Part shown: positions 1-64,000 of the stretch, piece by piece
Numbering within the stretch: the first letter of the stretch is position 1
Layout of the letters: each line of letters starts with the position of its first letter
Origin: Eubacterium sp.
GTDB taxonomy: Bacteria; Bacillota; Clostridia; Oscillospirales; Acutalibacteraceae
DNA length: 64,000 nt
NCBI GenBank assembly: GCA_022511225.1
Contig: JAFLRZ010000006.1
Coordinates: forward strand, 38,620-102,619
Direction of reading: 5' to 3'
Position numbers and translations under genes: made by a program
The notes under the pieces: model-generated
Told to the model about the DNA's origin: nothing
What the model saw: the letters and a program-made list of their open reading frames with translations, nothing else
Databases searched by the model: none

Positions 1-33
1 GACTTAATGATGTAAAAAGGAAATATAATTAGA

Positions 34-1173
34 ATGGATTTACTGGATCTTAGAAAAGAGATAGATAGAATTGACGAGCAGCTTATTCCTCTTCTTATAG
101 AAAGAATGGGGATTTCCGAAAAGGTTGCTCAGTATAAGTTTGATAGGGGACTTCCTGTTCTTAATCCTCAGCGTGAGCAGGAAATTCTTGATAACGTTGG
201 AGAAAAGTGCGGTGAGCACGGTGAGGCTATCAAGACTGTATTTGCCGCTACTATGGATGCCTCAAGAGCTCTTCAGCACAAAATCATCGGCGGCGGCAAG
301 AAGCTTCGTGACGAAATAACCGAATCCCTCGGCGACGGAAAAATCACTGCTGACGGAGAATGTGTTGCCTGTCAGGGAGTAGAAGGTGCATACAGCGGTC
401 TTACGGCTTCAAAGCTGTTTCCCGGCTCTCCTGTAAGGTTTTACAGGCAGTTTGAGGACGTTTTTGAAGCAGTATACAAGGGGCAGGCAAAGTTCGGCAT
501 AATTCCTGTAGAAAACTCTACAGCAGGCTCAGTTCACGAATCGTACGATTTGATTATGAAGTACAGATTTTATGTTGTCGGTGCTTATGACCTTAAGATT
601 GAGCACTGCCTTTGCACAAAGGCTGATACAAAATATGAAAATATAAAAGAAATATATTCTCACCCTCAGGGACTCGCACAGTGTAATAATTTTATAAAAA
701 ACTTTGATTTTACAGGTGTAAACTATACTAACACTGCGGCTGCTGCAAAATACGTTTCCGAGTGTGCAAGAGATGACGTTGCTGCAATTTGCTCTGAGTC
801 AGCAGCAAAAAAATACGGTCTTAAGATTTTAAGACGAAACGTGCAGAATAATAATAGTAACAGAACGAGATTTATAGTTATTTCTAAAAAGCTTATTATC
901 AGCGATGACGCAGATAAGATTTCGCTCATATTTACCTGCGCTCACAAAACAGGTTCACTTTACAGAGTGCTCGGCAGATTTTCTATGGCAGGGCTCAGCC
1001 TTACGAAGCTTGAATCCCGTCCGATTGAAAATGACGAGGAATTTAACTATTACTTTTATGTGGATGTGCTCGGCAATGTCAGGGAGGAATCAACGATTGA
1101 TTTAATCTGTGCATTGTCTGACGAACTGCCGGAATTTGAATTTTTAGGCAATTTTAAAGAGATTAACAGTTAA
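34..1173 (+). CDS. pheA: Bifunctional chorismate mutase / prephenate dehydratase (P-protein)
   Basis: N-terminal chorismate mutase pattern (LRKEIDRIDEQLIPLLIERM), then prephenate dehydratase motifs (GVEGAYSGLTASKLF, IPVENSTAGSVHESYDL) and a C-terminal ACT-like region (ESRPIEN). Confidence 0.93.
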   Translation: MDLLDLRKEIDRIDEQLIPLLIERMGISEKVAQYKFDRGLPVLNPQREQEILDNVGEKCGEHGEAIKTVFAATMDASRALQHKIIGGGKKLRDEITESLGDGKITADGECVACQGVEGAYSGLTASKLFPGSPVRFYRQFEDVFEAVYKGQAKFGIIPVENSTAGSVHESYDLIMKYRFYVVGAYDLKIEHCLCTKADTKYENIKEIYSHPQGLAQCNNFIKNFDFTGVNYTNTAAAAKYVSECARDDVAAICSESAAKKYGLKILRRNVQNNNSNRTRFIVISKKLIISDDADKISLIFTCAHKTGSLYRVLGRFSMAGLSLTKLESRPIENDEEFNYYFYVDVLGNVREESTIDLICALSDELPEFEFLGNFKEINS

Positions 1174-1191
1174 TTTTCGGGAGATGACCTT

Positions 1192-1962
1192 GTGAAACAG
1201 CAAAAACGCCATCAAACAAGATTTATAACTACTATTCTGCTGCTTGTTATGACAGGTGCGCTGGTGTTCTTAAGTATTGTTTTATATAATCACGAAAAGC
1301 TTGAGATACGCTTTGACACACTCATTAACTGGCTTCAGAAAATTGATGATGCTATCGTTGCGCTTGACAGTGATACTGAGATAATTTTGTGCATATTTGC
1401 TCTTTATATAGCAAAGTGCCAGCTTCCGATACCTATGGGATTTTTGTGCGTTATTTCAGGTATCGTATTTCCGTTATGGCAGGCTGTCGTAATAAATATA
1501 ATTTTTAGTTTTTTCTTTTTTATCGTTAAGTACGTTGAGGGCGGATTTATAGGCGGTGGCTGGACAGGAATGATTTTAGGCATCAAACAGCTTCGCTTTC
1601 TCAGGGACTGGATACAGTTTAAGGGAACGGGTAATCCGTACGTGCTTTTCGTATCAAGACTTCTGCCGTCAATTCCACTTGGAATGGTGTCAAAGTATTA
1701 CGGCTCTATGAAATATGATTTGGTTTATTACAGTTGTTTAAGTCTGCTTGGATTTATGCCGAGGTTGTTTATATATACAAAAATCGGCGGTGCAATATTC
1801 AATCCGTTTTCAGTTCAGTTTATAGTACTGCTGATAATTGTCGTTGCTTTTACAGGCATTTCGGCATTTGTGTTTAACGTGTTTTACGGTATAAAGTCAA
1901 AGCAAATGAATCAGACGCTTTTGATTTACTCAGAAAAGGAAAAATATAAAATAGTGCTTTAG
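1192..1962 (+). CDS. VTT/DedA (TVP38/TMEM64-like) family membrane protein, GTG start
   Basis: Several hydrophobic helices; FVSRLLPSIPLGMVSKYYGSMKY resembles the SNARE-associated/VTT domain core. Confidence 0.65.
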   Translation: MKQQKRHQTRFITTILLLVMTGALVFLSIVLYNHEKLEIRFDTLINWLQKIDDAIVALDSDTEIILCIFALYIAKCQLPIPMGFLCVISGIVFPLWQAVVINIIFSFFFFIVKYVEGGFIGGGWTGMILGIKQLRFLRDWIQFKGTGNPYVLFVSRLLPSIPLGMVSKYYGSMKYDLVYYSCLSLLGFMPRLFIYTKIGGAIFNPFSVQFIVLLIIVVAFTGISAFVFNVFYGIKSKQMNQTLLIYSEKEKYKIVL

Positions 1963-2092
1963 TTGGCGGTAGCCGAATAATATGCCTAAAATGCATAATT
2001 ATTCTTGCATACTGCTGTGTTCAAAAATAATTTAACGAAGTATTGGCGGAAAAGATTGAGCCAAAACCATATCCTTTCGACTTCCGCCAACT
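1961..2092 (+). promoter_or_regulatory. Putative structured leader upstream of galK (overlapping inverted repeats)
   Basis: ttggcggaa (2043-2051) pairs with ttccgccaa (2082-2090). The 3' arm can alternatively pair with agttggcgg (1961-1969). The galK SD follows immediately. Confidence 0.35.
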
Positions 2093-2107
2093 TAAAGGAG
2101 AAAAGTT

Positions 2108-3382
2108 ATGAAACCAAGTGAGCTTATCAGTAAAATCGAGACAGGAGAAATGGATGTTGCCCTCAGGTCCGTGTACGTCACAGACGAGGCTGTGAATTCT
2201 CAAAAGCCGCGATACATAAGAATTATTAAAAAGTTTGCTGAGATGTTTGGCGACAGCAGAGATGTAATGGTACTCAGTGCGCCGGGCAGAACCGAAATCT
2301 GCGGAAATCATACCGACCATAATAACGGCAAGGTGCTTGCGGCGTCTATTAATCTTGATGCTATTGCAGTTGCGGCAAAAAGCGACAGCGCAGTTATCAA
2401 CGAGAAGTCAGAGGGTCACGCTATGAATACTGTTGACATATCTGATTTATCTCCCTCTAAAAGCGGCTACGGAAAATCATCGGCTATGATAAAAGGTGTC
2501 ATTGCAAGACTTAACGAGCTCGGTTATTCTACAGGTGGATTTGATGCCTGTACAACGAATGACGTTATGGGCGGTTCAGGCTTGTCCTCTTCTGCTGCGT
2601 TTGAAGTGCTTATAGGAAATATTATTTCTTATCTCTACAACGACGGAAAGATTGATGCCGTTGAGATTGCCAAGGCTTCTCAGTACAGCGAAAATGTATT
2701 CTTCGGCAAGCCGTCAGGACTTCTTGATCAGATGGCTTCATCTGTAGGAAGCTTTGTTACTATCGATTTTGAAAATACTGATACTCCTATTATCAAAAAG
2801 ATTGATTATGATTTTGCACAAAGCGGTTACAACCTTTGTATTGTCGATACTCACGGCAGTCACAGTGATTTGACAGACGATTATGCGGCAGTAAGGGGAG
2901 AGATGGAGTCAGTTGCAAATGCAATGGGACAAAAGGTGCTTCGTGAAATCAAATTTAACGATTTTCTTTCTGAAATTCCCAACCTTACAGGCAAGGTGAA
3001 TGACAGAGCAATCATTCGTGCAATGCACTTCTTCAAGGAAAATGAAAGAGTAGACTCTGCAGTTAAGGCGCTCGAAGAAAATGATTTTGACAGCTTTATA
3101 AGCACAATTGAGGAGTCCGGAAATTCATCCTTTATGTATAATCAAAACGTTTATTCACCGAACAAGCCTTTGGAGCAGAAGCTTTCGCTTGCACTCTGCG
3201 TTGCAGATAATCTTATCAAAACAGGCTACAGAGTTCACGGCGGCGGCTTTGCGGGAACTATTCAGGCATTTGTAAAAAATGAAAAGCTTGACGAGTTCAA
3301 GGCGGTTATGGACGGCATATTCGGCAAGGGTTCGTGCCACGTGCTGATTATAAGACCTGTCGGCGGAACGAGAGTTATGTAA
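2108..3382 (+). CDS. galK: Galactokinase (GHMP kinase family)
   Basis: APGRTEICGNHTDHNNGKV signature; GGSGLSSSAAFE GHMP motif; VHGGGFAGTIQAF C-terminal motif. Confidence 0.93.
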   Translation: MKPSELISKIETGEMDVALRSVYVTDEAVNSQKPRYIRIIKKFAEMFGDSRDVMVLSAPGRTEICGNHTDHNNGKVLAASINLDAIAVAAKSDSAVINEKSEGHAMNTVDISDLSPSKSGYGKSSAMIKGVIARLNELGYSTGGFDACTTNDVMGGSGLSSSAAFEVLIGNIISYLYNDGKIDAVEIAKASQYSENVFFGKPSGLLDQMASSVGSFVTIDFENTDTPIIKKIDYDFAQSGYNLCIVDTHGSHSDLTDDYAAVRGEMESVANAMGQKVLREIKFNDFLSEIPNLTGKVNDRAIIRAMHFFKENERVDSAVKALEENDFDSFISTIEESGNSSFMYNQNVYSPNKPLEQKLSLALCVADNLIKTGYRVHGGGFAGTIQAFVKNEKLDEFKAVMDGIFGKGSCHVLIIRPVGGTRVM

Positions 3383-3405
3383 AGTGAGAAGAGTTTAATA
3401 TTATA

Positions 3406-4383
3406 ATGAAAAGAGGGAGTAGTTTGAAGTACGTATTTATAGTCAATCCGATAGCAGGAAATGATGATAAAAGCAAAATTTTTTCAAGGATAAAGTCAAC
3501 ATTTCGTCAGCTTGATGATGAAATGATTATAGAGGAAACACACCAACACGGTGAAGCCAAGGATATTGCAAAAAGATATGCCGATAAGTTCGGCAGTGAC
3601 TGCGTAATCGTTTCCTGCGGCGGCGACGGCACCGTTCACGAAATTGCAAACGGCATTGCGGGAACTGATGCACCGTTAATGGTTTTACCTCTTGGCACGG
3701 GCAATGACTTTGCAAAAAAGGTTTACGGCACGAAGAAAATTAACGTAGAAAACGTCATCAAAGCCTTCGGATTTTATAATGGCAGGATTAAGTACGATAT
3801 TAAGCCGATTGACCTTATTGATTATAATGGCGAAAAGTGTATTAACGTAATGAGCTTCGGTGTTGATACTCTTGTTGAAATTATGGGCAAAAAGATTGCA
3901 AATAAGTTCCCGTTTATAGGTCATCAGGCTTATAATATCGGAATTATACCTGTTTTGATGAAGCCTCTTCACTATAAATTAAGCTACGATATAACCTGCT
4001 TTGACAAGGAAACAAATGAAGAATATCAGATGAAGTGTGATGACAAGGACTACGCTCTTCTTGCAATCTGTAACGCAAGCTATTACGGTGGCGGCTTCTG
4101 CCCTGCACCAAATTCGATTCTTGACGACGGACTGCTTGATTTCACTATGATTGACGGCTTGTCGCTTGCTGAAGCAGTACCGCTTATTCTTAAATATTCC
4201 GAGGGCACGTTGACAGAGGAAACGAGCAAGCGCGTTCATCAGGGCTATATCAAGTCGGGAAGAATATGGATGTCAGACGGAAGCAACCTTCTCGGTAATT
4301 GCGACGGCGAGGACTTTTATTATAACGAAGTTAATTTCAAGGTCGAGCAAAAGGCACTAAAAATTTGTATGATTAAGGATTAA
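3406..4383 (+). CDS. Diacylglycerol kinase-like / YegS-BmrU family lipid kinase
   Basis: FIVNPIAGN start, CGGDGTVHEIANGI and PLGTGNDFAK motifs. Confidence 0.9.
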   Translation: MKRGSSLKYVFIVNPIAGNDDKSKIFSRIKSTFRQLDDEMIIEETHQHGEAKDIAKRYADKFGSDCVIVSCGGDGTVHEIANGIAGTDAPLMVLPLGTGNDFAKKVYGTKKINVENVIKAFGFYNGRIKYDIKPIDLIDYNGEKCINVMSFGVDTLVEIMGKKIANKFPFIGHQAYNIGIIPVLMKPLHYKLSYDITCFDKETNEEYQMKCDDKDYALLAICNASYYGGGFCPAPNSILDDGLLDFTMIDGLSLAEAVPLILKYSEGTLTEETSKRVHQGYIKSGRIWMSDGSNLLGNCDGEDFYYNEVNFKVEQKALKICMIKD

Positions 4384-4519
4384 TACATATACTATAAGTA
4401 TATATCAGGCAATTTCATAACAAGAAAAAGTAGACAAGTCTTTATAAAAGTATACCTATTGTAAAACAGAAAATCGTCAGTTTTTTCAGTATATTTGATA
4501 TTTAATTAACATTTCAATT

Positions 4520-4569
4520 ACTCCTTCATAGAATGTAGTGAAGTTTACTTCAATACTTGATGAAGGAGT
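4520..4569 (+). promoter_or_regulatory. Leader hairpin predicted to sequester the SD of the 4576 CDS
   Basis: Perfect 10-bp inverted repeat actccttcat (4520-4529) / atgaaggagt (4560-4569), with an inner tgaagt/acttca repeat. The 3' arm contains the aaggag SD. Confidence 0.5.
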
Positions 4570-4575
4570 TTTGTT

Positions 4576-5394
4576 ATGCCTGAAAATTCAATTTTAGAAA
4601 CAGGTGAGAGACGAGTAAATGAAGCTGTCTGCATAGATACAAAACGTATTCTTGACAGCTGTGTAAGTAAGGATTGTTTAGAGGATTTAAGAGTTACATT
4701 TTTTTCTCGCAGCCAGCGTCTTATTGATGAGGCAGTAACGATTAAGACGAGAGACTGCACAATTGAAGAGGTAAGCATTGATGTTGAGGAAGTGCCGTTT
4801 AACAGGGGCTTTTACAGTATTGACATAACCTTCTATTTCAAGCTGAGATTTGACACCTATGCAGCACCTTGCACTACTCCGCAGGTAGCAATCGGATATG
4901 CACAGTTTAACAAAAAGTGCATTCTTTACGGCGGAGACGGCGACGTAAAGGTGTTCGTATCAAATCAGAACAGCGAGGCACTTGATTGCCCTGTATCACC
5001 TCAGTATACAAATCCTGTGGCAAAGGTTCAGGCTGTTGATCCGGTTATTCTTTCAACAGATATAATTGATGCTTGCAAGTGTAACGTTAATTGCTGTATG
5101 TCTTTCCCTCAGTCAATTCTTACTGCTGCTGAGGATACAATATCGGCTAATACATCAAACACAGCAGTGCTTGTTACCCTTGGTTTGTTCTCAATCGTTC
5201 AGCTTGAGAGGGATTCACAGCTTCTTATCCCTGCATACGATTATTGCATACCTGAAAGAGAATGCAACTGCAACACAACAAGTCCTTGCGAAACCTTCCA
5301 GTCAATTGAATTCCCGATTGATGAATTTTTCCCGATTGACAGGGAGGGGGGCTCTACCTGCCCGAACTGCTGCTCAAACAATAACGAAAGCTGA
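4576..5394 (+). CDS. Conserved hypothetical protein with Cys-rich C-terminus (spore-coat-like character possible)
   Basis: Intact 272-aa ORF with SD gaaggag; Cys-rich segments CKCNVNCC, ECNCNTTSPC and CPNCC. Confidence 0.75.
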   Translation: MPENSILETGERRVNEAVCIDTKRILDSCVSKDCLEDLRVTFFSRSQRLIDEAVTIKTRDCTIEEVSIDVEEVPFNRGFYSIDITFYFKLRFDTYAAPCTTPQVAIGYAQFNKKCILYGGDGDVKVFVSNQNSEALDCPVSPQYTNPVAKVQAVDPVILSTDIIDACKCNVNCCMSFPQSILTAAEDTISANTSNTAVLVTLGLFSIVQLERDSQLLIPAYDYCIPERECNCNTTSPCETFQSIEFPIDEFFPIDREGGSTCPNCCSNNNES

Positions 5395-5506
5395 TTTAAT
5401 ATTTTACGGGTCTCTTCTACAAGCAAACCGTAACGTCCTTGTTTCGATGTAGGGGAGGCAATCTGCCTACCGTTTTTTATCCAATGAGCAATGCTTTCTA
5501 AAGAAA

Positions 5507-5540
5507 AAGCACTATCTCAGTCAAGCTGAAATAGTGCTTT
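5507..5540. terminator. Bidirectional intrinsic terminator between convergent genes
   Basis: aaagcactatctcag / ctgaaatagtgcttt hairpin with T-rich flank. Confidence 0.75.
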
Positions 5541-5546
5541 ACTTTT

Positions 5547-7067
5547 TTATTTCCCAAACACAGGATACATTCTGCGGTAAAGGGAATTTATTTTTTTGAA
5601 ATATTCTTTGTCAATATTTCTTATCGTATCTGCGGTTGTTCTGAAAAGCCAGTTCTTTTCGGGCACACCGGGTACGTTCATTCTTGCATCACTGCCGAAG
5701 CCGCACATATCCTGAAATGCCACAACTGCAACGTTTGAAGCGCTTTTCCATACTGCTTCAATCACCCTTCTGCAGGACTGACTGTAGAATCCGCCTTCAC
5801 CCCAGTTATCACCGCTGAAGCCGATGTAATCAAGGGCAAATCTGCGTTCTTCCTCGCTCGCCTCCCACAGCCAGCCGAGAATCGTGTTGTTATCGTGAGT
5901 GCCTACGTAATTTATACTGTTTTGCGTAGCATTATGAGGCATATGAGAGGAGTCGGAATTAGGGTCAAAGCCGAACTGGACAACCTTCATACCGGGGAGC
6001 TTCGTGTCCTCCAAAAGCTTTACAACGTCCTCACCGAATACTCCTAAATCCTCGGCAATAATAGGTGCATCAGGATATTTCTCAAACACTTTGCTAAAGA
6101 AGTCCATCCTCGGTCCGTCAACCCATTCACCGATCTTTGCAGTTTCTGATTCGGCGGGGACTGCCCAGTAGGAAGCAAATGCCCTGAAGTGGTCAATTCT
6201 TACGGTGTCATACGTTTTCAGTGCGTGACCTAAGCGTGAAAGCCACCAACTGTAGCCGTCCTTTTTCATAGCCTTCCAGTCATAAATCGGATTACCCCAA
6301 AGCTGACCGTCCTCGCTGAAATAGTCTGGCGGAACACCTGCAACCTTTTCGACCTTAAGAGTCTTTTCATCAATGAGAAACATAGGCAGATTTGACCATA
6401 CGTCAGCACTGTCCATAGCTACGTAAATAGGCATATCTCCTATAACTGCTATGCCCTTGCCGTTTGCATATTCCTTAAGCTCATTCCACTGCTTGTAGAA
6501 AATAAACTGAACGAATTTCCAAAATGCGGCAGCCTCTTCGTACGAATAAATATCCTTAATGCACTGAAAATAATGTGCGTGCTTATCCTCCCACTGCCAC
6601 CATGGCTTCATATCTTCCTGTTCTTTGACAGCCATAAACACACTGTAATCCGTCAGCCATGGATTTGCTATTTCAAAATCCTTAATCTGTTTTGCGAGAG
6701 CGTCATCAATTCTCAAAAATGCTTTTTTAAGAAGCTCTAATCGCTTTTGTGACGCAAACTTGTAATCGGCAGTATAGGGCGAGCCATTGTAGATGTTGTC
6801 CGCTACCTCCTGCTCGGTTGCAAGTCCCATTTCCTTAAGACCCTTTGGATCGATAAAAAGATAATTTCCTGCAAAGGCAGAGGGTGAGCAGTACGGCGAA
6901 TTGGCATCATCAAGTGGGTTGAACGGAAGCACCTGCCAATAGGTAAAGCCCATATCTGCAATTGTATCAATAAATTCTTTAACATTGCTGTCAAAAACTC
7001 CGATGCCGTAATCACTCGGCATTGAGCTTATATGAAGAAGAACACCTGCTCCTCTTTTCTTAAGCAT
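5547..7067 (-). CDS. malQ: 4-alpha-glucanotransferase (GH77)
   Basis: RGAGVLLHISSMPSDYGIG, LPFNPLDDANSPYCSPSAFAGN, VRIDHFRAF, IIAEDLG and GTHDNNTILGW motifs. Confidence 0.95.
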   Translation of the reverse strand: MLKKRGAGVLLHISSMPSDYGIGVFDSNVKEFIDTIADMGFTYWQVLPFNPLDDANSPYCSPSAFAGNYLFIDPKGLKEMGLATEQEVADNIYNGSPYTADYKFASQKRLELLKKAFLRIDDALAKQIKDFEIANPWLTDYSVFMAVKEQEDMKPWWQWEDKHAHYFQCIKDIYSYEEAAAFWKFVQFIFYKQWNELKEYANGKGIAVIGDMPIYVAMDSADVWSNLPMFLIDEKTLKVEKVAGVPPDYFSEDGQLWGNPIYDWKAMKKDGYSWWLSRLGHALKTYDTVRIDHFRAFASYWAVPAESETAKIGEWVDGPRMDFFSKVFEKYPDAPIIAEDLGVFGEDVVKLLEDTKLPGMKVVQFGFDPNSDSSHMPHNATQNSINYVGTHDNNTILGWLWEASEEERRFALDYIGFSGDNWGEGGFYSQSCRRVIEAVWKSASNVAVVAFQDMCGFGSDARMNVPGVPEKNWLFRTTADTIRNIDKEYFKKINSLYRRMYPVFGK

Positions 7068-7274
7068 AAAACCACCTGCAATTTTGTATATAATGACAGT
7101 ATTTTATCACTGTTTGCATTAAAAATCAATCACTCTTGTGTAATATGTTTATTTTACCAAACTAATTTACTTTTATTTTATATATATTTATTTATATTTA
7201 TATATTGATTATATAATATGGGTCTGTTATAATAAGCTATGTATAATGCATTACTATGCCAAGAGGTAAATTAA

Positions 7275-8717
7275 GTGAGTAAAGATACAAAAAAAACAGC
7301 CGTTATAAGCAGTGAGGAACTTCAGAGACAGGAGCAGTTTTCGCAGAAGGTCAGTTCAGCCGTTTCGGCAAGATACAGCAGTAAACCGCTTGCCTGCGTA
7401 ATAACCTACGGCTGTCAGCAGAATGTTGCCGACAGCGAAAAAATCAAGGGTATGCTCGAGCTTATGGGATATGATTTTACATCTGACAGGCTTGAGGCTC
7501 AGCTCATAATTTTTAACACCTGTGCTGTTCGTGAGCACGCTGAGGACAGAGTTTTCGGAAACGTCGGCTCACTTAAAAGCTACAAGAGAGAGCACCCCGA
7601 CACTATAATCGCTCTTTGCGGTTGTATGATGCAGCAAAAGCATATAGCAGATAAAATTAAGAAATCGTACCCGTTTGTTGACCTCGTATTCGGCACCCAC
7701 GTGATTCATCAGCTTCCCGAGCTTCTTTACAGAGCGATGACAGGACGAAGAAGAGTGTTCGAAATTCCCGATATGGACGGAGCAATAGCTGAGGGTATTC
7801 CGGTTAAAAGGGATAATGATGCAAAGGCATGGCTCCCGATTATGTACGGCTGTAACAATTTCTGCACATACTGCATAGTGCCGTATGTTCGCGGAAGAGA
7901 GCGAAGCCGTGAAAAGGCGGATATCATTAAAGAATTCAAAGAGCTTGTTAATCAGGGGTATAAGGAAATTACTCTTCTTGGGCAGAACGTAAATTCCTAC
8001 GGCAAGGACCTTACCCCGAACGTCAGCTTTGCAAGTCTGCTTCGCGAGCTTAACGATATTGACGGCGATTTCAGAATCCGTTTTATGACGAGTCACCCTA
8101 AGGACTGCACGTTTGAGCTTATTGAAGTTATGGCTCAGTGCGAAAAGGTTGCACAGCATCTTCATCTTCCGTTTCAAAGCGGCAGCGACAGAGTGCTTAA
8201 AGCGATGAACAGACATTATACAAGAGGGCAGTACCTTAAGCTGATTAATTACGCAAAGGAGCTTATGGGGGACGAGCTTTCAATTACGAGTGACATTATC
8301 GTAGGCTTCCCGGGTGAAACGTATGAGGACTTTAAAGAAACACTAAGCCTTGTTGAAGAGGTAAAGGCAACGTCGCTTTTCACCTTTATCTATTCACCGC
8401 GAAAGGGTACGCCTGCGGCTGAAATGCCTGATCCTATTTCTGCTGAGGAAAAGTCAAAATGGTTTAAGGAGCTTACGGATTTGCAGGAGCAAATCAGCGC
8501 ATCTCAGATGGCACTTCATAAAGGCAAGGTGTTCAAATGCTACGTCTATGGCAAGGGCAAGCTTGGAGATAATTACGTTGCCGCACGAAATGACGGCAAT
8601 TTAATTATAGAATTTGAAGGTGACGAAAGCCTTATCGGCACTTTTCAAAAAGTAAAAGTAATCGAACCTCTTACGTTTGTTATGAGGGGAGAAATGTTAA
8701 AGGAGAAAGAAATATGA
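7275..8717 (+). CDS. miaB: tRNA-2-methylthio-N6-dimethylallyladenosine synthase MiaB (GTG start)
   Basis: N-terminal MTTase domain (TYGCQQNVADSE), radical SAM CNNFCTYCIVPYVRGRERSR, C-terminal TRAM-like region. Confidence 0.95.
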   Translation: MSKDTKKTAVISSEELQRQEQFSQKVSSAVSARYSSKPLACVITYGCQQNVADSEKIKGMLELMGYDFTSDRLEAQLIIFNTCAVREHAEDRVFGNVGSLKSYKREHPDTIIALCGCMMQQKHIADKIKKSYPFVDLVFGTHVIHQLPELLYRAMTGRRRVFEIPDMDGAIAEGIPVKRDNDAKAWLPIMYGCNNFCTYCIVPYVRGRERSREKADIIKEFKELVNQGYKEITLLGQNVNSYGKDLTPNVSFASLLRELNDIDGDFRIRFMTSHPKDCTFELIEVMAQCEKVAQHLHLPFQSGSDRVLKAMNRHYTRGQYLKLINYAKELMGDELSITSDIIVGFPGETYEDFKETLSLVEEVKATSLFTFIYSPRKGTPAAEMPDPISAEEKSKWFKELTDLQEQISASQMALHKGKVFKCYVYGKGKLGDNYVAARNDGNLIIEFEGDESLIGTFQKVKVIEPLTFVMRGEMLKEKEI

Positions 8718-9124
8718 GTATTGAATCAGCACTCAGAGAGTTAGGCAAGGAAATTCAGAAGGATGAGCGCTTTACAGCTCTTCAGGCAGCAGCTGCTGCA
8801 AACGACGCTGACGAAAAGCTTCAGCAGCAGATGCAGGAACTTCAGCTTATCTCACTTAAGTATCAGCAGGAGGCTGAAAAGGGTGAGGAGGCTTCACAGG
8901 AAAGAATTGCTGAGCTTCAACAGGATTACCAGAAGCTTTATTCCGAAATTATGGAAGGCGAGAATATGCAGAATTATTCTGCAGCTGCAACTAAGATGGA
9001 AGAGCTTGCAAAGTATATCAGCGGTATGATCGGTCTTTTCTTCGACGGTCAGGATGCTGAAACCTGCGAGCTTCCTGCACAGGACTGCACACACGACTGC
9101 TGCACCTGCGGAGGCTGCCACTAA
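8714..9124 (+). CDS. YlbF/YmcA (RicF/RicA) family protein with Cys/His-rich C-terminal tail
   Basis: Helical Q/E-rich YlbF-like body; tail ETCELPAQDCTHDCCTCGGCH; 4-bp ATGA overlap with miaB. Confidence 0.75.
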   Translation: MSIESALRELGKEIQKDERFTALQAAAAANDADEKLQQQMQELQLISLKYQQEAEKGEEASQERIAELQQDYQKLYSEIMEGENMQNYSAAATKMEELAKYISGMIGLFFDGQDAETCELPAQDCTHDCCTCGGCH

Positions 9125-9215
9125 TCAGCCATTATAAACCTGTAGGGGCGGGAGTGCATACACCTTGCCCCTGCATAAAGGCAAGACTATCAGAGGGACA
9201 AAAGAGGAGGAGCAT

Positions 9216-11855
9216 ATGGCAAAGAATGAAGAAAAGCTTTCACCGATGATGCTTCAATATTTTCAGATAAAAAATGAATATGCCGATACGATTTTGTTCT
9301 TTCGTCTTGGTGATTTTTACGAGATGTTTTTTGAGGATGCAAAACTTGCATCTAAGGAGCTCGACCTTGTACTGACGGGTAGAGATTGCGGTCAGGGCGA
9401 AAGAGCACCGATGTGTGGAGTGCCGTTTCACAGTGCTGACAGCTATATCGCAAAGCTTGTTTCACGCGGCTACAAGGTTGCTATCTGCGAGCAGATGGAG
9501 GATCCTGCTACAGTAAAGGGTTTAGTCAAAAGAGATGTCGTAAGAATCATAACCCCCGGTACTGTTATCGAGAGCAATATGCTTGAGGACGGAGCAAATA
9601 ATTATCTTTGCTCAGTATGCCTTAGGGATAATGAGCTCGGCTTGTGCTTTGCCGACGTTTCAACAGGTGAGTTTCACATTACGGTTCTCAGCGGTGATGA
9701 TATTGAATCAAAGCTTATTAACCAGCTTTCAACGTACTCTCCAAAGGAGCTTATTATTAATTCATCGGCACTTGATTTGAAAGATCTTGAAAGCTTTGCA
9801 AAAAGGATAAATGCAAGCGTTGAGGTTCTTGATGATGAATTGTTTGACTTTGACGAATGTACCTCTTTGATTATTGAAACGCTGAAAAGAGAAGAAATAG
9901 CTTCTCTTAAAATAGGGCACAGCAAGTCTGCCGTTTCGGCGCTTGGTGCAATTATCGCTTATTTCAAGGTTACGCAAAAGCGAGAGGAAATAGAAGCACC
10001 GTCCGAAATTGATTATTATGACGAAGAGCAGTATATGAAGCTTGACATCAGTGCACGACGTAATCTTGAGCTTACAAAATCAATGATGACAGGTGAGAAA
10101 AGACATTCGCTTCTCTGGATTATAGACAAGACCAAAACTGCTATGGGCAAGCGAATGATTAAATCCTGGATTGAAAGACCGCTGATGTCGATACCTAAAA
10201 TCGTCAAGAGGCAGAATGCAGTAGTACAGCTTGTCGATAACCCCATTATGAGGGATTCAATCAGGGAAGCACTCGTGGGCGTTAACGATATAGAAAGGCT
10301 CATTACAAGAATTGTCTACGGTACTGCAAACGCAAAGGAGCTCAAGGCTCTTGAGTCTACTCTTGAGAAGCTTCCGATTATCAGGGAAAAGCTCGAAGAT
10401 ACCTCCTCGGCTATGATTAAAGAAATCTATAACTCAATCGACACGCTTGAGGATATAAAAGAGTTAATTGACTTGGCAATCGTAGACGAGCCTCCGTTTT
10501 CAGTGCGCGAGGGCGGACTTATAAGAAAAGGCTACAATGAGGAAATCGATAGCCTTAAGGCAATAATGGACGATGGAGCAGGAATAATTGCTTCAATCGA
10601 AAGTGAACAGCGTGAGCTTACGGGAATACCAAAGCTTAAGGTTGGATATAACAGAGTATTCGGTTACTATATTGAGGTAACTAATTCATATAAGGACTTA
10701 GTCCCTGAAACCTACATAAGAAAGCAGACACTTACAAACTGCGAAAGATATATTACGCAAGAGCTTAAGGAGCTTGAGGGCAAAATTATCGGTGCTAAGG
10801 ATAGATGCATTGCTCTTGAATATGAGATTTTCTGCTCGGTACGAAACGTAATTGCAGGCGAGGCTGAGCGCCTTCAGTCAACTGCAAAGGCGATTGCAAA
10901 GCTTGACGTGCTCGCTTCTCTTGCAGAGGTTGCAGTTAATAATAACTACACCTGCCCTGTAATATCAAATGACGGCGTGATAGACATTAAAGACGGCAGA
11001 CATCCTGTTGTGGAATCACTGCTTAATGATGCGCCGTTCGTTTCAAACGATACAAGGCTTGACCTTGGTGAAAACAGATGTGCAATTATTACCGGTCCGA
11101 ATATGGCAGGTAAATCAACTTATATGCGACAGATTGCGCTTATCACTCTGCTTGCGCAGATAGGCTCATTTGTTCCGGCAAAGAGTGCTCATATCGGCGT
11201 AGTTGATGCAATATTTACAAGAGTCGGCGCAAGTGATGACCTTGCAACAGGCCAGTCAACCTTTATGGTCGAGATGAACGAGGTATCAACGATACTTAAA
11301 AACGCAACTTCATCTTCGCTGATAATTCTTGATGAAATCGGCAGGGGAACTTCAACATTTGACGGAATGAGCATTGCAAGAGCCGTTCTTGAATTTGTGT
11401 GCAAAAAAAACAGCCTTGGTGCAAAAGCTTTATTTGCTACACACTATCACGAACTTACTGCTATGGAGGGAATGATTGATGGAGTAAAGAATTTCTCAAT
11501 CGCAGTAAAAAAACGCGGTGATGATATTACGTTTCTTCGCAGAATTGTACGTGGTGGAGCAGACCAGAGCTTTGGTATAGAGGTTGCAAAGCTTGCGGGC
11601 GTGCCTGACAGCGTTGTAAAAAGAGCAAAGACAATACTCAAAGAACTTGAAAAGAATGCCGTGCCGATTGAGTTTAAGGCGGAAAATACTGCCGATGATG
11701 ACGAAGATGATCGTGAAATTCAGTATAATTTCACCGCAAACGGCAGACAGGAGATTATGGAGATACTCAGAGCAGTTGACATAAATACTCTTACACCGAT
11801 TGAGGCTATGCAGACGCTTTATGACCTTAAGAAGAAAGCAGACGAGCTTTCATAA
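9216..11855 (+). CDS. mutS: DNA mismatch repair protein MutS (start placed at 9216 after aggaggagcat)
   Basis: FFRLGDFYEMFFEDA, GPNMAGKSTYMRQ Walker A, DEIGRGTSTFDGMSIA; SD directly upstream of 9216. Confidence 0.96.
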   Translation: MAKNEEKLSPMMLQYFQIKNEYADTILFFRLGDFYEMFFEDAKLASKELDLVLTGRDCGQGERAPMCGVPFHSADSYIAKLVSRGYKVAICEQMEDPATVKGLVKRDVVRIITPGTVIESNMLEDGANNYLCSVCLRDNELGLCFADVSTGEFHITVLSGDDIESKLINQLSTYSPKELIINSSALDLKDLESFAKRINASVEVLDDELFDFDECTSLIIETLKREEIASLKIGHSKSAVSALGAIIAYFKVTQKREEIEAPSEIDYYDEEQYMKLDISARRNLELTKSMMTGEKRHSLLWIIDKTKTAMGKRMIKSWIERPLMSIPKIVKRQNAVVQLVDNPIMRDSIREALVGVNDIERLITRIVYGTANAKELKALESTLEKLPIIREKLEDTSSAMIKEIYNSIDTLEDIKELIDLAIVDEPPFSVREGGLIRKGYNEEIDSLKAIMDDGAGIIASIESEQRELTGIPKLKVGYNRVFGYYIEVTNSYKDLVPETYIRKQTLTNCERYITQELKELEGKIIGAKDRCIALEYEIFCSVRNVIAGEAERLQSTAKAIAKLDVLASLAEVAVNNNYTCPVISNDGVIDIKDGRHPVVESLLNDAPFVSNDTRLDLGENRCAIITGPNMAGKSTYMRQIALITLLAQIGSFVPAKSAHIGVVDAIFTRVGASDDLATGQSTFMVEMNEVSTILKNATSSSLIILDEIGRGTSTFDGMSIARAVLEFVCKKNSLGAKALFATHYHELTAMEGMIDGVKNFSIAVKKRGDDITFLRRIVRGGADQSFGIEVAKLAGVPDSVVKRAKTILKELEKNAVPIEFKAENTADDDEDDREIQYNFTANGRQEIMEILRAVDINTLTPIEAMQTLYDLKKKADELS

Positions 11856-11886
11856 GCAATAAATAATGACGAAAGGAGGAATTTCA

Positions 11887-13761
11887 ATGCCTGAAATAAA
11901 TATTCTGCCAAAAGAAATATACCAGCTCATTGCAGCAGGCGAGGTAGTTGAAAGACCTTCTTCAGTCGTTAAGGAAATGATAGAAAATTCAATTGATGCA
12001 GGTGCTAAGAGTGTCACCGTTGAAATTAAAAACGGCGGTACTACCTACATCAGAATTACAGATGACGGTTGCGGTATTGAGCGAGCACAGGTTAAAAAGG
12101 TGTTCGTTTCTCACGCAACGAGCAAAATTTCAAAAAAGGATGATTTGAATTCTATAGCTACTCTCGGCTTCAGGGGTGAAGCTATGGCATCTATATCTGC
12201 CGTATCAAGAGTAGAGCTTCTCACAAGAGCCGATAATGAAAACATCGGCACAAGATACGAAATTGCAGGCGGTGAAGAAATCTGCCTTGACGATGCAGGA
12301 TGCCCTAAGGGCACAACGATAGTTATAAGAGATATTTTCTTTAACACTCCTGCAAGAATGAAATTCTTAAAAAAGGACGTCACCGAGGGTAATTCCGTAG
12401 CCGGCGTAGTTGACAGAATGGCTATATCACATCCTGAAATATCCTTTAGATTTATTCGTGACGGCAAGCAGACACTTATTACGTCAGGTAACGGTGAGCT
12501 GAAGTCAGCGATATACTCAGTTTTCGGACGGGAAGTTATTGACGGTCTGCTTGAAGTGGATTATACGTATGAGAATATGCGTGTGTCAGGCTTTGTGTCA
12601 AAGCCGACTGCTTCAAGAAAAAGCAGGGCAATGCAATTCTTCTTCATCAACAGCAGACTCGTTAAATCTAAGACTGCAATGGCGGCACTCGAGCAGGCTT
12701 ATAAAAATTCTATAATGGCAGGCAGATTCCCTATGTGCGTGCTCAACATAGAGCTGAATCCTGCACTCGTTGACGTAAACGTTCATCCGGCAAAGATTGA
12801 GGTGCGTTTCTCAAACGAAAGACCGATTTTCGAGCTGATTTATTACGGTGTTAAGGCGGCTGTAGAAGAAGATCGGACTGTTAAAGAGGCTAAGCTTCCG
12901 TTAAAGCAAATTGTTCGCGATACTGCAAGTGTCAATCAGCAGTACAGTGCAAGGCTTGATTTTTTCAAAAAAAAGGATTCTTTGCCGATTCAGCAGACGT
13001 TCAGGACTTCGGCAGTAAACGAAGCCGCTGTTATGAAATCGGCACCGACATCATATGAAAAAGCTCCCACTGAAAACAGCGATAATACAATCGAAAAAAT
13101 ATATAATATCAACACAAGTAAAGAGGTAAGGCAGAATGTGCCGGTTGTTTCAAAGCAGCCAAAAGCCGTTGTATGTGATGAGGACAAGAATGATGATATC
13201 ACCTTCAGACTTATCGGCGAGGCATTCAAAACGTATCTTATTGTTGAGATGGGCAAAGAGCTTTACTTTATTGATAAGCACGCGGCGCACGAGCGAATGA
13301 ATTATGAATCGCTTAAGGCGAATGCCACTGTCGAGGTGCAGATGCTTCTCTCTCCCGTTGCAGTAAATCTCAGTAAAGACGAATTTACTGCAATTACCGA
13401 CAATGCCGATTTGCTTTTGCAGTGCGGTTTCGAAACAGAGGAGTTTGGCGAAAGCTCTGTAATCGTAAGAGCCGTGCCGTCCTTGGTTGTCGATAGTGAT
13501 ATTAATGATCTTATAACCGAAATAGCACAGAAGCTTTTAGAGCATAAAACAGATATTACACCTGACAAGATTGACTGGATATACCATTCAGCCTCGTGCA
13601 GAGGTGCAGTCAAGGCAGGCGATTTTACATCTCGTGAGGAGCAGGAATTGTTTGTAAGAAAGCTTCTTTCAATGCCTGAGATAAGATTTTGTCCTCACGG
13701 CAGACCCGTATTTATCAAGCTTAGTAAATACGATATTGAAAAGCAGTTTGGCAGGGTGTGA
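11887..13761 (+). CDS. mutL: DNA mismatch repair protein MutL (start placed at 11887)
   Basis: IAAGEVVERPSSVVKEMIENSIDAGA, GFRGEAMASISAVS, NTPARMKFLK; C-terminal ACRGAVKAGD- and CPHGRPVFI-type motifs. Confidence 0.96.
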   Translation: MPEINILPKEIYQLIAAGEVVERPSSVVKEMIENSIDAGAKSVTVEIKNGGTTYIRITDDGCGIERAQVKKVFVSHATSKISKKDDLNSIATLGFRGEAMASISAVSRVELLTRADNENIGTRYEIAGGEEICLDDAGCPKGTTIVIRDIFFNTPARMKFLKKDVTEGNSVAGVVDRMAISHPEISFRFIRDGKQTLITSGNGELKSAIYSVFGREVIDGLLEVDYTYENMRVSGFVSKPTASRKSRAMQFFFINSRLVKSKTAMAALEQAYKNSIMAGRFPMCVLNIELNPALVDVNVHPAKIEVRFSNERPIFELIYYGVKAAVEEDRTVKEAKLPLKQIVRDTASVNQQYSARLDFFKKKDSLPIQQTFRTSAVNEAAVMKSAPTSYEKAPTENSDNTIEKIYNINTSKEVRQNVPVVSKQPKAVVCDEDKNDDITFRLIGEAFKTYLIVEMGKELYFIDKHAAHERMNYESLKANATVEVQMLLSPVAVNLSKDEFTAITDNADLLLQCGFETEEFGESSVIVRAVPSLVVDSDINDLITEIAQKLLEHKTDITPDKIDWIYHSASCRGAVKAGDFTSREEQELFVRKLLSMPEIRFCPHGRPVFIKLSKYDIEKQFGRV

Positions 13762-13762
13762 A

Positions 13763-14686
13763 ATGAGCGACAAAACAAAGATTATAGTAGTTGCAGGTCC
13801 TACGGCAAGCGGCAAAACCTCAATAGGAATTGAAATTGCAAAGGCTGTAGGCGGTGAAATAATTTCTGCCGACTCGATGCAGGTGTATAAAGGAATGTCT
13901 GTCGCAACTGCCGCGCCTACTGCCTGTGAGCAGAAACAGGTAACGCATCATCTTGTGGAAATCCTTAATGCCGAAGAAAGCTTTTCGGTTGCAAAATGGT
14001 GCGGGCTTGCAAGAGAATGTATTGATGATATATCAAATAGAGGCAAGGTGCCTATCATCGTCGGCGGAACAGGACTTTTTATCGACAGTCTTGTTGACAA
14101 TATCTGCTTTGAGGAAATCAATATTGACACTAAACTCCGTGACTCTCTTATGCAAAGAGATATTGATTCTCTCTATAACGAGCTTTTACGTGTTGATGAA
14201 GAATCAGCACTGAACATACACAAAAACAACAAAAAGCGTGTTGTGAGGGCACTCGAGCTTTATTACTCAGGTGTAAGCAAAACACAGCAGAACATCAACT
14301 CAAGGAAAATAGAATCTCCGTATGACGTGCTCTATTTCGTGCTAAGCTACGAAAACCGACAGACGCTTTATGACAGGATTAATTTAAGAGTTGATAAAAT
14401 GGTAGAAAACGGCTTAATTGAAGAGGCAGAGAAATGCCTGTCAAATAAGTCCAAAACCTCTGCTCAGGCGATAGGTCATAAGGAGCTTAAGCCGTATTTT
14501 GACCGTCAGTGCACAATCGACGATGCACTAAGCCGTCTTAAGCAGAACACAAGAAATTATGCCAAAAGGCAGATTACGTGGTTTAAGAGAAGATGCGAGG
14601 CAGTTAATCTGATTATGGATACAAAGCCGTATGAGGAGATAGTGGACACTGCTATTAAAGCTTGTGAGGAATTTTTAAATGGCTGA
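13763..14686 (+). CDS. miaA: tRNA dimethylallyltransferase MiaA (start placed at 13763)
   Basis: VVAGPTASGKTSIGIEIA, SADSMQVYKGM, TGLFIDSL, RQITWFKR. Confidence 0.95.
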   Translation: MSDKTKIIVVAGPTASGKTSIGIEIAKAVGGEIISADSMQVYKGMSVATAAPTACEQKQVTHHLVEILNAEESFSVAKWCGLARECIDDISNRGKVPIIVGGTGLFIDSLVDNICFEEINIDTKLRDSLMQRDIDSLYNELLRVDEESALNIHKNNKKRVVRALELYYSGVSKTQQNINSRKIESPYDVLYFVLSYENRQTLYDRINLRVDKMVENGLIEEAEKCLSNKSKTSAQAIGHKELKPYFDRQCTIDDALSRLKQNTRNYAKRQITWFKRRCEAVNLIMDTKPYEEIVDTAIKACEEFLNG

Positions 14687-15932
14687 AAAGAATAAGAAAA
14701 AACTTAATATCAAGCCTGACACAGCACTGCTTATCGTATTTTTCCTTATCGTAGCAGGATACGTGATTTTTCATATTTATTCAGCAGTTAACGTTGAGCT
14801 TGAAACAGTAACGGCGGTAAAATCGACTGTATACGAAACTGTCGAAACAAAGGCACTCATTATTCGTGATGAACAGCTTATAAATGAGCAGGCTGATGAG
14901 CTTACCGTTGCTTGCGTTGCAGATGGGGAGAAGGTTAAGGCAAACGGAAATATTGCTATGCGCTTCTCTTCAACCGAGAGTGCCGCAAACTACTCAAAGC
15001 TCAAAAATCTGCATAATCAGCTTGACCAGTATATTGAACTGCAAAACAGAAATTCAGCAACTGTTACCGACGTAAGAACCCTTGACAGAGATACTCTCAA
15101 CGAGGTGAACAGCTATATCCGAAACGCAGAGTACGGCAGCATAAGCAGTCTTGGAGAATACAATGCCAAAATTAATGAAAAGCTGATAAAGTACCAAATG
15201 CTTATTGGCGAAAAGATTGATTTCAGTGCTGTTACAAAAGAGCTTCAGGAGCAGATTAACGGTATCAACGCTTCCTCAGCAGAGCCGACAGGGTATATAA
15301 CAACTGAAAAATCAGGAGTTTTTTCTTCATATGTTGACGGACTTGAAACTGCTTTTGATTACAGTAGAGTAAGCGAGCTTACTGTAGAAGAGCTAAACGG
15401 ATACATAGAAAAGGCACAGAGCGGCGAAAACGGAAAAGGAAGCTTTGGTAAGCTGATAAACAGCTATGAGTGGTATATGTGCTGTGTTGTAGATACTGCC
15501 GACATTGGTGAGATTGAAAACGGCGACGTACTTGAGGTTGCAGTTAAGGATACAGATGCAGTATTTGACTGTACGGTTGTCAGCGGAGCTGATATTTCTC
15601 TCGGTCAGGAGAAGGCAGTTCTTGTGCTGAGAAGCAGCCAGATGGACAGCACGATAGCATCAATGCGCTATGAGGATATCGAGATTCGTACCGCATCATA
15701 TACAGGCTTCAGGCTTCCGACATCATCAATTCATATTAACGAAAAGGGCGACAAGTGTGTATACGCTCTCGTTTCAGGTAAAGCTGTCGAAAGACAGAGC
15801 AACATTATATATTCAACAAAGGATTTCGTAGTGTTTTATGATGAAACGCCTAACGGTAATTCAATCAGGTACTACGACCAGATTATCACGAAAGGAAAGG
15901 AGCTTCACGATGGAAAAGATTATTCCGGATAA
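14679..15932 (+). CDS. HlyD-like membrane-anchored protein encoded next to sepF
   Basis: Single N-terminal TM, HlyD/biotinyl-lipoyl-like architecture, 8-bp overlap with miaA. Confidence 0.65.
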   Translation: MAEKNKKKLNIKPDTALLIVFFLIVAGYVIFHIYSAVNVELETVTAVKSTVYETVETKALIIRDEQLINEQADELTVACVADGEKVKANGNIAMRFSSTESAANYSKLKNLHNQLDQYIELQNRNSATVTDVRTLDRDTLNEVNSYIRNAEYGSISSLGEYNAKINEKLIKYQMLIGEKIDFSAVTKELQEQINGINASSAEPTGYITTEKSGVFSSYVDGLETAFDYSRVSELTVEELNGYIEKAQSGENGKGSFGKLINSYEWYMCCVVDTADIGEIENGDVLEVAVKDTDAVFDCTVVSGADISLGQEKAVLVLRSSQMDSTIASMRYEDIEIRTASYTGFRLPTSSIHINEKGDKCVYALVSGKAVERQSNIIYSTKDFVVFYDETPNGNSIRYYDQIITKGKELHDGKDYSG

Positions 15933-16638
15933 GGCAAGGCTTAAGTCGATTGAGGATAATTACAAGGCTATCAAAGACAGGGTATGCGAAGCTGCCGTTA
16001 AGGCTAATCGAAGTCCTGATGACGTTCGCCTTATGGCAGTAACAAAAACTGTTGAGAGCGTATATATTAATCACGCACTTGATCTCGGTGCTGATTTGAT
16101 AGGCGAAAACAGAGTTCAGGAATATCTCGGCAAAAAAGACGAGCTTCACCTCGACGGAGTTGAAAAGCATCTCATAGGCCATTTGCAGACTAATAAGGTT
16201 AAGCAGATTGTAGGCGAGGTTGATATGATAGAATCTGTTGATTCTGTTAAGCTTGCCAAGGAAATCAGTCGAGTGTCTGCACTTAAGGGGATTATCAGCG
16301 ACGTGCTTGTTGAGGTAAACGTCGGCAAGGAGGAGTCGAAAAGCGGTATTTATCTTGACTCACTTGAGGAGCTTTTGCTTGAAATAGCGCAGATGGATAA
16401 TATTCAGATTAAAGGTCTTATGACTATTCCTCCGATTTGTGACAGTGAAGCCGAGGTTTCCCAATATTTTGATTTAATGCACAAAGCATTTATGGATATC
16501 AAGGAAAAGAAGCTTGAAAATATTGAAATGGAAATTCTATCAATGGGAATGAGCGACGATTTCGAGGCTGCCGTTTCCAATGGTTCAAATATAGTTCGGG
16601 TTGGTTCTGCCATCTTCGGCGCAAGAAAATATTTTTAA
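15910..16638 (+). CDS. YggS/YlmE family PLP-binding protein (start placed at 15910)
   Basis: LMAVTKTVESVYINHALDLGADLIGENRVQEYLGK, HLIGHLQTNKVKQI, VEVNVGKEESKSG, LSMGMSDDFEAAVSNGSNIVRVGSAIFG. Confidence 0.93.
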   Translation: MEKIIPDKARLKSIEDNYKAIKDRVCEAAVKANRSPDDVRLMAVTKTVESVYINHALDLGADLIGENRVQEYLGKKDELHLDGVEKHLIGHLQTNKVKQIVGEVDMIESVDSVKLAKEISRVSALKGIISDVLVEVNVGKEESKSGIYLDSLEELLLEIAQMDNIQIKGLMTIPPICDSEAEVSQYFDLMHKAFMDIKEKKLENIEMEILSMGMSDDFEAAVSNGSNIVRVGSAIFGARKYF

Positions 16639-16667
16639 TGATAATTTAACGAGAAGGAGAAGAGAAT

Positions 16668-17189
16668 ATGGGATTCAAGGATTTTCTCAAAGGTATGGTC
16701 GGTGACAGCGACGACGAGTTTGAAGATATTTACGAGGACAATTACAAAGATGAAAACACGTTTGGTATAGAACCTCCGAGAAGCCGAGATCGTGAACAAG
16801 AAAGAGAAAGACAAAGGCGTGAGCGTGATAGGGGCAGACGTGATGACTACGTACAAAACGAGCGCCCGAGACGCAGGCACGAAAGCGACAAGGTTGTAAA
16901 TATTCACACTACTACTCAGCTTCAGGTTGTGCTTGCAAATCCTGACAAGTATGAGGAGGCAGCGGCTATTGCCGATAATCTTTCTCATAACAGGGCAGTA
17001 GTGCTTAATATAGAGAGAACAAATCGTGATGAAGCACGCAGACTGCTTGACTTTTTAACCGGCGCCGCATACGCAAGTAACGGACAAATCAAAAGAGTTT
17101 CAAACGGCACTTATCTCATAACACCGTATAATGTTGACGTTATGGGTGACTTGCTTGATGAGCTTGAAAATAACGGAATGTTCGGGTAA
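16668..17189 (+). CDS. sepF: Cell division protein SepF
   Basis: C-terminal SepF core (RRLLDFLTGAAYASNGQIKRVSNGTYLITPYNVDV) following an Arg/Glu-rich linker. Confidence 0.92.
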   Translation: MGFKDFLKGMVGDSDDEFEDIYEDNYKDENTFGIEPPRSRDREQERERQRRERDRGRRDDYVQNERPRRRHESDKVVNIHTTTQLQVVLANPDKYEEAAAIADNLSHNRAVVLNIERTNRDEARRLLDFLTGAAYASNGQIKRVSNGTYLITPYNVDVMGDLLDELENNGMFG

Positions 17190-17230
17190 ACAGAAAAGAG
17201 AAAGTTAACAGAAAAAGGAGAATATAAATT

Positions 17231-18529
17231 ATGCTTACACCAAATCAGATTCGTGAAAAAAGACTCACAGTAGTTGACGAGCAGGGCTATGACCGTGAGG
17301 AGGTTAACCTCTTTCTTGCCGAGGTAATAGAATCCTATGAAGCTCTTGTAAGTGAAAACAAAGAGCTTTATCGAAAAATGGACGTGCTTGCAAATCGTAT
17401 TGAGGAGTACAGAGAGGAAGAGGCATCTATTACAAAGACGCTTTTAAATGCGCAGAAAATGGCAGACAAGGTTGCAGACGATGCAAAGGCTCAGGCAGAA
17501 AGCACAATTGCCCAGAGCACTGCTTCTGCTCAGAAGATTGTTACCGATGCAAACGAAAAGGCAGACAAAATAATTGCTGAGGCAAGAGATTTTGTAGCGA
17601 AGCTTAATGCTGAAAAAACTGCTGAGGCTGAAGAAATTGTTGCTTCTGCAGAAAAAAGAGCAAACGATGCAATAAACGGCGCAAAAATGCTTGGCAATGA
17701 TGCTCTCGTGCAGGCACACCGCTTGTGCAAAGAGCTTGTAGCAAATGCAAAGGCAGAGGCTGACAGCTATGCCGAGCTTACCGCAGTAGTTAAATCAGAT
17801 GCAGAAGAATTTACAAAAATTCTTAAATCACTTTACAGTACACAGCTTGAAAAGCTTTCATCAGCTGAAAATAACTTTTCAGACACTTCCGAGAAAAAGA
17901 CAGAGATAGAAGTACTCGAATCCGCTTTTCTCAGCAAGCTTGAAACAGTTGAGAAAATCATCGGTGTTCAGCCTGATGCCGAGGAGGCTCTGCCTGCAGA
18001 GGAAGAAACCCCTGAAGCAGAAGAAAATGAAGTGATTGATGAAGTAGATGAAGTTGAAGAAACAGAAGAGGTTGAAGAAGCAGAAGAAATCGAAACTGCT
18101 TTGCAAGACAGCGCAGAAGATATCGACGGCGAGCTTGATTTTGATATAATTGAAGAAGATGGCGCAGCTGAGGAATATGATGAGGTTGACGAAATAATTG
18201 AATCTCTTGAAAATGCTCCTGCATATGAATATGATGAGATTGACAGTGAAGAAGAGGAGAGTGCTCCTCCGACTGAAGAGGAGGTGCAAAGCGCACTCGA
18301 CGCTTTCACGGCAGACGAAATCACTCCGATTACTCAGACGGCAACTTCGATACCTGAGATTGATGATGAGCCTGAATTTGAAAGCAATCTTGCATTTGAA
18401 AGCTTCTTTAACGTAGACAAGAATGCAGGCAAAACCGACGAGGTGATTTCACTCATTCCACCTGAGGAAGACGAAGATGATGAGACTGACGAAACAAGAT
18501 TCAGAGGCTTTTTCAAAAAGAAAAAATAA
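17231..18529 (+). CDS. DivIVA domain-containing protein with long acidic C-terminal tail
   Basis: MLTPNQIREKRLTVVDEQGYDREEVNLFLAEV DivIVA-type N-terminus, coiled coil, Glu/Asp/Val-rich low-complexity tail. Confidence 0.9.
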   Translation: MLTPNQIREKRLTVVDEQGYDREEVNLFLAEVIESYEALVSENKELYRKMDVLANRIEEYREEEASITKTLLNAQKMADKVADDAKAQAESTIAQSTASAQKIVTDANEKADKIIAEARDFVAKLNAEKTAEAEEIVASAEKRANDAINGAKMLGNDALVQAHRLCKELVANAKAEADSYAELTAVVKSDAEEFTKILKSLYSTQLEKLSSAENNFSDTSEKKTEIEVLESAFLSKLETVEKIIGVQPDAEEALPAEEETPEAEENEVIDEVDEVEETEEVEEAEEIETALQDSAEDIDGELDFDIIEEDGAAEEYDEVDEIIESLENAPAYEYDEIDSEEEESAPPTEEEVQSALDAFTADEITPITQTATSIPEIDDEPEFESNLAFESFFNVDKNAGKTDEVISLIPPEEDEDDETDETRFRGFFKKKK

Positions 18530-18553
18530 ACCTGACATAAGGAGTTAATAATA

Positions 18554-21349
18554 ATGGACTACAATCAAACATTAAATTTACCAAAAACCGAATTCCCGAT
18601 GCGAGCAGGACTTCCTACAAGAGAGCCTGAAATTCTTGACCGCTGGGAAGCTAACGACCAGTACGCAAGACTTATGAAGCATAACGAAGGCAAGCCTCTT
18701 TTCGTGCTTCACGACGGTCCTCCGTATGCAAACGGCGATATTCATATCGGACACGCACTTAATAAAACTATTAAGGACTTTATCGTAAGATATAAGAATA
18801 TGACAGGTTTTCAGTCACCGTTTGTTCCGGGATGGGATACTCACGGTCTTCCTACAGAGCTTGCTGCAAGAAAAAAGGCAGGAATCAGTGCTGAAACAAA
18901 TATTTCTGATTTAGAGCTTCGCAAAATCTGCCACGATACTGCGATGAACTACGTTGATTTACAGCGTGAGTCATTCAAAAGACTTGGTATCATTGCCGAG
19001 TGGGATAACCCATATATTACTCTCCAGAAGGAGTTTGAGCAGGAGCAGATTAAGGTGTTTGCTTCAATGGCATCAAAGGGCTATATCTATAAGGGACTCA
19101 AGCCTGTTTACTGGTGCCCTGACTGTAACACTGCTCTTGCAGAGGCAGAAATTGAGTATGCCGAGGATCCTTGTCATTCAATCTACGTTAAGTTTAACGT
19201 AACAGACGATATGGGTAAGCTTACTGCTATGGGTGCGGACCTTGCAAAGACATACTTTGTTATCTGGACAACAACTACTTGGACTCTTCCTGCAAACGTT
19301 GCAATTTGTGTAGGCCCTAACTATGAGTATTCACTCATTAAGTCAGGCGACGAATTTTACGTTATGGCAACCGATCTCGCTCCTGCTGCAATGGAAGCAA
19401 AGGGCGTTACTGATTATGAAACAGTAGGTATCCTTCGCGGAAGCGAGCTTGAATATATGAAGACTCAGCATCCTTTTATTGACAGAACTTCACTCGTAAT
19501 CGTTGGCGACCACGTTACCTTGGAGAGCGGTACAGGATGCGTTCATACAGCTCCGGGTCACGGTGTTGATGACTTTATCGTATGCAAGAATTATCCTGAA
19601 ATTCCGATTATCGTTCCTGTAGACGCAAAGGGAAGACTTACAGAGGAAGCCGGTCAGTTTGCAGGGCTTACAACTGACGAAGCAAACAAGCCTATCGCTA
19701 TGCATCTTGAAGAAACGGGTGCACTCTTTGCACTTAAGAAAATCGAGCACCAGTATCCGCATTGCTGGAGATGTCATAAGCCTATCATTTTCCGTGCAAC
19801 AAGCCAGTGGTTCTGCTCTGTTGACGATTTCAAGGAGGATGCTGTCAAAGCTGCCGAGGATGTTAAATGGTATCCTGAGTGGGGTAAGGACAGACTTCAG
19901 TCAATGGTACAGGAAAGAGCAGACTGGTGTATTTCTCGTCAAAGAAAATGGGGCGTTCCTATCCCTGTTGTATATTGTCAGGACTGCGGCAAGGAAATCA
20001 TTGATAACGATGTTATGATGAAGATTTCCGATATTTTCGGCAAAGAAGGATCAGATGCATGGTTTGCTCACGATGCCGAATACTTCCTTCCTGATGGCTT
20101 CAAATGCCCTCACTGCGGCAGCGACAAGGGCTTTGACAAGGAAAAGGATATTATGGACGTATGGTTTGATTCAGGCTCATCTCATGCAGCTGTTTGCAAG
20201 AACAGACCATACTTAAAGCGTCCTGCAGACGTTTATATGGAGGGTGCCGACCAATACCGCGGATGGTTCCAGTCATCACTTTTAACTGCTATTGCAGGCG
20301 GTGAAAAGAAGTCTCCTTATGAGCAGATTATCACACACGGCTGGACTGTTGACGGAGAGGGCAGAAAGATGTCAAAGTCACTCGGCAACGGTATTGCTCC
20401 TCAGGATATAATTAAACAGTACGGTGCGGATATTCTCAGACTATGGGTTGCAAGTGCAGATTATCACGCAGATATTCGAATCAGCAAGGAAATTCTTAAG
20501 CAGATTTCGGATAACTACAGAAAGCTCAGAAATACTGCAAGATACTGCATTGGTAATCTTTATGACTTTAACCCTGACACTGATATGGTTTCTAATGACG
20601 AGCTTGAAGAGCTTGACAAGTACGCTCTTATGAAGCTTGATGAAGCTATCGAGATTGCAAGAAAGGGTTATGATGAATACGATTATCATACGACTGCATA
20701 CGCAATTCATAACTTCTGCGTTGTTGATATGAGTAACTTCTACTTTGACGTGCTCAAGGACAGACTTTATACCTCTGCTCCCGAAAGTGCAACAAGAAGA
20801 GCTGCACAGACAGTTCTTTACAAGGTGCTTGACGCTCTTACCCTTATGCTCACACCTATTCTTGCATACACTGCAGACGAAATCTGGCAGGCAATGCCTC
20901 ACGACAGCAGTAAGAATACAGAGTCACCGCTCTTCAACGATATTCCGAATGCCGATTATATTGAGGCTGACGAAGAGTTTATGAACAAGTGGGATTTAAT
21001 CCATCAGGTAAGAACTGACGTTCAGAAGGCTCTTGAGCTTGCAAGAGGTGAAAAGGTTATCGGCAAACCGCTTGAGGCAAAGGTAACTCTCTTTGCCGAG
21101 GGAGAGCTTTACGACTTCCTTAAAACTGTTGAAACTGAGCTTCCTGAAATCTTCATCACCTCATACGTTGCCGTTGAAAACGGCGAGGGTGCCGTAAAGG
21201 GCGACGTTGACGGTCTTTCAGTTACAGTTGAAAAGGCAGACGGTGAGAAGTGCGAGCGTTGCTGGAAGTATTCACATTCAGTCGGCGATAGCTCTGACCA
21301 TCCGACACTTTGCGCTCATTGTGCAGAGGTAATGGCAGAGATTGGTTAA
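18554..21349 (+). CDS. ileS: Isoleucyl-tRNA synthetase
   Basis: DGPPYANGDIHIGHALNK, GWDTHGLP, KMSKSLGNGI, C-terminal zinc-binding CERCWKYSH...CAHCAE. Confidence 0.97.
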   Translation: MDYNQTLNLPKTEFPMRAGLPTREPEILDRWEANDQYARLMKHNEGKPLFVLHDGPPYANGDIHIGHALNKTIKDFIVRYKNMTGFQSPFVPGWDTHGLPTELAARKKAGISAETNISDLELRKICHDTAMNYVDLQRESFKRLGIIAEWDNPYITLQKEFEQEQIKVFASMASKGYIYKGLKPVYWCPDCNTALAEAEIEYAEDPCHSIYVKFNVTDDMGKLTAMGADLAKTYFVIWTTTTWTLPANVAICVGPNYEYSLIKSGDEFYVMATDLAPAAMEAKGVTDYETVGILRGSELEYMKTQHPFIDRTSLVIVGDHVTLESGTGCVHTAPGHGVDDFIVCKNYPEIPIIVPVDAKGRLTEEAGQFAGLTTDEANKPIAMHLEETGALFALKKIEHQYPHCWRCHKPIIFRATSQWFCSVDDFKEDAVKAAEDVKWYPEWGKDRLQSMVQERADWCISRQRKWGVPIPVVYCQDCGKEIIDNDVMMKISDIFGKEGSDAWFAHDAEYFLPDGFKCPHCGSDKGFDKEKDIMDVWFDSGSSHAAVCKNRPYLKRPADVYMEGADQYRGWFQSSLLTAIAGGEKKSPYEQIITHGWTVDGEGRKMSKSLGNGIAPQDIIKQYGADILRLWVASADYHADIRISKEILKQISDNYRKLRNTARYCIGNLYDFNPDTDMVSNDELEELDKYALMKLDEAIEIARKGYDEYDYHTTAYAIHNFCVVDMSNFYFDVLKDRLYTSAPESATRRAAQTVLYKVLDALTLMLTPILAYTADEIWQAMPHDSSKNTESPLFNDIPNADYIEADEEFMNKWDLIHQVRTDVQKALELARGEKVIGKPLEAKVTLFAEGELYDFLKTVETELPEIFITSYVAVENGEGAVKGDVDGLSVTVEKADGEKCERCWKYSHSVGDSSDHPTLCAHCAEVMAEIG

Positions 21350-21380
21350 ATAATTATAAATTGTTTCAGGTGGTGATTTT

Positions 21381-21875
21381 GTGAAGCTTAAGAATAAAAA
21401 TATCTGGTGTACCGTAATGGTTTGTTTAATCGTAGCATTTGACCAGATAACGAAGTATTTAGCAAAATCACACCTTTCAAACAGTGATGCTGTTACGCTT
21501 ATAGACGGCTTTCTTGAATTCAGATATGCCGAAAATACAGGCATGGCTTTTTCTGCATTAAGCGGAGGCAGATGGTTTTTTATCGTTTTGACTTTCGTAG
21601 TCGCAATAGGTGTTATAGTTTTTATGTCTAAGAAAAAAACACAGAGCGATTTATGGCTTTTCTGGACTCTCGGTGTGCTCTTATCAGGCGCGATAGGCAA
21701 TCTTATTGACAGAGTGTTATTTGGCTTCGTTATTGATTTCATAAATCCTACTTTTGTGGATTTTGCAATTTTCAATATAGCAGACTGCGCCGTTACACTT
21801 GGCACAATCAGCCTTATCGCCTATATGCTTTTTGATGCTTTTAAGAAGAAAGACAAGGAGCATAGAGATGAGTGA
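21381..21875 (+). CDS. lspA: Signal peptidase II (GTG start)
   Basis: FDQITKYLAK, RYAENTGMAFS, GNLIDRVLFGFVIDFI and FNIADCAVT motifs. Confidence 0.94.
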   Translation: MKLKNKNIWCTVMVCLIVAFDQITKYLAKSHLSNSDAVTLIDGFLEFRYAENTGMAFSALSGGRWFFIVLTFVVAIGVIVFMSKKKTQSDLWLFWTLGVLLSGAIGNLIDRVLFGFVIDFINPTFVDFAIFNIADCAVTLGTISLIAYMLFDAFKKKDKEHRDE

Positions 21876-22791
21876 GCTGATAGATTTTATTGTCGATAGC
21901 GATAGCGCAGGTGTCAGGCTTGACAAGCTCCTTGCCGACAGTCTGAACGACTTTACGCGTAGTGCCCTTACAAAGCTGATAACAGACGGCTGCGTAACAG
22001 TAAACGATAATACCCCTTCAAAAAATTACAAATGCAAAGCAGGGGACAGCGTAATAATCACTGTTCCCGATGCAGTACCGCTTGACGTTGAGGCAGAAAA
22101 TATACCGCTTAACATTGTGTATGAGGATGATGATTTGCTCGTTGTCAATAAGCCCAAGGGGATGGTTGTTCATCCTGCGGCAGGCAATTACACAGGCACT
22201 CTTGTTAATGCGCTTCTCTATCACTGCAAAGACAGTTTAAGCGGTATCAACGGTGTTATAAGACCGGGAATAGTCCATAGAATCGACAAGGACACCTCGG
22301 GACTTCTGATAGTTGCCAAGAACGATACGGCACATCTTAATCTTGCCGAGCAGATAAAGGCGCACTCATTTCACAGAGCTTATCAGGCTGTGGCATACGG
22401 TAATTTTAAGGAGGATGAGGGCACAGTTCATCAGCCAATCGGCAGAAGTCCGAAGGACAGAAAGAAAATGGCTGTGACCGATAAAAATTCAAAAGACGCC
22501 GTAACGCATTATCAGGTGATTAAAAGATACGGCGACTTCACTCATATCCGCTGCGTACTTGAAACGGGGCGCACTCACCAGATAAGAGTTCATATGGCAT
22601 ATCTCGGCCATCCTCTTGCAGGTGACAGCGTATACGGACCGAAAAAGGTTATTACTGCACTTGGCGGTCAATGCCTTCATGCAGGCGAGCTTGGATTCGT
22701 TCATCCGAGAACACAGAAGTATATGGAGTTTAACGCCGAGCTCCCTGAATATTTTACAAGCTTTATAAATAAGCTTAACAATCGATTTTAA
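21868..22791 (+). CDS. rluD: RluD-family 23S rRNA pseudouridine synthase (start placed at 21868)
   Basis: S4 domain; NKPKGMVVHPAAGN; IVHRIDKDTSGLLIVAKND; ETGRTHQIRVHMAYLGHPLAGD. Confidence 0.92.
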   Translation: MSELIDFIVDSDSAGVRLDKLLADSLNDFTRSALTKLITDGCVTVNDNTPSKNYKCKAGDSVIITVPDAVPLDVEAENIPLNIVYEDDDLLVVNKPKGMVVHPAAGNYTGTLVNALLYHCKDSLSGINGVIRPGIVHRIDKDTSGLLIVAKNDTAHLNLAEQIKAHSFHRAYQAVAYGNFKEDEGTVHQPIGRSPKDRKKMAVTDKNSKDAVTHYQVIKRYGDFTHIRCVLETGRTHQIRVHMAYLGHPLAGDSVYGPKKVITALGGQCLHAGELGFVHPRTQKYMEFNAELPEYFTSFINKLNNRF

Positions 22792-22812
22792 TTAGTAGGC
22801 AGGTGAAAAAAT

Positions 22813-23688
22813 ATGGAGAAAACCTTTGAAAACTGGCTTGTTGTTTCCGATATTGACGGAACGCTTAATAACAAGATAAGAAAGCTTCCGAGAAGAAACT
22901 ATGAAGCTATCAAGAAGTTTACAGAGCTTGGAGGTAATTTTACTCTTGCATCAGGCAGACTTCAGTCAAGTCTTGAGCGAAACTACAACAGAATCACTCC
23001 CAATCAGCCTGCAATCATTCTGAATGGCGCAGGAATTTATGATTATAATAAAAAGAAGATGCTCTGGCAGAACACTATCGGCTCAAAGGGCAGAGAATTC
23101 GTAAAATATATTTCAAAAGAATTTGACGATATATTCAAAAGTGTTGATATAGGTGTATATTTTGCTGACTACGTTTATATTGTAAAAAGCGGACTTTTTG
23201 CAAAGGGCACTATGTATTTTGACAAGGCAAGGCACGAGTATGTAAAGTCTATTGATGACGTTCCTGAGGAAGGTTGGATGAAGGTAATCTTCTGGTCAAA
23301 CCCCGCCGTTATCAATAAGCTCGAACGCCTTATAAAGAAAATGGATAATCCTGATGCTAACTTTATGGCATCATCACTTTTTTCACTCGAGATGCTTCAA
23401 AAGGATACTCACAAGGGTGTCGGCATTATGAAGCTTGCAGATATGCTCGGGATTGAAAAAAGCCACGTCGCAGCCATCGGTGATTACTATAATGACTGGG
23501 ATATGCTAAAGACTGTAGGACTTCCTGCCTGCGCAGGACAAGCACCGAAGTCTATCCATAATATATGCAAGTTTGAGGCTTGTCATTGCAACAAGGGATG
23601 TGTTGCAGATTTGCTTGAATACATAATGTCGGGCAAAGCGGATGAAGCTATACAAGGGTTAAAGGATTCGAACACTAGTCGGTTTTAG
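22813..23688 (+). CDS. HAD-superfamily Cof-type hydrolase
   Basis: VVSDIDGTLNN, FTLASGR, KGVGIMKLADMLGIE, AIGDYYNDWDML. Confidence 0.88.
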   Translation: MEKTFENWLVVSDIDGTLNNKIRKLPRRNYEAIKKFTELGGNFTLASGRLQSSLERNYNRITPNQPAIILNGAGIYDYNKKKMLWQNTIGSKGREFVKYISKEFDDIFKSVDIGVYFADYVYIVKSGLFAKGTMYFDKARHEYVKSIDDVPEEGWMKVIFWSNPAVINKLERLIKKMDNPDANFMASSLFSLEMLQKDTHKGVGIMKLADMLGIEKSHVAAIGDYYNDWDMLKTVGLPACAGQAPKSIHNICKFEACHCNKGCVADLLEYIMSGKADEAIQGLKDSNTSRF

Positions 23689-23843
23689 CAGGCAGATTTC
23701 CGTCGATACTGCGTTAAACGCCTTGACAATATGGCGCCCGTCAAAACAAAAAGGGCGAAAAGCAACTAAAATAACCGCTGTGAGGCGGCTAAGGTTTGAA
23801 TCTTTTAACCCTAAGGAATTACTTGAAAAACAGGAGTAAAGCT
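23689..23843. repeat. Candidate intergenic repeat/decayed element (low confidence)
   Basis: About 155-bp non-coding stretch with gcccgtcaaaacaaaaagggc and cgccttgacaatatggcg; its composition differs from the AT-rich intergenic regions nearby. Confidence 0.25.
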
Positions 23844-24674
23844 ATGCTTATTATAGGAGCGCATTTAAGCGCATCAAAGGGATATACTGCAATGCTTAAG
23901 CAGGCACAGGAAATCGGTGCAAATACGTTTCAGTTTTTTACACGAAATCCGCGCGGCGGCAGTGCTAAAGATATAGACGAGAACGACGTTAATACGTTTT
24001 TGTCATTAATGAAAGAGGAGAATTTTCCGATAATTCTTGCTCACGCACCTTATACTCTCAATTGCTGCAGCGCAAAGCCTGAAACGAGGGAGTTTGCCCT
24101 CAATACCTTTGCAGACGACCTTAGAAGAATGGAGTACACTCCTCATCAGCTTTATAATTTTCACCCCGGCTCTCACGTAGGACAGGGTGAAGAGCTTGGA
24201 ATTGAGCTTATTGCCGAAACGCTCAACAAGGTGCTTTTTGAGGATATGACCACAACCGTGCTTCTTGAAACTATGGCTGGTAAAGGCTCTGAGGTAGGAA
24301 AAACCTTTGAAGAGCTCAGGGCGATTATCGACAGAGTAGAGCTTGATGATAAAATGGGAGTCTGCCTTGATACCTGCCACGTTAATGACGCAGGATATGA
24401 TATAGTAAATAATCTTGACGGCGTGCTTGAGGAATTTGATAAGGTGGTCGGAATAGACAGACTTAAGGCTATCCACCTCAATGATTCCAAAAATCCTTTC
24501 AGCGCTCACAAGGACAGACACGAGAAGATAGGCGAGGGTTATATCGGATTAGAAGCTTTTGAAAGAATAATCAACCACCCTCAGCTCAGATCTCTGCCGT
24601 TTTATCTCGAAACACCGAATGAGCTTGAAGGCTATGCAAAGGAAATAGAAACGCTGAGAAATCTTTATAAATAA
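23844..24674 (+). CDS. nfo: Endonuclease IV / deoxyribonuclease IV (start placed at 23844)
   Basis: [73 protein letters not shown]. Confidence 0.95.
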
Positions 24675-24683
24675 CAAAAATAT

Positions 24684-24704
24684 GGGAGGATAATATCCTC
24701 TCCT
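24684..24704. repeat. Short palindromic intergenic element
   Basis: gggaggataatatcctc 17-bp palindromic core; the same 17-mer recurs at 56207-56223. Confidence 0.45.
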
Positions 24705-24754
24705 ACGATATAACAGAGGCATCATTATTGCTCGTCCGCATTAATCAAGATAAG

Positions 24755-24788
24755 AAAAAGGCTTGTAGTTTTCACTACAAGCCTTTTG
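24755..24788. terminator. Bidirectional intrinsic terminator
   Basis: aaaaaggcttgtag ttttca ctacaagcctttt between convergent genes. Confidence 0.85.
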
Positions 24789-24802
24789 TTATACCTATTA
24801 AA

Positions 24803-27304
24803 TTAAATAGCACTAAGAAGAGCAGGAAGTCTGGCAATCGTACCGCCGAGTCTCCAGAAAATCTTATTGAAACCTACGAAGCTTGACTGACCGTCGTTAA
24901 GTATCATAAGAAGTCCTTCTGCTTGTTTTTCTGAGAAAGCACCCATACTCATTGCAATGAAGTTACGAACAGGAATCTGAGTAGCCATTGCAGCAAGCAT
25001 CTTGCCGTCACCGTTTGCATCAGAACCCATACCTGACATAATCTTTTCAATAAGTCTGCAGATTCTGCCGCCCCACTTGGTATGACGTGCATCATTAAGA
25101 CAGCAGTAAATGTCGATCTTTCTATCAGGATCAATTTCTGGGCTTGGAAGCTCGCCGTATACTCCTGCAAAGTCATCACGGGTAATTCCTGCTACGTTAT
25201 TGTAGTAATTAGGAGCAGTAGCTCTGTAATCAGGAATCGGAGCATCAACTGTTGACTCAACTGTTATTGTAGCAGTAAGCTTAATATCTCTGCTTGAAGC
25301 ACCAACCATAATATCAAACTCGCCTGTTTCTACCATCCAGTCGCCAAGCTCAACGTTGTAGAATGCAAAAGCTCTCTTTGAAAGCTCGAATGAAACCTCT
25401 GCCTCTTCGCCTGCCTTGATAAATACCTTCTTGAAATCACGAAGCTCTTTTACAGGGCGGAAAATTGTTGACTCCTTGTCAGCCACGTAAAGCTGTGCAA
25501 CCTCTGCACCGTCAACTGCTCCGGTATTCTTAATCTTGAATGAAACTGTTACCGTATCAGTATCCTTGATTTTATCAGCTGAAAGCTTGATATCGCTGTA
25601 CTCAAAGCTTGTGTATGAAAGACCGTAACCGAATGGGAATACAACGTCAAGATTTGCTGCGTCATAATATTTATATCCGATATATACGCTCTCTCTGTGC
25701 TCTGACGTAACAGGGCCGCCGGGGTAGTTGCCGAATGTAGGATTAACCTCAAATGAGGTAGGATATGTTTCGCTTGTCTTACCTGATGGGTTTACAGCGC
25801 CGGTAAGGATGTTTGCAACTGCGCCGCCGCTTGCCTGACCGCCGAGACCTGAGTTAAGAAGTCCCTTAACCTCATCAAGCCATGGCATAAGAACTACTGA
25901 ACCACCTGCAAGAACTACTGCAGTGTTCGGATTAGCCTGAGCGATAGCAGAAACGAGTGCGTTGTGATTTTCAGGCATATTGATGTCAAGTCTGTCATAG
26001 CCTTCGCCCTCAAATTCTTCGGTAAGACCAACGAATACTACTGCAACGTCTGCTTCCTTAGCAGCCTTAACTGCCTCGGCAACAAGCTCTGATTCAGGCT
26101 TTCTTGTCTTCTTTTCCTTCTTAGTAGGAGCTGACTTGTAATAGCCCTGAGCGTATGTCATATCAACGCCGAGCTTTTCAAGCTCTTCATAAGCGTTAGA
26201 AACCATTGTAGGATTAATAACTGATGAGCCGGCACCCTGATAACGAGGAGCCTTTGCCATCTCACCAATGATAGCAACCTTCTGTCCTGCCTTAAGAGGA
26301 AGAATGTTGTCATTATTTTTAAGAAGCACCATTGAGCCTTCTGCAATCTCCTGTGCAATCTTATGATGCTCGGAAGGGTCAAAGGTGTGAGCCTTTTCAA
26401 GAGCAGGCTTTGACTTAACGATGAGGTCAACTACTGCATCTACTCTTTCGTTGAGGATAGCTTCGTCAAGTGAGCCGTCCTTTACTGCGGCAATAATTTT
26501 GTTTGTATTGAGAGGACCTGATGATGGCATTTCAAGATCAGTTCCTGCCTTAAGTCCGGGGATACGGTCAACTGAAGCACCCCAGTCTGTTACGAGAAGT
26601 CCTTCAAAGCCCCATTCTCCGCGAAGTACCTGCTGCTGAAGCCACTCGTTTTCAGAAGCATAAACACCGTTGATGCGGTTGTAGGAGTTCATAATTGTCC
26701 AAGGCTGAGCCTCTTTAACGGCAATTTCAAATGCAGGAAGATAAGTTTCTCTGATAGCTCTTTCGTCAATAACCTCGTTGAGTACCATACGGAATGCTTC
26801 CTGTGAGTTGCAGGCAAAGTGCTTAAGCGAAGTGCCGACACCCTTTGACTGAACACCGTTGATTATTGCGGCAGAGCATTTACCTGCAAGAAGCGGATCC
26901 TCGCTGAAATACTCAAAGTTTCTTCCGCAAACAGGTGAACGCTTGATGTTTGTACCGGGTCCGAGAATTGTTGATACCTTTTCCTTAAGACATTCCTGAC
27001 CCATAGCCGCGCCCTCTTTTACAAGAAGGTCGGGATCCCAAGAGCAGGATGATGTAGCAGCAGGTGGGAAGCAGGTTGTAGGTACAGAGTTACCGAGACC
27101 GATTCCTCCTCCTGTTTTTGCAGCACCTTCGGGCTCAACGTAATCCTTGCCCTTTTGCTTACGCAGACCGTGAGGTCCGTCTGTGATCATAATTTTAGGG
27201 AGCCCAAGCTCAGGGGCTTCCTCCAAATGCCAGTAGTCATAGCCTGAAACAAAGGCTGCCTTTTGCTCCAGTGACATTTTTTCTACAATTTCAGGGTGTT
27301 TCAT
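24803..27304 (-). CDS. Glycoside hydrolase family 3 beta-glucosidase-like protein, no signal peptide
   Basis: ITDGPHGLRKQ, GPGTNIKRSPVCGRNFEYFSEDP, GLLVTDWGA, C-terminal fibronectin-III-like domain. Confidence 0.92.
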   Translation of the reverse strand: MKHPEIVEKMSLEQKAAFVSGYDYWHLEEAPELGLPKIMITDGPHGLRKQKGKDYVEPEGAAKTGGGIGLGNSVPTTCFPPAATSSCSWDPDLLVKEGAAMGQECLKEKVSTILGPGTNIKRSPVCGRNFEYFSEDPLLAGKCSAAIINGVQSKGVGTSLKHFACNSQEAFRMVLNEVIDERAIRETYLPAFEIAVKEAQPWTIMNSYNRINGVYASENEWLQQQVLRGEWGFEGLLVTDWGASVDRIPGLKAGTDLEMPSSGPLNTNKIIAAVKDGSLDEAILNERVDAVVDLIVKSKPALEKAHTFDPSEHHKIAQEIAEGSMVLLKNNDNILPLKAGQKVAIIGEMAKAPRYQGAGSSVINPTMVSNAYEELEKLGVDMTYAQGYYKSAPTKKEKKTRKPESELVAEAVKAAKEADVAVVFVGLTEEFEGEGYDRLDINMPENHNALVSAIAQANPNTAVVLAGGSVVLMPWLDEVKGLLNSGLGGQASGGAVANILTGAVNPSGKTSETYPTSFEVNPTFGNYPGGPVTSEHRESVYIGYKYYDAANLDVVFPFGYGLSYTSFEYSDIKLSADKIKDTDTVTVSFKIKNTGAVDGAEVAQLYVADKESTIFRPVKELRDFKKVFIKAGEEAEVSFELSKRAFAFYNVELGDWMVETGEFDIMVGASSRDIKLTATITVESTVDAPIPDYRATAPNYYNNVAGITRDDFAGVYGELPSPEIDPDRKIDIYCCLNDARHTKWGGRICRLIEKIMSGMGSDANGDGKMLAAMATQIPVRNFIAMSMGAFSEKQAEGLLMILNDGQSSFVGFNKIFWRLGGTIARLPALLSAI

Positions 27305-27445
27305 TAAAACGCTCCTCTCAAAAATTTTTACAAATAATATTATACTATAAAAAAATTACTATTACAACTATTATTTTTGTATAATTTTACTACTATTATA
27401 TTGAGGAATACCCGGTAAAATGGTATAATTACATCAGGTGATTTT

Positions 27446-28807
27446 ATGAAAAAGATTTTAAGATTTCAAAATGCCATCAGTGAAAAAATTGAGAGCTTCT
27501 CTCAGCTTGATAGCAGGATAAAAAATTCAGATATTTCACTGAGCGAGGACGAAACTGCGCTGACTGCCTTGCTTAGCTTTGACGGCTTTAGCGTTAAAAT
27601 TGTTTACTCCGATTATGATATGTATCGCGGCTATAATTTTCTTGAGGACAATAAGCTTAACGGCAAATGCCTGAATACATCATTTGTGTTTCCGTTCAGT
27701 GAGCTTGAATACTCAATTTACGATGTTCACAATGCAGTTGACGACAGGGAATTTGTACCTCTTGAATTTCACACGATAAATGAAAGGCAATATGCAGATG
27801 CGGCTATTGATACTGTTATATCATTTATTTCCCGTCATATTGATGAACTGAACAATTGCGATGAACGCATCAAAACAGGTCTTGACAAATCCTTTGAAAA
27901 CGGAGTTAAGCTTGCATCAAAAAGAATGAGCGTTGACGAAATCAGGGCAGACAAGAAAAAGCTTGAAAAGCATATGCGCAATATGTATTTTCATCGGTAT
28001 GACCAAAGCTATTTTATTAATTTTATCTGTAACGGTAAGACATTATCGCTTCAGCGCTGGCTTGCAAAAATGTCTGCAAAAGGAAAGCTCTTTACCTTTG
28101 AAGAAAGATATTTTGAATATCTTATGGATAATGATTTTACTGTTGACAACGAAAAGCTTAGGGCAAGAGCAAAGAAGAATGAGAAAACAGCGCTTTATAC
28201 TATGGTAAATGAAACGGCGTCGATTGTCCTTGGTTTAATCTGCAGTACGGTACTTATTCTGTTATGCAGTAAGCTTTCAGAACAGATTTTCTTTTCAGGA
28301 TATGAAAAACTCGTTGATTTCAGAATGTTCAAATCATTTCCTTTTGTCATTATAGCAACAGCATTTTCCTTTATGTTTATTCCTATTGTCAAAAAACTCT
28401 TTTTCAAAAATAAGAGCATAGGACTTTCAAACGAAAAGCTGTTTGAGGGCAATAAGCTACTCAAGATTTTGTCGGTAATCGTAATTATAGTTATGGCTGT
28501 AACAGAGGTTTTTCTCAGTTCAAAGTGTGTTGCTGTAAATCAGGATAATTTTTATTATTGTGATTCAGTCGGCAAGCAGGAATACGTTGAGTTTTCCGAT
28601 GTTGAGCTTTTCATTACTGATGGCTGGTATGAATACGATGAATTTTACGAGGGGAAGGAATATATCCTTGTTTTCGACAAGGACTATGATAATTTCATAG
28701 AGCTTTGCAGCGATGACTATGAAAAACTGCCTATGAATAAGCTTAAAATTACAGGCGAGTATAAAACAATTCGGGATTTTCAAAAGGTTTATTGTGATTA
28801 CGAATAG
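27446..28807 (+). CDS. Hypothetical protein with C-terminal transmembrane segments
   Basis: Intact 453-aa ORF; hydrophobic helices in the last third; SD-like aggtgattt. Confidence 0.6.
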   Translation: MKKILRFQNAISEKIESFSQLDSRIKNSDISLSEDETALTALLSFDGFSVKIVYSDYDMYRGYNFLEDNKLNGKCLNTSFVFPFSELEYSIYDVHNAVDDREFVPLEFHTINERQYADAAIDTVISFISRHIDELNNCDERIKTGLDKSFENGVKLASKRMSVDEIRADKKKLEKHMRNMYFHRYDQSYFINFICNGKTLSLQRWLAKMSAKGKLFTFEERYFEYLMDNDFTVDNEKLRARAKKNEKTALYTMVNETASIVLGLICSTVLILLCSKLSEQIFFSGYEKLVDFRMFKSFPFVIIATAFSFMFIPIVKKLFFKNKSIGLSNEKLFEGNKLLKILSVIVIIVMAVTEVFLSSKCVAVNQDNFYYCDSVGKQEYVEFSDVELFITDGWYEYDEFYEGKEYILVFDKDYDNFIELCSDDYEKLPMNKLKITGEYKTIRDFQKVYCDYE

Positions 28808-28810
28808 TAA

Positions 28811-28845
28811 AAAACGCAAGGGCATTCGTCCTTGCGTTTCTTCTT
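28811..28845. terminator. Bidirectional intrinsic terminator
   Basis: aaacgcaagg gcattcgt ccttgcgttt hairpin with T-rich flank. Confidence 0.8.
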
Positions 28846-30027
28846 TTATTCTTCTATCGTTTCAACACCCTTGAGCTTTTTCTGTATTACCTCGTTTCTG
28901 TGGTCGGCTTCGTCGAGCACCTTTCCTGCCTCGTCGAGCTTTTTCTTTGCCTTTGCAAGGAGCTCGCCAAACTTGTCATACTGCGCCTTTGCGGTGCCGA
29001 GAATTTTCCAGACCTCGTTAGCCTTTTCGTTTATCGCTATAGTTCTGAAGCCGAGTGCAAGCGAATTGAGGAGTGCTACAATTGTTGATGGCCCTGCAAT
29101 CATTATTCCGTCAGCCTGAAGCTTTTCTGCGATACCCGTTTTTGATGACGTTATTTCGGCGTACAGTCCTTCTGTAGCAAGGTACATAACGGCAAACGGT
29201 GTTGTGTGCGGCAGAGATATGTAATTTTTTATCAGTTTTCCTTCATCACGAATTCTTGCTTCAAGTGCTTTCCTTGCCGATTCCATAGCAGGAACGTCTG
29301 CATTGTCTGCCGCAACGGTAAGCCTTGCATAATCCTCAAGAGGAAACTTTGAATCAATCGGAAGATAAATCCAGCTTCCGTTTTCCTGATTCGGAATTTT
29401 TACGGCAAATTCAACTCTGCCGTTATATGAGGGATTAGTTTGCACGTTACATTCAAACATATTCGGAATAATCTGCTCAAGAAGATTGCCGAGCTGTACC
29501 TCAGCCCACGTGCCCCTCGTCTTGACGTTTGAGAGTGTTCTGTTAAGACCTGATACTGTAGTAGTTACTCCTGCTGAGAGCTCCTTCATTTCGCCAAGGC
29601 TTTTATATACGTTTGAAAGCTGATCCGATACAGTCTTGAACGAGGAGTTAAGTCTTTGATTTAGTGTTTCGGTCAACTTTTCATCAACCGTTTTGCGCAT
29701 TTGTTCAAGCTTTTCTTCGTTGCCTCTTTGCATAAGGGCAATTGCATCACTCAGTGCCTTCGTCTGTTTTTCGGTATTAGAGTTAAGTGCGTTAATCAGA
29801 TTAAGCTGCTGCTCGTAATTAGTGTTTGTCAGCCTGTTCATACCTGATGAAAGCTTTTCAATTTTTTCATCCGTGTTTTTTGAGTTGAACTCAAGCTGTT
29901 CTTTTAATACGGCAGTATCAATTGATGCACTGTCATTATTCTTAGGCTTTCTTGTAATAATGATAATCAAAAGAACAATAATTACTGCACACAGAGCAAT
30001 AATAATTAAAGGTAAATATTTTTCCAT
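28846..30027 (-). CDS. rmuC: RmuC-family DNA recombination protein
   Basis: N-terminal TM, coiled coil, GTWAEVQLGNLLEQI, LPIDSKFPLEDYARL, PFAVMYLATEGLYAEI. Confidence 0.92.
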   Translation of the reverse strand: MEKYLPLIIIALCAVIIVLLIIIITRKPKNNDSASIDTAVLKEQLEFNSKNTDEKIEKLSSGMNRLTNTNYEQQLNLINALNSNTEKQTKALSDAIALMQRGNEEKLEQMRKTVDEKLTETLNQRLNSSFKTVSDQLSNVYKSLGEMKELSAGVTTTVSGLNRTLSNVKTRGTWAEVQLGNLLEQIIPNMFECNVQTNPSYNGRVEFAVKIPNQENGSWIYLPIDSKFPLEDYARLTVAADNADVPAMESARKALEARIRDEGKLIKNYISLPHTTPFAVMYLATEGLYAEITSSKTGIAEKLQADGIMIAGPSTIVALLNSLALGFRTIAINEKANEVWKILGTAKAQYDKFGELLAKAKKKLDEAGKVLDEADHRNEVIQKKLKGVETIEE

Positions 30028-30153
30028 AGCCGTACCTCCTTATGCTATAATAGCATAACTTATTACTAATTACAATCTATAGTCCCGATAATATCACCAT
30101 ATAATATTGATATTGACGTGCTCTTGTGCTAAAATACCATAGAGGTAATAACT

Positions 30154-31215
30154 ATGGAAGAATTATGGACTGAAAATTTAAGAAAAATTACACCTTATGT
30201 CCCCGGTGAACAGAGCAATGATAAGAACATAGTCAAGCTCAATGCAAACGAAAATCCCTATCCGCCGTCACCGAAGGCAGTAGAGGTAATGAAAAGCTTT
30301 GACTGCAATAATCTGCGCTTTTATCCTAACGCAAATGCTTCAAGGCTTAAAGAGGCTATTGCCGAGTATTATAACGTAGGAGTAGAGAACGTATTTGTCG
30401 GCAACGGCTCTGATGACGTAATCGCAATTGCTTTTCAGGCGTTGTTTAACAGTGACAAGCCGATTGCGTACCCTGATCTGACATACAGTTTTTATCCCGT
30501 ATGGTGCTCGCTTTTTGGTATCCCTTACAAGAATTATCCTGTTGATGATGATTTCAGAATAAATCCGGAGGATTATAGAGAAGAAAACGGCGGAGTCGTT
30601 ATTCCGAATCCTAATGCACCTACATCTATCGGGGAGGGACTTGATTTTGTCGAAAAGCTTATGGAGTATAATCAGGACAGTATTGTGATTATCGACGAGG
30701 CTTACGTAGACTTCGGCGGTGTTTCGTCAGTACCGCTTACAAAGAAGTATGAAAATCTGCTCGTAACGGCAACCTTTTCAAAATCACGCTCGCTTGCAGG
30801 ATTAAGACTTGGCTTTGCAATCGGCAGTGAAAGGCTTATCTCAGTAATGGAGGCAGTCAAGAACTCTTATAACTCGTATACGGTTGACACGCTTGCAATT
30901 GAAATGGGAAGAGCAAGTATACTTGATGATGAATACTTTAAGGCTACGTGCCAAAAGGTCATTGCAACACGCGATAGGGTGACGGCACAGATGAGAAGCC
31001 TTGGCTTTAAGGTGCTCGACTCAAGCACAAACTTTATTTTTGCAACGAAAGATGACCTTTCTATGAAGGATATGTTTGAATATCTTAAAGAAAAAAAGGT
31101 GTTTATACGCTATTTCTCGCTTGACAGAATTGATAATTACGTAAGAATAAGTATCGGTACTGATGAAGAAATGGATATTTTCTTAAAAGAGGTAAGGGGG
31201 TATCTTGAAAAATGA
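30154..31215 (+). CDS. hisC: Histidinol-phosphate aminotransferase
   Basis: KLNANENPYPPSPKAVE, GNGSDDVIAIAFQAL, IIDEAYVDFGG, TFSKSRSLAGLRLGFAIG. Confidence 0.93.
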   Translation: MEELWTENLRKITPYVPGEQSNDKNIVKLNANENPYPPSPKAVEVMKSFDCNNLRFYPNANASRLKEAIAEYYNVGVENVFVGNGSDDVIAIAFQALFNSDKPIAYPDLTYSFYPVWCSLFGIPYKNYPVDDDFRINPEDYREENGGVVIPNPNAPTSIGEGLDFVEKLMEYNQDSIVIIDEAYVDFGGVSSVPLTKKYENLLVTATFSKSRSLAGLRLGFAIGSERLISVMEAVKNSYNSYTVDTLAIEMGRASILDDEYFKATCQKVIATRDRVTAQMRSLGFKVLDSSTNFIFATKDDLSMKDMFEYLKEKKVFIRYFSLDRIDNYVRISIGTDEEMDIFLKEVRGYLEK

Positions 31216-31649
31216 ATACAGCAAAAAAGGCGGCACTCATATTCATCGCCATTCTTAATATTATGAACGTAGCAGCAGGCGTTATCGTGCAGGTAAAATT
31301 ATTGTTCAACGGCGATGTCAGCTCAATTCTGCCTATAAGAACTGAGATGACAGTTACGCAGATTCTGCTTTTTAATTTCATCGTAGTGGCTGCAGTGATT
31401 TTTCTTATCTGTATCGTGCTGACGTATCTCGTAACAGACATTGCATATTCACCGCTTGAAATTATAAAAAATTGTCCGCAGATTGCACTCATTCCTATAA
31501 TCATAATTTTGCTTGCTTCTGTTGTAAGCGCAGTAAAAGCAGGCACTGCGGTTGATAGGCTTTGCATTATAGCATCATCTGTGACGTATCTGATATTTAA
31601 CGTATTCAATTTCGGTGCTATGGTAACGATTAAAGAAGATGCAGAATAA
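31212..31649 (+). CDS. Hypothetical four-helix membrane protein translationally coupled to hisC
   Basis: ATGA overlap with hisC; four hydrophobic segments. Confidence 0.6.
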   Translation: MNTAKKAALIFIAILNIMNVAAGVIVQVKLLFNGDVSSILPIRTEMTVTQILLFNFIVVAAVIFLICIVLTYLVTDIAYSPLEIIKNCPQIALIPIIIILLASVVSAVKAGTAVDRLCIIASSVTYLIFNVFNFGAMVTIKEDAE

Positions 31650-31684
31650 TAAGTGACAAAAAGTATTCTCAACGTTTTTAAAGT

Positions 31685-31760
31685 GAAGTAAACCCAAATA
31701 TCCGAAAAATAAATATTAGTCAAAAGAAAATGAGCTCGGTACTGCACCGGGCTCATTTTT
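31685..31760 (+). repeat. Terminator-associated dispersed repeat, copy 1
   Basis: gaagtaaaccc...aaataaatattagtc...aatgagctcggtactgcaccgggctcatttttt; homologous by eye to the reverse complement of 45511-45586. Confidence 0.7.
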
Positions 31761-31778
31761 TGTCTGTTTAATTTACTA

Positions 31779-32306
31779 TTACATAAACGAAGTTGATGTA
31801 TCTGCCATAAATACAAATATAAAAAACAAATAGGCAACAATGGCTACAACACCAAGAACTACAGGAATAATAATTCCTAATCTGTTGAGCATAACACTAT
31901 CCTTTTTTAATTTGAATAACATAGGATTATCAAGCATATCCGGCACACTGTTAGCCTTTGATAAACCTATTATACCTAAAATAATTCCAATGATTCTCGA
32001 GAAAACGATTCCTACTACAAGAGAAATAATGCCGAGTGTCTTTGCACTTTCAAGCTCAGACTTATGACTATTCATTGGATCGGCAAATCCGTTCTGATTA
32101 TAGTAGTTACCCTGAGGCTGATTATAGCCTTGCTGATAATTACCCTGTTGGTTGAAATTCTGCTGATTATAGTAACCGTTGTCAGCTGCAGGCGGCGTAT
32201 AATATGTGCCGTTGGTATTTTGAGACTGAGTGTTAAACACTGTATTACAGTTAGGGCAGTATGTGCTTCCGTCAGGAACAAAAGCACCGCAATTGTTACA
32301 ATACAT
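31779..32306 (-). CDS. Zinc-ribbon membrane protein with Q/N/Y/G-rich linker
   Basis: MYCNNCGAFVPDGSTYCPNCN zinc ribbon; NQQ/GNY repeats; two C-terminal TM segments. Confidence 0.75.
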   Translation of the reverse strand: MYCNNCGAFVPDGSTYCPNCNTVFNTQSQNTNGTYYTPPAADNGYYNQQNFNQQGNYQQGYNQPQGNYYNQNGFADPMNSHKSELESAKTLGIISLVVGIVFSRIIGIILGIIGLSKANSVPDMLDNPMLFKLKKDSVMLNRLGIIIPVVLGVVAIVAYLFFIFVFMADTSTSFM

Positions 32307-32534
32307 ACATATTCTCCTTTAATCTTTATAAATTAATTTTACTACAGTTACCTTCTTTAGTCAACAATATTATTCACGTCAAAGCTATTGATACGCTATA
32401 TGTGAATAAACGGTTTAAAATAAATTTTATTTGCCCGTTTTTTGCTAAAATATAGCCTTTTAAGTGTATAAATTCCTCCTGTCCGCCTTATATGTGTAAA
32501 GACTTTGAGCCGATGAGTATAAGGAGATGATTTT

Positions 32535-32870
32535 ATGGCAAGAGCAAAAAAGATTACAAAGAAGCTTGTATGCGAAGGCTTAAGGCGCTTAGCCTTTGGA
32601 GATATACAGGACGCAGTAACGCTTCTTTTTGAATCCGACGAAGCAATACTTGACTCCCTTGGCAGACTTGATTTATTTAACGTCAGCGAAATCAAGAAGG
32701 CAAAGGGAGGAGGTATGGAAATTAAATTTTTTGACAGAATGAAGGCACTTGACAGACTGATGGAGGTAGCAGATACGGAAAACAGTGCTTCGCCAGCCTC
32801 TTTTTATGAAGCACTTGAAAAAAGCTCTGCAAGGCTTAAGAATGCTTATGGAGATGAGGATTATGAGTAA
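32535..32870 (+). CDS. Terminase small subunit-like protein
   Basis: Small basic protein directly upstream of and overlapping the large terminase; position-based call. Confidence 0.6.
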   Translation: MARAKKITKKLVCEGLRRLAFGDIQDAVTLLFESDEAILDSLGRLDLFNVSEIKKAKGGGMEIKFFDRMKALDRLMEVADTENSASPASFYEALEKSSARLKNAYGDEDYE

Positions 32871-34122
32871 ATTCGTGCCCTTTTCTCCAAAACAGCTTCG
32901 CCTTATGAATTGGTGGTGTGCAGACAGCGGTGTAAGCGACAAAAACGGAATTATCTGTGACGGAGCCGTTCGTAGCGGCAAAACACTTTGTATGAGCGTT
33001 TCATTTATCTGCTGGGCGTTTTACAGATTCAGTGATACCTCCTTTGCCATCTGTGGCAAGACCATCACTTCCCTGAGACGAAACGTAATAACACCGCTTC
33101 TGCCTGTTCTTCAGGATTTAGGCTTCAGTTGTGACTATAAAATCAGCAGAAATTACTTAGAGCTTACAAAGGACAAGCACACGAACCGATTTTATATTTT
33201 CGGCGGCCGTGATGAAAGCTCTGCAAGTCTGATTCAGGGTATGACACTCGGCGGTGTAATGCTTGATGAGGTGGCACTTATGCCGCGCTCGTTTGTTGAG
33301 CAGGCACTTGCAAGGTGCTCTCTTGAAGGCTCCAAATTCTTTTTCAACTGCAACCCCGAGCATCCGTATCACTGGTTTTACGTGGAATGGATAAAAAAGC
33401 ATAAGGAAAAGAATATGCTCTACCTTCATTTTACAATGGAGGATAATCCCTCTTTATCAGAAAAAATCAAATTAAGGTATAAAAGTCTTTACTCAGGAGT
33501 GTTCTACGAACGCTTTATCGAGGGTAAGTGGGTTGTGGCAGACGGACTTGTTTATCCGATGTTCGACCACAATCGGCATATCCGAAAATGTAATGATAAT
33601 ATCAGCGAATATTATCTTTCCTGCGATTACGGAACGGTCAACCCCTTTTCCTTAGGCTTATGGGGAAAAGGCAGTAACGGCTGGTACAGGCTTGATGAAT
33701 ATTATCATTCCTCCCGCGATGCAGGAATTCAGCTTACGGATGAGGAATATTACTCTGCACTTAAGAGGCTTGCACAGGGCAAAAAAATAAGTGCAGTAAT
33801 TATTGACCCATCCGCAGCATCCTTTATACAGGTTGTGAAGCGTCATAACGAATATCGTGTTATCAAGGCTGACAATGACGTTCTCGGCGGTATTAACCGC
33901 GTGTGTCAGGCTCTTAAAAATGATGAGATATTCTTTTCTCCGAATTGCAGTGATTCGATAAGAGAATTTTCAGTTTACCGCTGGGACAACAGTATAAGAA
34001 AGGATGTTCCGATAAAAGAAAACGATCACGCAATGGACGACATAAGGTACTTCGTATCAACTGTGCTTGGTAAAAATGATACTTATACCTCCTTTGCCTC
34101 CGTTGCGATAGAAAGGAAATGA
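32863..34122 (+). CDS. Phage terminase large subunit (start placed at 32863)
   Basis: Walker A-like GAVRSGKT, GVMLDEVALM Walker B, nuclease-like LSCDYGTVNPFSLGLW, VIIDPSAASF, HAMDDIRYFV. Confidence 0.92.
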   Translation: MSKFVPFSPKQLRLMNWWCADSGVSDKNGIICDGAVRSGKTLCMSVSFICWAFYRFSDTSFAICGKTITSLRRNVITPLLPVLQDLGFSCDYKISRNYLELTKDKHTNRFYIFGGRDESSASLIQGMTLGGVMLDEVALMPRSFVEQALARCSLEGSKFFFNCNPEHPYHWFYVEWIKKHKEKNMLYLHFTMEDNPSLSEKIKLRYKSLYSGVFYERFIEGKWVVADGLVYPMFDHNRHIRKCNDNISEYYLSCDYGTVNPFSLGLWGKGSNGWYRLDEYYHSSRDAGIQLTDEEYYSALKRLAQGKKISAVIIDPSAASFIQVVKRHNEYRVIKADNDVLGGINRVCQALKNDEIFFSPNCSDSIREFSVYRWDNSIRKDVPIKENDHAMDDIRYFVSTVLGKNDTYTSFASVAIERK

Positions 34123-34126
34123 GGCA

Positions 34127-35251
34127 TTGGGCTTATTGAGCTTAAAAAAGAAGAAACCGTCATCGGCATCTGCCTTGGCAGTTCAGACCTCCTCAGGAGC
34201 GAAGCACCCATACTATCAGCTTGCCTCCTATATGCCTCTCAGTACGCAAACAAGGGTTTATCAGGTAGTCAGGGAGGCAGTTCCCATCATTGATGCCGCA
34301 ATCAACAAAATCGTCAGGCTTTGCGAGGGCTTTCACCTTGAAACAGGAAGCGAAGCACTTGATGAGGAAATTAATGAATTTTTTGCCGACATCAATGTAG
34401 GCGGAAATCAGCAGGGATTAGGTGCCTTTGTATCTAACTATCTTAATCAGCTTCTTACATACGGAACGGCTGTCGGTGAAATCGTTACTGATGATTACGG
34501 CATCTACGCACTTTACAACAGTGAGCTTGAACAGCTTGAAATCAAGAGAGCGAGTAACAACATTGACGTTGAGTTTTACAACTGCGGAGTAAAGGTTTCT
34601 AATCCTAATCTCATTCTTTACTCCGTGCTTAATCCCAAGGCGGGAGCTCTTTGCGGCACAAGTCTGCTTCAGGGACTTCCGTTTATCACTGATATTCTTA
34701 TGAAAATCTACAACACAATCGGAGAAAACTGGAAGCACGCAGGCAATATCCGTTATTCCGTAGTCTGCAAAAATACCGAGGGTGTTGACGGTGCTGATGC
34801 ACAACAGCGTGCCGATGCAATTGCTTCTGCGTGGAGCGAGGCTATGAATAGTGATTCCGTTAAGGATTTTGTTGCCGTTGGCGATGTGAGCGTATCTGTA
34901 ATCGGTGCAGACAATCTTGCGCTTAACAGTGAAATCCCTGTCAGACAGTTACTTGAGCAGATAGTAGCCAAAACAGGCTTGCCTCCGTTTATGCTCGGAC
35001 TTAACTGGTCTACGACGGAAAGGATGAGCACTCAGCAGTCGGATATACTTACTACTGAGCTTGACTCTTACCGCAGGGTAGTGACACCGATTATCAAAAA
35101 AATCGGCAGAATGTACCTTGCATCAAAGGGTAAGTGTGCACCTGTTGAGGTCGTCTGGGATGACGTTACGCTTCAGGATAGGTGCGACAGTGCAAAGGCG
35201 GAGCTTTATCTGGCACAGGCAGAAAAAATCAGATGGGAGGATGTGAATTAA
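34127..35251 (+). CDS. Phage portal protein (TTG start)
   Basis: Portal-like order after terminase; REAVPIIDAAINKIVRLCEGF, GENWKHAGNIRYSV, GLPPFMLGLNWSTTERMSTQQ. Confidence 0.85.
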   Translation: MGLLSLKKKKPSSASALAVQTSSGAKHPYYQLASYMPLSTQTRVYQVVREAVPIIDAAINKIVRLCEGFHLETGSEALDEEINEFFADINVGGNQQGLGAFVSNYLNQLLTYGTAVGEIVTDDYGIYALYNSELEQLEIKRASNNIDVEFYNCGVKVSNPNLILYSVLNPKAGALCGTSLLQGLPFITDILMKIYNTIGENWKHAGNIRYSVVCKNTEGVDGADAQQRADAIASAWSEAMNSDSVKDFVAVGDVSVSVIGADNLALNSEIPVRQLLEQIVAKTGLPPFMLGLNWSTTERMSTQQSDILTTELDSYRRVVTPIIKKIGRMYLASKGKCAPVEVVWDDVTLQDRCDSAKAELYLAQAEKIRWEDVN

Positions 35252-36207
35252 TGACAGGCTATATTGAAAAAAGCTTTGAAATAGACAAAGGCGATTTAGA
35301 AAAAATCAATAACTATACAAGAAGCGATTTTGATGAAACTATGCTTTATGCTTTTAACGTAGTGCTCTGCAATAACGATATTGACAGAGATAACGAAAAG
35401 TTTTCTGTTGATACACTTTATCAGCTTTGCGAGCTGTTTAAAGGGAAAACAGGTATCAGCGACCATTCGATGAAGTCCTCCTGCCAGAAGGCTCGTATTT
35501 TTGATACGTGGGTTGAAAAGCTTGAAGGACGAAAAACTGCCGACGGCGAGCCGTTTTATCAGCTCAGAGCTAAGGCGTATATGGTAAGAAATGAGGAGAA
35601 TCTTCCTCTTATTACCGAAATAGAAGCAGGAATTAAGAAAGAGGTTTCAGTGTCCTGTTCTGTTTCAAAAAGCATATGCTCAATCTGCGGTAACGATAAA
35701 AAGCTTAAATCGTGTTCCCATATTAACGGAAGAGAGTATGACGGCAAAAAGGCATTTACCGTTCTCAGCGGTGCAACGGATGCTTATGAATTCAGCTTTG
35801 TTGCAGTACCTGCACAGCGCGAGGCAGGAGTTACGAAGTCGTTTGACACGAAAATGGAGGTACAAATGGAGGATATTATTAAAACACTTAAGGACTGCAG
35901 CGGCGAGCTTGTAATATCAAAAAGTCAGGCGAAAGAAATCAGCTCTTACATAGAGAAGCTTGATGAGGAAGCAAAGCTCGGAAAGCAGTATAAGCAGGGA
36001 CTTGTTGAGGAAGTCATTTCACTTTGCGCTACGGCAATTCCTGAAATGGATATGGACGTTTTCAGCGGCGTAGCACAGGTGATGACAACAAACGAACTGC
36101 ATTCATTCAAAAAAGCTTTTACAAAGGCGAGAGCTGCAAGAAACGTATCACTTCAGCTTAAGCCTGCAGGTGAAATTCCTGCATCTAATAATCAGTTTAG
36201 GATTTAA
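35251..36207 (+). CDS. Prohead protease-like protein with internal Cys/His cluster and C-terminal scaffold-like helix region (start placed at 35251)
   Basis: Position between portal and capsid; CSICGNDKKLKSCSHINGREYDGKKAF and TDAYEFSFVAVPAQREAGV. Confidence 0.7.
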   Translation: MTGYIEKSFEIDKGDLEKINNYTRSDFDETMLYAFNVVLCNNDIDRDNEKFSVDTLYQLCELFKGKTGISDHSMKSSCQKARIFDTWVEKLEGRKTADGEPFYQLRAKAYMVRNEENLPLITEIEAGIKKEVSVSCSVSKSICSICGNDKKLKSCSHINGREYDGKKAFTVLSGATDAYEFSFVAVPAQREAGVTKSFDTKMEVQMEDIIKTLKDCSGELVISKSQAKEISSYIEKLDEEAKLGKQYKQGLVEEVISLCATAIPEMDMDVFSGVAQVMTTNELHSFKKAFTKARAARNVSLQLKPAGEIPASNNQFRI

Positions 36208-36225
36208 CAACAAGGAGGATTAATT

Positions 36226-37215
36226 ATGTCTTTTGACAATATAAAACTTGAAAAAGGTCTTTACACAACAGGTAAGTCCTTTACAGAAGCACTTGAAGCT
36301 ATCGACCCTTCAGAAAACTATAAGGGTACATCTCTTGAAGGACTCGATGCATATGAACGTCAGCTTAAGAGATTTGACATCAAGGTTTCAGGAGCAAATT
36401 CCGATACAATCTCAAAGTTCTATAAAACAACGGATTCTTCTGTTCTTTTCCCTGAATATATTTCAAGAGCTGTAAGAACAGGAATGGAGAGAAACGACAA
36501 GGTTGAAAAGCTTGTTGCAACCACAACAGAAATCGACTCTCTTGATTACAGAAGTATCAGCTTTGATGACGAAATGAATTTAGAGCTCAGCGAGGTTGCA
36601 GAAGGATCAGATTTTTCTGAGTGTGCCGTTTCTCTTAATGAAGAGCATACAACGCTTAAGAAGTACGGCAAGATTCTTAAAGGCTCATACGAGGCTATTA
36701 AGTTTCAGAAGCTTGATTTGTTTTCTATCATTCTTAAGAGAATCGGTGAAAATATTTCAAACGCTCAGTTCGCAGCTGCAATTAATACTATTGCGGAGAG
36801 CGAAAAATGTCAGCCGTATACTTGCGACATTGAAAATATTAAATATGAGGATCTTGTCAATATATGGACTATGTGCCATCCGTTTAATATGAATACTCTC
36901 GTAGTAAGTAAAAACGTTTTAGCCAATATTCTTAAGATGCCTGAAATGAGAGATGCAAGCGCAGGACTTAATTTCCACGGTACCGGAAAGCTTGTTACAC
37001 CGTTTGGTGCTGAGCTTATCTGTGCGTCTTTTACAGACAATGACTACATATTCGGCATCGACAGAAATAACACTCTCGAAAGAGTTCAGGCAGGCGGAGT
37101 ACGTACAGAATTTGACAAGTTAATTAACTGCCAGATGGAAAGAGCTGCAATTTCAACTATAGTCGGCTTTTCACCAATCTACGGCGAAGCAGCTGTATTC
37201 TCAATGAAATCATAA
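36226..37215 (+). CDS. Phage major capsid protein (HK97-fold-like)
   Basis: Follows protease; 329 aa; LFPEYISRAVRTGM N-terminal and TPFGAELICASFTDNDYIFGIDRNNTLERVQAGGV C-terminal capsid-like segments. Confidence 0.8.
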   Translation: MSFDNIKLEKGLYTTGKSFTEALEAIDPSENYKGTSLEGLDAYERQLKRFDIKVSGANSDTISKFYKTTDSSVLFPEYISRAVRTGMERNDKVEKLVATTTEIDSLDYRSISFDDEMNLELSEVAEGSDFSECAVSLNEEHTTLKKYGKILKGSYEAIKFQKLDLFSIILKRIGENISNAQFAAAINTIAESEKCQPYTCDIENIKYEDLVNIWTMCHPFNMNTLVVSKNVLANILKMPEMRDASAGLNFHGTGKLVTPFGAELICASFTDNDYIFGIDRNNTLERVQAGGVRTEFDKLINCQMERAAISTIVGFSPIYGEAAVFSMKS

Positions 37216-37237
37216 TTAAGCTTGGGAGGACTATTCT

Positions 37238-37597
37238 GTGACAGATTATAATTCCGTTATAAATCAACTCGTCATTATTTCTCAAATGACAGAGGATGAA
37301 ATCGAAAAATATGAGAATTGTATCAATAGCTCAATAGAGTATGTCTTTTCAACACTTGTCAGTGAGGAATGCTGTAATGACAGCCGTGTAATTAATCTTT
37401 GCGCTGTAAATGCTTTTATGAAAATTGCCTTGATTAAGGAAGCGGACAGTGACGGTATTTCTTCATTTTCAGCAGGGGATGTGTCTTTTTCGAGGGACAC
37501 ATCCTCTCTTGACAGAATTAAGCTTCTCTATGAGCTTGCACGTGACGAGTGTAAGGATATGGTTGTTGATAACGGCTTCTCATTTAAGGTGGTGTAG
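37238..37597 (+). CDS. Head-tail connector-like protein (GTG start)
   Basis: Small ORF directly after the capsid gene; position-based call. Confidence 0.5.
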   Translation: MTDYNSVINQLVIISQMTEDEIEKYENCINSSIEYVFSTLVSEECCNDSRVINLCAVNAFMKIALIKEADSDGISSFSAGDVSFSRDTSSLDRIKLLYELARDECKDMVVDNGFSFKVV

Positions 37598-37598
37598 T

Positions 37599-37955
37599 AT
37601 GAACAAGGCAGACGTAATAAAGGCTCAGCTGAGTAAAATCGGAAGCACTGTTTACCTTAAAGACGGAGAATGGGTATCTATGCCGTTTAAGGCAAGCTTG
37701 TCAAGGCTTTGGAGAAAGAAAAGCTCGGGCTTTGAGCATACTTTTGCAGAGCTTGGTGACGTCGGTTCCGATTATTATTTGTACATAGGTCCGTATAATC
37801 ACGATATTTGCACGTTGACGAATGACGGTGTGCTCTTATATGACGGCGATGAGTACGAATTTAAGTGCAAGGATCCCGTAACGTTTGACGATACAGTGCT
37901 TTATTATTCGGGAGTTTTACGAAAAATCAGAAAGGGTGATTATTGTGAGACTTGA
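37599..37955 (+). CDS. Head-tail joining/connector-like protein (start placed at 37599)
   Basis: MNKADVIKAQLSKIGSTVYLKDGEW...; position-based call. Confidence 0.5.
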   Translation: MNKADVIKAQLSKIGSTVYLKDGEWVSMPFKASLSRLWRKKSSGFEHTFAELGDVGSDYYLYIGPYNHDICTLTNDGVLLYDGDEYEFKCKDPVTFDDTVLYYSGVLRKIRKGDYCET

Positions 37956-38355
37956 TAATGCAGTCAGCGAAATTGAAGCCTTGCTCAAAAATAGCAGTGA
38001 GCTGTCTGACGCAAAAATCATCACTGCCTTTCCTGATGCAATTAAGCCTACAAGACTTGATAAGGCTTTAGTAGCAATCGGCATAAGCGAGCTTGATATT
38101 GCACCGTCTGAGCTTGAAAGCAGTAACAGAGCAGGAAATCTCAGCATATTTGCCGATATTTTTGTTCCTTCATCACTCGGAAGCACTGCACCATTAAATA
38201 CACTTGTAAGTGTATGCAAAGCACTTGATGCTTACTGCATAGTTTCAATCAAGGCAGATAAGCCGTATTATAGCAGGGAAGTGCAGGCGGTAGTGCTCAA
38301 AACAGTAATTACTTTCAGCGACAGAATTACCTTCGGGGGTGATGATAATGAATGA
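37945..38355 (+). CDS. Tail-completion/terminator-like protein (GTG start at 37945)
   Basis: Overlaps the upstream gene by 11 bp; position-based call. Confidence 0.45.
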   Translation: MRLDNAVSEIEALLKNSSELSDAKIITAFPDAIKPTRLDKALVAIGISELDIAPSELESSNRAGNLSIFADIFVPSSLGSTAPLNTLVSVCKALDAYCIVSIKADKPYYSREVQAVVLKTVITFSDRITFGGDDNE

Positions 38356-38437
38356 AAATATTGACGAGGCAGAAATTATAAGCGAAATCATCAGACTTGA
38401 CGGAAAACGCTACGACAGCAGTATGGAGAGTGATTAA
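38348..38437 (+). CDS. 29-aa coupled mini-ORF between connector and LysM genes
   Basis: MNENIDEAEIISEIIRLDGKRYDSSMESD; overlaps the upstream stop, and its own TAA abuts the next ATG. It lies at the point where sheath/tube/tape-measure genes would be expected. Confidence 0.45.
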   Translation: MNENIDEAEIISEIIRLDGKRYDSSMESD

Positions 38438-38938
38438 ATGAAATATAAGGACTATGAATTTCCGCAGACTCCGTCAAAAATAGAAATATTATCAAATACC
38501 AACGTGAGCAAATCTCCTGTTTTTGACGGAAACAGCGTAGTTGAAAACGTATCTGTAAACCCTGTTACCGTAAAATGCACGGGTGAGTTTTTCGGCAAAG
38601 AAGGCAGGGAGTGTTGTGATATGATTCAGAATCTACTGAAGCAGTCGGATGCAGGGTGGCTTTTCGCACCTGAGCTTTCACCTGTAAAAGCATTTCTTAC
38701 GTCGTTTTCCTACAGCAAGGGCGTTGATAAAAATTCAATCAGCTACGTTCTGGAATTTACCGAATGTTGTGACAGCTCCAAGGGTACAGCAGTTATTAAT
38801 TATACTGTATGCCGAGCAGGTGAAAATGCTTTTGACATCGCAAACAGGTGCTCAATCGATGTAGAAACCGTTATGAGGCTCAATGATTTTATAAGTCCTT
38901 TCGATATTAACGAGGGTGATAAGGTGATGATAAAATGA
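38438..38938 (+). CDS. LysM-containing tail assembly protein (XkdP/gpU-X-like)
   Basis: C-terminal LysM: YTVCRAGENAFDIANRCSIDVETVMRLNDF. Confidence 0.75.
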   Translation: MKYKDYEFPQTPSKIEILSNTNVSKSPVFDGNSVVENVSVNPVTVKCTGEFFGKEGRECCDMIQNLLKQSDAGWLFAPELSPVKAFLTSFSYSKGVDKNSISYVLEFTECCDSSKGTAVINYTVCRAGENAFDIANRCSIDVETVMRLNDFISPFDINEGDKVMIK

Positions 38939-39882
38939 AATTAGTTGTTCAGACAGTAGACGACGTTAAGCTTGAAATCGAAAACATTACACGGCTGACC
39001 TTCAGTCAGTCCGCCGATGCAGCCTGCGACAGCGTATGGGCGTATTTTAAGAGTGAAGCTGCGATTAGCGAAATAGCCTCCGTTATGCTTTTTGACGGCG
39101 AAAAGCTTGTATTTAACGGATATTGCGATTGCCAGAAAACGGTTGAGGACAAGGACGGTTTTGAGGTGTACGTGTTTGCACGCTCAAGCGCGTCACTTCT
39201 CGTAGACAATCAGGCAGAGCCGTATACTTATATTTCACCGAGTGCAAAACAGCTTTGCTTGCTTTATGCAAATCCTTTTGATATTAAATGCGCACTGCCT
39301 GAAATTTACAGCACTCAAAGCTATCAGGTTCTGGGTGGTACGTCTTGCTACGGTGCGATAAATCAATTTGTGTATTTTTGTACAGGCTACAGTATTATGG
39401 TAACTCCTCAAAATGAGCTTTGTCTGCTCACTCCGAGCGATAGTGTAAAATCTCTTGACAAATACATTGTGCTTTCAGTTAAATCGACTATTAACAGAAG
39501 TGAGCCTATAACTATCATTAATTATAAGGATTCTCTTAACGCAAACGGCTACTCTCACCATACACGCTCGGAATATGCCGAGTCACAAAAAATCAACAGA
39601 AGCCGTTATGTCAATCTTAATTCTCTCGCTCCGTGGCAAAGAGATTTTACCGTTCTTCAGAAGATTAAAAAATCGTTTGATGAATATAAGCTTCTTGAGC
39701 TCGAAATTGCAGGCTTTGCAGACGAGGATTTGCTTCAGCGTTTTTCATTCAGCTCTCGTTCAGGCAACTTTGATGACTACGCACTGACCGAAAAGCGTTA
39801 CATCTGTGATAAAAGCGGAAAGCGGACAAGACTCATCTTAAGAAAAATGATTGACGTAAAGGAGAATACGTATGTGGATTAG
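38935..39882 (+). CDS. Phage late-control gene D / XkdQ-like baseplate hub protein
   Basis: Directly after the LysM gene; about 315 aa with gpD-like organisation (AKQLCLLYANPFDIKC; INYKDSLNANGYSHHTRSEYAESQKINRSRYV). Confidence 0.7.
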   Translation: MKLVVQTVDDVKLEIENITRLTFSQSADAACDSVWAYFKSEAAISEIASVMLFDGEKLVFNGYCDCQKTVEDKDGFEVYVFARSSASLLVDNQAEPYTYISPSAKQLCLLYANPFDIKCALPEIYSTQSYQVLGGTSCYGAINQFVYFCTGYSIMVTPQNELCLLTPSDSVKSLDKYIVLSVKSTINRSEPITIINYKDSLNANGYSHHTRSEYAESQKINRSRYVNLNSLAPWQRDFTVLQKIKKSFDEYKLLELEIAGFADEDLLQRFSFSSRSGNFDDYALTEKRYICDKSGKRTRLILRKMIDVKENTYVD

Positions 39883-40234
39883 TCAGCAAATCAGTAAAAG
39901 CGATTCTGAGCCTTCTATACAGAGGGGACGTGTAACGTTAAACAGTAGTGGTGAACTTGAGGCTGTATCAACAGGAGTTGAAAGAAGTGTTGACGTGTTT
40001 TCTCCGTTTGGATACGCCTATTGTGTTCCTGCGGATACGGATATGCTTCTTGCACGATTCGACGGAAGGCAGGGCGCAATCGGTATTACTATGGAGAATG
40101 AAGCTCTTGACGTGGGCGAAATAAAAATCACTTCTACGTCAGGAGCATACATTCATCTTAAAAATGACGGCAGCGTTGTGATAAACGGCTTAGTGATAAG
40201 TAAGACAGGTGAAATAATTGAAAAGAAAAATTAA
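39872..40234 (+). CDS. Baseplate assembly protein V / spike-like
   Basis: RSVDVFSPFGYAYCVPADTDMLLARFDGRQGAIGI and GEIKITSTSGAYIHLKNDGSVVINGL match the gpV/Mu gp45 repeat style. Confidence 0.75.
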   Translation: MWISQQISKSDSEPSIQRGRVTLNSSGELEAVSTGVERSVDVFSPFGYAYCVPADTDMLLARFDGRQGAIGITMENEALDVGEIKITSTSGAYIHLKNDGSVVINGLVISKTGEIIEKKN

Positions 40235-40502
40235 TGAAAACGAACAGCTTTTTGAAATACTTCAAAGCTGTGTGCTGGTACTTAACTGCCCCCGACTGAA
40301 GCATTATCCGAACAAGAATTTCGGAAGTAACTTAAAAGCACAGGGAAATGATATTACCGTTAAGTTGGCTCTTGATTATGCAAGACAGGCAGTCAAGGAG
40401 CTTGACGGAGTATTTATAAAGTCAGCGGGGTATTGTGATGACGGCATTATTTTTGATGTGCTTGTTAATAACGAGGAAGGAGAGGTGACAGTTAAGCTTT
40501 GA
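40218..40502 (+). CDS. Baseplate wedge gpW/gp25-like protein (TTG start)
   Basis: KNFGSNLKAQGNDITVKLALDYARQAVKEL; sits between V and J. Confidence 0.6.
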   Translation: MKRKINENEQLFEILQSCVLVLNCPRLKHYPNKNFGSNLKAQGNDITVKLALDYARQAVKELDGVFIKSAGYCDDGIIFDVLVNNEEGEVTVKL

Positions 40503-41572
40503 GTAAAACAACAAAAGAAATATATGATTCAATGAAAAAATATTATGAGGACAATGCAGGCGAGATCCTCAATGATAATTCAAAGCCGGCAAGAATTTTT
40601 GAGGCACTTTCTACCGAGCTTTATGCACTTTACTGCTATGGCGATTATACACGCGCTCAGGCTTTCGTACAGAGTGCTACGGGCGAAAATCTTGAAAAGC
40701 TTGCCGAGCTTCGCGGTATTACAAGAAAAACACCGCAAAAGGCTACGGGTGAGGTCGTATTTCGTATAGCTCAGCCCGCAGAGAAGATGATTTACATTCC
40801 AAACGGAATAATCTGCTCTGTAAGCAGTAAGCCATACCTGCAATTTGTTACTACGTACAGTTCATTTATTGAAATCGGTCGTACCTCGGCAGTGATACCG
40901 GCAGAGGCAATTTCTGAGGGCAGTATGTACAACGTGTATCCAAAAGAAATTGACCTTATGGTTAATGCTCCTCCCGGCATTTCAAGTGTATATAATGCAG
41001 AAGCCTTTACAGGAGGATATGATATGGAAAATGATGAGTCGCTTCGTATGAGAGTGATAAATCGCTATGCATTTGACCCCAGCGGAGTCAGCGCAGGACT
41101 GCTTGAAAGCATTGTGATGAATCTTGAATTTGTTACGGACTGCTATATTCCAAGAGTTGAGAAATTCGGAACTCTTACAGTGTACATAGCAACGAAAAAT
41201 AACATTTTGCTTGATTCTTATGAAGAAGAAATAAAAGAGGCTCTTGCCATCTGCGAGCTTTTCGGCGTACAGCTTGAGATTGTTCTTGCATCTTATCAGG
41301 ATTTTTCCATTGACTTAAGACTTAAGGTCAGAGCGAATTTTGACAAAGCTGTTATAGAGAAAGAGCTTAGAAACGTAATAAATATGCTTTATGCTCAGTG
41401 CAGAATCGGAGATGCCTTTTCTCTTGAGAATATTGAAAAGCGTGCACTTCTTATTGACGGCGTGCTTGATGCTTCGGCAGAATCTGAAAGCGCGATTAGC
41501 AACACGGTTTATTCTGATTACGGCAAAAAGCTTAATATCAAGGATTTGGCGGTGAGCTACTATGAAGCTTAA
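40499..41572 (+). CDS. Baseplate J-like protein (TTG start)
   Basis: AEAISEGSMYNVYPKEIDLMVNAPPGISSVYNAEAFTGGYDMENDESLRMRVINRYA is typical of baseplate J (gp47). Confidence 0.9.
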   Translation: MSKTTKEIYDSMKKYYEDNAGEILNDNSKPARIFEALSTELYALYCYGDYTRAQAFVQSATGENLEKLAELRGITRKTPQKATGEVVFRIAQPAEKMIYIPNGIICSVSSKPYLQFVTTYSSFIEIGRTSAVIPAEAISEGSMYNVYPKEIDLMVNAPPGISSVYNAEAFTGGYDMENDESLRMRVINRYAFDPSGVSAGLLESIVMNLEFVTDCYIPRVEKFGTLTVYIATKNNILLDSYEEEIKEALAICELFGVQLEIVLASYQDFSIDLRLKVRANFDKAVIEKELRNVINMLYAQCRIGDAFSLENIEKRALLIDGVLDASAESESAISNTVYSDYGKKLNIKDLAVSYYEA

Positions 41573-42137
41573 TGAGGAACGAAGCAAAAGACTTAAATTC
41601 CTTGCAGATAATTTATCGTTTGATTACGAGAATGATAAAAATAATTCAGTCCTTCTCAATACGGTTGATAACGCAATTAAAGAGGTGTTTGAGTATCTTA
41701 AAAAAGTGCTTGAAGATGCTTATGCAACAGACCCAAAGGGCAAGGGAGCAGCTCTTTTTCTTGAAATTTTGCAAAGAGATATTGATTCGCTTGATGATGA
41801 AGAGTCGAAGAATCTGATTGTAAGCTCCCTTTCAAAGCCTTTCAGCTATTATGAATCGGGCACGTTTCTCAACTTATTGAATGAGCTTGCAGTACGTTCC
41901 ACTGTTTCATACCGTCTTAAAGCAGTAAAAATAGAAAGTGACGTAATATCGGATATTGATACTCTTAATGAATACTGCAGGATTATTTCAAATTTTGTAC
42001 CGCCGTTTTTTCCTTGTACGGCTTCGGGCAATGGAGTGAAGTTTTCCGTATGGGACGGATTAACGGCAAGCTGGTATCAGCTCGATAAAATGAACATGCC
42101 GTTTTATTTTATGGACACACTATATGTAGAGGAGTAA
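41562..42137 (+). CDS. Phage tail protein I / XkdU-like (DUF2313-like)
   Basis: Directly follows J with overlap; ~190 aa. Confidence 0.6.
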   Translation: MKLNEERSKRLKFLADNLSFDYENDKNNSVLLNTVDNAIKEVFEYLKKVLEDAYATDPKGKGAALFLEILQRDIDSLDDEESKNLIVSSLSKPFSYYESGTFLNLLNELAVRSTVSYRLKAVKIESDVISDIDTLNEYCRIISNFVPPFFPCTASGNGVKFSVWDGLTASWYQLDKMNMPFYFMDTLYVEE

Positions 42138-42140
42138 ATT

Positions 42141-42647
42141 ATGAGCAGTTATAACAAAACAAAGAACTTAAAACTTAATCAGTGGAGGGAATCAGACGTT
42201 CCTAAAATGGCTGATTTTAATTACGATAATGAAATAATCGACAGTGAGCTCAGCTCTCACACAGCCAACAGTGAAATTCATATCAAATCAGAGGAAAGGG
42301 ACAGATGGAATGAATACGTTTTTACAGGGGTCTATTTTGGTGACGGTAAGCTTTCCCGCATAGTGGAAACAAATTGTCCTTTTGAAGCGGTTTTCGGCTT
42401 CGTTTATACTGATGAAATGCCCCCTTCAATTCACTATAACGATGACGGCTCAACGCACCATTACGTGTCATTTGTGAGTCAGTTCGGAAACTCAATCGGT
42501 GCTTCAATAAACAAGAATAACAAAGACATAACTGTAAAAAACAGCTTTGGTGCAGAGATTAAAAATGAGCATGCAAATTTGAATCAGAACGGTTTGATGT
42601 ACCGTTACGTACTGTTCAGGGATAACAGAGGTATCATAAATAAGTAA
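42141..42647 (+). CDS. Short tail-fibre-like protein
   Basis: N-terminus SSYNKTKNLKLNQWRESDVPKMADFNYDNEIIDSEL, then ERDRWNEY, resembles Firmicutes phage tail-fibre N-termini. Confidence 0.65.
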   Translation: MSSYNKTKNLKLNQWRESDVPKMADFNYDNEIIDSELSSHTANSEIHIKSEERDRWNEYVFTGVYFGDGKLSRIVETNCPFEAVFGFVYTDEMPPSIHYNDDGSTHHYVSFVSQFGNSIGASINKNNKDITVKNSFGAEIKNEHANLNQNGLMYRYVLFRDNRGIINK

Positions 42648-42685
42648 TTGATAATTGAATCTTTCTGACAGTCCGAAATTAAGTC

Positions 42686-42714
42686 TTTACAACAGTTTAA
42701 TATTGTAATATAAT
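42686..42714 (+). promoter_or_regulatory. Sigma-A-type promoter for panT-coaX
   Basis: TTTACA (42686-42691), 17-nt spacer, TATAAT (42709-42714). Confidence 0.65.
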
Positions 42715-42716
42715 AA

Positions 42717-42787
42717 GCAGGCATTGTATCCGTGACAAAAATATCATTTGTCGGGCAATGCCTGCAATTTTGTGTTTTGTTGCAGGC
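42717..42787 (+). promoter_or_regulatory. panT leader with mutually exclusive hairpins
   Basis: gcaggcattg (42717-42726) / caatgcctgc (42756-42765) versus gcctgcaa (42760-42767) / ttgcaggc (42780-42787). Confidence 0.5.
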
Positions 42788-42821
42788 GCTCAGGAACAGT
42801 AGCAGAAAGGACAATTTAATT

Positions 42822-43388
42822 ATGAACGAAAACACAAAAAAAATTGCAGGCTTAGGTCTGCTTACAGCAATTGTAGTTGTACTCCAATTGCTCGGAGCCT
42901 TCATCCGCTTCGGACCCTTCTCAATTTCACTTGTACTCATTCCAATAGTAGTCGGTGCGGCACTATATGGTAAAATGGCAGGTGCGTGGCTTGGTTTAGC
43001 CTTCGGTGTGGCAGTGCTCGCCTCAGGTGATGCGGGTGCATTTTTAGCAGTAAATCCCGTAGGTACGGTAGCAACTGTTTTGCTAAAGGGACTTCTTGCA
43101 GGACTTCTTGCAGGAGTTTGCTACAGCCTGATTGAGAAAAAGAATAAGGTTTTTGCAACTATTATGTCAGCAATTATCTGCCCGATAGTAAATACAGGTG
43201 TATTTCTTATAGGCTGCCGTTTATTCTTTTTTGATACAATCAAGGAGTGGGCAGGCGGAACAGACGTACTCGTTTATATGGTTACAGGTCTTGTAGGCTT
43301 CAACTTCCTTTTCGAGCTTGGTGCAAATCTCATTCTTTCACCAACTATTATTAAACTTGTAAGTTTGGGCAGAAAGGAAAATAAATAA
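42822..43388 (+). CDS. ECF transporter S component, likely pantothenate-specific (start placed at 42822)
   Basis: ECF S-component-like topology; immediately upstream of coaX. Confidence 0.75.
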   Translation: MNENTKKIAGLGLLTAIVVVLQLLGAFIRFGPFSISLVLIPIVVGAALYGKMAGAWLGLAFGVAVLASGDAGAFLAVNPVGTVATVLLKGLLAGLLAGVCYSLIEKKNKVFATIMSAIICPIVNTGVFLIGCRLFFFDTIKEWAGGTDVLVYMVTGLVGFNFLFELGANLILSPTIIKLVSLGRKENK

Positions 43389-44152
43389 TGATTATTGCAG
43401 TAGACGTCGGAAATACAAATATCGTTATAGGCTTTCTCGAGGGTGAAGAGCTTATCAACGAATGTCGTCTTTCCACTTCGGCAGATGATTCATCCGAGGA
43501 GTATGCAATTAAGTTTAACAGTATTTTTGAAATTTGTAATATAAACGTTAACGATATAGAGGGCAGCGTGCTTTCATCAGTTGTGCCGCCGCTTAACAGA
43601 ACGATATCAAAGGCGCTTATGATTATCACAGGCAAAAAGCCTATTGTTGTCGGTCCCGGTGTAAAAACAGGACTTAATATTAAAATCAACAACCCTGCTG
43701 AGTTAGGCGCAGATATGGTAGTCGGCGCAGTTGCAGGTATTGCAAAATATCCTTGCCCACAGATTATTTTTGATTTGGGTACGGCAACGACTGCATCGGT
43801 TATTGACAGCAAGGGTGGCTTTCTCGGCGGTGCAATTTTGTGCGGCGTCAAGACCGGATTAAACGCTCTTTGCTCGTCAACGGCACAGCTTCCTCAGATT
43901 GAGATTATTGCGCCTGAAAGTGCTATCGGTGCAAATACGATTGATTCAATGAGAAGTGGTACGGTTTTCGGCGCTGCTGCTATGATTGACGGACTTATAA
44001 AGAGATTTGAAACAGAGCTTGGCGAAAAAGCAACGGTAATCATCACAGGTGGCCTTGGCGGAGTAGTTGCCAAAAACTGCGAAAGTGACGTTATCGTTGA
44101 CAGAAATTTACTTATTGACGGACTCCGTCTGATATATGAAAAGAACAAGTAA
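43388..44152 (+). CDS. coaX: Type III pantothenate kinase
   Basis: IIAVDVGNTNIVIGF, VVPPLNRTI, GPGVKTGLNI, ELGADMVVGAVAG, FDLGTATTASVID, GGAILCGVKTGLNAL. Confidence 0.95.
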   Translation: MIIAVDVGNTNIVIGFLEGEELINECRLSTSADDSSEEYAIKFNSIFEICNINVNDIEGSVLSSVVPPLNRTISKALMIITGKKPIVVGPGVKTGLNIKINNPAELGADMVVGAVAGIAKYPCPQIIFDLGTATTASVIDSKGGFLGGAILCGVKTGLNALCSSTAQLPQIEIIAPESAIGANTIDSMRSGTVFGAAAMIDGLIKRFETELGEKATVIITGGLGGVVAKNCESDVIVDRNLLIDGLRLIYEKNK

Positions 44153-44178
44153 AAAGAACAGTAGGAGGATATCATAAA

Positions 44179-45414
44179 ATGGCAGTATTTCGTGGATTTC
44201 GTGCTTACAGACCGACTAAGGAAAATCAGTCCCTTATCCCTGCACTTCCGTATGATGTTATGAGCAGTGCAGAGGCAAGGGAAATGGTAAAGGATAATCC
44301 GTTATCCTTTCTGCATATCGACAGAGCAGAGATTGATTTGCCTGTAGAAACAGATATATACAGTGACAAGGTTTATGCAAAGGCAAAGGAAAATCTTGAA
44401 AGCCTTGAAAAAAATGCTATGCTTCAGGACGAAACACCCTGCTTTTATATCTACAAGCAGATTATGAATGGCAGAGGTCAGGTAGGCATAGTCGGCTGTG
44501 CATCAATTGATGATTATATGAATAACGTCATAAAAAAGCACGAGCACACTCTTGCAAAGAAGGAGCAGGACAGAATTAATCACGTAAATACCTGCGATGC
44601 AAATACAGGTCCTATATTCCTCACCTACAGAAATAACGGCACTCTTAACGAGCTTGTTAATTCATTTATGGAGGAAAACGCACCCGAGTACGATTTTGTT
44701 GCAGACGGCGTTAAGCAGACGGTATGGGTTGTCAGCGACAGCGAGCTTGTTGCAAAAATTTCAGAGCTTTTCGCCGGAGTAGAGTCAATGTATATTGCAG
44801 ACGGTCATCACCGCTGTGCTTCGGCAGTAAAGGTTGGTATGATGCGCAGAGCCGATAATCCGGATTACACAGGTGATGAGGAGTTTAACTACTTCCTCGC
44901 AGTTGCTTTTCCTGATAATCAGCTTGAAATTATGGATTACAACAGAGTTGTAAGAGATTTAAACGGCTACACAGTTGATGAGTTTTTAGAAAAGCTTGAA
45001 AAGCATTTCACTTATAAAAAGGTAGGAGTTCAGCATAAGCCGTCAGAAAAGCACACCTTCGGTATGTTGATTGATAATCAGTGGTACGAGCTTAAGGCTA
45101 AGAAGGATATTATTATTGAAAACAGTCCTGTTGACAGGCTCGACGTTTCAATCCTTCAGAATAATCTTCTTGCTCCCATTCTTGGTATCATCAATCCGAA
45201 AACTGACGATAGAATCGACTTTATCGGCGGTATCAGAGGTCTTAAGGAGCTTGAAAGACGAGTTAATACAGATATGAAGCTCGCCTTCGCTATGTATCCT
45301 ACCACTGTAGAGGATTTGATGGATATCGCCGATGCAAGCCTTATTATGCCACCAAAATCAACTTGGTTTGAGCCAAAGCTTCTTTCGGGATTATTCATTC
45401 ATCACCTATCATAA
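44179..45414 (+). CDS. DUF1015 family protein
   Basis: FRGFRAYRP...PYDVMSSAEA, HEHTLAKKEQDRINH, IADGHHRCASA. Confidence 0.85.
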   Translation: MAVFRGFRAYRPTKENQSLIPALPYDVMSSAEAREMVKDNPLSFLHIDRAEIDLPVETDIYSDKVYAKAKENLESLEKNAMLQDETPCFYIYKQIMNGRGQVGIVGCASIDDYMNNVIKKHEHTLAKKEQDRINHVNTCDANTGPIFLTYRNNGTLNELVNSFMEENAPEYDFVADGVKQTVWVVSDSELVAKISELFAGVESMYIADGHHRCASAVKVGMMRRADNPDYTGDEEFNYFLAVAFPDNQLEIMDYNRVVRDLNGYTVDEFLEKLEKHFTYKKVGVQHKPSEKHTFGMLIDNQWYELKAKKDIIIENSPVDRLDVSILQNNLLAPILGIINPKTDDRIDFIGGIRGLKELERRVNTDMKLAFAMYPTTVEDLMDIADASLIMPPKSTWFEPKLLSGLFIHHLS

Positions 45415-45442
45415 GTTCAACAATTAAAAATACCATTGTTTT

Positions 45443-45477
45443 TGATATGCACCCTTTTTGGGTGCATATTTTTTATG
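45443..45477 (+). terminator. Intrinsic terminator
   Basis: tgatatgcaccc ttttt gggtgcatattttttatg; both flanks are identical to the hairpin at 55260-55309. Confidence 0.85.
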
Positions 45478-45510
45478 TGTAAAACAGCGACAGGAGTGTT
45501 TCCAAATTGA

Positions 45511-45586
45511 GAATGAGTCCGGTACAGTACCGAACTCATTCTCTTTCCGACTGATATTTATTTGTCTTATCCTTAGGGTTTACTTC
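45511..45586 (-). repeat. Terminator-associated dispersed repeat, copy 2
   Basis: Reverse complement gaagtaaaccctaaggataagacaaataaatatcagtc...gaatgagttcggtactgtaccggactcattc aligns with 31685-31760. Confidence 0.7.
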
Positions 45587-45604
45587 CTACAGCCGAGTTT
45601 TTTG

Positions 45605-46321
45605 TTATTCGCTCTTACCCATTACGTCAAGAGGATTTACATATTTGTTATTAACCAACGTTTCGAAATGAAGATGATAATCGCTTTTTGCCTCAAACGG
45701 AACGACACCCATAGCACCTATAGTCTGCCCTATTGTAACGTAATTTCCCTTTGATACGTTGACCGTTTCGAGTCCGCAGTAGCGCGCAACGAGATTTCCG
45801 CCGTGGTCAATTTCAACAACATTTCCGTAAAGCTCGCTTTTCGTTACGTCTAATACAAGTCCGTCGTTTATTGCAACAATCTTTTCTCCTGCCGAGCATT
45901 TAAAGTCAATGGCGGTGTGAGATCTGTAATCTCCCATAGTTTCATTGAGTACAAGCTCCTGCGTGTAACCGTTTACAGACGTTTCGCCTGCAGGGTACTT
46001 ATAAAATGATTTATAAGGAGTATTCGTGTCGCCTTGCTCCATCGTTACCTTTTCTGTTGTCTTTTCTGCCTTTGCCGTAGTCTTTTGTGCTTTTGCAGAA
46101 GTAGTTTCCTTTACGGTAACGCGCCTTTGCACCTCGGTTGCCTTTTCAGTCGCCGCAGCAGAAATCTGCGTTTCCTTTACGGTAGTATTTTCGTTTACGT
46201 CAGTGACCTTTGCGCTCTGGGTTGAAAAATACACGATAAGTCCCATTGCAATGATACAAAGACATATTACGGAAAATAACGCTTTTAAGTTTTTATTATT
46301 TGATTTGCCTTTAGCAGTCAT
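45605..46321 (-). CDS. M23 family metallopeptidase (LytM domain), membrane-anchored
   Basis: N-terminal TM, Thr/Lys-rich linker, GDYRSHTAIDFKCSAGEKIVAINDGLVLDV, YHLHFE. Confidence 0.88.
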   Translation of the reverse strand: MTAKGKSNNKNLKALFSVICLCIIAMGLIVYFSTQSAKVTDVNENTTVKETQISAAATEKATEVQRRVTVKETTSAKAQKTTAKAEKTTEKVTMEQGDTNTPYKSFYKYPAGETSVNGYTQELVLNETMGDYRSHTAIDFKCSAGEKIVAINDGLVLDVTKSELYGNVVEIDHGGNLVARYCGLETVNVSKGNYVTIGQTIGAMGVVPFEAKSDYHLHFETLVNNKYVNPLDVMGKSE

Positions 46322-46448
46322 AAACTAACACCTCGATAAAATTATTACCGAATTGAAGAAAATTATACAAATTATTTTTCCGTATAAATATTAATTACAA
46401 TTTATACAAATGTGTGGTAAAATAAAATTAAAATATTTGAAAAAAAGT

Positions 46449-46474
46449 TGTAAGGTTTTTGCAGTGTAATCGTA
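46449..46474 (+). promoter_or_regulatory. Candidate ECF-type promoter upstream of the sigma gene
   Basis: TGTAAG (46449-46454), 16 nt, CGTA (46471-46474); compare the SigW-type TGAAAC-N16-CGTA arrangement. Confidence 0.5.
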
Positions 46475-46522
46475 CTAACTTACGTAGCGGTAGCTATAAG
46501 AGGTGGAAGGAGGTGCAGTATT

Positions 46523-47044
46523 TTGTCTGACAATGCAACAAAGCAGGAGGCTACACGGCTGTTTAATATTGCTTATGAAGAGTCGTATACTTCGATTTAC
46601 AAGTTCTGTTTGTCTAAGCTTAAGAACACTCACTTAGCTGAAGATTGCGTTCAGGAAACATTTTTGGTTTTCTACAACAAGCTTCTTACAGGCGAGGAAA
46701 TTTCATACTCAAAGGCATTCCTGCTAAAAACGGCAAATAACTTTATTCTAAAGAAATTCAGTGAAGTAAAAAAGTCGTATAACACAATAAGCATTGACGA
46801 GGTTATCAACATTCCTACCCAAAATGAAGATATCGACGACAGGCTTACCTTTGAACAGTATTCAAAGCAGATAAGTGCTGCACTTTCGGACAAGGATGCA
46901 GAGTTGTTTTCAATGAGGTACATAGAGGAATTAAAAATTGATATGATTGCCGAGAGATGCGGTATGAGCATTACGGCAGTCACTACAAGATTATCCCGAA
47001 TCAGAAAAAAATTACAAAAACTATTTGAAAATGATTTAAGATAG
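46523..47044 (+). CDS. ECF-type RNA polymerase sigma factor (TTG start)
   Basis: Sigma-2-like HLAEDCVQETFLVFYNK; sigma-4 HTH DMIAERCGMSITAVTTRLSRIRKKLQKL; strong SD ggaaggaggtg. Confidence 0.9.
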   Translation: MSDNATKQEATRLFNIAYEESYTSIYKFCLSKLKNTHLAEDCVQETFLVFYNKLLTGEEISYSKAFLLKTANNFILKKFSEVKKSYNTISIDEVINIPTQNEDIDDRLTFEQYSKQISAALSDKDAELFSMRYIEELKIDMIAERCGMSITAVTTRLSRIRKKLQKLFENDLR

Positions 47045-47072
47045 AAAAAATCAAATAGAGAAAGGAGTAGTT

Positions 47073-49211
47073 ATGGCGCACGTTAATATTAACAAAAAAG
47101 CTCTTGATAACATTAATAGCGAAAATCTTTCGTCAGTGCTTAATGATATGATTGATAAAGAGCTGTCAAAGAGTGCTGAAAATATAGACACAGTATTTGT
47201 TGATGAGTGCGTTAATGCTTTACTTGAGCTTGAACGCGAAAATAATAGCGCAGCAGCAATAGTTCCTTTAATTAGCAGTGATAAATTTCTTAAAAAGATT
47301 ACAAATCAAAAATCAGCAAAAGGCTTTAAGAGCCTTAACACTTTTGCAAGAGTTGCAGTTGTAGCGGCAATTATTGCAGGCGGTACGATGACTGCCAATG
47401 CAGCAGTAGAAGCAGTTACCGGAGTTAACGTAATACAGATGGTAGCAGACTCAGTTGAGAGCAAGCTCATAGACTGGGGAATTATGAAAACCTCTATAGA
47501 AAACGTAGATGCAGGATTTGACGACGATGATGCTACTACAGAGCCTGTAACAGAGCCAACCACTGAACCGACTACTAAGCCGACTACCGAGCCAACAACA
47601 AAGCCTTCTACTACTCAGCCGAGCGGTATAGAAAATGTGGACGGTGGTATGGACGACGATGAAGAAACTACTACTCAGTTCAGCGGTATAGAGAACGTGG
47701 ACGGTGGTATGGATGATGATGAAGAAACCACCACTCAGTTCGGCGGTATAGAGAACGTGGACGGCGGTATGGACGATGATGATGAACCTACTACCGAGCC
47801 GAATAAGCCTTCTAAGCCTTCAACAACTCAGCAGACTACTGCTAAGCCTGCTATTGAGCAGACAACGAAGCCTGAAGAATCTGCCGTATTTACTCAGCTG
47901 AGAGTAGAATATGATGACAGCTTCAAGTTTGATTACATTTACGGCGAGAAGCTGAGCTATGATGGAATGAAGCTCATAGCAAGCTACAGTGACGGCAGCG
48001 AAAAGGAAATTGACCTTGCCGACTGTAAGTACACAACGGCGATAGACACTACCGTTACTGCCGATTATGAGCTCACTATTCTTTATAAGAGCAGTAGTAT
48101 TAAAATCAACGTTACAGTCAGACCTGATGAATTTACAAGAGGCTCAGAGATTTGCAGTAACAGTCTGTTTGAGTATCTCCTTACGGAGCAGGGTGCTTAC
48201 GTAACGGCATATAAGGGTTACTCGAATTACTTAGAGCTTGATGAAATTGACGGCAACAAGGTAGTTGCAATCGGTCCGTCGTGCTTCAGGGGTAAGGGTA
48301 TACAGAGTATTACCGCACAGAACGTTACAAGAGTTTACGGCAACGCCTTTGAAAACTGCCAAAGACTTACTGAATGTTATATCCCGTCTGCTGAATATAT
48401 CGGCGATTATGCTTTCAGCGGATGCGAGTTTATAGACAGAGCAGTTTATTCCGACAAGCTTGAATATATCGGCAAGGGATCGTATAATAAAACTGCAATT
48501 ACGGAAATTGTAATTCCAAGCGGTGTTACAGAAATCCCCGACTATGCATTCAATCAGTGCGAAAGCCTTGTGAGTGTAACGATGCTCGGCAAGGTTACTT
48601 CTATCGGAAGCTTTGCATTTAATGAATGTGTTAAGCTTGAAACCGTGACAGGCTGTGCCGATATAACTTCAATCGGAGCATTCGCATTTGCAGATGACGA
48701 GCTTGTAAACTTTGACACCTTCCCGCAGAAACTTGAAAGGGTCGGCGAAAGCGCACTTTACTTCTGCCAGAACTTGGAGATTGGCGCTCTTCCGTCTGCG
48801 ATTAAGGAGCTTGCACCTAATGCATTTGCCTACTGCTTAGGTCTTACCGAGATTGAGATACCTGAGGGTATCACCGTTATCCCTGAAAACTGCTTCAGGG
48901 CAACAAATGCAGAAAAGATTATTCTGCCTGAGGGCGTAACGGAAATCGGCAAGTATGCATTTATGAGCCACAAGGCAACGTCAATCGTGCTTCCGAAATC
49001 TCTTAAGATAATTAAAACGTACGGACTTTACTCTGTGATGCTTCGCACGGTATATTTTGATAGAAATGTTGAAGAAATAGGCTCTAACGCATTTTACGCA
49101 GGACGGTCAGTAGTCTTTTACGTATATGAGGATACCGTTCCTATGGACTATGCAATAGAATATGATATAAAATATATACTGCGTGATGAATCTGCAGAGA
49201 TAGGAGAGTAA
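47073..49211 (+). CDS. Predicted anti-sigma-like single-pass protein with extracellular Ig-like and BspA-type LRR_5 domain
   Basis: Immediately downstream of the sigma gene; ~95-aa cytosolic N-terminus, TM (ARVAVVAAIIAGG), T/P/E linker, acidic repeats, Ig-like domain, LRR_5 repeats (IPDYAFNQCESLVSVTM...). Confidence 0.75.
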   Translation: MAHVNINKKALDNINSENLSSVLNDMIDKELSKSAENIDTVFVDECVNALLELERENNSAAAIVPLISSDKFLKKITNQKSAKGFKSLNTFARVAVVAAIIAGGTMTANAAVEAVTGVNVIQMVADSVESKLIDWGIMKTSIENVDAGFDDDDATTEPVTEPTTEPTTKPTTEPTTKPSTTQPSGIENVDGGMDDDEETTTQFSGIENVDGGMDDDEETTTQFGGIENVDGGMDDDDEPTTEPNKPSKPSTTQQTTAKPAIEQTTKPEESAVFTQLRVEYDDSFKFDYIYGEKLSYDGMKLIASYSDGSEKEIDLADCKYTTAIDTTVTADYELTILYKSSSIKINVTVRPDEFTRGSEICSNSLFEYLLTEQGAYVTAYKGYSNYLELDEIDGNKVVAIGPSCFRGKGIQSITAQNVTRVYGNAFENCQRLTECYIPSAEYIGDYAFSGCEFIDRAVYSDKLEYIGKGSYNKTAITEIVIPSGVTEIPDYAFNQCESLVSVTMLGKVTSIGSFAFNECVKLETVTGCADITSIGAFAFADDELVNFDTFPQKLERVGESALYFCQNLEIGALPSAIKELAPNAFAYCLGLTEIEIPEGITVIPENCFRATNAEKIILPEGVTEIGKYAFMSHKATSIVLPKSLKIIKTYGLYSVMLRTVYFDRNVEEIGSNAFYAGRSVVFYVYEDTVPMDYAIEYDIKYILRDESAEIGE
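47622..47801 (+). repeat. 60-bp in-frame tandem repeat (3 clear copies)
   Basis: Units start at 47622, 47682 and 47742, encoding (S/G)GIENVDGGMDDDEETTTQF; a divergent founder-like copy (SIENVDAGFDDDDATTEP) lies near 47494. Confidence 0.9.
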
Positions 49212-49213
49212 TT

Positions 49214-52200
49214 ATGAAAAACATTAAAAAAACCATAGCATTTCTTCTTGCAGTAGTTATGCTTCTGTCTGCAATTCAGATAACAGCCTTTGCAGATGAA
49301 ATCAGATATGACGACAGCGGCTCAAATGATAAAGTCAGCTGGAGCTATACGGCAAGTACGGATACGCTTTATATAAATGGTGACGAAATTCAGTTAATGG
49401 ATTACGGCGCACTGCCTACGTATAAAGACGGTGAGCTTGTTAAAAATCTGCGCTTCTCTCATCTTGTATTCGGCAAGGACGTAAGAGAAATAATCGACCC
49501 CGGTTATGCAGGCTACAAGCAATGCTACGATATCAATAGATATGCATATAAGGACAGCAGATTTGACATTACCTTTGAAAAGGGCAGCGTGCTCGAGACA
49601 ATCGGTGATATTGCTTTCAGCTGCTCCACTGTAACATCAGTTACACTTCCTGATGACCCCGGTCTTTCAATTACAATCTGTACTGAAGCATTTGCAGAAT
49701 CACCCTACCTCAAAAGCTTTACTATGTATGACAACGTTTACGAGTTAGGTGAAATGGCATTTATATATGACATTGCGCTCGAAGAAATCCGCTTGTCCTC
49801 TAAATTAAGCGAGCTTGATGAGTATATGTTCGCAAATTGTGAGTCACTTAAAGAAATTGATATTCCGGATGGCGTCGTTTCAATCGGAGTATACTGTTTT
49901 CAGGAATGTTATTCTCTTGAAAGTATAAATCTTCCGAGCTCACTTGCAGTTATCAGTGAATCTGCATTTGAGAGCTGTACCTCGCTTAAGAGTATGGTTA
50001 TTCCGCAGGGAGTTAAAAAACTTCCTAACAATGTATTAAGTAACTGCACAAGCCTTGAAAGCCTTGATCTCGGCAATATCACGAGTATGGGCTCATACAC
50101 GCTCAAAGGATGTACGGCACTTAAGTCAGTTACTATTTCTGATAGCTTAACATCTATTCCTAAGTTTGCATTTGACGGTCTTTCATCACTTGAAACTGTT
50201 GATTTAGCTAACGTAGTAACAATTAATGGTTATGCATTCCAGTACTGCACATCGCTTAAAAATATTGATTTACGAAATGTAGTAACAATCAATAATTATG
50301 CATTTCAAAGCTGTACAGCACTTGAATCGGTAGTTATCCCCGATACTGTTACAGGGCTCGGCGTATGTGCATTTTATAACTGTAAAAATCTTTCTGACGT
50401 TACACTCTCAAAGAATATTTCAATTATACAGTCAAACTGCTTTTCAAATTGTAAGCTGAGAGATATTGAACTCCCTGAGGGAGTTACCAAAATCGGTTCA
50501 TACGCATTCTCTAATGGCTTAAGCGGAAATATAACCTTCCCTTCAACACTCGAATCTATAAATGAATATGCATTTTTAAACTGCGACCTTAAATCAATCG
50601 ATTTCGGTGAAGAGGGTAAATCCCTCAGCATTGATAAAAACGCTTTTATGAATAACGAAAATCTCACAAGTGTAACGTTCACTCCGAGAGTTATTTCTAT
50701 AGGAAATGAAGCATTCAGCGGATGCTCAAGAATTAAAACCGTTAATTTTGAAACGAGAGAAAACGGCTCAGTTGTCGAAGGTGTGAATATAATTGGTTCC
50801 GCTGCCTTTAATGCAACAGATATCGAAACACTTGTATTGCCTGAAACTCTCAATGACATCTACGACAGTGCATTTGCATATATGGCAGAGCTTAAGTCAA
50901 TCGATATGTCAAAAACTAAGATTACAAAGCTCCCCGTATCACCGTTTTATTTCGATGATAAGCTTACGGAAATTAAGCTCCCCGAAGCATTGACGGAAAT
51001 CGGAAATTATGCATTCGCAACTGTACCTATCAAAACTCTTAATATTCCGGCGTCTGTTAAAACTCTCAAGGACTACGCATTTTCTTTGTCAAATCTTGAG
51101 GAAATCACTATTCCGAATACTGTAGAAAATATCGGCGAAGGTCTTTTTGAAGACACTAAAAATCTTAAGAGTGTAAACATCGAAGAAGATATTACCGAGA
51201 TTTATCCGTATATGTTTAACGGATGCATAAATCTTGAAACGGTTAATATCCCTGAAAGCGTTACTGAAATCGGCGAGGGTGCATTTGCAGGCTGCTCAAG
51301 TCTTAAGCTTGAAAGCGTTCCCGACCGTATTACGTTAATTGATGACTATGCGTTTTACGGCGCTTCCGTAGATTTTGAACTTCCGTTTTTCCTCGATTAT
51401 GTCGGTGAATCTGCATTTGAGGACTCTACAATTAAAAAAGCACGTTTGGCTAAGAAAGGAATCGAAATCTGTGCCAATGCATTTAAGAATGCAAGCGAGC
51501 TTAACGAGGTAGTGCTTTCTGAAACTCTTTCTCAAATTCCTGATTACTGTTTTTACGGTACTGCTATTACGGAAATTACAATTCCTGACAGAGTAACAAG
51601 AATCTGTGACTATTCATTTTCAAAAACACCGCTTAAGAGCGTTAATTTCTCGAAAAATCTTGTGCACATTAATTTAAATTCGTTTGAAGGTTGTACTGAG
51701 CTTAAAGAGGTTGACCTTTCAGGTACAAAGCTTACATATATCAATGCTTACGACTTCAAAAACTGTACGTCACTTGAAAAGGTTGTTCTGCCGAATGACT
51801 TAACGCAGATAAGCGTTGACGGTTTTTACGGATGTACAGCTCTTTCTGACATTGTATTTCCTGATAAATTAAAATATATTGATGGAGATGCGTTTTATAA
51901 CTGTTCAAGTCTTAAAAGCATAAGGCTTCCTGAAAGTCTTAGCACCATTGGTAAAGATGCATTTTACGGCTGTCCGCTTACTGCTGTTGATATCTATAGT
52001 AAAAATATCACTTTAGATCATCTTAACAATTCAAAAATCGGATTTACGGCTGCAGGTAAGCAGACTAATCTTGTAATAACCGGATATGCTGACTCAAGTG
52101 CTCAGAAGTACGCTAAAAATAACGGCTTTAAGTTCTACGCAATCGGCTATTATGACGAGTTTAATACCGAGGTACCTAACAAAGGTACAGTCGGCGCCTT

Positions 52201-55200
52201 TGCAAATTGGTACGTTAACGGCACTGAGCTTCATATCTCAGCAAAATCCTATGGAAATGGCGTTATAAAGTCAGCAGATTTTAATGCCTATTTAGAAGAT
52301 AAAGATACGACTGTAACTTACACCCTTTCTCACATAATTGAGGCTAAGGGCATTACAAGGCTTGTTGTAGAGGACGGTATCACTTCACTTCCCGATAATC
52401 TTTTCACAAATTCTAAATATGAGAAAGACTTTGATAATTCATCACTTACCGAGGTTTCACTTCCTGATACACTTAAAACTATCGGAAGCTACACCTTTGC
52501 AAACAGCAATATCAAGTCAATCGTTGTTCCTGATTCAGTGTCCTCCATTGGTGCTTATGCCTTTTACCAAGCTGATTTGTCAGAGGGCGTTCAGCTTGGT
52601 AACGGCATAACGGAAATTCCGGCATACGCCTTTGCAGGCACTTCACTCAAAAGATTTGAAGTTCCTTCAAGCATAACAAAAATTGACGAGGGTGCATTCC
52701 TCGACTGTCTTGATATGACATATATTACAGTGCCTTCATCAGTTACTACAATCAATGAAGCTACAAGAACAACAAGACCTATCGGCTTTACAAGCAAGGG
52801 CGTTCTCCTTTCAGGCTTGTTTATGGATGTAAGACCTGATTCCGAGGGACTTAGGTATGCACAGCTTTACAGCATAGATCACGACAGAACCCTTGACGGC
52901 AATACGCTTTACGGCAGATTCGGTGACGTATCGGGCAACACGTGGCACTATGACGTTAAAAGCAAAACTATGTATCTCAACGCTCCTGTTTTCACGAGCA
53001 ACAACACCCTTTACTACATTGACGGCACGGCACTTAAGTCAGACGAGTTTGACGTTGAGCTGCTTATTGTTGACTGCGAAACCTCAATTGACGGCTACAA
53101 GTCAGCAAGCCCGTTTGCAAAAATAAATCCTAAAAGGATTTCTCTTCCAAACTCTGTGAGATACATTTCCGACTATGCCTTTGCAGGGCTTACAAATCTC
53201 ACATCAATTACCATCCCTGACAGTGCTATAAGCATTTCAGCCACAGCCTTCAAAAACTGCAAGAATCTTAAGGGTATTAACTTTGGTAACGGTATCAAGA
53301 GGATTACAACAGGTATCTGCCAGAATATGAATTCACTCCAGGCAGTTGAATTCGGAAGCTCTACTCAGTCTATTGAGTATGCTGCATTCTACAACTGTGT
53401 GAATCTGCAGAGCGTGCACATTCCAAAGTCTGTAGAAGATATCAGGGAGCATGCTTTTGAAAACTGCTATGGACTTATCAGCATTGTTAACGACAGTAAG
53501 GCAACCGTTCGTGATAGAGCATTTAGTAATCTTCCTCTCCTTGAAGAGATCGTTCTTAATAACAATTTCGTATCTTTTAAGGAAGACTTTTACGGTGTAT
53601 TTGATAACTTCACTTCTAAGAGCAGAAATAATCTCGTTATCAAATTTATGAGCGATGATGCAGTTGCAGACGTTGCAAGCTACGTGTTTACTAAGGCATC
53701 AAAATATTACTTCGGTCCTAAAGTAACTGACGTAAACTTCAGATATGATTATGATCCTGTAAAGTTTAGTTCAATTACGGTTGACAGCGAAAATCCTGTT
53801 CTTTATGCCGACAACAATTGCCTTTACAAAAAGACTAAAGACAGCAATGGTAACGAAATTGATACTCTTCTCATTGCACAAAATACAACAGGCACAATCT
53901 CGATAAAGGTTGGAACAGACGCAATCGGTGAAAATGCATTCTTTGCAAACGAAGCAAGCAGTGTTCTGCTTCCAAGCAGTGTAACTTCAATCGGCAATAA
54001 TGCATTTGAGAGGTGCAGCGAGCTCAAAACAGTAAGTATGCCTGAGTCACTTAATACTATCGGCGAGGCTGCATTTAAGGATTGTGTAAGGCTTAAGACT
54101 ATGAACATTGCATCTGCTCGTACAATCGAGAGTAATGCATTTGACGGATGTACAAATCTTTCAAGTGTAATTCTTCCTGAAAATCTTGAAAGCATCGGCG
54201 ACTACGCATTCAGAAACTGTATCTCTGTTATCGGTATGGTCATTCCCGAAGGTGCAAAATCTATCAGCTCAAACGCATTCAACGGCTGTATAGCTTGTGA
54301 TGAAATCTACATTTGGGATACTGCTATTAATGATAATGACGACAGATTTACAAACTGCGACAATCTTATGATTCATACTATGGCAGGCTCAAATGCTTAT
54401 GCATACGCAAGAGAGTATGATATTCCTTACTGTGCTTATACAGACAGCGACATATTCTATGATTTATGTGCAATGAAGCTTGATGTTTATGCAGGATACT
54501 TAGGCTTCTGCGATGGCGGTCACGGTGATATTCAGTATCTTACAGTATACGAGGCAGGCTGTGATCTTGACGGATTTATTATAGGTGTTTGTGAATACTG
54601 TTCTGAAATTCTTGAAGAAATCCACACAGAAGCAACAGGACACAATTACTATATAGCAGCAGATATTCCTGCTACTGAAACTACTCAGGGCACTATAAAG
54701 TACACCTGCACAAACTGCAACGACACTTATTACACTTACACTCCTGCACTTAATCCTGATTCTCAGCCGACAACAGTTACAGTCAGCGGTACAATAACGA
54801 TTGCGATAAACGGTGATGCAACTTCAGGCAACGTGCCTGTATACAGTGCAAGCATTATTTTAGACGGCTACAAGGTTGCTACTACTGATGAAGACGGTAA
54901 ATTCAGCTTATCACTTCAGACAGGTGTTCACGAAATAGCAATCCGCTACAGCTACGGTATTGAAAGAACAGTTTATATCGTTGCTGAGGATAAGGACTTT
55001 GACTGTGGAGCTATCCCAATCATTGCTTGTGACTGGGACAAGAACAACGTTATTGATGAAGAGGACGTAGAGCTGTTTAAGCTGGTTATTTCCTCAAAGC
55101 CGTCTGATCCGTCTTTCTTAAGATTTGTTGACCTCAACGGCGATAACTACATCAATGCTAAGGATATGGCTATAATCAGAAATTGTATGAAGTATGATCC

Positions 55201-55237
55201 TGTGAAGTATAATTCCTTAGTAATTAAGGCGTCATAA
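49214..55237 (+). CDS. Giant secreted BspA-type LRR_5 protein with C-terminal dockerin
   Basis: Signal peptide MKNIKKTIAFLLAVVMLLSAIQITAFA; dozens of LRR_5 units; C-terminal dockerin repeats DWDKNNVIDEEDVELFK and DLNGDNYINAKDMAIIRNCM. Confidence 0.9.
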   Translation: MKNIKKTIAFLLAVVMLLSAIQITAFADEIRYDDSGSNDKVSWSYTASTDTLYINGDEIQLMDYGALPTYKDGELVKNLRFSHLVFGKDVREIIDPGYAGYKQCYDINRYAYKDSRFDITFEKGSVLETIGDIAFSCSTVTSVTLPDDPGLSITICTEAFAESPYLKSFTMYDNVYELGEMAFIYDIALEEIRLSSKLSELDEYMFANCESLKEIDIPDGVVSIGVYCFQECYSLESINLPSSLAVISESAFESCTSLKSMVIPQGVKKLPNNVLSNCTSLESLDLGNITSMGSYTLKGCTALKSVTISDSLTSIPKFAFDGLSSLETVDLANVVTINGYAFQYCTSLKNIDLRNVVTINNYAFQSCTALESVVIPDTVTGLGVCAFYNCKNLSDVTLSKNISIIQSNCFSNCKLRDIELPEGVTKIGSYAFSNGLSGNITFPSTLESINEYAFLNCDLKSIDFGEEGKSLSIDKNAFMNNENLTSVTFTPRVISIGNEAFSGCSRIKTVNFETRENGSVVEGVNIIGSAAFNATDIETLVLPETLNDIYDSAFAYMAELKSIDMSKTKITKLPVSPFYFDDKLTEIKLPEALTEIGNYAFATVPIKTLNIPASVKTLKDYAFSLSNLEEITIPNTVENIGEGLFEDTKNLKSVNIEEDITEIYPYMFNGCINLETVNIPESVTEIGEGAFAGCSSLKLESVPDRITLIDDYAFYGASVDFELPFFLDYVGESAFEDSTIKKARLAKKGIEICANAFKNASELNEVVLSETLSQIPDYCFYGTAITEITIPDRVTRICDYSFSKTPLKSVNFSKNLVHINLNSFEGCTELKEVDLSGTKLTYINAYDFKNCTSLEKVVLPNDLTQISVDGFYGCTALSDIVFPDKLKYIDGDAFYNCSSLKSIRLPESLSTIGKDAFYGCPLTAVDIYSKNITLDHLNNSKIGFTAAGKQTNLVITGYADSSAQKYAKNNGFKFYAIGYYDEFNTEVPNKGTVGAFANWYVNGTELHISAKSYGNGVIKSADFNAYLEDKDTTVTYTLSHIIEAKGITRLVVEDGITSLPDNLFTNSKYEKDFDNSSLTEVSLPDTLKTIGSYTFANSNIKSIVVPDSVSSIGAYAFYQADLSEGVQLGNGITEIPAYAFAGTSLKRFEVPSSITKIDEGAFLDCLDMTYITVPSSVTTINEATRTTRPIGFTSKGVLLSGLFMDVRPDSEGLRYAQLYSIDHDRTLDGNTLYGRFGDVSGNTWHYDVKSKTMYLNAPVFTSNNTLYYIDGTALKSDEFDVELLIVDCETSIDGYKSASPFAKINPKRISLPNSVRYISDYAFAGLTNLTSITIPDSAISISATAFKNCKNLKGINFGNGIKRITTGICQNMNSLQAVEFGSSTQSIEYAAFYNCVNLQSVHIPKSVEDIREHAFENCYGLISIVNDSKATVRDRAFSNLPLLEEIVLNNNFVSFKEDFYGVFDNFTSKSRNNLVIKFMSDDAVADVASYVFTKASKYYFGPKVTDVNFRYDYDPVKFSSITVDSENPVLYADNNCLYKKTKDSNGNEIDTLLIAQNTTGTISIKVGTDAIGENAFFANEASSVLLPSSVTSIGNNAFERCSELKTVSMPESLNTIGEAAFKDCVRLKTMNIASARTIESNAFDGCTNLSSVILPENLESIGDYAFRNCISVIGMVIPEGAKSISSNAFNGCIACDEIYIWDTAINDNDDRFTNCDNLMIHTMAGSNAYAYAREYDIPYCAYTDSDIFYDLCAMKLDVYAGYLGFCDGGHGDIQYLTVYEAGCDLDGFIIGVCEYCSEILEEIHTEATGHNYYIAADIPATETTQGTIKYTCTNCNDTYYTYTPALNPDSQPTTVTVSGTITIAINGDATSGNVPVYSASIILDGYKVATTDEDGKFSLSLQTGVHEIAIRYSYGIERTVYIVAEDKDFDCGAIPIIACDWDKNNVIDEEDVELFKLVISSKPSDPSFLRFVDLNGDNYINAKDMAIIRNCMKYDPVKYNSLVIKAS
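55022..55237 (+). other. Type I-like dockerin module (within the CDS at 49214)
   Basis: Two EF-hand-like Ca-binding loops, DWDKNNVIDEED and DLNGDNYINAKD, about 35 residues apart. Confidence 0.8.
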
Positions 55238-55259
55238 AAAGACATCCACGCATTGAAAA

Positions 55260-55309
55260 TGATATGCACCTACAAAAGCTTCTGGCTTTTGGGGTGCATA
55301 TTTTTTATG
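55260..55309 (+). terminator. Intrinsic terminator of the LRR operon
   Basis: tgatatgcacc tacaaaagc ttct ggcttttg gggtgcatattttttatg. Confidence 0.85.
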
Positions 55310-55425
55310 GGATTCACTTCGATTATGAGATGACATCTTTTACTATGTTTGCACTATTCATATTATTATGGTACAATTATCTTATCATCTTTCGAGGTTA
55401 ATGCTCTATTCAGTGAGGGAAAAAT

Positions 55426-55977
55426 ATGAACTTAAAAGAACAGATAGAAAACTTTATTCCGTTAAACGAGCAGGAGGAAAAGGATAAAAGTTTTATGCTC
55501 GCCTGTCTTTCTATGCCTGACGTCTTTACAAGAGAAAACCGAGTATGCCATTTTACAACGTCTGCATGGGTTGTAAATAAGGAAAGAAGCAAGGTGCTTT
55601 TTGCGTATCATAATATATATGATTCCTGGGCATGGCTCGGCGGTCACGCAGACGGGGAAGAGAATTTGATTTCGGTAGCAATTCGTGAGGCTAAGGAGGA
55701 AAGCGGTATAAAAAACGTTTCGCCTGTAGGTGACGGTATAATGTCACTTGAGGTACTGACAGTTGACGGTCATATAAAAAGGGGAGAATACGTTTCATCC
55801 CATCTTCATCTTAACGTTACTTATCTTCTTGAGGCTGACGAGGCAGAAGTTCTTTCTGTGAATGAGGAGGAAAACAGTGCCGTTTCGTGGATCCCCCTTG
55901 ATAAAATCAAAAGCGAATCAAATGAAAAATGGTTTGCCGATAATATTTACAGTAAGCTTATTGACCGCACAAGATAG
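55426..55977 (+). CDS. NUDIX hydrolase
   Basis: GGHADGEENLISVAIREAKEESGI Nudix box. Confidence 0.9.
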   Translation: MNLKEQIENFIPLNEQEEKDKSFMLACLSMPDVFTRENRVCHFTTSAWVVNKERSKVLFAYHNIYDSWAWLGGHADGEENLISVAIREAKEESGIKNVSPVGDGIMSLEVLTVDGHIKRGEYVSSHLHLNVTYLLEADEAEVLSVNEEENSAVSWIPLDKIKSESNEKWFADNIYSKLIDRTR

Positions 55978-56004
55978 GGGACAAGTCTTATTACACTATC
56001 TTGT
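55969..56004 (+). terminator. Terminator overlapping the NUDIX stop codon
   Basis: acaagatag / ctatcttgt stem, then aacacttttt. Confidence 0.55.
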
Positions 56005-56061
56005 AACACTTTTTGCTGTTTTACATAGGATGTTTTAGAACAGCGAAAAGGAGGTTCGGTT

Positions 56062-56184
56062 ATGGGTTGCAATAATTTCGGCGGCTGCGGTGGTACATCT
56101 TGGATTATCATCCTTATCATCATCTTACTCCTCTGCGGCGGATGCGGTAACTGTAACAACAACGATTGTGGCTGCGGTTGCTAA
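56062..56184 (+). CDS. 40-aa Cys/Gly-rich single-TM miniprotein
   Basis: MGCNNFGGCGGTSWIIILIIILLLCGGCGNCNNNDCGCGC; SD aaaaggaggttcggtt; separate unit between two terminator hairpins; absent from the ORF track. Confidence 0.75.
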   Translation: MGCNNFGGCGGTSWIIILIIILLLCGGCGNCNNNDCGCGC

Positions 56185-56198
56185 TTAATGTGTTTCGT

Positions 56199-56231
56199 TT
56201 TTGAGCGGGAGGATAATATCCTCCCGCTCAA
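56199..56231. terminator. Hairpin terminator / palindromic element
   Basis: ttttgagcgggaggat aat atcctcccgctcaaa; contains the gggaggataatatcctc core also found at 24684. Confidence 0.7.
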
Positions 56232-56269
56232 ATTCCAAAAACGGGATTCTGCATTTTTTTTACAAACTA

Positions 56270-56302
56270 AAAACAGCTTGAACGTTTAGTTCAAGCTGTT
56301 TT
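56270..56302. terminator. Intrinsic terminator of the GH43 gene
   Basis: aaaacagcttgaac / gttcaagctgtttt. Confidence 0.75.
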
Positions 56303-56305
56303 GTG

Positions 56306-57277
56306 TTATATATGGTCTTTATATCTCTCTGCCGTTATTATTCCGTCATCAACGTTAATTTTGCAGATTCTTGCGTTTCTGCGATCTCCTTTGAGTCCGT
56401 CATCTTGGGTATCTCTTGCATGGTATATTGCGTACCATTGACCGTCATATTTAATCATTGAATGATGACCCGTACCCTCCTCGAATTCATTTTTTGCCAT
56501 TACAGGCTGATACGTAACGTCGTCAGGATATTTTTCAAATTTTATCTTTGTGAGGTCTGTTTCATCTGTTTTGGCTCTTGCATAGCCGATGTAATAGGTA
56601 GGCTTTTGATAGCAGTTGCCTGAGTACATAAGATAATGCCAGTCGCCCTCCTTGAAGTAGAACGCACCCTCAATCGTATGCCAGTTTACACCCTTTTCAT
56701 ATCTGTCTTTCATATAGATATCCTCGTCAAGCGTAGGCACAACGAGCGTAACAGGCTTACCCTCAGCCTGTCTTGGATTAATCAGCCTGTCAACTACGAT
56801 ATAAGTACCCGGACGCTCCGAGTCAAAGCGGTTAGTTGAATAAAAAATGAATAAACCGCTCTCATTTTTTACAACGTGCGAGTCAATAGAAAAAGGATGA
56901 AGGAGCTGTGTAGGATTAATAAACGGACCAAGAGGACTTTCGCTTTCAGATACAAACATTGTCTGTCTGTGTCCGCCCTTATCAGGAGTATCGCCATAAA
57001 ATTCAAATGAATTGTACATATAATATTTTCCGTCAAGCTCAATTACAGACGGTGCCCAGAAATCCTGTACGTCAGGATAGGTAAACACTCTTCCCTGAAA
57101 CTTCCATTCTCCGAATAAATCATCTGCATCATAGGCATAAATTCCGTCATCGCCTGTAGTGTAGATATAAAATCTGCCCCTGCTTTCGAGAATAAACGGA
57201 TCAGCCTGACCGATGTAATGGTCCTTGTCAATCTTTAATAGGTGCATATAATTTACATTGCCTCCGTGGTCTTTCAT
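56306..57277 (-). CDS. Glycoside hydrolase family 43-like protein
   Basis: GQADPFILESRGRFYIYTTG, FWAPSVIELDGKYYMYNSF, IEGAFYFKEGDWHYLMYSGNCY, GTGHHSMI. Confidence 0.88.
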   Translation of the reverse strand: MKDHGGNVNYMHLLKIDKDHYIGQADPFILESRGRFYIYTTGDDGIYAYDADDLFGEWKFQGRVFTYPDVQDFWAPSVIELDGKYYMYNSFEFYGDTPDKGGHRQTMFVSESESPLGPFINPTQLLHPFSIDSHVVKNESGLFIFYSTNRFDSERPGTYIVVDRLINPRQAEGKPVTLVVPTLDEDIYMKDRYEKGVNWHTIEGAFYFKEGDWHYLMYSGNCYQKPTYYIGYARAKTDETDLTKIKFEKYPDDVTYQPVMAKNEFEEGTGHHSMIKYDGQWYAIYHARDTQDDGLKGDRRNARICKINVDDGIITAERYKDHI

Positions 57278-57340
57278 TAATAATTTATGGTATTATACTA
57301 TACGCCTTTATCTATTTCAACATAAAATTTGCATTATATT

Positions 57341-57802
57341 TTATAATTTACAGGGGATAAGCATTATCTGATTATTAACTATATCAATCATTCCATACCT
57401 GCTGTTTGCAACAGCACCCGGATTCATTATGCAAAGCTCGTTACCATACTCTGTATACTGATTGTGAGTGTGACCGAACAGGACTATATCTGCCCCTCTC
57501 CTCTTTGCCTCATCAATAATTCTTTCGTATCCGTGCTTTACGTAAAAGGGATGACCGTGGCTGAAAAACACCTTTTTACCTGCAAAGGTTATTTCCTTGT
57601 ACGCAGGCTTTGTTGAGTAAAAATCGCAGTTACCTGCAACTATTTCAAGCCTTAAATCAGGGTACATTGTCTGGATATCCTCGATGTCATCCTCGCCGTC
57701 TCCTAAAAATATAAATAAATCGGCATCGTTTTTATGCATTTCAACAATGTCAAATAAATTTCCCTTGTGACGGTGAGAGTCAGACATAACGACTATTCTC
57801 AT
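57341..57802 (-). CDS. YfcE/MJ0936 family metallophosphoesterase
   Basis: MRIVVMSDSHRHKGN, FLGDGEDD, VAGNCDF, FSHGHPF, FGHTHNQ. Confidence 0.92.
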   Translation of the reverse strand: MRIVVMSDSHRHKGNLFDIVEMHKNDADLFIFLGDGEDDIEDIQTMYPDLRLEIVAGNCDFYSTKPAYKEITFAGKKVFFSHGHPFYVKHGYERIIDEAKRRGADIVLFGHTHNQYTEYGNELCIMNPGAVANSRYGMIDIVNNQIMLIPCKL

Positions 57803-57866
57803 TCATAAAACACCCGCCTTTTTCATATATTGTAATAGATTATACTATAAGGGAGAAATTATTTCA

Positions 57867-58088
57867 ATGAACAATATACAAAAAGATTTAGGTAAAAGGT
57901 CAGGCATTGACGTGGATAAAATGAAGCAGGCGATACAAAAAGGAAAGCTTGAGGATTATCTTAATTCAAGTCTTTCTTCCGATACTGCAAAGCAGGTAAA
58001 AAATGTACTCAGCAGTAAAGAAGCGACTGAAAAGCTTCTTTCATCTGCTCAAGCAAAGGAGCTGATGAAAAAGCTTGGACTTAAATAA
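57867..58088 (+). CDS. Hypothetical small helical protein (73 aa)
   Basis: Intact ORF, first of three co-directional small genes. Confidence 0.6.
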   Translation: MNNIQKDLGKRSGIDVDKMKQAIQKGKLEDYLNSSLSSDTAKQVKNVLSSKEATEKLLSSAQAKELMKKLGLK

Positions 58089-58089
58089 T

Positions 58090-58437
58090 ATGGAGGGGCT
58101 TGGTGACATTATATCAAGCCTCAATTCTGATGATATAGAGATGCTCAAGGGTGTTGCAGCCTCCATTTTAGGAGGTGAATCATCCGAAAAAAAAGAAACT
58201 TCACCTGCCGATACAAGCCTTTCGCCTGCAAATATAGGGCTTGACGGAAAGGATTTTGAAATGATAATGAAGGCAAAATCGCTATTTGAGAGAATGAATA
58301 ATACTTCAAATAAAAATGTGGATCTTATTATGGCACTCAAGCCTCATCTTAGCAAGGACACACAGGACAAGGCAGACGCGGCACTGAGAATGCTTAAGCT
58401 TTTTGAGGTGCTGCCACTGCTACGGGAGCTGTTTTAA
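58090..58437 (+). CDS. Hypothetical protein (start placed at 58090)
   Basis: Start lies 1 nt after the upstream stop; its stop directly abuts the next ATG (58438). Confidence 0.6.
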   Translation: MEGLGDIISSLNSDDIEMLKGVAASILGGESSEKKETSPADTSLSPANIGLDGKDFEMIMKAKSLFERMNNTSNKNVDLIMALKPHLSKDTQDKADAALRMLKLFEVLPLLRELF

Positions 58438-58743
58438 ATGGCTGAATTTAATGAAAGTGATATAGAAGCGGCTAAAAGACGTGTTCGTGAAATGCGAAAC
58501 AGGGCAAATCGCTATATGTCTGATATGCCTGAGCGTGAAAGCAATGACAAAAATAATAGTACAAGTGGTCAAAGCAGTGAAGCAAGTAATTTATCTGACA
58601 GCAGCGCAAGGGAAGGGCAGACTGCAAGCGACGACAAATTGCAGGATAAATCATTTTTAATTATTCTCGCACTTATATTCATCTTGTCAAACGAGGGGGC
58701 AGATAACAAGCTTATTCTTGCACTTCTCTATTTACTATTGTAA
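58438..58743 (+). CDS. Hypothetical protein with hydrophobic C-terminal tail
   Basis: C-terminus SFLIILALIFILSNEGADNKLILALLYLLL. Confidence 0.6.
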   Translation: MAEFNESDIEAAKRRVREMRNRANRYMSDMPERESNDKNNSTSGQSSEASNLSDSSAREGQTASDDKLQDKSFLIILALIFILSNEGADNKLILALLYLLL

Positions 58744-58800
58744 AATCAAATAAAATATGGAAATTCCGTCAATAATATGTTATATTATAGATTAAATGTA

Positions 58801-60102
58801 ATGACTATTAACTCGGAGGGAAATTTGTTGGATTTTACTGTAAATAAAATTGCAAACGGAATAGAGCTTATAAACGTTAATGCTTCTCATTTCAAAACCA
58901 ATGAGCTTTCAGTTAACATAGCAGTTCCGTTAAAAAAAGAAACTGCGTCGGCAAATGCTCTGCTTATTAATCTGCTTTCAAGACGAAGCAAGACGTACCC
59001 GACCCTCGCAGCTCTTAACAAAAAGCTTGCAAATCTTTACGGTGCTGCCGTATCAGGCGGTGTAATAAAGCAAGGCGAATATCAGGTGCTGAAGCTTGGT
59101 ATTACGAGCATTGATGACCGCTTTTCGCTCGATGAGAGCAGTATTTCGCTTGAAGGAATTAAGCTTCTTTGCGATATGATTTTTAATCCTAAGCTTGATG
59201 AAAACGGATTATTTGAGCAAAAGGATATTGAAGATGAAAAGCGCATACTCATTGAAAAAATTGAGGCTGAGGAAAACGAAAAGCGCACCTACGTTTTAAG
59301 AAAAGCAGAGGAGCTTATGTTTGCTGATGAGCCATACAGCATAAACCGTTACGGCACGATTGAAAGCGTAAAGGCTGTGAATTCTAATGACCTTATATGC
59401 GCTTGGCAGAATGTCCTTAAATCCGGCAAAATAGTTGTTATCGGTGTCGGTGGTGCAAATGTCGGTGCTCTCAAAGAAACGCTTGAAAATGCATTCGGCT
59501 CAATTGAGCGTGATTACAATGGTCTGCCTGAAACTGTTTTTGTGCCGTCCTGCGAAAAGATCAAGGACCATACAGAGCGTATTGACGTTAAGCAGGGCAA
59601 GCTCGTACTCGGCTTCAGAGTTAATCTTAAGAGCGATGACGAGCTTACAACTGCAATGATTACCTTCAGTAACGTTTTCGGCGGGGGACCGTTTTCAAAG
59701 CTTTTTGCAAACGTAAGAGAAAAGCTGAGCCTTTGCTATTACTGTTCTGCGCAGTATAACAGGTCAAAAAGCTTTATTATGGTACAGTGCGGATGTAATG
59801 AAGAGAATATGGACAAGGCTATCAGCGAAATTCTTAATCAGCTTGAAGCAATTAAAAACGGTGATTTTGACGAGGAGCTTAAATCCTCTGTTATGGCGAT
59901 GAGTGATACCTACACTTCTGTTGAGGATATGCCGGAGGTGCTTGAAAACTTTTATGCATCGCAGATTGTGTATGATAAAACGAAATCTCCGCTTGAATAT
60001 GCCGAAAACTGCAAGCGTGTAACAAAGGAGCAGGTGCAAAAATGTGCACAGCTTTTGTCACTCGACACGATTTACAGACTTGCTTCAAAGGAGGCAGAAT
60101 AA
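58801..60102 (+). CDS. M16-family peptidase-like protein (YfmF type)
   Basis: Partnered with the downstream M16 gene; FGGGPFSKLFANVREKLSLCYYCSAQY; no HxxEH, as expected of the non-catalytic partner. The exact start is uncertain. Confidence 0.85.
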   Translation: MTINSEGNLLDFTVNKIANGIELINVNASHFKTNELSVNIAVPLKKETASANALLINLLSRRSKTYPTLAALNKKLANLYGAAVSGGVIKQGEYQVLKLGITSIDDRFSLDESSISLEGIKLLCDMIFNPKLDENGLFEQKDIEDEKRILIEKIEAEENEKRTYVLRKAEELMFADEPYSINRYGTIESVKAVNSNDLICAWQNVLKSGKIVVIGVGGANVGALKETLENAFGSIERDYNGLPETVFVPSCEKIKDHTERIDVKQGKLVLGFRVNLKSDDELTTAMITFSNVFGGGPFSKLFANVREKLSLCYYCSAQYNRSKSFIMVQCGCNEENMDKAISEILNQLEAIKNGDFDEELKSSVMAMSDTYTSVEDMPEVLENFYASQIVYDKTKSPLEYAENCKRVTKEQVQKCAQLLSLDTIYRLASKEAE

Positions 60103-61373
60103 TGAAAGAAATCAAGTCAGCCAAGCTCGGTGAAAGCTATTATGAAATTGACCATAAATCAGGACTGAAAATTTTTGTTATGCCTAAGGAGAATTATAGC
60201 TCAACCTACGCTATATTCGGTACGAAATACGGCTCTATTGATACAAAATTCAAACGCTCTGACAGTGAAGAGTGGACTGTTGTTCCCGAGGGAATTGCTC
60301 ATTTCCTTGAGCATAAGCTTTTTGAAAGCGAGGATCTCGATGCGTTCACAAGATATGCAAAAACCGGTGCATCTGCAAATGCGTACACCTCGTTTGATAA
60401 AACGTGCTATCTTTTTCAGTGCAGTGATTATTTTGAGGATTCTCTCGAAATACTCATTGACTTCGTAACCCATCCGTATTTTACCAAGGAAACGGTAGAA
60501 AAAGAGCAGGGCATTATCGGTCAGGAAATAACGATGTACTATGACGTAGCAGGTTGGATGAGCACATTTAATCTTCTTCGCTGTCTTTACAAAAATCATC
60601 CTGTCAGGATTGACATTGCAGGCACGGTGGAGTCTATCTCGCAAATTACTGATAAGCTCCTTTACGACTGCTATAATACGTTTTATAATCTTCACAATAT
60701 GGCTCTCGTCGTTGTCGGAAACGTTACACCTGAGCAGGTGCTTAAGGTCTGTGATGAACAGCTCAGCGTTACCGAGCCTCTTGAAATTGAACGCGCCTTT
60801 GACGATGAGCCGAGAGAGATTGCTGAAAATTACTGCGAATATAATCTTGCAATGAGTATGCCTGTATTTTCGTTCGGATACAAGGAAAAATGCGAAAAGC
60901 CTGAGCAGGATATCAGAAAGCAGATTGAAGTAGCAATACTTCTTGAAATTCTTGCAGGCAAGACCTCTCGTCTTTATACGAAGCTTTTTGACGAGGGACT
61001 TATCAATACGAGCTTTTCAAAGGAATATTTCACAGGCTACGGCTACGAGGCTGTAATCTTTGACGGTGAAAGCAAAAATCCTCAGGCAGTTGCCGATGCG
61101 ATTAAAGCAGAAATCGCAAGGCTTAAAAACGAGGGTATTGATGACGAGCAGTTTGAGGCAGTAAGACGCCTGCTTTATGGCAGTGAAATTATGGAGTATA
61201 ATGATATTGACTCTATTGCAAATTCTATGATAAGCTGTTATTTCAACGGTTGTTCAATTTTTGATGCTATGGATATATATCCGTCTGTTACAAAGCAGGA
61301 TATTGAAAAAAGACTTGCAAATATGATGGAGGAGCAGTACAGTGCACTTTCAGTAGTAAAGAGTGCTGAGTAA
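60102..61373 (+). CDS. M16-family zinc peptidase (YfmH type; start placed at 60102)
   Basis: HFLEHKLFE zinc motif (HxxEH), TGASANAYTSFDKTCY. Confidence 0.9.
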   Translation: MKEIKSAKLGESYYEIDHKSGLKIFVMPKENYSSTYAIFGTKYGSIDTKFKRSDSEEWTVVPEGIAHFLEHKLFESEDLDAFTRYAKTGASANAYTSFDKTCYLFQCSDYFEDSLEILIDFVTHPYFTKETVEKEQGIIGQEITMYYDVAGWMSTFNLLRCLYKNHPVRIDIAGTVESISQITDKLLYDCYNTFYNLHNMALVVVGNVTPEQVLKVCDEQLSVTEPLEIERAFDDEPREIAENYCEYNLAMSMPVFSFGYKEKCEKPEQDIRKQIEVAILLEILAGKTSRLYTKLFDEGLINTSFSKEYFTGYGYEAVIFDGESKNPQAVADAIKAEIARLKNEGIDDEQFEAVRRLLYGSEIMEYNDIDSIANSMISCYFNGCSIFDAMDIYPSVTKQDIEKRLANMMEEQYSALSVVKSAE

Positions 61374-61395
61374 AACAAAAGACTGCACAAAAATT

Positions 61396-62379
61396 ATGAG
61401 TGATTACACAAGAGTATATTTTGAAGGACTCGGAATTGATTTTGATATTCCGTCAGTAGCATTTACCATATTCGGTCACGATGTTCATTGGTACGGCATT
61501 ATTATAGCGTTCGGCTTTATTCTTGCAGTGCTTTACGGCGGCAGAATGGCTTATAAATGGAAGATGAGCCTTGACGGAATGACAGACGTTCTTATCTGGG
61601 GCACTATATTCGGAATAATCTGCGCAAGGGCATATTACGTTGCCTTTGAATGGGATTATTACAGTCAGCACCTTTCCGAAATACCTCAGATATGGAACGG
61701 AGGCATAGCAATTTACGGAGGCATAATCGGTGCTATAATCGGTGCGGCTATAGGCTGTAAAATAGGAAAAATAAATTTCCCTAATCTCCTTGATTTAGGC
61801 GCACTCGGACTTCTTATCGGACAAGGTATAGGCCGATGGGGCAACTTCTTTAATCAGGAGGCATTCGGCTCTAATACCGAAACCTCACCGTTTCGAATGT
61901 GGAGCTTAAAGATTAAAGAAACGCTTGAACTTTCAGCAGATACTCTTGCGCAAAAGGGTATGACGGTTAATCCCGATTTGCCTGTTCATCCCACGTTTTT
62001 GTACGAAAGCGTGTGGTGTATTCTCGGCTTCTTCATTCTCAATTACATCGTTCACAAGCACAGAAAATTCAAGGGCGAAATTTTTATGCTTTACGGCGTA
62101 TTTTACGGAATTGAAAGAGCAATAGTTGAGGGGCTCAGGACGGATTCACTCTATATAGCAAACACCTCACTCAGAGTAAGTCAGGTGCTGTCAATTGTGA
62201 TTGTAGTTGTGTTTGCTTCAGCGTTCATAGTATGTATGATAAAATACAAAAATGGTACGCTCCCAAAAGCACTCGTAATCGAGCCGATTGCCGAGAGCAC
62301 ATCCCAAAATGATGAAAAAACTGAAAAAGAAATAATTAATAACACTGATTCGGAGGAAGAATATGGCACAGATAATTGA
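61396..62379 (+). CDS. lgt: Prolipoprotein diacylglyceryl transferase (start placed at 61396)
   Basis: [53 protein letters not shown]. Confidence 0.95.
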
Positions 62380-63217
62380 CGGAAAGCTTGTTTCAAAGCA
62401 GGTTAGAGAAAGAGTAAAAAATGAAACAGAGGAGCTTAAGGCAAATGGAGTAACACCCGGACTTGCAGTAATTATCGTAGGTGATGATCCTGCTTCTCAG
62501 GTTTATGTCAGAAACAAGGAAAAGGCTTGCGAGGAGGTAGGCTTTTACAGTGAAAAGTATGCACTTCCTGCCCAAACTACTCAGGACGAGCTTAACGCAC
62601 TTGTAAAGGAGCTTAACGGCAGAAAGGATATTTCAGGTATTCTTTGCCAGCTTCCGCTCCCGTCACATCTTGATGATAAAGAGGTTATCAATCTTATTGA
62701 TCCGATTAAAGATGTTGATGCATTCCATCCTGTAAACGTTGGAGCAATAATGATTGGCGACTATAATTTCCTGCCCTGCACACCTGCCGGTGTTATGGAG
62801 CTTATCCATTCAACAGGCGTAGAGGTTTCGGGTAAAAAGGCAGTCGTTATAGGCAGAAGTAATATCGTAGGCAAGCCTCAGGCTATGCTTCTTCTCCACG
62901 AAAATGCAACTGTTGAGATTACTCACTCAAAAACAGTAAATCTCAGTGAAGTTACAAAGACGGCTGATATTCTCGTTGCTGCTATCGGCAAGGCGAAATT
63001 CGTTACCGCCGATATGGTCAAGGACGGTGCCGTAGTAATCGATGTCGGTATGAACAGAGATGAAAACGGAAAGCTCTGCGGCGACGTTGATTTTGAAAGT
63101 GTTAAGGATAAGTGCTCGTTTATTACACCTGTTCCAGGTGGAGTAGGTCCTATGACAATTTCAATGCTTATGCAAAACACACTCACTGCAGCAAAAATTC
63201 AGAATGGTATAGAGTAG
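62363..63217 (+). CDS. folD: Bifunctional methylenetetrahydrofolate dehydrogenase/cyclohydrolase
   Basis: [62 protein letters not shown]. Confidence 0.96.
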
Positions 63218-63292
63218 GCAAAGCAAATCAAACCCAAACCGCCTAAAGCGCTGATATTTAAGCGATATTTGGCGTTTTCGATTTTGCTTTGC
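63218..63292. terminator. Nested long inverted repeat between folD and pncC
   Basis: gcaaagcaaatc...gattttgctttgc with an inner cgcc...ggcg. Confidence 0.45.
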
Positions 63293-63319
63293 ACCAATTT
63301 CAAAGGATGAAATGATTTT

Positions 63320-63790
63320 ATGGCATTAGAAGAACAGCTTGTAGAAAAATTAATTAAAAATAATTATCATATTTCTTTCGCAGAGTCTTGCACTGGAGGG
63401 CTATGTTGTGGTACAATAGTAAATGTGACAAACGCATCAAAGGTTCTTGATATGTCATTTGTGACTTATGCAAACGAAGCAAAGATGCAGCTTCTCGGCG
63501 TTAAGGCTGATACGATTCTTGCTAACGGCGTAGTAAGCGAAGAGGTCGCATACGAAATGGCTCAGGGTGCAGCAAGAGTTGCCGGGAGCGAAGTCGGTGT
63601 CGGTATTACGGGAGTAGCAGGCCCCGGTGGCGGCACTGAAAAGAAGCCTGTCGGAATGGTATGCTTTGGCTTTTCGATTAACGGACAGGTTACTACGTTT
63701 ACACAGCAATTTGGCGAAATCGGAAGAAATCAGGTCAGAAAATCAAGCGTAGAGTTTGTGCTTAACAAGCTGATTGAATTAATTGATTAA
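63320..63790 (+). CDS. pncC: CinA C-terminal/PncC family nicotinamide-nucleotide amidohydrolase
   Basis: SFAESCTGGLCCGTIVNV, GITGVAGPGGGTEKKPVG. Confidence 0.92.
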   Translation: MALEEQLVEKLIKNNYHISFAESCTGGLCCGTIVNVTNASKVLDMSFVTYANEAKMQLLGVKADTILANGVVSEEVAYEMAQGAARVAGSEVGVGITGVAGPGGGTEKKPVGMVCFGFSINGQVTTFTQQFGEIGRNQVRKSSVEFVLNKLIELID

Positions 63791-63793
63791 AAA

Positions 63794-63821
63794 ATGGCAG
63801 GAAGCAAAAACTTTCTGCCAA
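63794..63821 (+). terminator. Terminator-like hairpin after pncC
   Basis: tggcaggaag caaaaa ctttctgcca. Confidence 0.5.
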
Positions 63822-63825
63822 ATAC

Positions 63826-63901
63826 GCTGGTGTGGCGCAGTTGGTAGCGCAACTGATTCGTAATCAGTAGGTCGTCAGTTCGAGTCTGATCACCAGCTCC
63901 A
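63826..63901 (+). tRNA. tRNA-Thr (CGT anticodon)
   Basis: GCTGGTG/CACCAGC acceptor, anticodon loop TTCGTAA, TTCGAGT T-loop, encoded CCA. Confidence 0.9.
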
Positions 63902-63947
63902 TACGCCGCAGGATAATCTCCCTGCGGCGTTATAAAAAAGAATACCT

Positions 63948-64000
63948 GAAGGCGTAGCTCAGTTGGTTAGAGTACTTGCTTGACATGCAAGGGGTCGGTG
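63948..64000 (+). tRNA. tRNA-Val (GAC anticodon), truncated by window end
   Basis: TAGCTCAGTTGGTTAGAG D-arm; CTTGC TTGACAT GCAAG anticodon arm. Confidence 0.85.

Follow-up and report, generated by a model that had tools for sequence, protein, structure and literature searches.

A 64,000-nt stretch of DNA from the gut bacterium Eubacterium sp. (hereafter the window) carries a phage-derived operon of 16 genes, which encodes a head, a neck and a baseplate but no tail shaft and belongs to a large and scarcely described family of particles of phage origin with stepwise tail shrinkage. It is close to certain that this cluster is genuine, is conserved and lacks the shaft. The cluster probably specifies a host-maintained, vertically inherited particle of the gene transfer agent (GTA) type, which has lost its tail shaft and whose hub would dock directly on the terminator, with packaging and transfer predicted from the genes.

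Gene content of the shaftless operon

All ORFs of the cluster are open, neighbours abut or overlap, and positions agree with the first-pass annotation, as that annotation had described. The features, all on the + strand, are as follows.

32535..32870, +, TerS, small terminase, 111 aa, without the N-terminal DNA-binding region (Pfam Terminase_2, positions 58-131 of 141 only)
32857..34122, +, TerL, large terminase (phrog_2, E 7e-50; Pfam Terminase_6N, E 2e-13)
34127..35251, +, portal (phrog_30703 portal, E 1e-123)
35248..36207, +, probable prohead protease/scaffold, between portal and major capsid protein (phrog_16951, unknown function, E 4e-87)
36226..37215, +, major capsid protein (MCP), HK97 type (phrog_3922 major head protein, E 2e-73; Pfam Phage_capsid_4, E 3e-8)
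37238..37597, +, c1, head-tail adaptor, connector 1 (weak match to phrog_541 head-tail adaptor, E 0.04; tailed relatives have an orthologue at this position, profile E 1e-18 to 1e-28)
37599..37955, +, c2, connector 2, probable head-closure/stopper by gene order (tailed relatives have an orthologue, profile E 1e-14 to 1e-22)
37942..38355, +, c3, connector 3, predicted tail terminator (AlphaFold pLDDT 88.9; Foldseek)
38348..38437, +, 29-aa mini-ORF, apparent C-terminal remnant of a short putative tape measure, x2 (conservation and genus profile)
38438..38938, +, XkdP-like protein with C-terminal LysM domain (Pfam LysM, E 4e-4; profile matches LysM structures, E 3e-8)
38935..39882, +, baseplate hub of gpD/gp27/Mu gp44 type (AlphaFold pLDDT 93.8; Foldseek MuSo2/Mu gp44, E 1e-18, TM 0.78)
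39872..40234, +, spike, Mu gp45/gpV-like (weak likeness to Pfam Phage_Mu_Gp45, E 0.01; phrog_25991, E 2e-7; gene order)
40218..40502, +, gp25-like baseplate wedge subunit (gene order; baseplate wedge PHROGs are matched by the gene at the same place in tailed relative L007)
40499..41572, +, baseplate J wedge protein (Pfam Baseplate_J, E 3e-28; phrog_6 baseplate wedge, E 3e-49)
41562..42137, +, tail protein I-like (profile matches I proteins of tailed relatives, E 1e-19 to 1e-21)
42141..42647, +, short fibre-like protein (weak tail PHROG, E 0.003; same domain fused to c3 in minimal relatives, e.g. L072)

The TerL start was set at an ATG inside the overlap with TerS, and TerL is the sole Terminase_6N match in the window's genome. 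Assignments of gp25, I and the fibre combine gene order with homology to relatives, and those of c1, c2, gp25 and I were made mainly by order. Neither the gp25-like nor the I-like protein gave a direct family match; the I proteins of tailed relatives match the phrog_521 tail protein. The product of 35248..36207 is likewise a predicted protease. The gpD-like hub proposed in the first-pass annotation is confirmed by its modelled fold, and 20/22 hub family members match phrog_177 baseplate hub.

Genes for a sheath, a tube or a long tape measure are absent from the 16-gene operon, and the mini-ORF is the sole ORF between c3 and the LysM gene. The three connectors were considered as a hidden sheath or tube, which is ruled out by their same-place counterparts in relatives that do encode sheath and tube and by the terminator fold of c3. 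The c3 model is matched by lambda gpU and by the collars of diffocin and pyocin R2 (E 1e-4 to 5e-6), and it is thus predicted to fold as a tail terminator; the c1 and c2 profiles matched no solved structure. The mini-ORF had been taken as filler at first, a view that does not hold: it is found in nearly all loci of the genus with a dN/dS of 0.40, and its genus profile gave 12 matches among 4157 ORFs (none in the reversed control), those in tailed or tubed relatives falling only on the ORF just upstream of LysM. It thus appears, from these profile matches, to be a remnant of the C-terminal tip of a short putative tape measure.

Beside the cluster, the flanking genes tested (RmuC, HisC, Zn-ribbon, ECF transporter, CoaX, DUF1015 and M23) are housekeeping genes, and none was identified as an integrase, repressor, replication, holin or endolysin gene, as first reported. 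Within the cluster, too, no gene for lysis was detected, and a search with a single holin family found none in the window's genome. PADLOC gave no defence-system match, and a reading as a defence system was rejected.

Relatives across the order and conservation within the genus

The family was found in 55/299 sampled genomes of the order, representing 33/151 genera and at least five families. Its tailed members (L007, L101, L119, L134-L137, L151 and L153) share with the window homologous TerS-TerL-portal-protease-MCP-c1-c2-c3 and LysM-hub-spike-J-I genes in identical order; unlike the window cluster, they carry shaft genes between c3 and LysM. There, at the position of the window's mini-ORF, lie a sheath of 340-380 aa, a tube of about 128 aa and, in most, a short putative tape measure of 135-230 aa. 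Other relatives have the tube only, as does the cultured Clostridium (Faecalispora) sporosphaeroides DSM 1294 (L117), have the neck terminator (c3) fused to a fibre domain, or end at the neck, and loss of the tube is spread over several lineages, with at least seven changes of state on the tree. The proposed series has five stages: a short contractile tail, a tube alone, a baseplate alone, a terminator with a fused fibre, and a head with a neck only. In the phage collection, the portal and capsid relatives all lie on uncultured contigs, except for one remote portal (25%) in Microcystis phage MACPNOA1. The longest of these contigs, MT835508 (L200), is a host chromosome with ribosomal-protein operons and therefore not evidence for a free phage, and the accession of the phage-collection contigs was absent from the VLP-sequencing study checked for a link.

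Within the genus, the portal is present in 71/80 genomes, as a single copy in each. Of the clusters that reach their baseplate end before the contig stops (the window and 37 sisters), all 38 share the gene order and lack the shaft, as initially claimed for the window alone; a shaftless state repeated in every baseplate-complete cluster is far beyond chance. Reading frames are kept across the 38 with few exceptions. Median dN/dS, based on near-saturated synonymous distances (near or above 1), is 0.10-0.21 for head genes, with TerL at the lowest value of 0.10, and 0.34-0.54 for those of neck and tail. Baseplate genes evolve fastest, with a median identity of 24-41% versus 54-74% for head genes. 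The cluster is followed by coaX and/or DUF1015 in six relatives (L055, L058, L062, L063, L064 and L066) and preceded by M23/Zn-ribbon in several. Judged from these host flanks, common where checked, the cluster occupies one fixed chromosomal site and is evidently inherited vertically.

These data bear on whether the cluster is a decaying prophage that recently lost its shaft by deletion. Damaged copies do occur (TerL is split in L180; in L174 and L175 J is shortened and no I was detected), but they are rare, and the shaftless state is fixed genus-wide, where synonymous distances are near 1 or higher, frames are intact and no gene has a median dN/dS of 0.55 or more. Tube loss over several lineages also speaks against this reading, which is highly improbable overall and at the genus level already refuted. 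The comparison across relatives thereby bears out the first-pass annotation's argument against random decay, with purifying selection in place of pseudogenisation or relaxed selection.

A shaft in trans, helper tails and known phage systems

The first-pass annotation had also raised a split system, in which the shaft is encoded elsewhere. In a variant of this reading, the cluster would borrow the shaft of a resident phage, in the manner of capsid-forming satellites. The window's genome does hold shaft genes: a P2-like prophage on another contig, unrelated to the cluster, has its own sheath, 730-aa tape measure, capsid and baseplate, and its tail could in principle be borrowed. A Pfam sheath search of this genome missed the prophage sheath, and that negative alone is uninformative. 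The Faecalibacterium GTA, moreover, reportedly uses two loci (PMC12946183). However, the phrog_23 sheath occurs in only 5/80 genus genomes versus 71/80 for the cluster, which makes a shaft encoded in trans unlikely. The family's own sheath profile found no match in the 80 genus genomes and its tube profile none in the five genus genomes tested, although both match tailed relatives. A borrowed tail would also duplicate the cluster's own terminator, hub and wedges. We therefore regard a split system as improbable.

Capsid-forming PICI satellites likewise encode a capsid and packaging functions of their own but no tail shaft, and the head and packaging genes of the window, without replication genes, resemble part of such an element. 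These satellites, however, are mobile and take their tail, baseplate included, from a helper, whereas the window cluster sits at a fixed chromosomal site with no integrase or regulator nearby, encodes its own baseplate and has a TerS without the region for specific recognition. There is very little chance that it is a satellite of this type.

The order LysM, hub, spike, gp25, J and I (XkdP-XkdU) and the Mu gp44 fold of the hub are shared with PBSX and Mu/P2-like contractile phages. Between the neck and LysM genes, those phages have a sheath, a tube, chaperones and a long tape measure; the window has 29 codons there. The locus is not a complete contractile prophage, with neither the window nor its 37 complete sister loci carrying a sheath or tube. 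Tailocins and contractile injection systems are the opposite case, having sheath and tube but no capsid genes, whereas the window has capsid, portal and terminase.

A candidate gene transfer particle

Among the closest known parallels are GTAs of the RcGTA type (Rhodobacter capsulatus, Caulobacter), which share a head-tail cluster of ~10-15 kb, vertical inheritance, purifying selection, the lack of integrase and replication genes, and a TerS without the N-terminal DNA-binding domain (PMC6854486). The window's TerS is missing Terminase_2 positions 1-57; this truncation is found in the window's genus but not in every family member, since TerS of tailed and tube-only relatives matches from position 1-6 onward. 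RcGTA differs in having a tail tube, while the window cluster has none and descends from another phage ancestry (XkdP/J-type contractile baseplate). The earlier proposal of a domesticated particle, GTA-like or with a docked baseplate, fits the fixed site, single copy, selection on intact frames, absence of integrase, replication and repressor genes, truncated TerS and tailed homologues; its DNA packaging and delivery stay predictions.

The Faecalibacterium GTA (FpGTA) is also a domesticated capsid operon, from the same order of bacteria, with the gene order terminase-portal-scaffold/protease-capsid, and its particles look tailless and contain random host DNA (PMC12946183). However, putative Faecalibacterium loci resemble the window family in TerL alone, and there remotely (E about 1e-6 to 1e-9), and their portals are about 580-630 aa long versus 374 aa in the window, ruling out membership of the published FpGTA. 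The portal profile found no match in three Faecalibacterium-like genomes, which we take to belong to that genus from a 16S probe sequence.

In the mechanism that we propose, TerS and TerL would load host DNA non-specifically into a small HK97-type capsid, and portal, c1, c2 and the c3 terminator would close the neck. The trimeric hub could dock onto the c3 ring via the pseudo-sixfold face that normally contacts the first tube ring, with the mini-ORF peptide, the former tape-measure tip, anchoring or plugging the hub channel. LysM and fibre may attach to the cell wall of kin, after which the spike would depart and DNA would cross a podovirus-like stub without contraction. We know of no phage with a hub docked directly on the terminator. 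We lean towards regarding this as a virion architecture that we have not found described, with a DNA-filled capsid whose terminator directly bears a full contractile-type baseplate and a tape measure reduced to a 29-residue peptide, and as one stage in repeated stepwise tail loss within an order-wide family of gene transfer particles.

A domesticated particle of the same shape might instead serve a role other than transfer: killing of kin, a PBSX-like particle that packs DNA without injection, or a protein carrier. PBSX of Bacillus subtilis packs host DNA yet acts as a bacteriocin (discussed in PMC12946183), and the fastest evolution in baseplate genes is as expected for target recognition. 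Tailocin-type killing, however, depends on the sheath and tube that the cluster lacks, and the conservation of TerS and of TerL, the latter strongest of all, suggests that DNA packaging matters. Such a role is unlikely, though the least so among the alternatives, and we favour a gene transfer particle.

In a 2026 study, GTA-like packaging of host DNA proved common among Oscillospiraceae and Ruminococcaceae of the gut; the study identified an operon only in Faecalibacterium and not in the Onthomonas and Gemmiger genomes searched and saw 4.6-kb packaging in Ruminococcus callidus (PMC12946183); our literature search on the 4.6-kb packaging found nothing further. Given its presence across the order, the family described here is an immediate candidate for packaging of this kind and opens the question to testing. 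The family is also a natural series for the piecewise dismantling of a phage tail while selection keeps the rest, and bears on what the minimum delivery device is.

A conserved head-and-baseplate operon

The first-pass annotation had described a phage head-plus-baseplate cluster at 32535-42647, and ORF reading and family matches of the genes and their neighbours bear out both its content and its coordinates. The window (41% GC) encodes there a tight operon of head, neck and baseplate genes, in the order TerS, TerL, portal, probable protease/scaffold, HK97-type capsid protein and three small connectors (c1-c3), followed by a 29-aa ORF, an XkdP-like LysM protein, hub, spike, gp25-like protein, baseplate J, an I-like protein and a short fibre-like protein. 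Ordinary host genes flank it (HisC and RmuC on one side; ECF transporter, CoaX, DUF1015 and M23 on the other), and coaX and/or DUF1015 also lie downstream in six relatives with 58-72% portal identity. Elsewhere in the window (46523-55237), and unrelated to the cluster, a sigma-factor-like gene is followed by 712-aa and 2007-aa leucine-rich-repeat proteins, the longer ending in a dockerin-like C-terminus.

The portal is present as a single copy in 71 of the 80 genomes of the genus, and in one genome it is split into two adjacent pieces. We fetched 39 sister loci; LysM, hub, spike, gp25, J and fibre genes are present, and sheath and tube profiles found no match, in all 38 clusters that include the baseplate end (the window and 37 sisters). 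Exceptions to intactness are a broken TerL in sister L180, and a short J with I undetected in L174 and L175. High synonymous distances make the median pairwise dN/dS values rough: the head and terminase genes (TerL, TerS, portal, protease, capsid) fall at 0.10-0.21 and all other genes at 0.34-0.54. With these values and the few damaged genes set side by side, decay is a disfavoured reading. Several relatives encode an additional virion structural protein of 110-117 aa (phrog_4588) between the protease and the capsid protein (e.g., L201:11940-12293); the gene is absent from the window and its nearest sisters, and other genus members have a gap of ~370-400 bases there.

Neck proteins and the missing shaft

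In viral contigs and genomes with portal relatives, the full form of the family reads c1-c2-c3-sheath-tube-x1-x2-LysM-hub-spike-gp25-J-I, its sheath matching sheath PHROGs (E 3e-48) and its tube a solved tail tube (E 0.002). Profile searches pair the window's c1 and c2 with their namesakes in tailed forms; for c3, the profile picks up the c3 of tailed L101. Since its predicted structure (pLDDT 88.9) matches lambda gpU as well as the diffocin and pyocin R2 collar proteins, c3 is, by predicted fold, a tail terminator retained without a tail. That c1-c3 are hidden shaft genes is ruled out by this fold and by their counterparts in relatives having their own sheath and tube. The hub model (pLDDT 93.8) matches Mu gp44 and its kin (E 1e-18).

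The first-pass annotation also considered a split system with its shaft encoded elsewhere. The family sheath profile, positive in tailed controls L101 and L119, matched none of the 80 genus genomes, and the tube profile, positive in L101, L119, L117 and L110 and weakly in L069, had no match in the window's genome and four further genus genomes. The broad sheath family phrog_23 matched in 5 of the 80, including the window's own, where the sheath belongs not to the cluster but to a separate contractile P2-like prophage (L207, contig C10:1001-20900) with GpA-type terminase, capsid, 730-aa tape measure and endolysin. The search covers these three profiles, and sheath families outside them would escape it; on these counts a split system is disfavoured. 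A second phage-like region of this genome (L208, contig C4:32001-51900) is siphovirus-like, with a 1174-aa tape measure.

In tailed relatives, x2 (~135-230 aa, C-terminal end DxRRYDxGF) occupies the expected tape-measure place, and gene order suggests that it is the tape measure. As a tape measure sets tail length at about 0.15 nm per residue, a tail built on x2 could only be very short. With a putative tape measure of 136-194 aa in L101 and L119, their contractile tail would be unusually short. The 29-aa ORF is found in nearly all genus loci, and a profile built from the genus copies was searched against 4157 ORFs of 24 non-genus loci. All 12 matches were the ORF directly preceding LysM, and reversed sequences gave no match. 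With individual E-values of 3e-5 to 0.8, each match is weak by itself; it is their shared position that carries the homology, and the ORF appears to be a remnant tape measure.

Graded tail forms across the order

Surveying the order, we found the portal in 55 of the 299 genomes sampled, spread over 33 of the 151 genera.

Tail genes accompanying the head cluster in fetched loci (L-numbers); some scored absences may be diverged genes
Short contractile tail: L007, L101, L119, L134-L137, L151, L153
Tube without sheath: L091, L110, L117, L138, L147; also L139, L140 (fused tube)
Tube domain fused to c3, the terminator: L139 (8225-9010), L118, L121, L128
Tube domain fused to c2: L140
Baseplate without shaft: the window's genus
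c3 fused to a fibre domain, nothing further: L072 (11887-12723) and about 30 similar loci (L070-L106)
c3 with extension and N-terminal part of the LysM protein: L105, L118
Hub only: L148-L150, L152
Neck only: L142, L200

A quick TerL+portal+MCP tree, its root not inferred, requires at least three state changes for the sheath and at least seven for the tube. Tubes fused to the terminator or c2 may be intermediates between a separate tube and tube loss. The L072-type fusion is one ORF followed by host genes, possibly a minimal head-plus-fibre particle without any baseplate. L200 (MT835508.1), which carries family head and neck genes only, was deposited as 'Bacteriophage sp.', and its ribosomal-protein, rpoA, secY and adk genes show it to be host chromosome.

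Packaging, delivery and known gene transfer agents

TerS of the genus lacks Terminase_2 positions 1-57, which tailed and tube-only relatives have; in this it resembles TerS of RcGTA, which lacks the corresponding DNA-binding domain, the proposed reason for its random packaging (PMC6854486). Gene content, order and selection are direct results, and the folds of c3 and hub are predicted. Together with the missing TerS region, the direct results support the domesticated, GTA-like particle that the first-pass annotation had proposed. Such a particle would package non-specific DNA by a headful mechanism; its hub may dock directly on the terminator, the 29-aa peptide may act as a plug, LysM and fibre may bind the cell wall, and DNA would be delivered without contraction. 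Delivery is the most doubtful step, because a particle that packs DNA without injecting it would look identical at this level.

Among published systems, the closest is the FpGTA of Faecalibacterium, with 40-nm tailless-looking capsids carrying 8.4-8.9 kb of random host DNA (PMC12946183). A terminase search located candidate FpGTA-like loci (L156-L159; terminase and 580-630 aa portal) in genomes that we take to be Faecalibacterium-like from a 16S probe sequence. These loci and the window's family have no gene in common except for remote TerL similarity, so the cluster was rejected as an FpGTA and would represent another domesticated family of this order, distinct from FpGTA. This family is thus a candidate for the packaging events left unassigned by the FpGTA study (PMC12946183).

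Follow-up and report, generated by a model that had tools for sequence, protein, structure and literature searches.

Among the questions raised by this stretch of DNA, the central one is what a sigma factor gene, a gene for a membrane protein with a leucine-rich repeat (LRR) ectodomain and a gene for a giant secreted LRR protein ending in a dockerin do side by side. An earlier note on the 64,000-nt stretch analysed here (the window) had drawn an analogy with the SigI/RsgI pairs of cellulosomal clostridia, which sense polysaccharide, and with dockerins that bind scaffoldins. We consider it probable that these genes form a one-component transmembrane signalling operon which also governs a regulon of LRR-bearing subtilases; the circuit looks like a surface-sensing device for protein targets, and not like a plant-fibre (cellulosome) sensor.

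Table 1. Features of the operon, in window coordinates
Feature	Position	Strand	Basis or detail
Putative sigma-dependent autoregulatory promoter	46449..46477	+	-35 TGTAAGGTTTT 46449-46459, 12-nt spacer, -10 CGTACTA 46471-46477
ECF sigma factor, 173 aa, TTG start	46523..47044	+	regions 2 and 4 of sigma
Putative anti-sigma factor, 712 aa, single-pass membrane protein, Big_3 + LRR_5 ectodomain	47073..49211	+	
Cytosolic N-terminal domain, residues 1-90, presumed sigma-binding	47073..47342	+	family match: none
Transmembrane segment, about residues 91-112, positive-inside	47343..47408	+	hydropathy
Extracellular T/P/E/D linker, 4 copies IENVDxG(M/F)DDD(E/D)	47493..47794	+	tandem repeat
Big_3 Ig-like domain, residues 287-349	47931..48119	+	Pfam PF07523 3e-9
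LRR_5 (BspA-type) ectodomain, about residues 375-700	48195..49172	+	Pfam PF13306 9e-70
2007-aa secreted LRR_5 protein, Cys/His-rich module + C-terminal dockerin	49214..55237	+	Pfam, orthologues
Cys/His-rich module of giant, residues about 1735-1840	54416..54733	+	invariant Cys/His in orthologues
Dockerin type I, two Ca-binding-type loops	55031..55183	+	Pfam PF00404, residues 1940-1990
Intrinsic terminator	about 55261..55309	+	RNA fold, then T run

The three open reading frames described before (sigma factor, membrane protein and giant) were recovered with the same frames and domains (Table 1). The TTG start of the sigma gene is preceded by GGAGG, and its product consists of regions 2 and 4 only, with matches to Sigma70_r4_2 (PF08281, 2e-11), to Sigma70_r2 (PF04542, 3.7e-5, 0.1 bit below the cut-off) and to TIGR02937 of NCBIfam (6e-17), and no further Pfam domain. 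Pfam and NCBIfam thus place it among the ECF sigma-70 factors, for which the group IV membership criteria are given in PMC8103513, and no SigI model occurs among its best 25 NCBIfam models. ECF systems are mostly autoregulated and their anti-sigma factors co-transcribed (PMC8103513); the membrane protein is encoded immediately 3′ of the sigma gene both in this operon and at 12 other loci, and also in paralogues. It has about 90 cytosolic residues, of which 71-90 include six K/R and no D/E, followed by a single hydrophobic segment (about 94-112, hydropathy maximum at residue 94) and no other transmembrane candidate.

The giant protein starts with a signal peptide and carries LRR_5 in 14 stretches detected by Pfam. 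Its ATG lies 2 nt past the stop of the preceding gene, so that the close packing reported earlier holds, with a gap of 2 nt instead of the 3 nt then given. The dockerin scores 25.1 bits against a cut-off of 22.9 (2e-5) and is present at all 12 other loci, in orthologues of 1099-2393 aa, among which the acidic positions of Ca-binding type are invariant (D1940, D1951, D1973, N1975, D1977 and D1984 being the dockerin residues kept throughout). The invariant positions of the giant cluster in this dockerin and in the Cys/His-rich module, where C1766, H1770, C1783, C1793, C1796, H1810, C1832 and C1835 are unchanged in 13 orthologues; the module, which has no NCBIfam match, possibly binds metal. The terminator proposed behind the giant is borne out by a predicted fold of -29 kcal/mol (shuffles -13.5 ± 2.6, z = -5.9) and a following T run.

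Pairs of sigma and LRR genes, which the earlier note had suggested seeking in related genomes, do occur there. The N-terminal 153 residues of the membrane protein were searched in 80 genomes (79 of them relatives, with MAG-type assemblies) and gave matches in 26 others, all from the same genus. The order sigma, LRR membrane protein and large LRR-dockerin protein is found again at 12 loci, which belong to 11 other genomes of the genus and have differing flanks, and the arrangement is therefore not due to chance. A genome-contig search for related loci returned only distant LRR matches lacking the N-terminal domain (N-domain). As far as sequence can tell, the anatomy and the kept gene order agree with the postulated operon, sigma/anti-sigma-like, surface-sensing and equipped with an LRR ectodomain.

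The sigma orthologues are preceded by TGTAAGGTTTT-N12-GTAC or close variants, resembling ECF-type promoters. In the window, the start coordinate of the earlier note (46449) is the first base of this -35-like element, whose matrix score of 26.9 makes it the sole match of 12 or more in the 64 kb, the site itself being in the training set. With 3 mismatches allowed, a stricter sigma-promoter pattern returned from the home genome the sigma site, two sites on contig C1, 28-29 nt before LRR genes, and three matches on C4, C10 and C14 that we discard as chance, being intragenic and unrelated. A related site before a third C1 gene was spotted by eye. The refined pattern TGTRANNTTTT-N12-GTAC has exactly four matches in the home genome, namely the sigma operon and, at C1:17652, C1:50592 and C1:152429, the three C1 genes, each 28-47 nt before the start codon, and its backwards control has none there and seven in 60 genomes. 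These three genes, out of the four S8 genes of the home genome, encode secreted S8 subtilases with the D, H and S catalytic motifs, followed by LRR_5.

As the refined pattern was shaped after the sites had been seen, a separate test used a matrix trained on sigma promoters only, scored upstream of 70 S8 genes from 15 operon carriers and 15 non-carriers (S8 genes occur in 12 of the latter). All seven top scores (17.4-26.9) belong to carriers, and the next one, 10.9, to a non-carrier. Among LRR-subtilases with complete starts, 6/14 score at least 17 in carriers versus 0/30 in non-carriers (p = 4e-4, Fisher); with the home genome excluded, the figures become 3/11 and 0/30 (p about 0.015, calculated by hand). 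The S8 and LRR_5 domains of the motif-bearing subtilases of relatives were confirmed by Pfam. On both strands of 434 kb of non-carrier DNA the matrix score nowhere reaches 17; mononucleotide shuffling gives about three chance matches per genome at this threshold (an estimate from two shuffle matches), and therefore the argument is carried by position upstream of a gene, not by score alone. Three carriers have a promoter variant of their own common to sigma gene and LRR-subtilase: G007, where the unusual TGTGACAAAAC...AAAAGTACATACAT stands before its own sigma gene and before a further LRR-subtilase (G007:C9), and G039 and G083.

The motif precedes a subtilase in only 5-6 of the 15 carriers, several of which have motif-free subtilases. 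Four other carrier matches comprise one intragenic site, two before other secreted proteins and one upstream of another sigma gene. The match at G014:C1 is rejected as a promoter, being intragenic, and those at G007:C27 and G026:C102 are doubtful, as the subtilase behind them has no LRR and its orthologues from seven other carriers are without the motif. The predicted targets include no carbohydrate enzyme. The regulon is predicted to consist of the LRR-subtilases and the sigma operon itself, its scope being that of the exact motif. In two species an additional secreted LRR_5 gene lies 5′ of sigma (L095 550-2262, L096 632-2320), and it is upstream of that gene that the sigma-type promoter now stands (a strong one in L095, a weak one in L096), a relocation that supports the element as the promoter of the operon.

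Regulated proteolysis is the usual route by which membrane anti-sigma factors are inactivated. We propose that the cytosolic N-domain of the membrane protein would hold the ECF sigma factor inactive until, at the cell surface, the Big_3 and LRR_5 ectodomain encounters its ligand, which is most likely a protein or a target bearing peptides, and that this contact would inactivate the anti-sigma factor, probably by proteolysis, by analogy with site-1/site-2 release (PMC12203970). The freed sigma factor would then transcribe its own operon, a positive feedback that would also yield the giant LRR-dockerin protein, and, through TGTAAGGTTTT-N12-GTAC promoters, the genes for secreted LRR-subtilases. 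The output would be a coordinated set of adhesin-like and protease proteins bearing LRR_5. Polysaccharide sensing with a link to a scaffoldin, as first suggested, found no support, since the home genome shows no cohesin and the extra predicted targets are LRR-subtilases and not carbohydrate-active enzymes; a protein target seems likelier because those targets are proteases and carbohydrate enzymes were not found. A comparable case is that of the ECF sigma/RsiV systems of Bacillus and Clostridioides, where a membrane anti-sigma factor controls an ECF sigma factor and the protein lysozyme is recognized by the ectodomain of RsiV as its receptor (PMC5014341). Two further features of the RsiV system, positive autoregulation and regulated proteolysis, are proposed here, whereas the ectodomain and N-domain belong to other families and the predicted targets are LRR-subtilases and the giant LRR-dockerin protein, with none related to lysozyme.

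What is new here is the ECF-type promoter 5′ of sigma together with the predicted LRR-subtilase regulon, which would connect secreted proteases with LRRs and a giant LRR-dockerin protein to a clostridial surface sensor of gut/rumen type, and which offers a short, concrete list of promoters for testing. In the open-licence literature searched, we found no anti-sigma factor that senses through leucine-rich repeats.

The LRR_5 fold shared by sensor and effectors, noticed earlier for the giant, now extends to the three subtilases. The same repeat type (PF13306) and secretion characterize the BspA-like surface adhesins, but here the fold also occurs in a transmembrane transcriptional sensor and in proteases. 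Such sharing could mean that the circuit monitors its own envelope, the LRR of the anti-sigma factor sensing the secreted LRR proteins of the cell or their attachment with no outside ligand. The presence of LRR_5 in the sensor and in every firmly assigned target, the translational coupling of giant to sensor across the 2-nt gap and the conservation of the operon as a unit all fit this reading, which we nevertheless judge unlikely, given that the sensor LRR is not specially similar to those of the regulon (several non-regulon LRR genes have equal or better phmmer E-values) and that an LRR-LRR interaction finds no support. The same resemblance of non-regulon LRR proteins to the sensor leaves the earlier suggestion of a common ligand for sensor and effectors without support from sequence.

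A regulator of cellulosomes akin to SigI/RsgI, whose LRR ectodomain would sense polysaccharide, to be degraded by the dockerin protein once bound to a scaffoldin, is in our view quite unlikely, even if the likeness goes some way. As in Clostridium thermocellum, a sigma factor is paired with a membrane anti-sigma factor having a cytosolic N-terminal domain, at least one transmembrane segment and an exchangeable C-terminal extracellular domain, here for binding, and a product bears a dockerin; there are several paralogous sets per genome; and positive autoregulation, known for SigI (PMC4711584), and surface or extracellular targets sharing module types with the sensor are both predicted here. 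The SigI regulons were themselves found through the same promoter logic (PMC4711584). The parts differ, however: the sigma factor is of ECF type and SigI is absent from its best 25 NCBIfam models; RsgI_N matches none of 22 N-domain members at E up to 0.1; only about 30 residues, without a Pfam domain, separate the transmembrane segment from the T/P/E linker, too few to accommodate the autocleavage domain of RsgI; Big_3 and LRR_5 take the place of a CBM, of which Pfam finds none in the ectodomain; the promoter elements are TGTAAGGTTTT/GTAC instead of AAA/CGWA (PMC4711584); and subtilases are the predicted targets.

The scaffoldin that should accompany such a regulator was sought as well. With a threshold as loose as E = 1, cohesin (PF00963) still has 0 matches in the home genome, which is 98.65% complete, and because of this the giant, dockerin and all, is rejected as a cellulosome member; a cohesin could still exist if it had diverged very far or lay in the 1-2% that the assembly lacks. 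Only four of the 15 operon-carrying genomes encode a cohesin above the cut-off; these four speak for the cellulosomal reading. Secreted LRR proteins with terminal dockerins are known from Ruminococcus flavefaciens FD-1, in which peptidases carry dockerins too (PMC2930009), and most dockerins of R. flavefaciens LRR proteins bound no tested cohesin (PMC5301203), a further point against that reading and a precedent for an orphan LRR-dockerin, although the proteins of FD-1 belong to a cohesin-rich cellulosome. Control of these proteins by an ECF/anti-sigma pair with an LRR sensor was not found in the open-licence literature. Our preferred reading, a sensor of protein targets, suggests that some 'cellulosome-like' parts serve such targets. 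Dockerin-like CDF(D/H)xSGTISSGDA repeats, near-identical to each other, end two large secreted proteins whose genes are neighbours elsewhere in the home genome (C23:121000-134000, L078), where cohesin goes undetected.

The N-domain would be the heart of the proposed circuit. Its alignment (22 members) has invariant M1, E30, K33 and C46, with no consistent Pfam or NCBIfam match and no significant PDB-sequence match, and its single-sequence AlphaFold model is poor (pLDDT 59.6) and for that reason unfit for a fold search, so that the assignment of an anti-sigma function rests on genomic pairing. This pairing is near-obligate. A separate check took in loci of relatives that are more distant or shorter; of the 21 N-domain genes there, 17 directly follow a detected sigma gene, and at least two of the four with none detected lie at contig ends. 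Sigma and N-domain also diverge together (distance correlation r = 0.82 over 22 pairs, 0/5000 permutations), a value to which co-inheritance alone also contributes. Sitting directly 3′ of a sigma gene almost wherever it is found, the N-domain is very probably a new anti-sigma domain. That the membrane protein is just a co-expressed surface adhesin beside a constitutive or otherwise controlled sigma factor, as the missing anti-sigma family and the poor structure prediction would allow, is very unlikely, for the N-domain pairs with ECF sigma genes outside the genus as well as in three paralogue groups, co-diverges with them, and is fused to unrelated ectodomains (LRR, Flg_new/List_Bact repeats or short tails), the pattern expected of a shared sigma-binding module.

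In the second paralogue group, sigma genes accompany the N-domain fused to proteins of 855-1411 aa and the giant gene is absent; of four ectodomains scanned, three contain Flg_new (List_Bact_rpt) repeats and the other Big_3. The pair of this group in the home genome (C19:19036-19868; L073 8037-11868) has an ectodomain of Flg_new (List_Bact_rpt) repeats and fn3. Its -35 and -10 elements (TGTCAAC...GGACTAC) differ from those of the window operon, and the code TGTCAACTTTT-N12-GGACTAC occurs in the home genome only at the C19 sigma gene. Paralogous sensor/sigma pairs with distinct promoter codes are comparable to SigI/RsgI, with other building parts.

The linker of the membrane protein is rich in T/P/E/D and has four [SG]IENVDxG(M/F)DDDE copies, three of them in tandem (60-nt period, 3.1 copies). 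Its motif IENVDGGMDDDE (window 47493-47794) is repeated in the anti-sigma linkers of both paralogue groups: in the window, in L073 (the C19 paralogue), in L086 and L097 of G008 and in L104 of G024. It was not seen in any other ORF of the fetched DNA, and paralogues within one genome share the variant of their species, such as GIEDMNVGFDDD in G008. The motif could be a cleavage site, a recognition site or a product of gene conversion. A feedback switch, in which the LRR-subtilases of the regulon would use their LRRs for docking and would themselves be the site-1 protease that cuts the anti-sigma factor, for example at IENVDGGMDDDE, is a long shot; if it held, sigma activity would report extracellular subtilase activity or substrate supply.

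Outside the genus, a profile search found short forms of the N-domain in a few genera (8 of 293 further genomes of the order), mostly adjoining sigma genes. A third pair of the home genome, on C21 (L074 3867-5713), consists of a sigma gene, a 261-aa membrane protein with a distant N-domain and a 167-aa secreted protein, the latter two without a Pfam match, and is preceded by a small helix-turn-helix-like gene.
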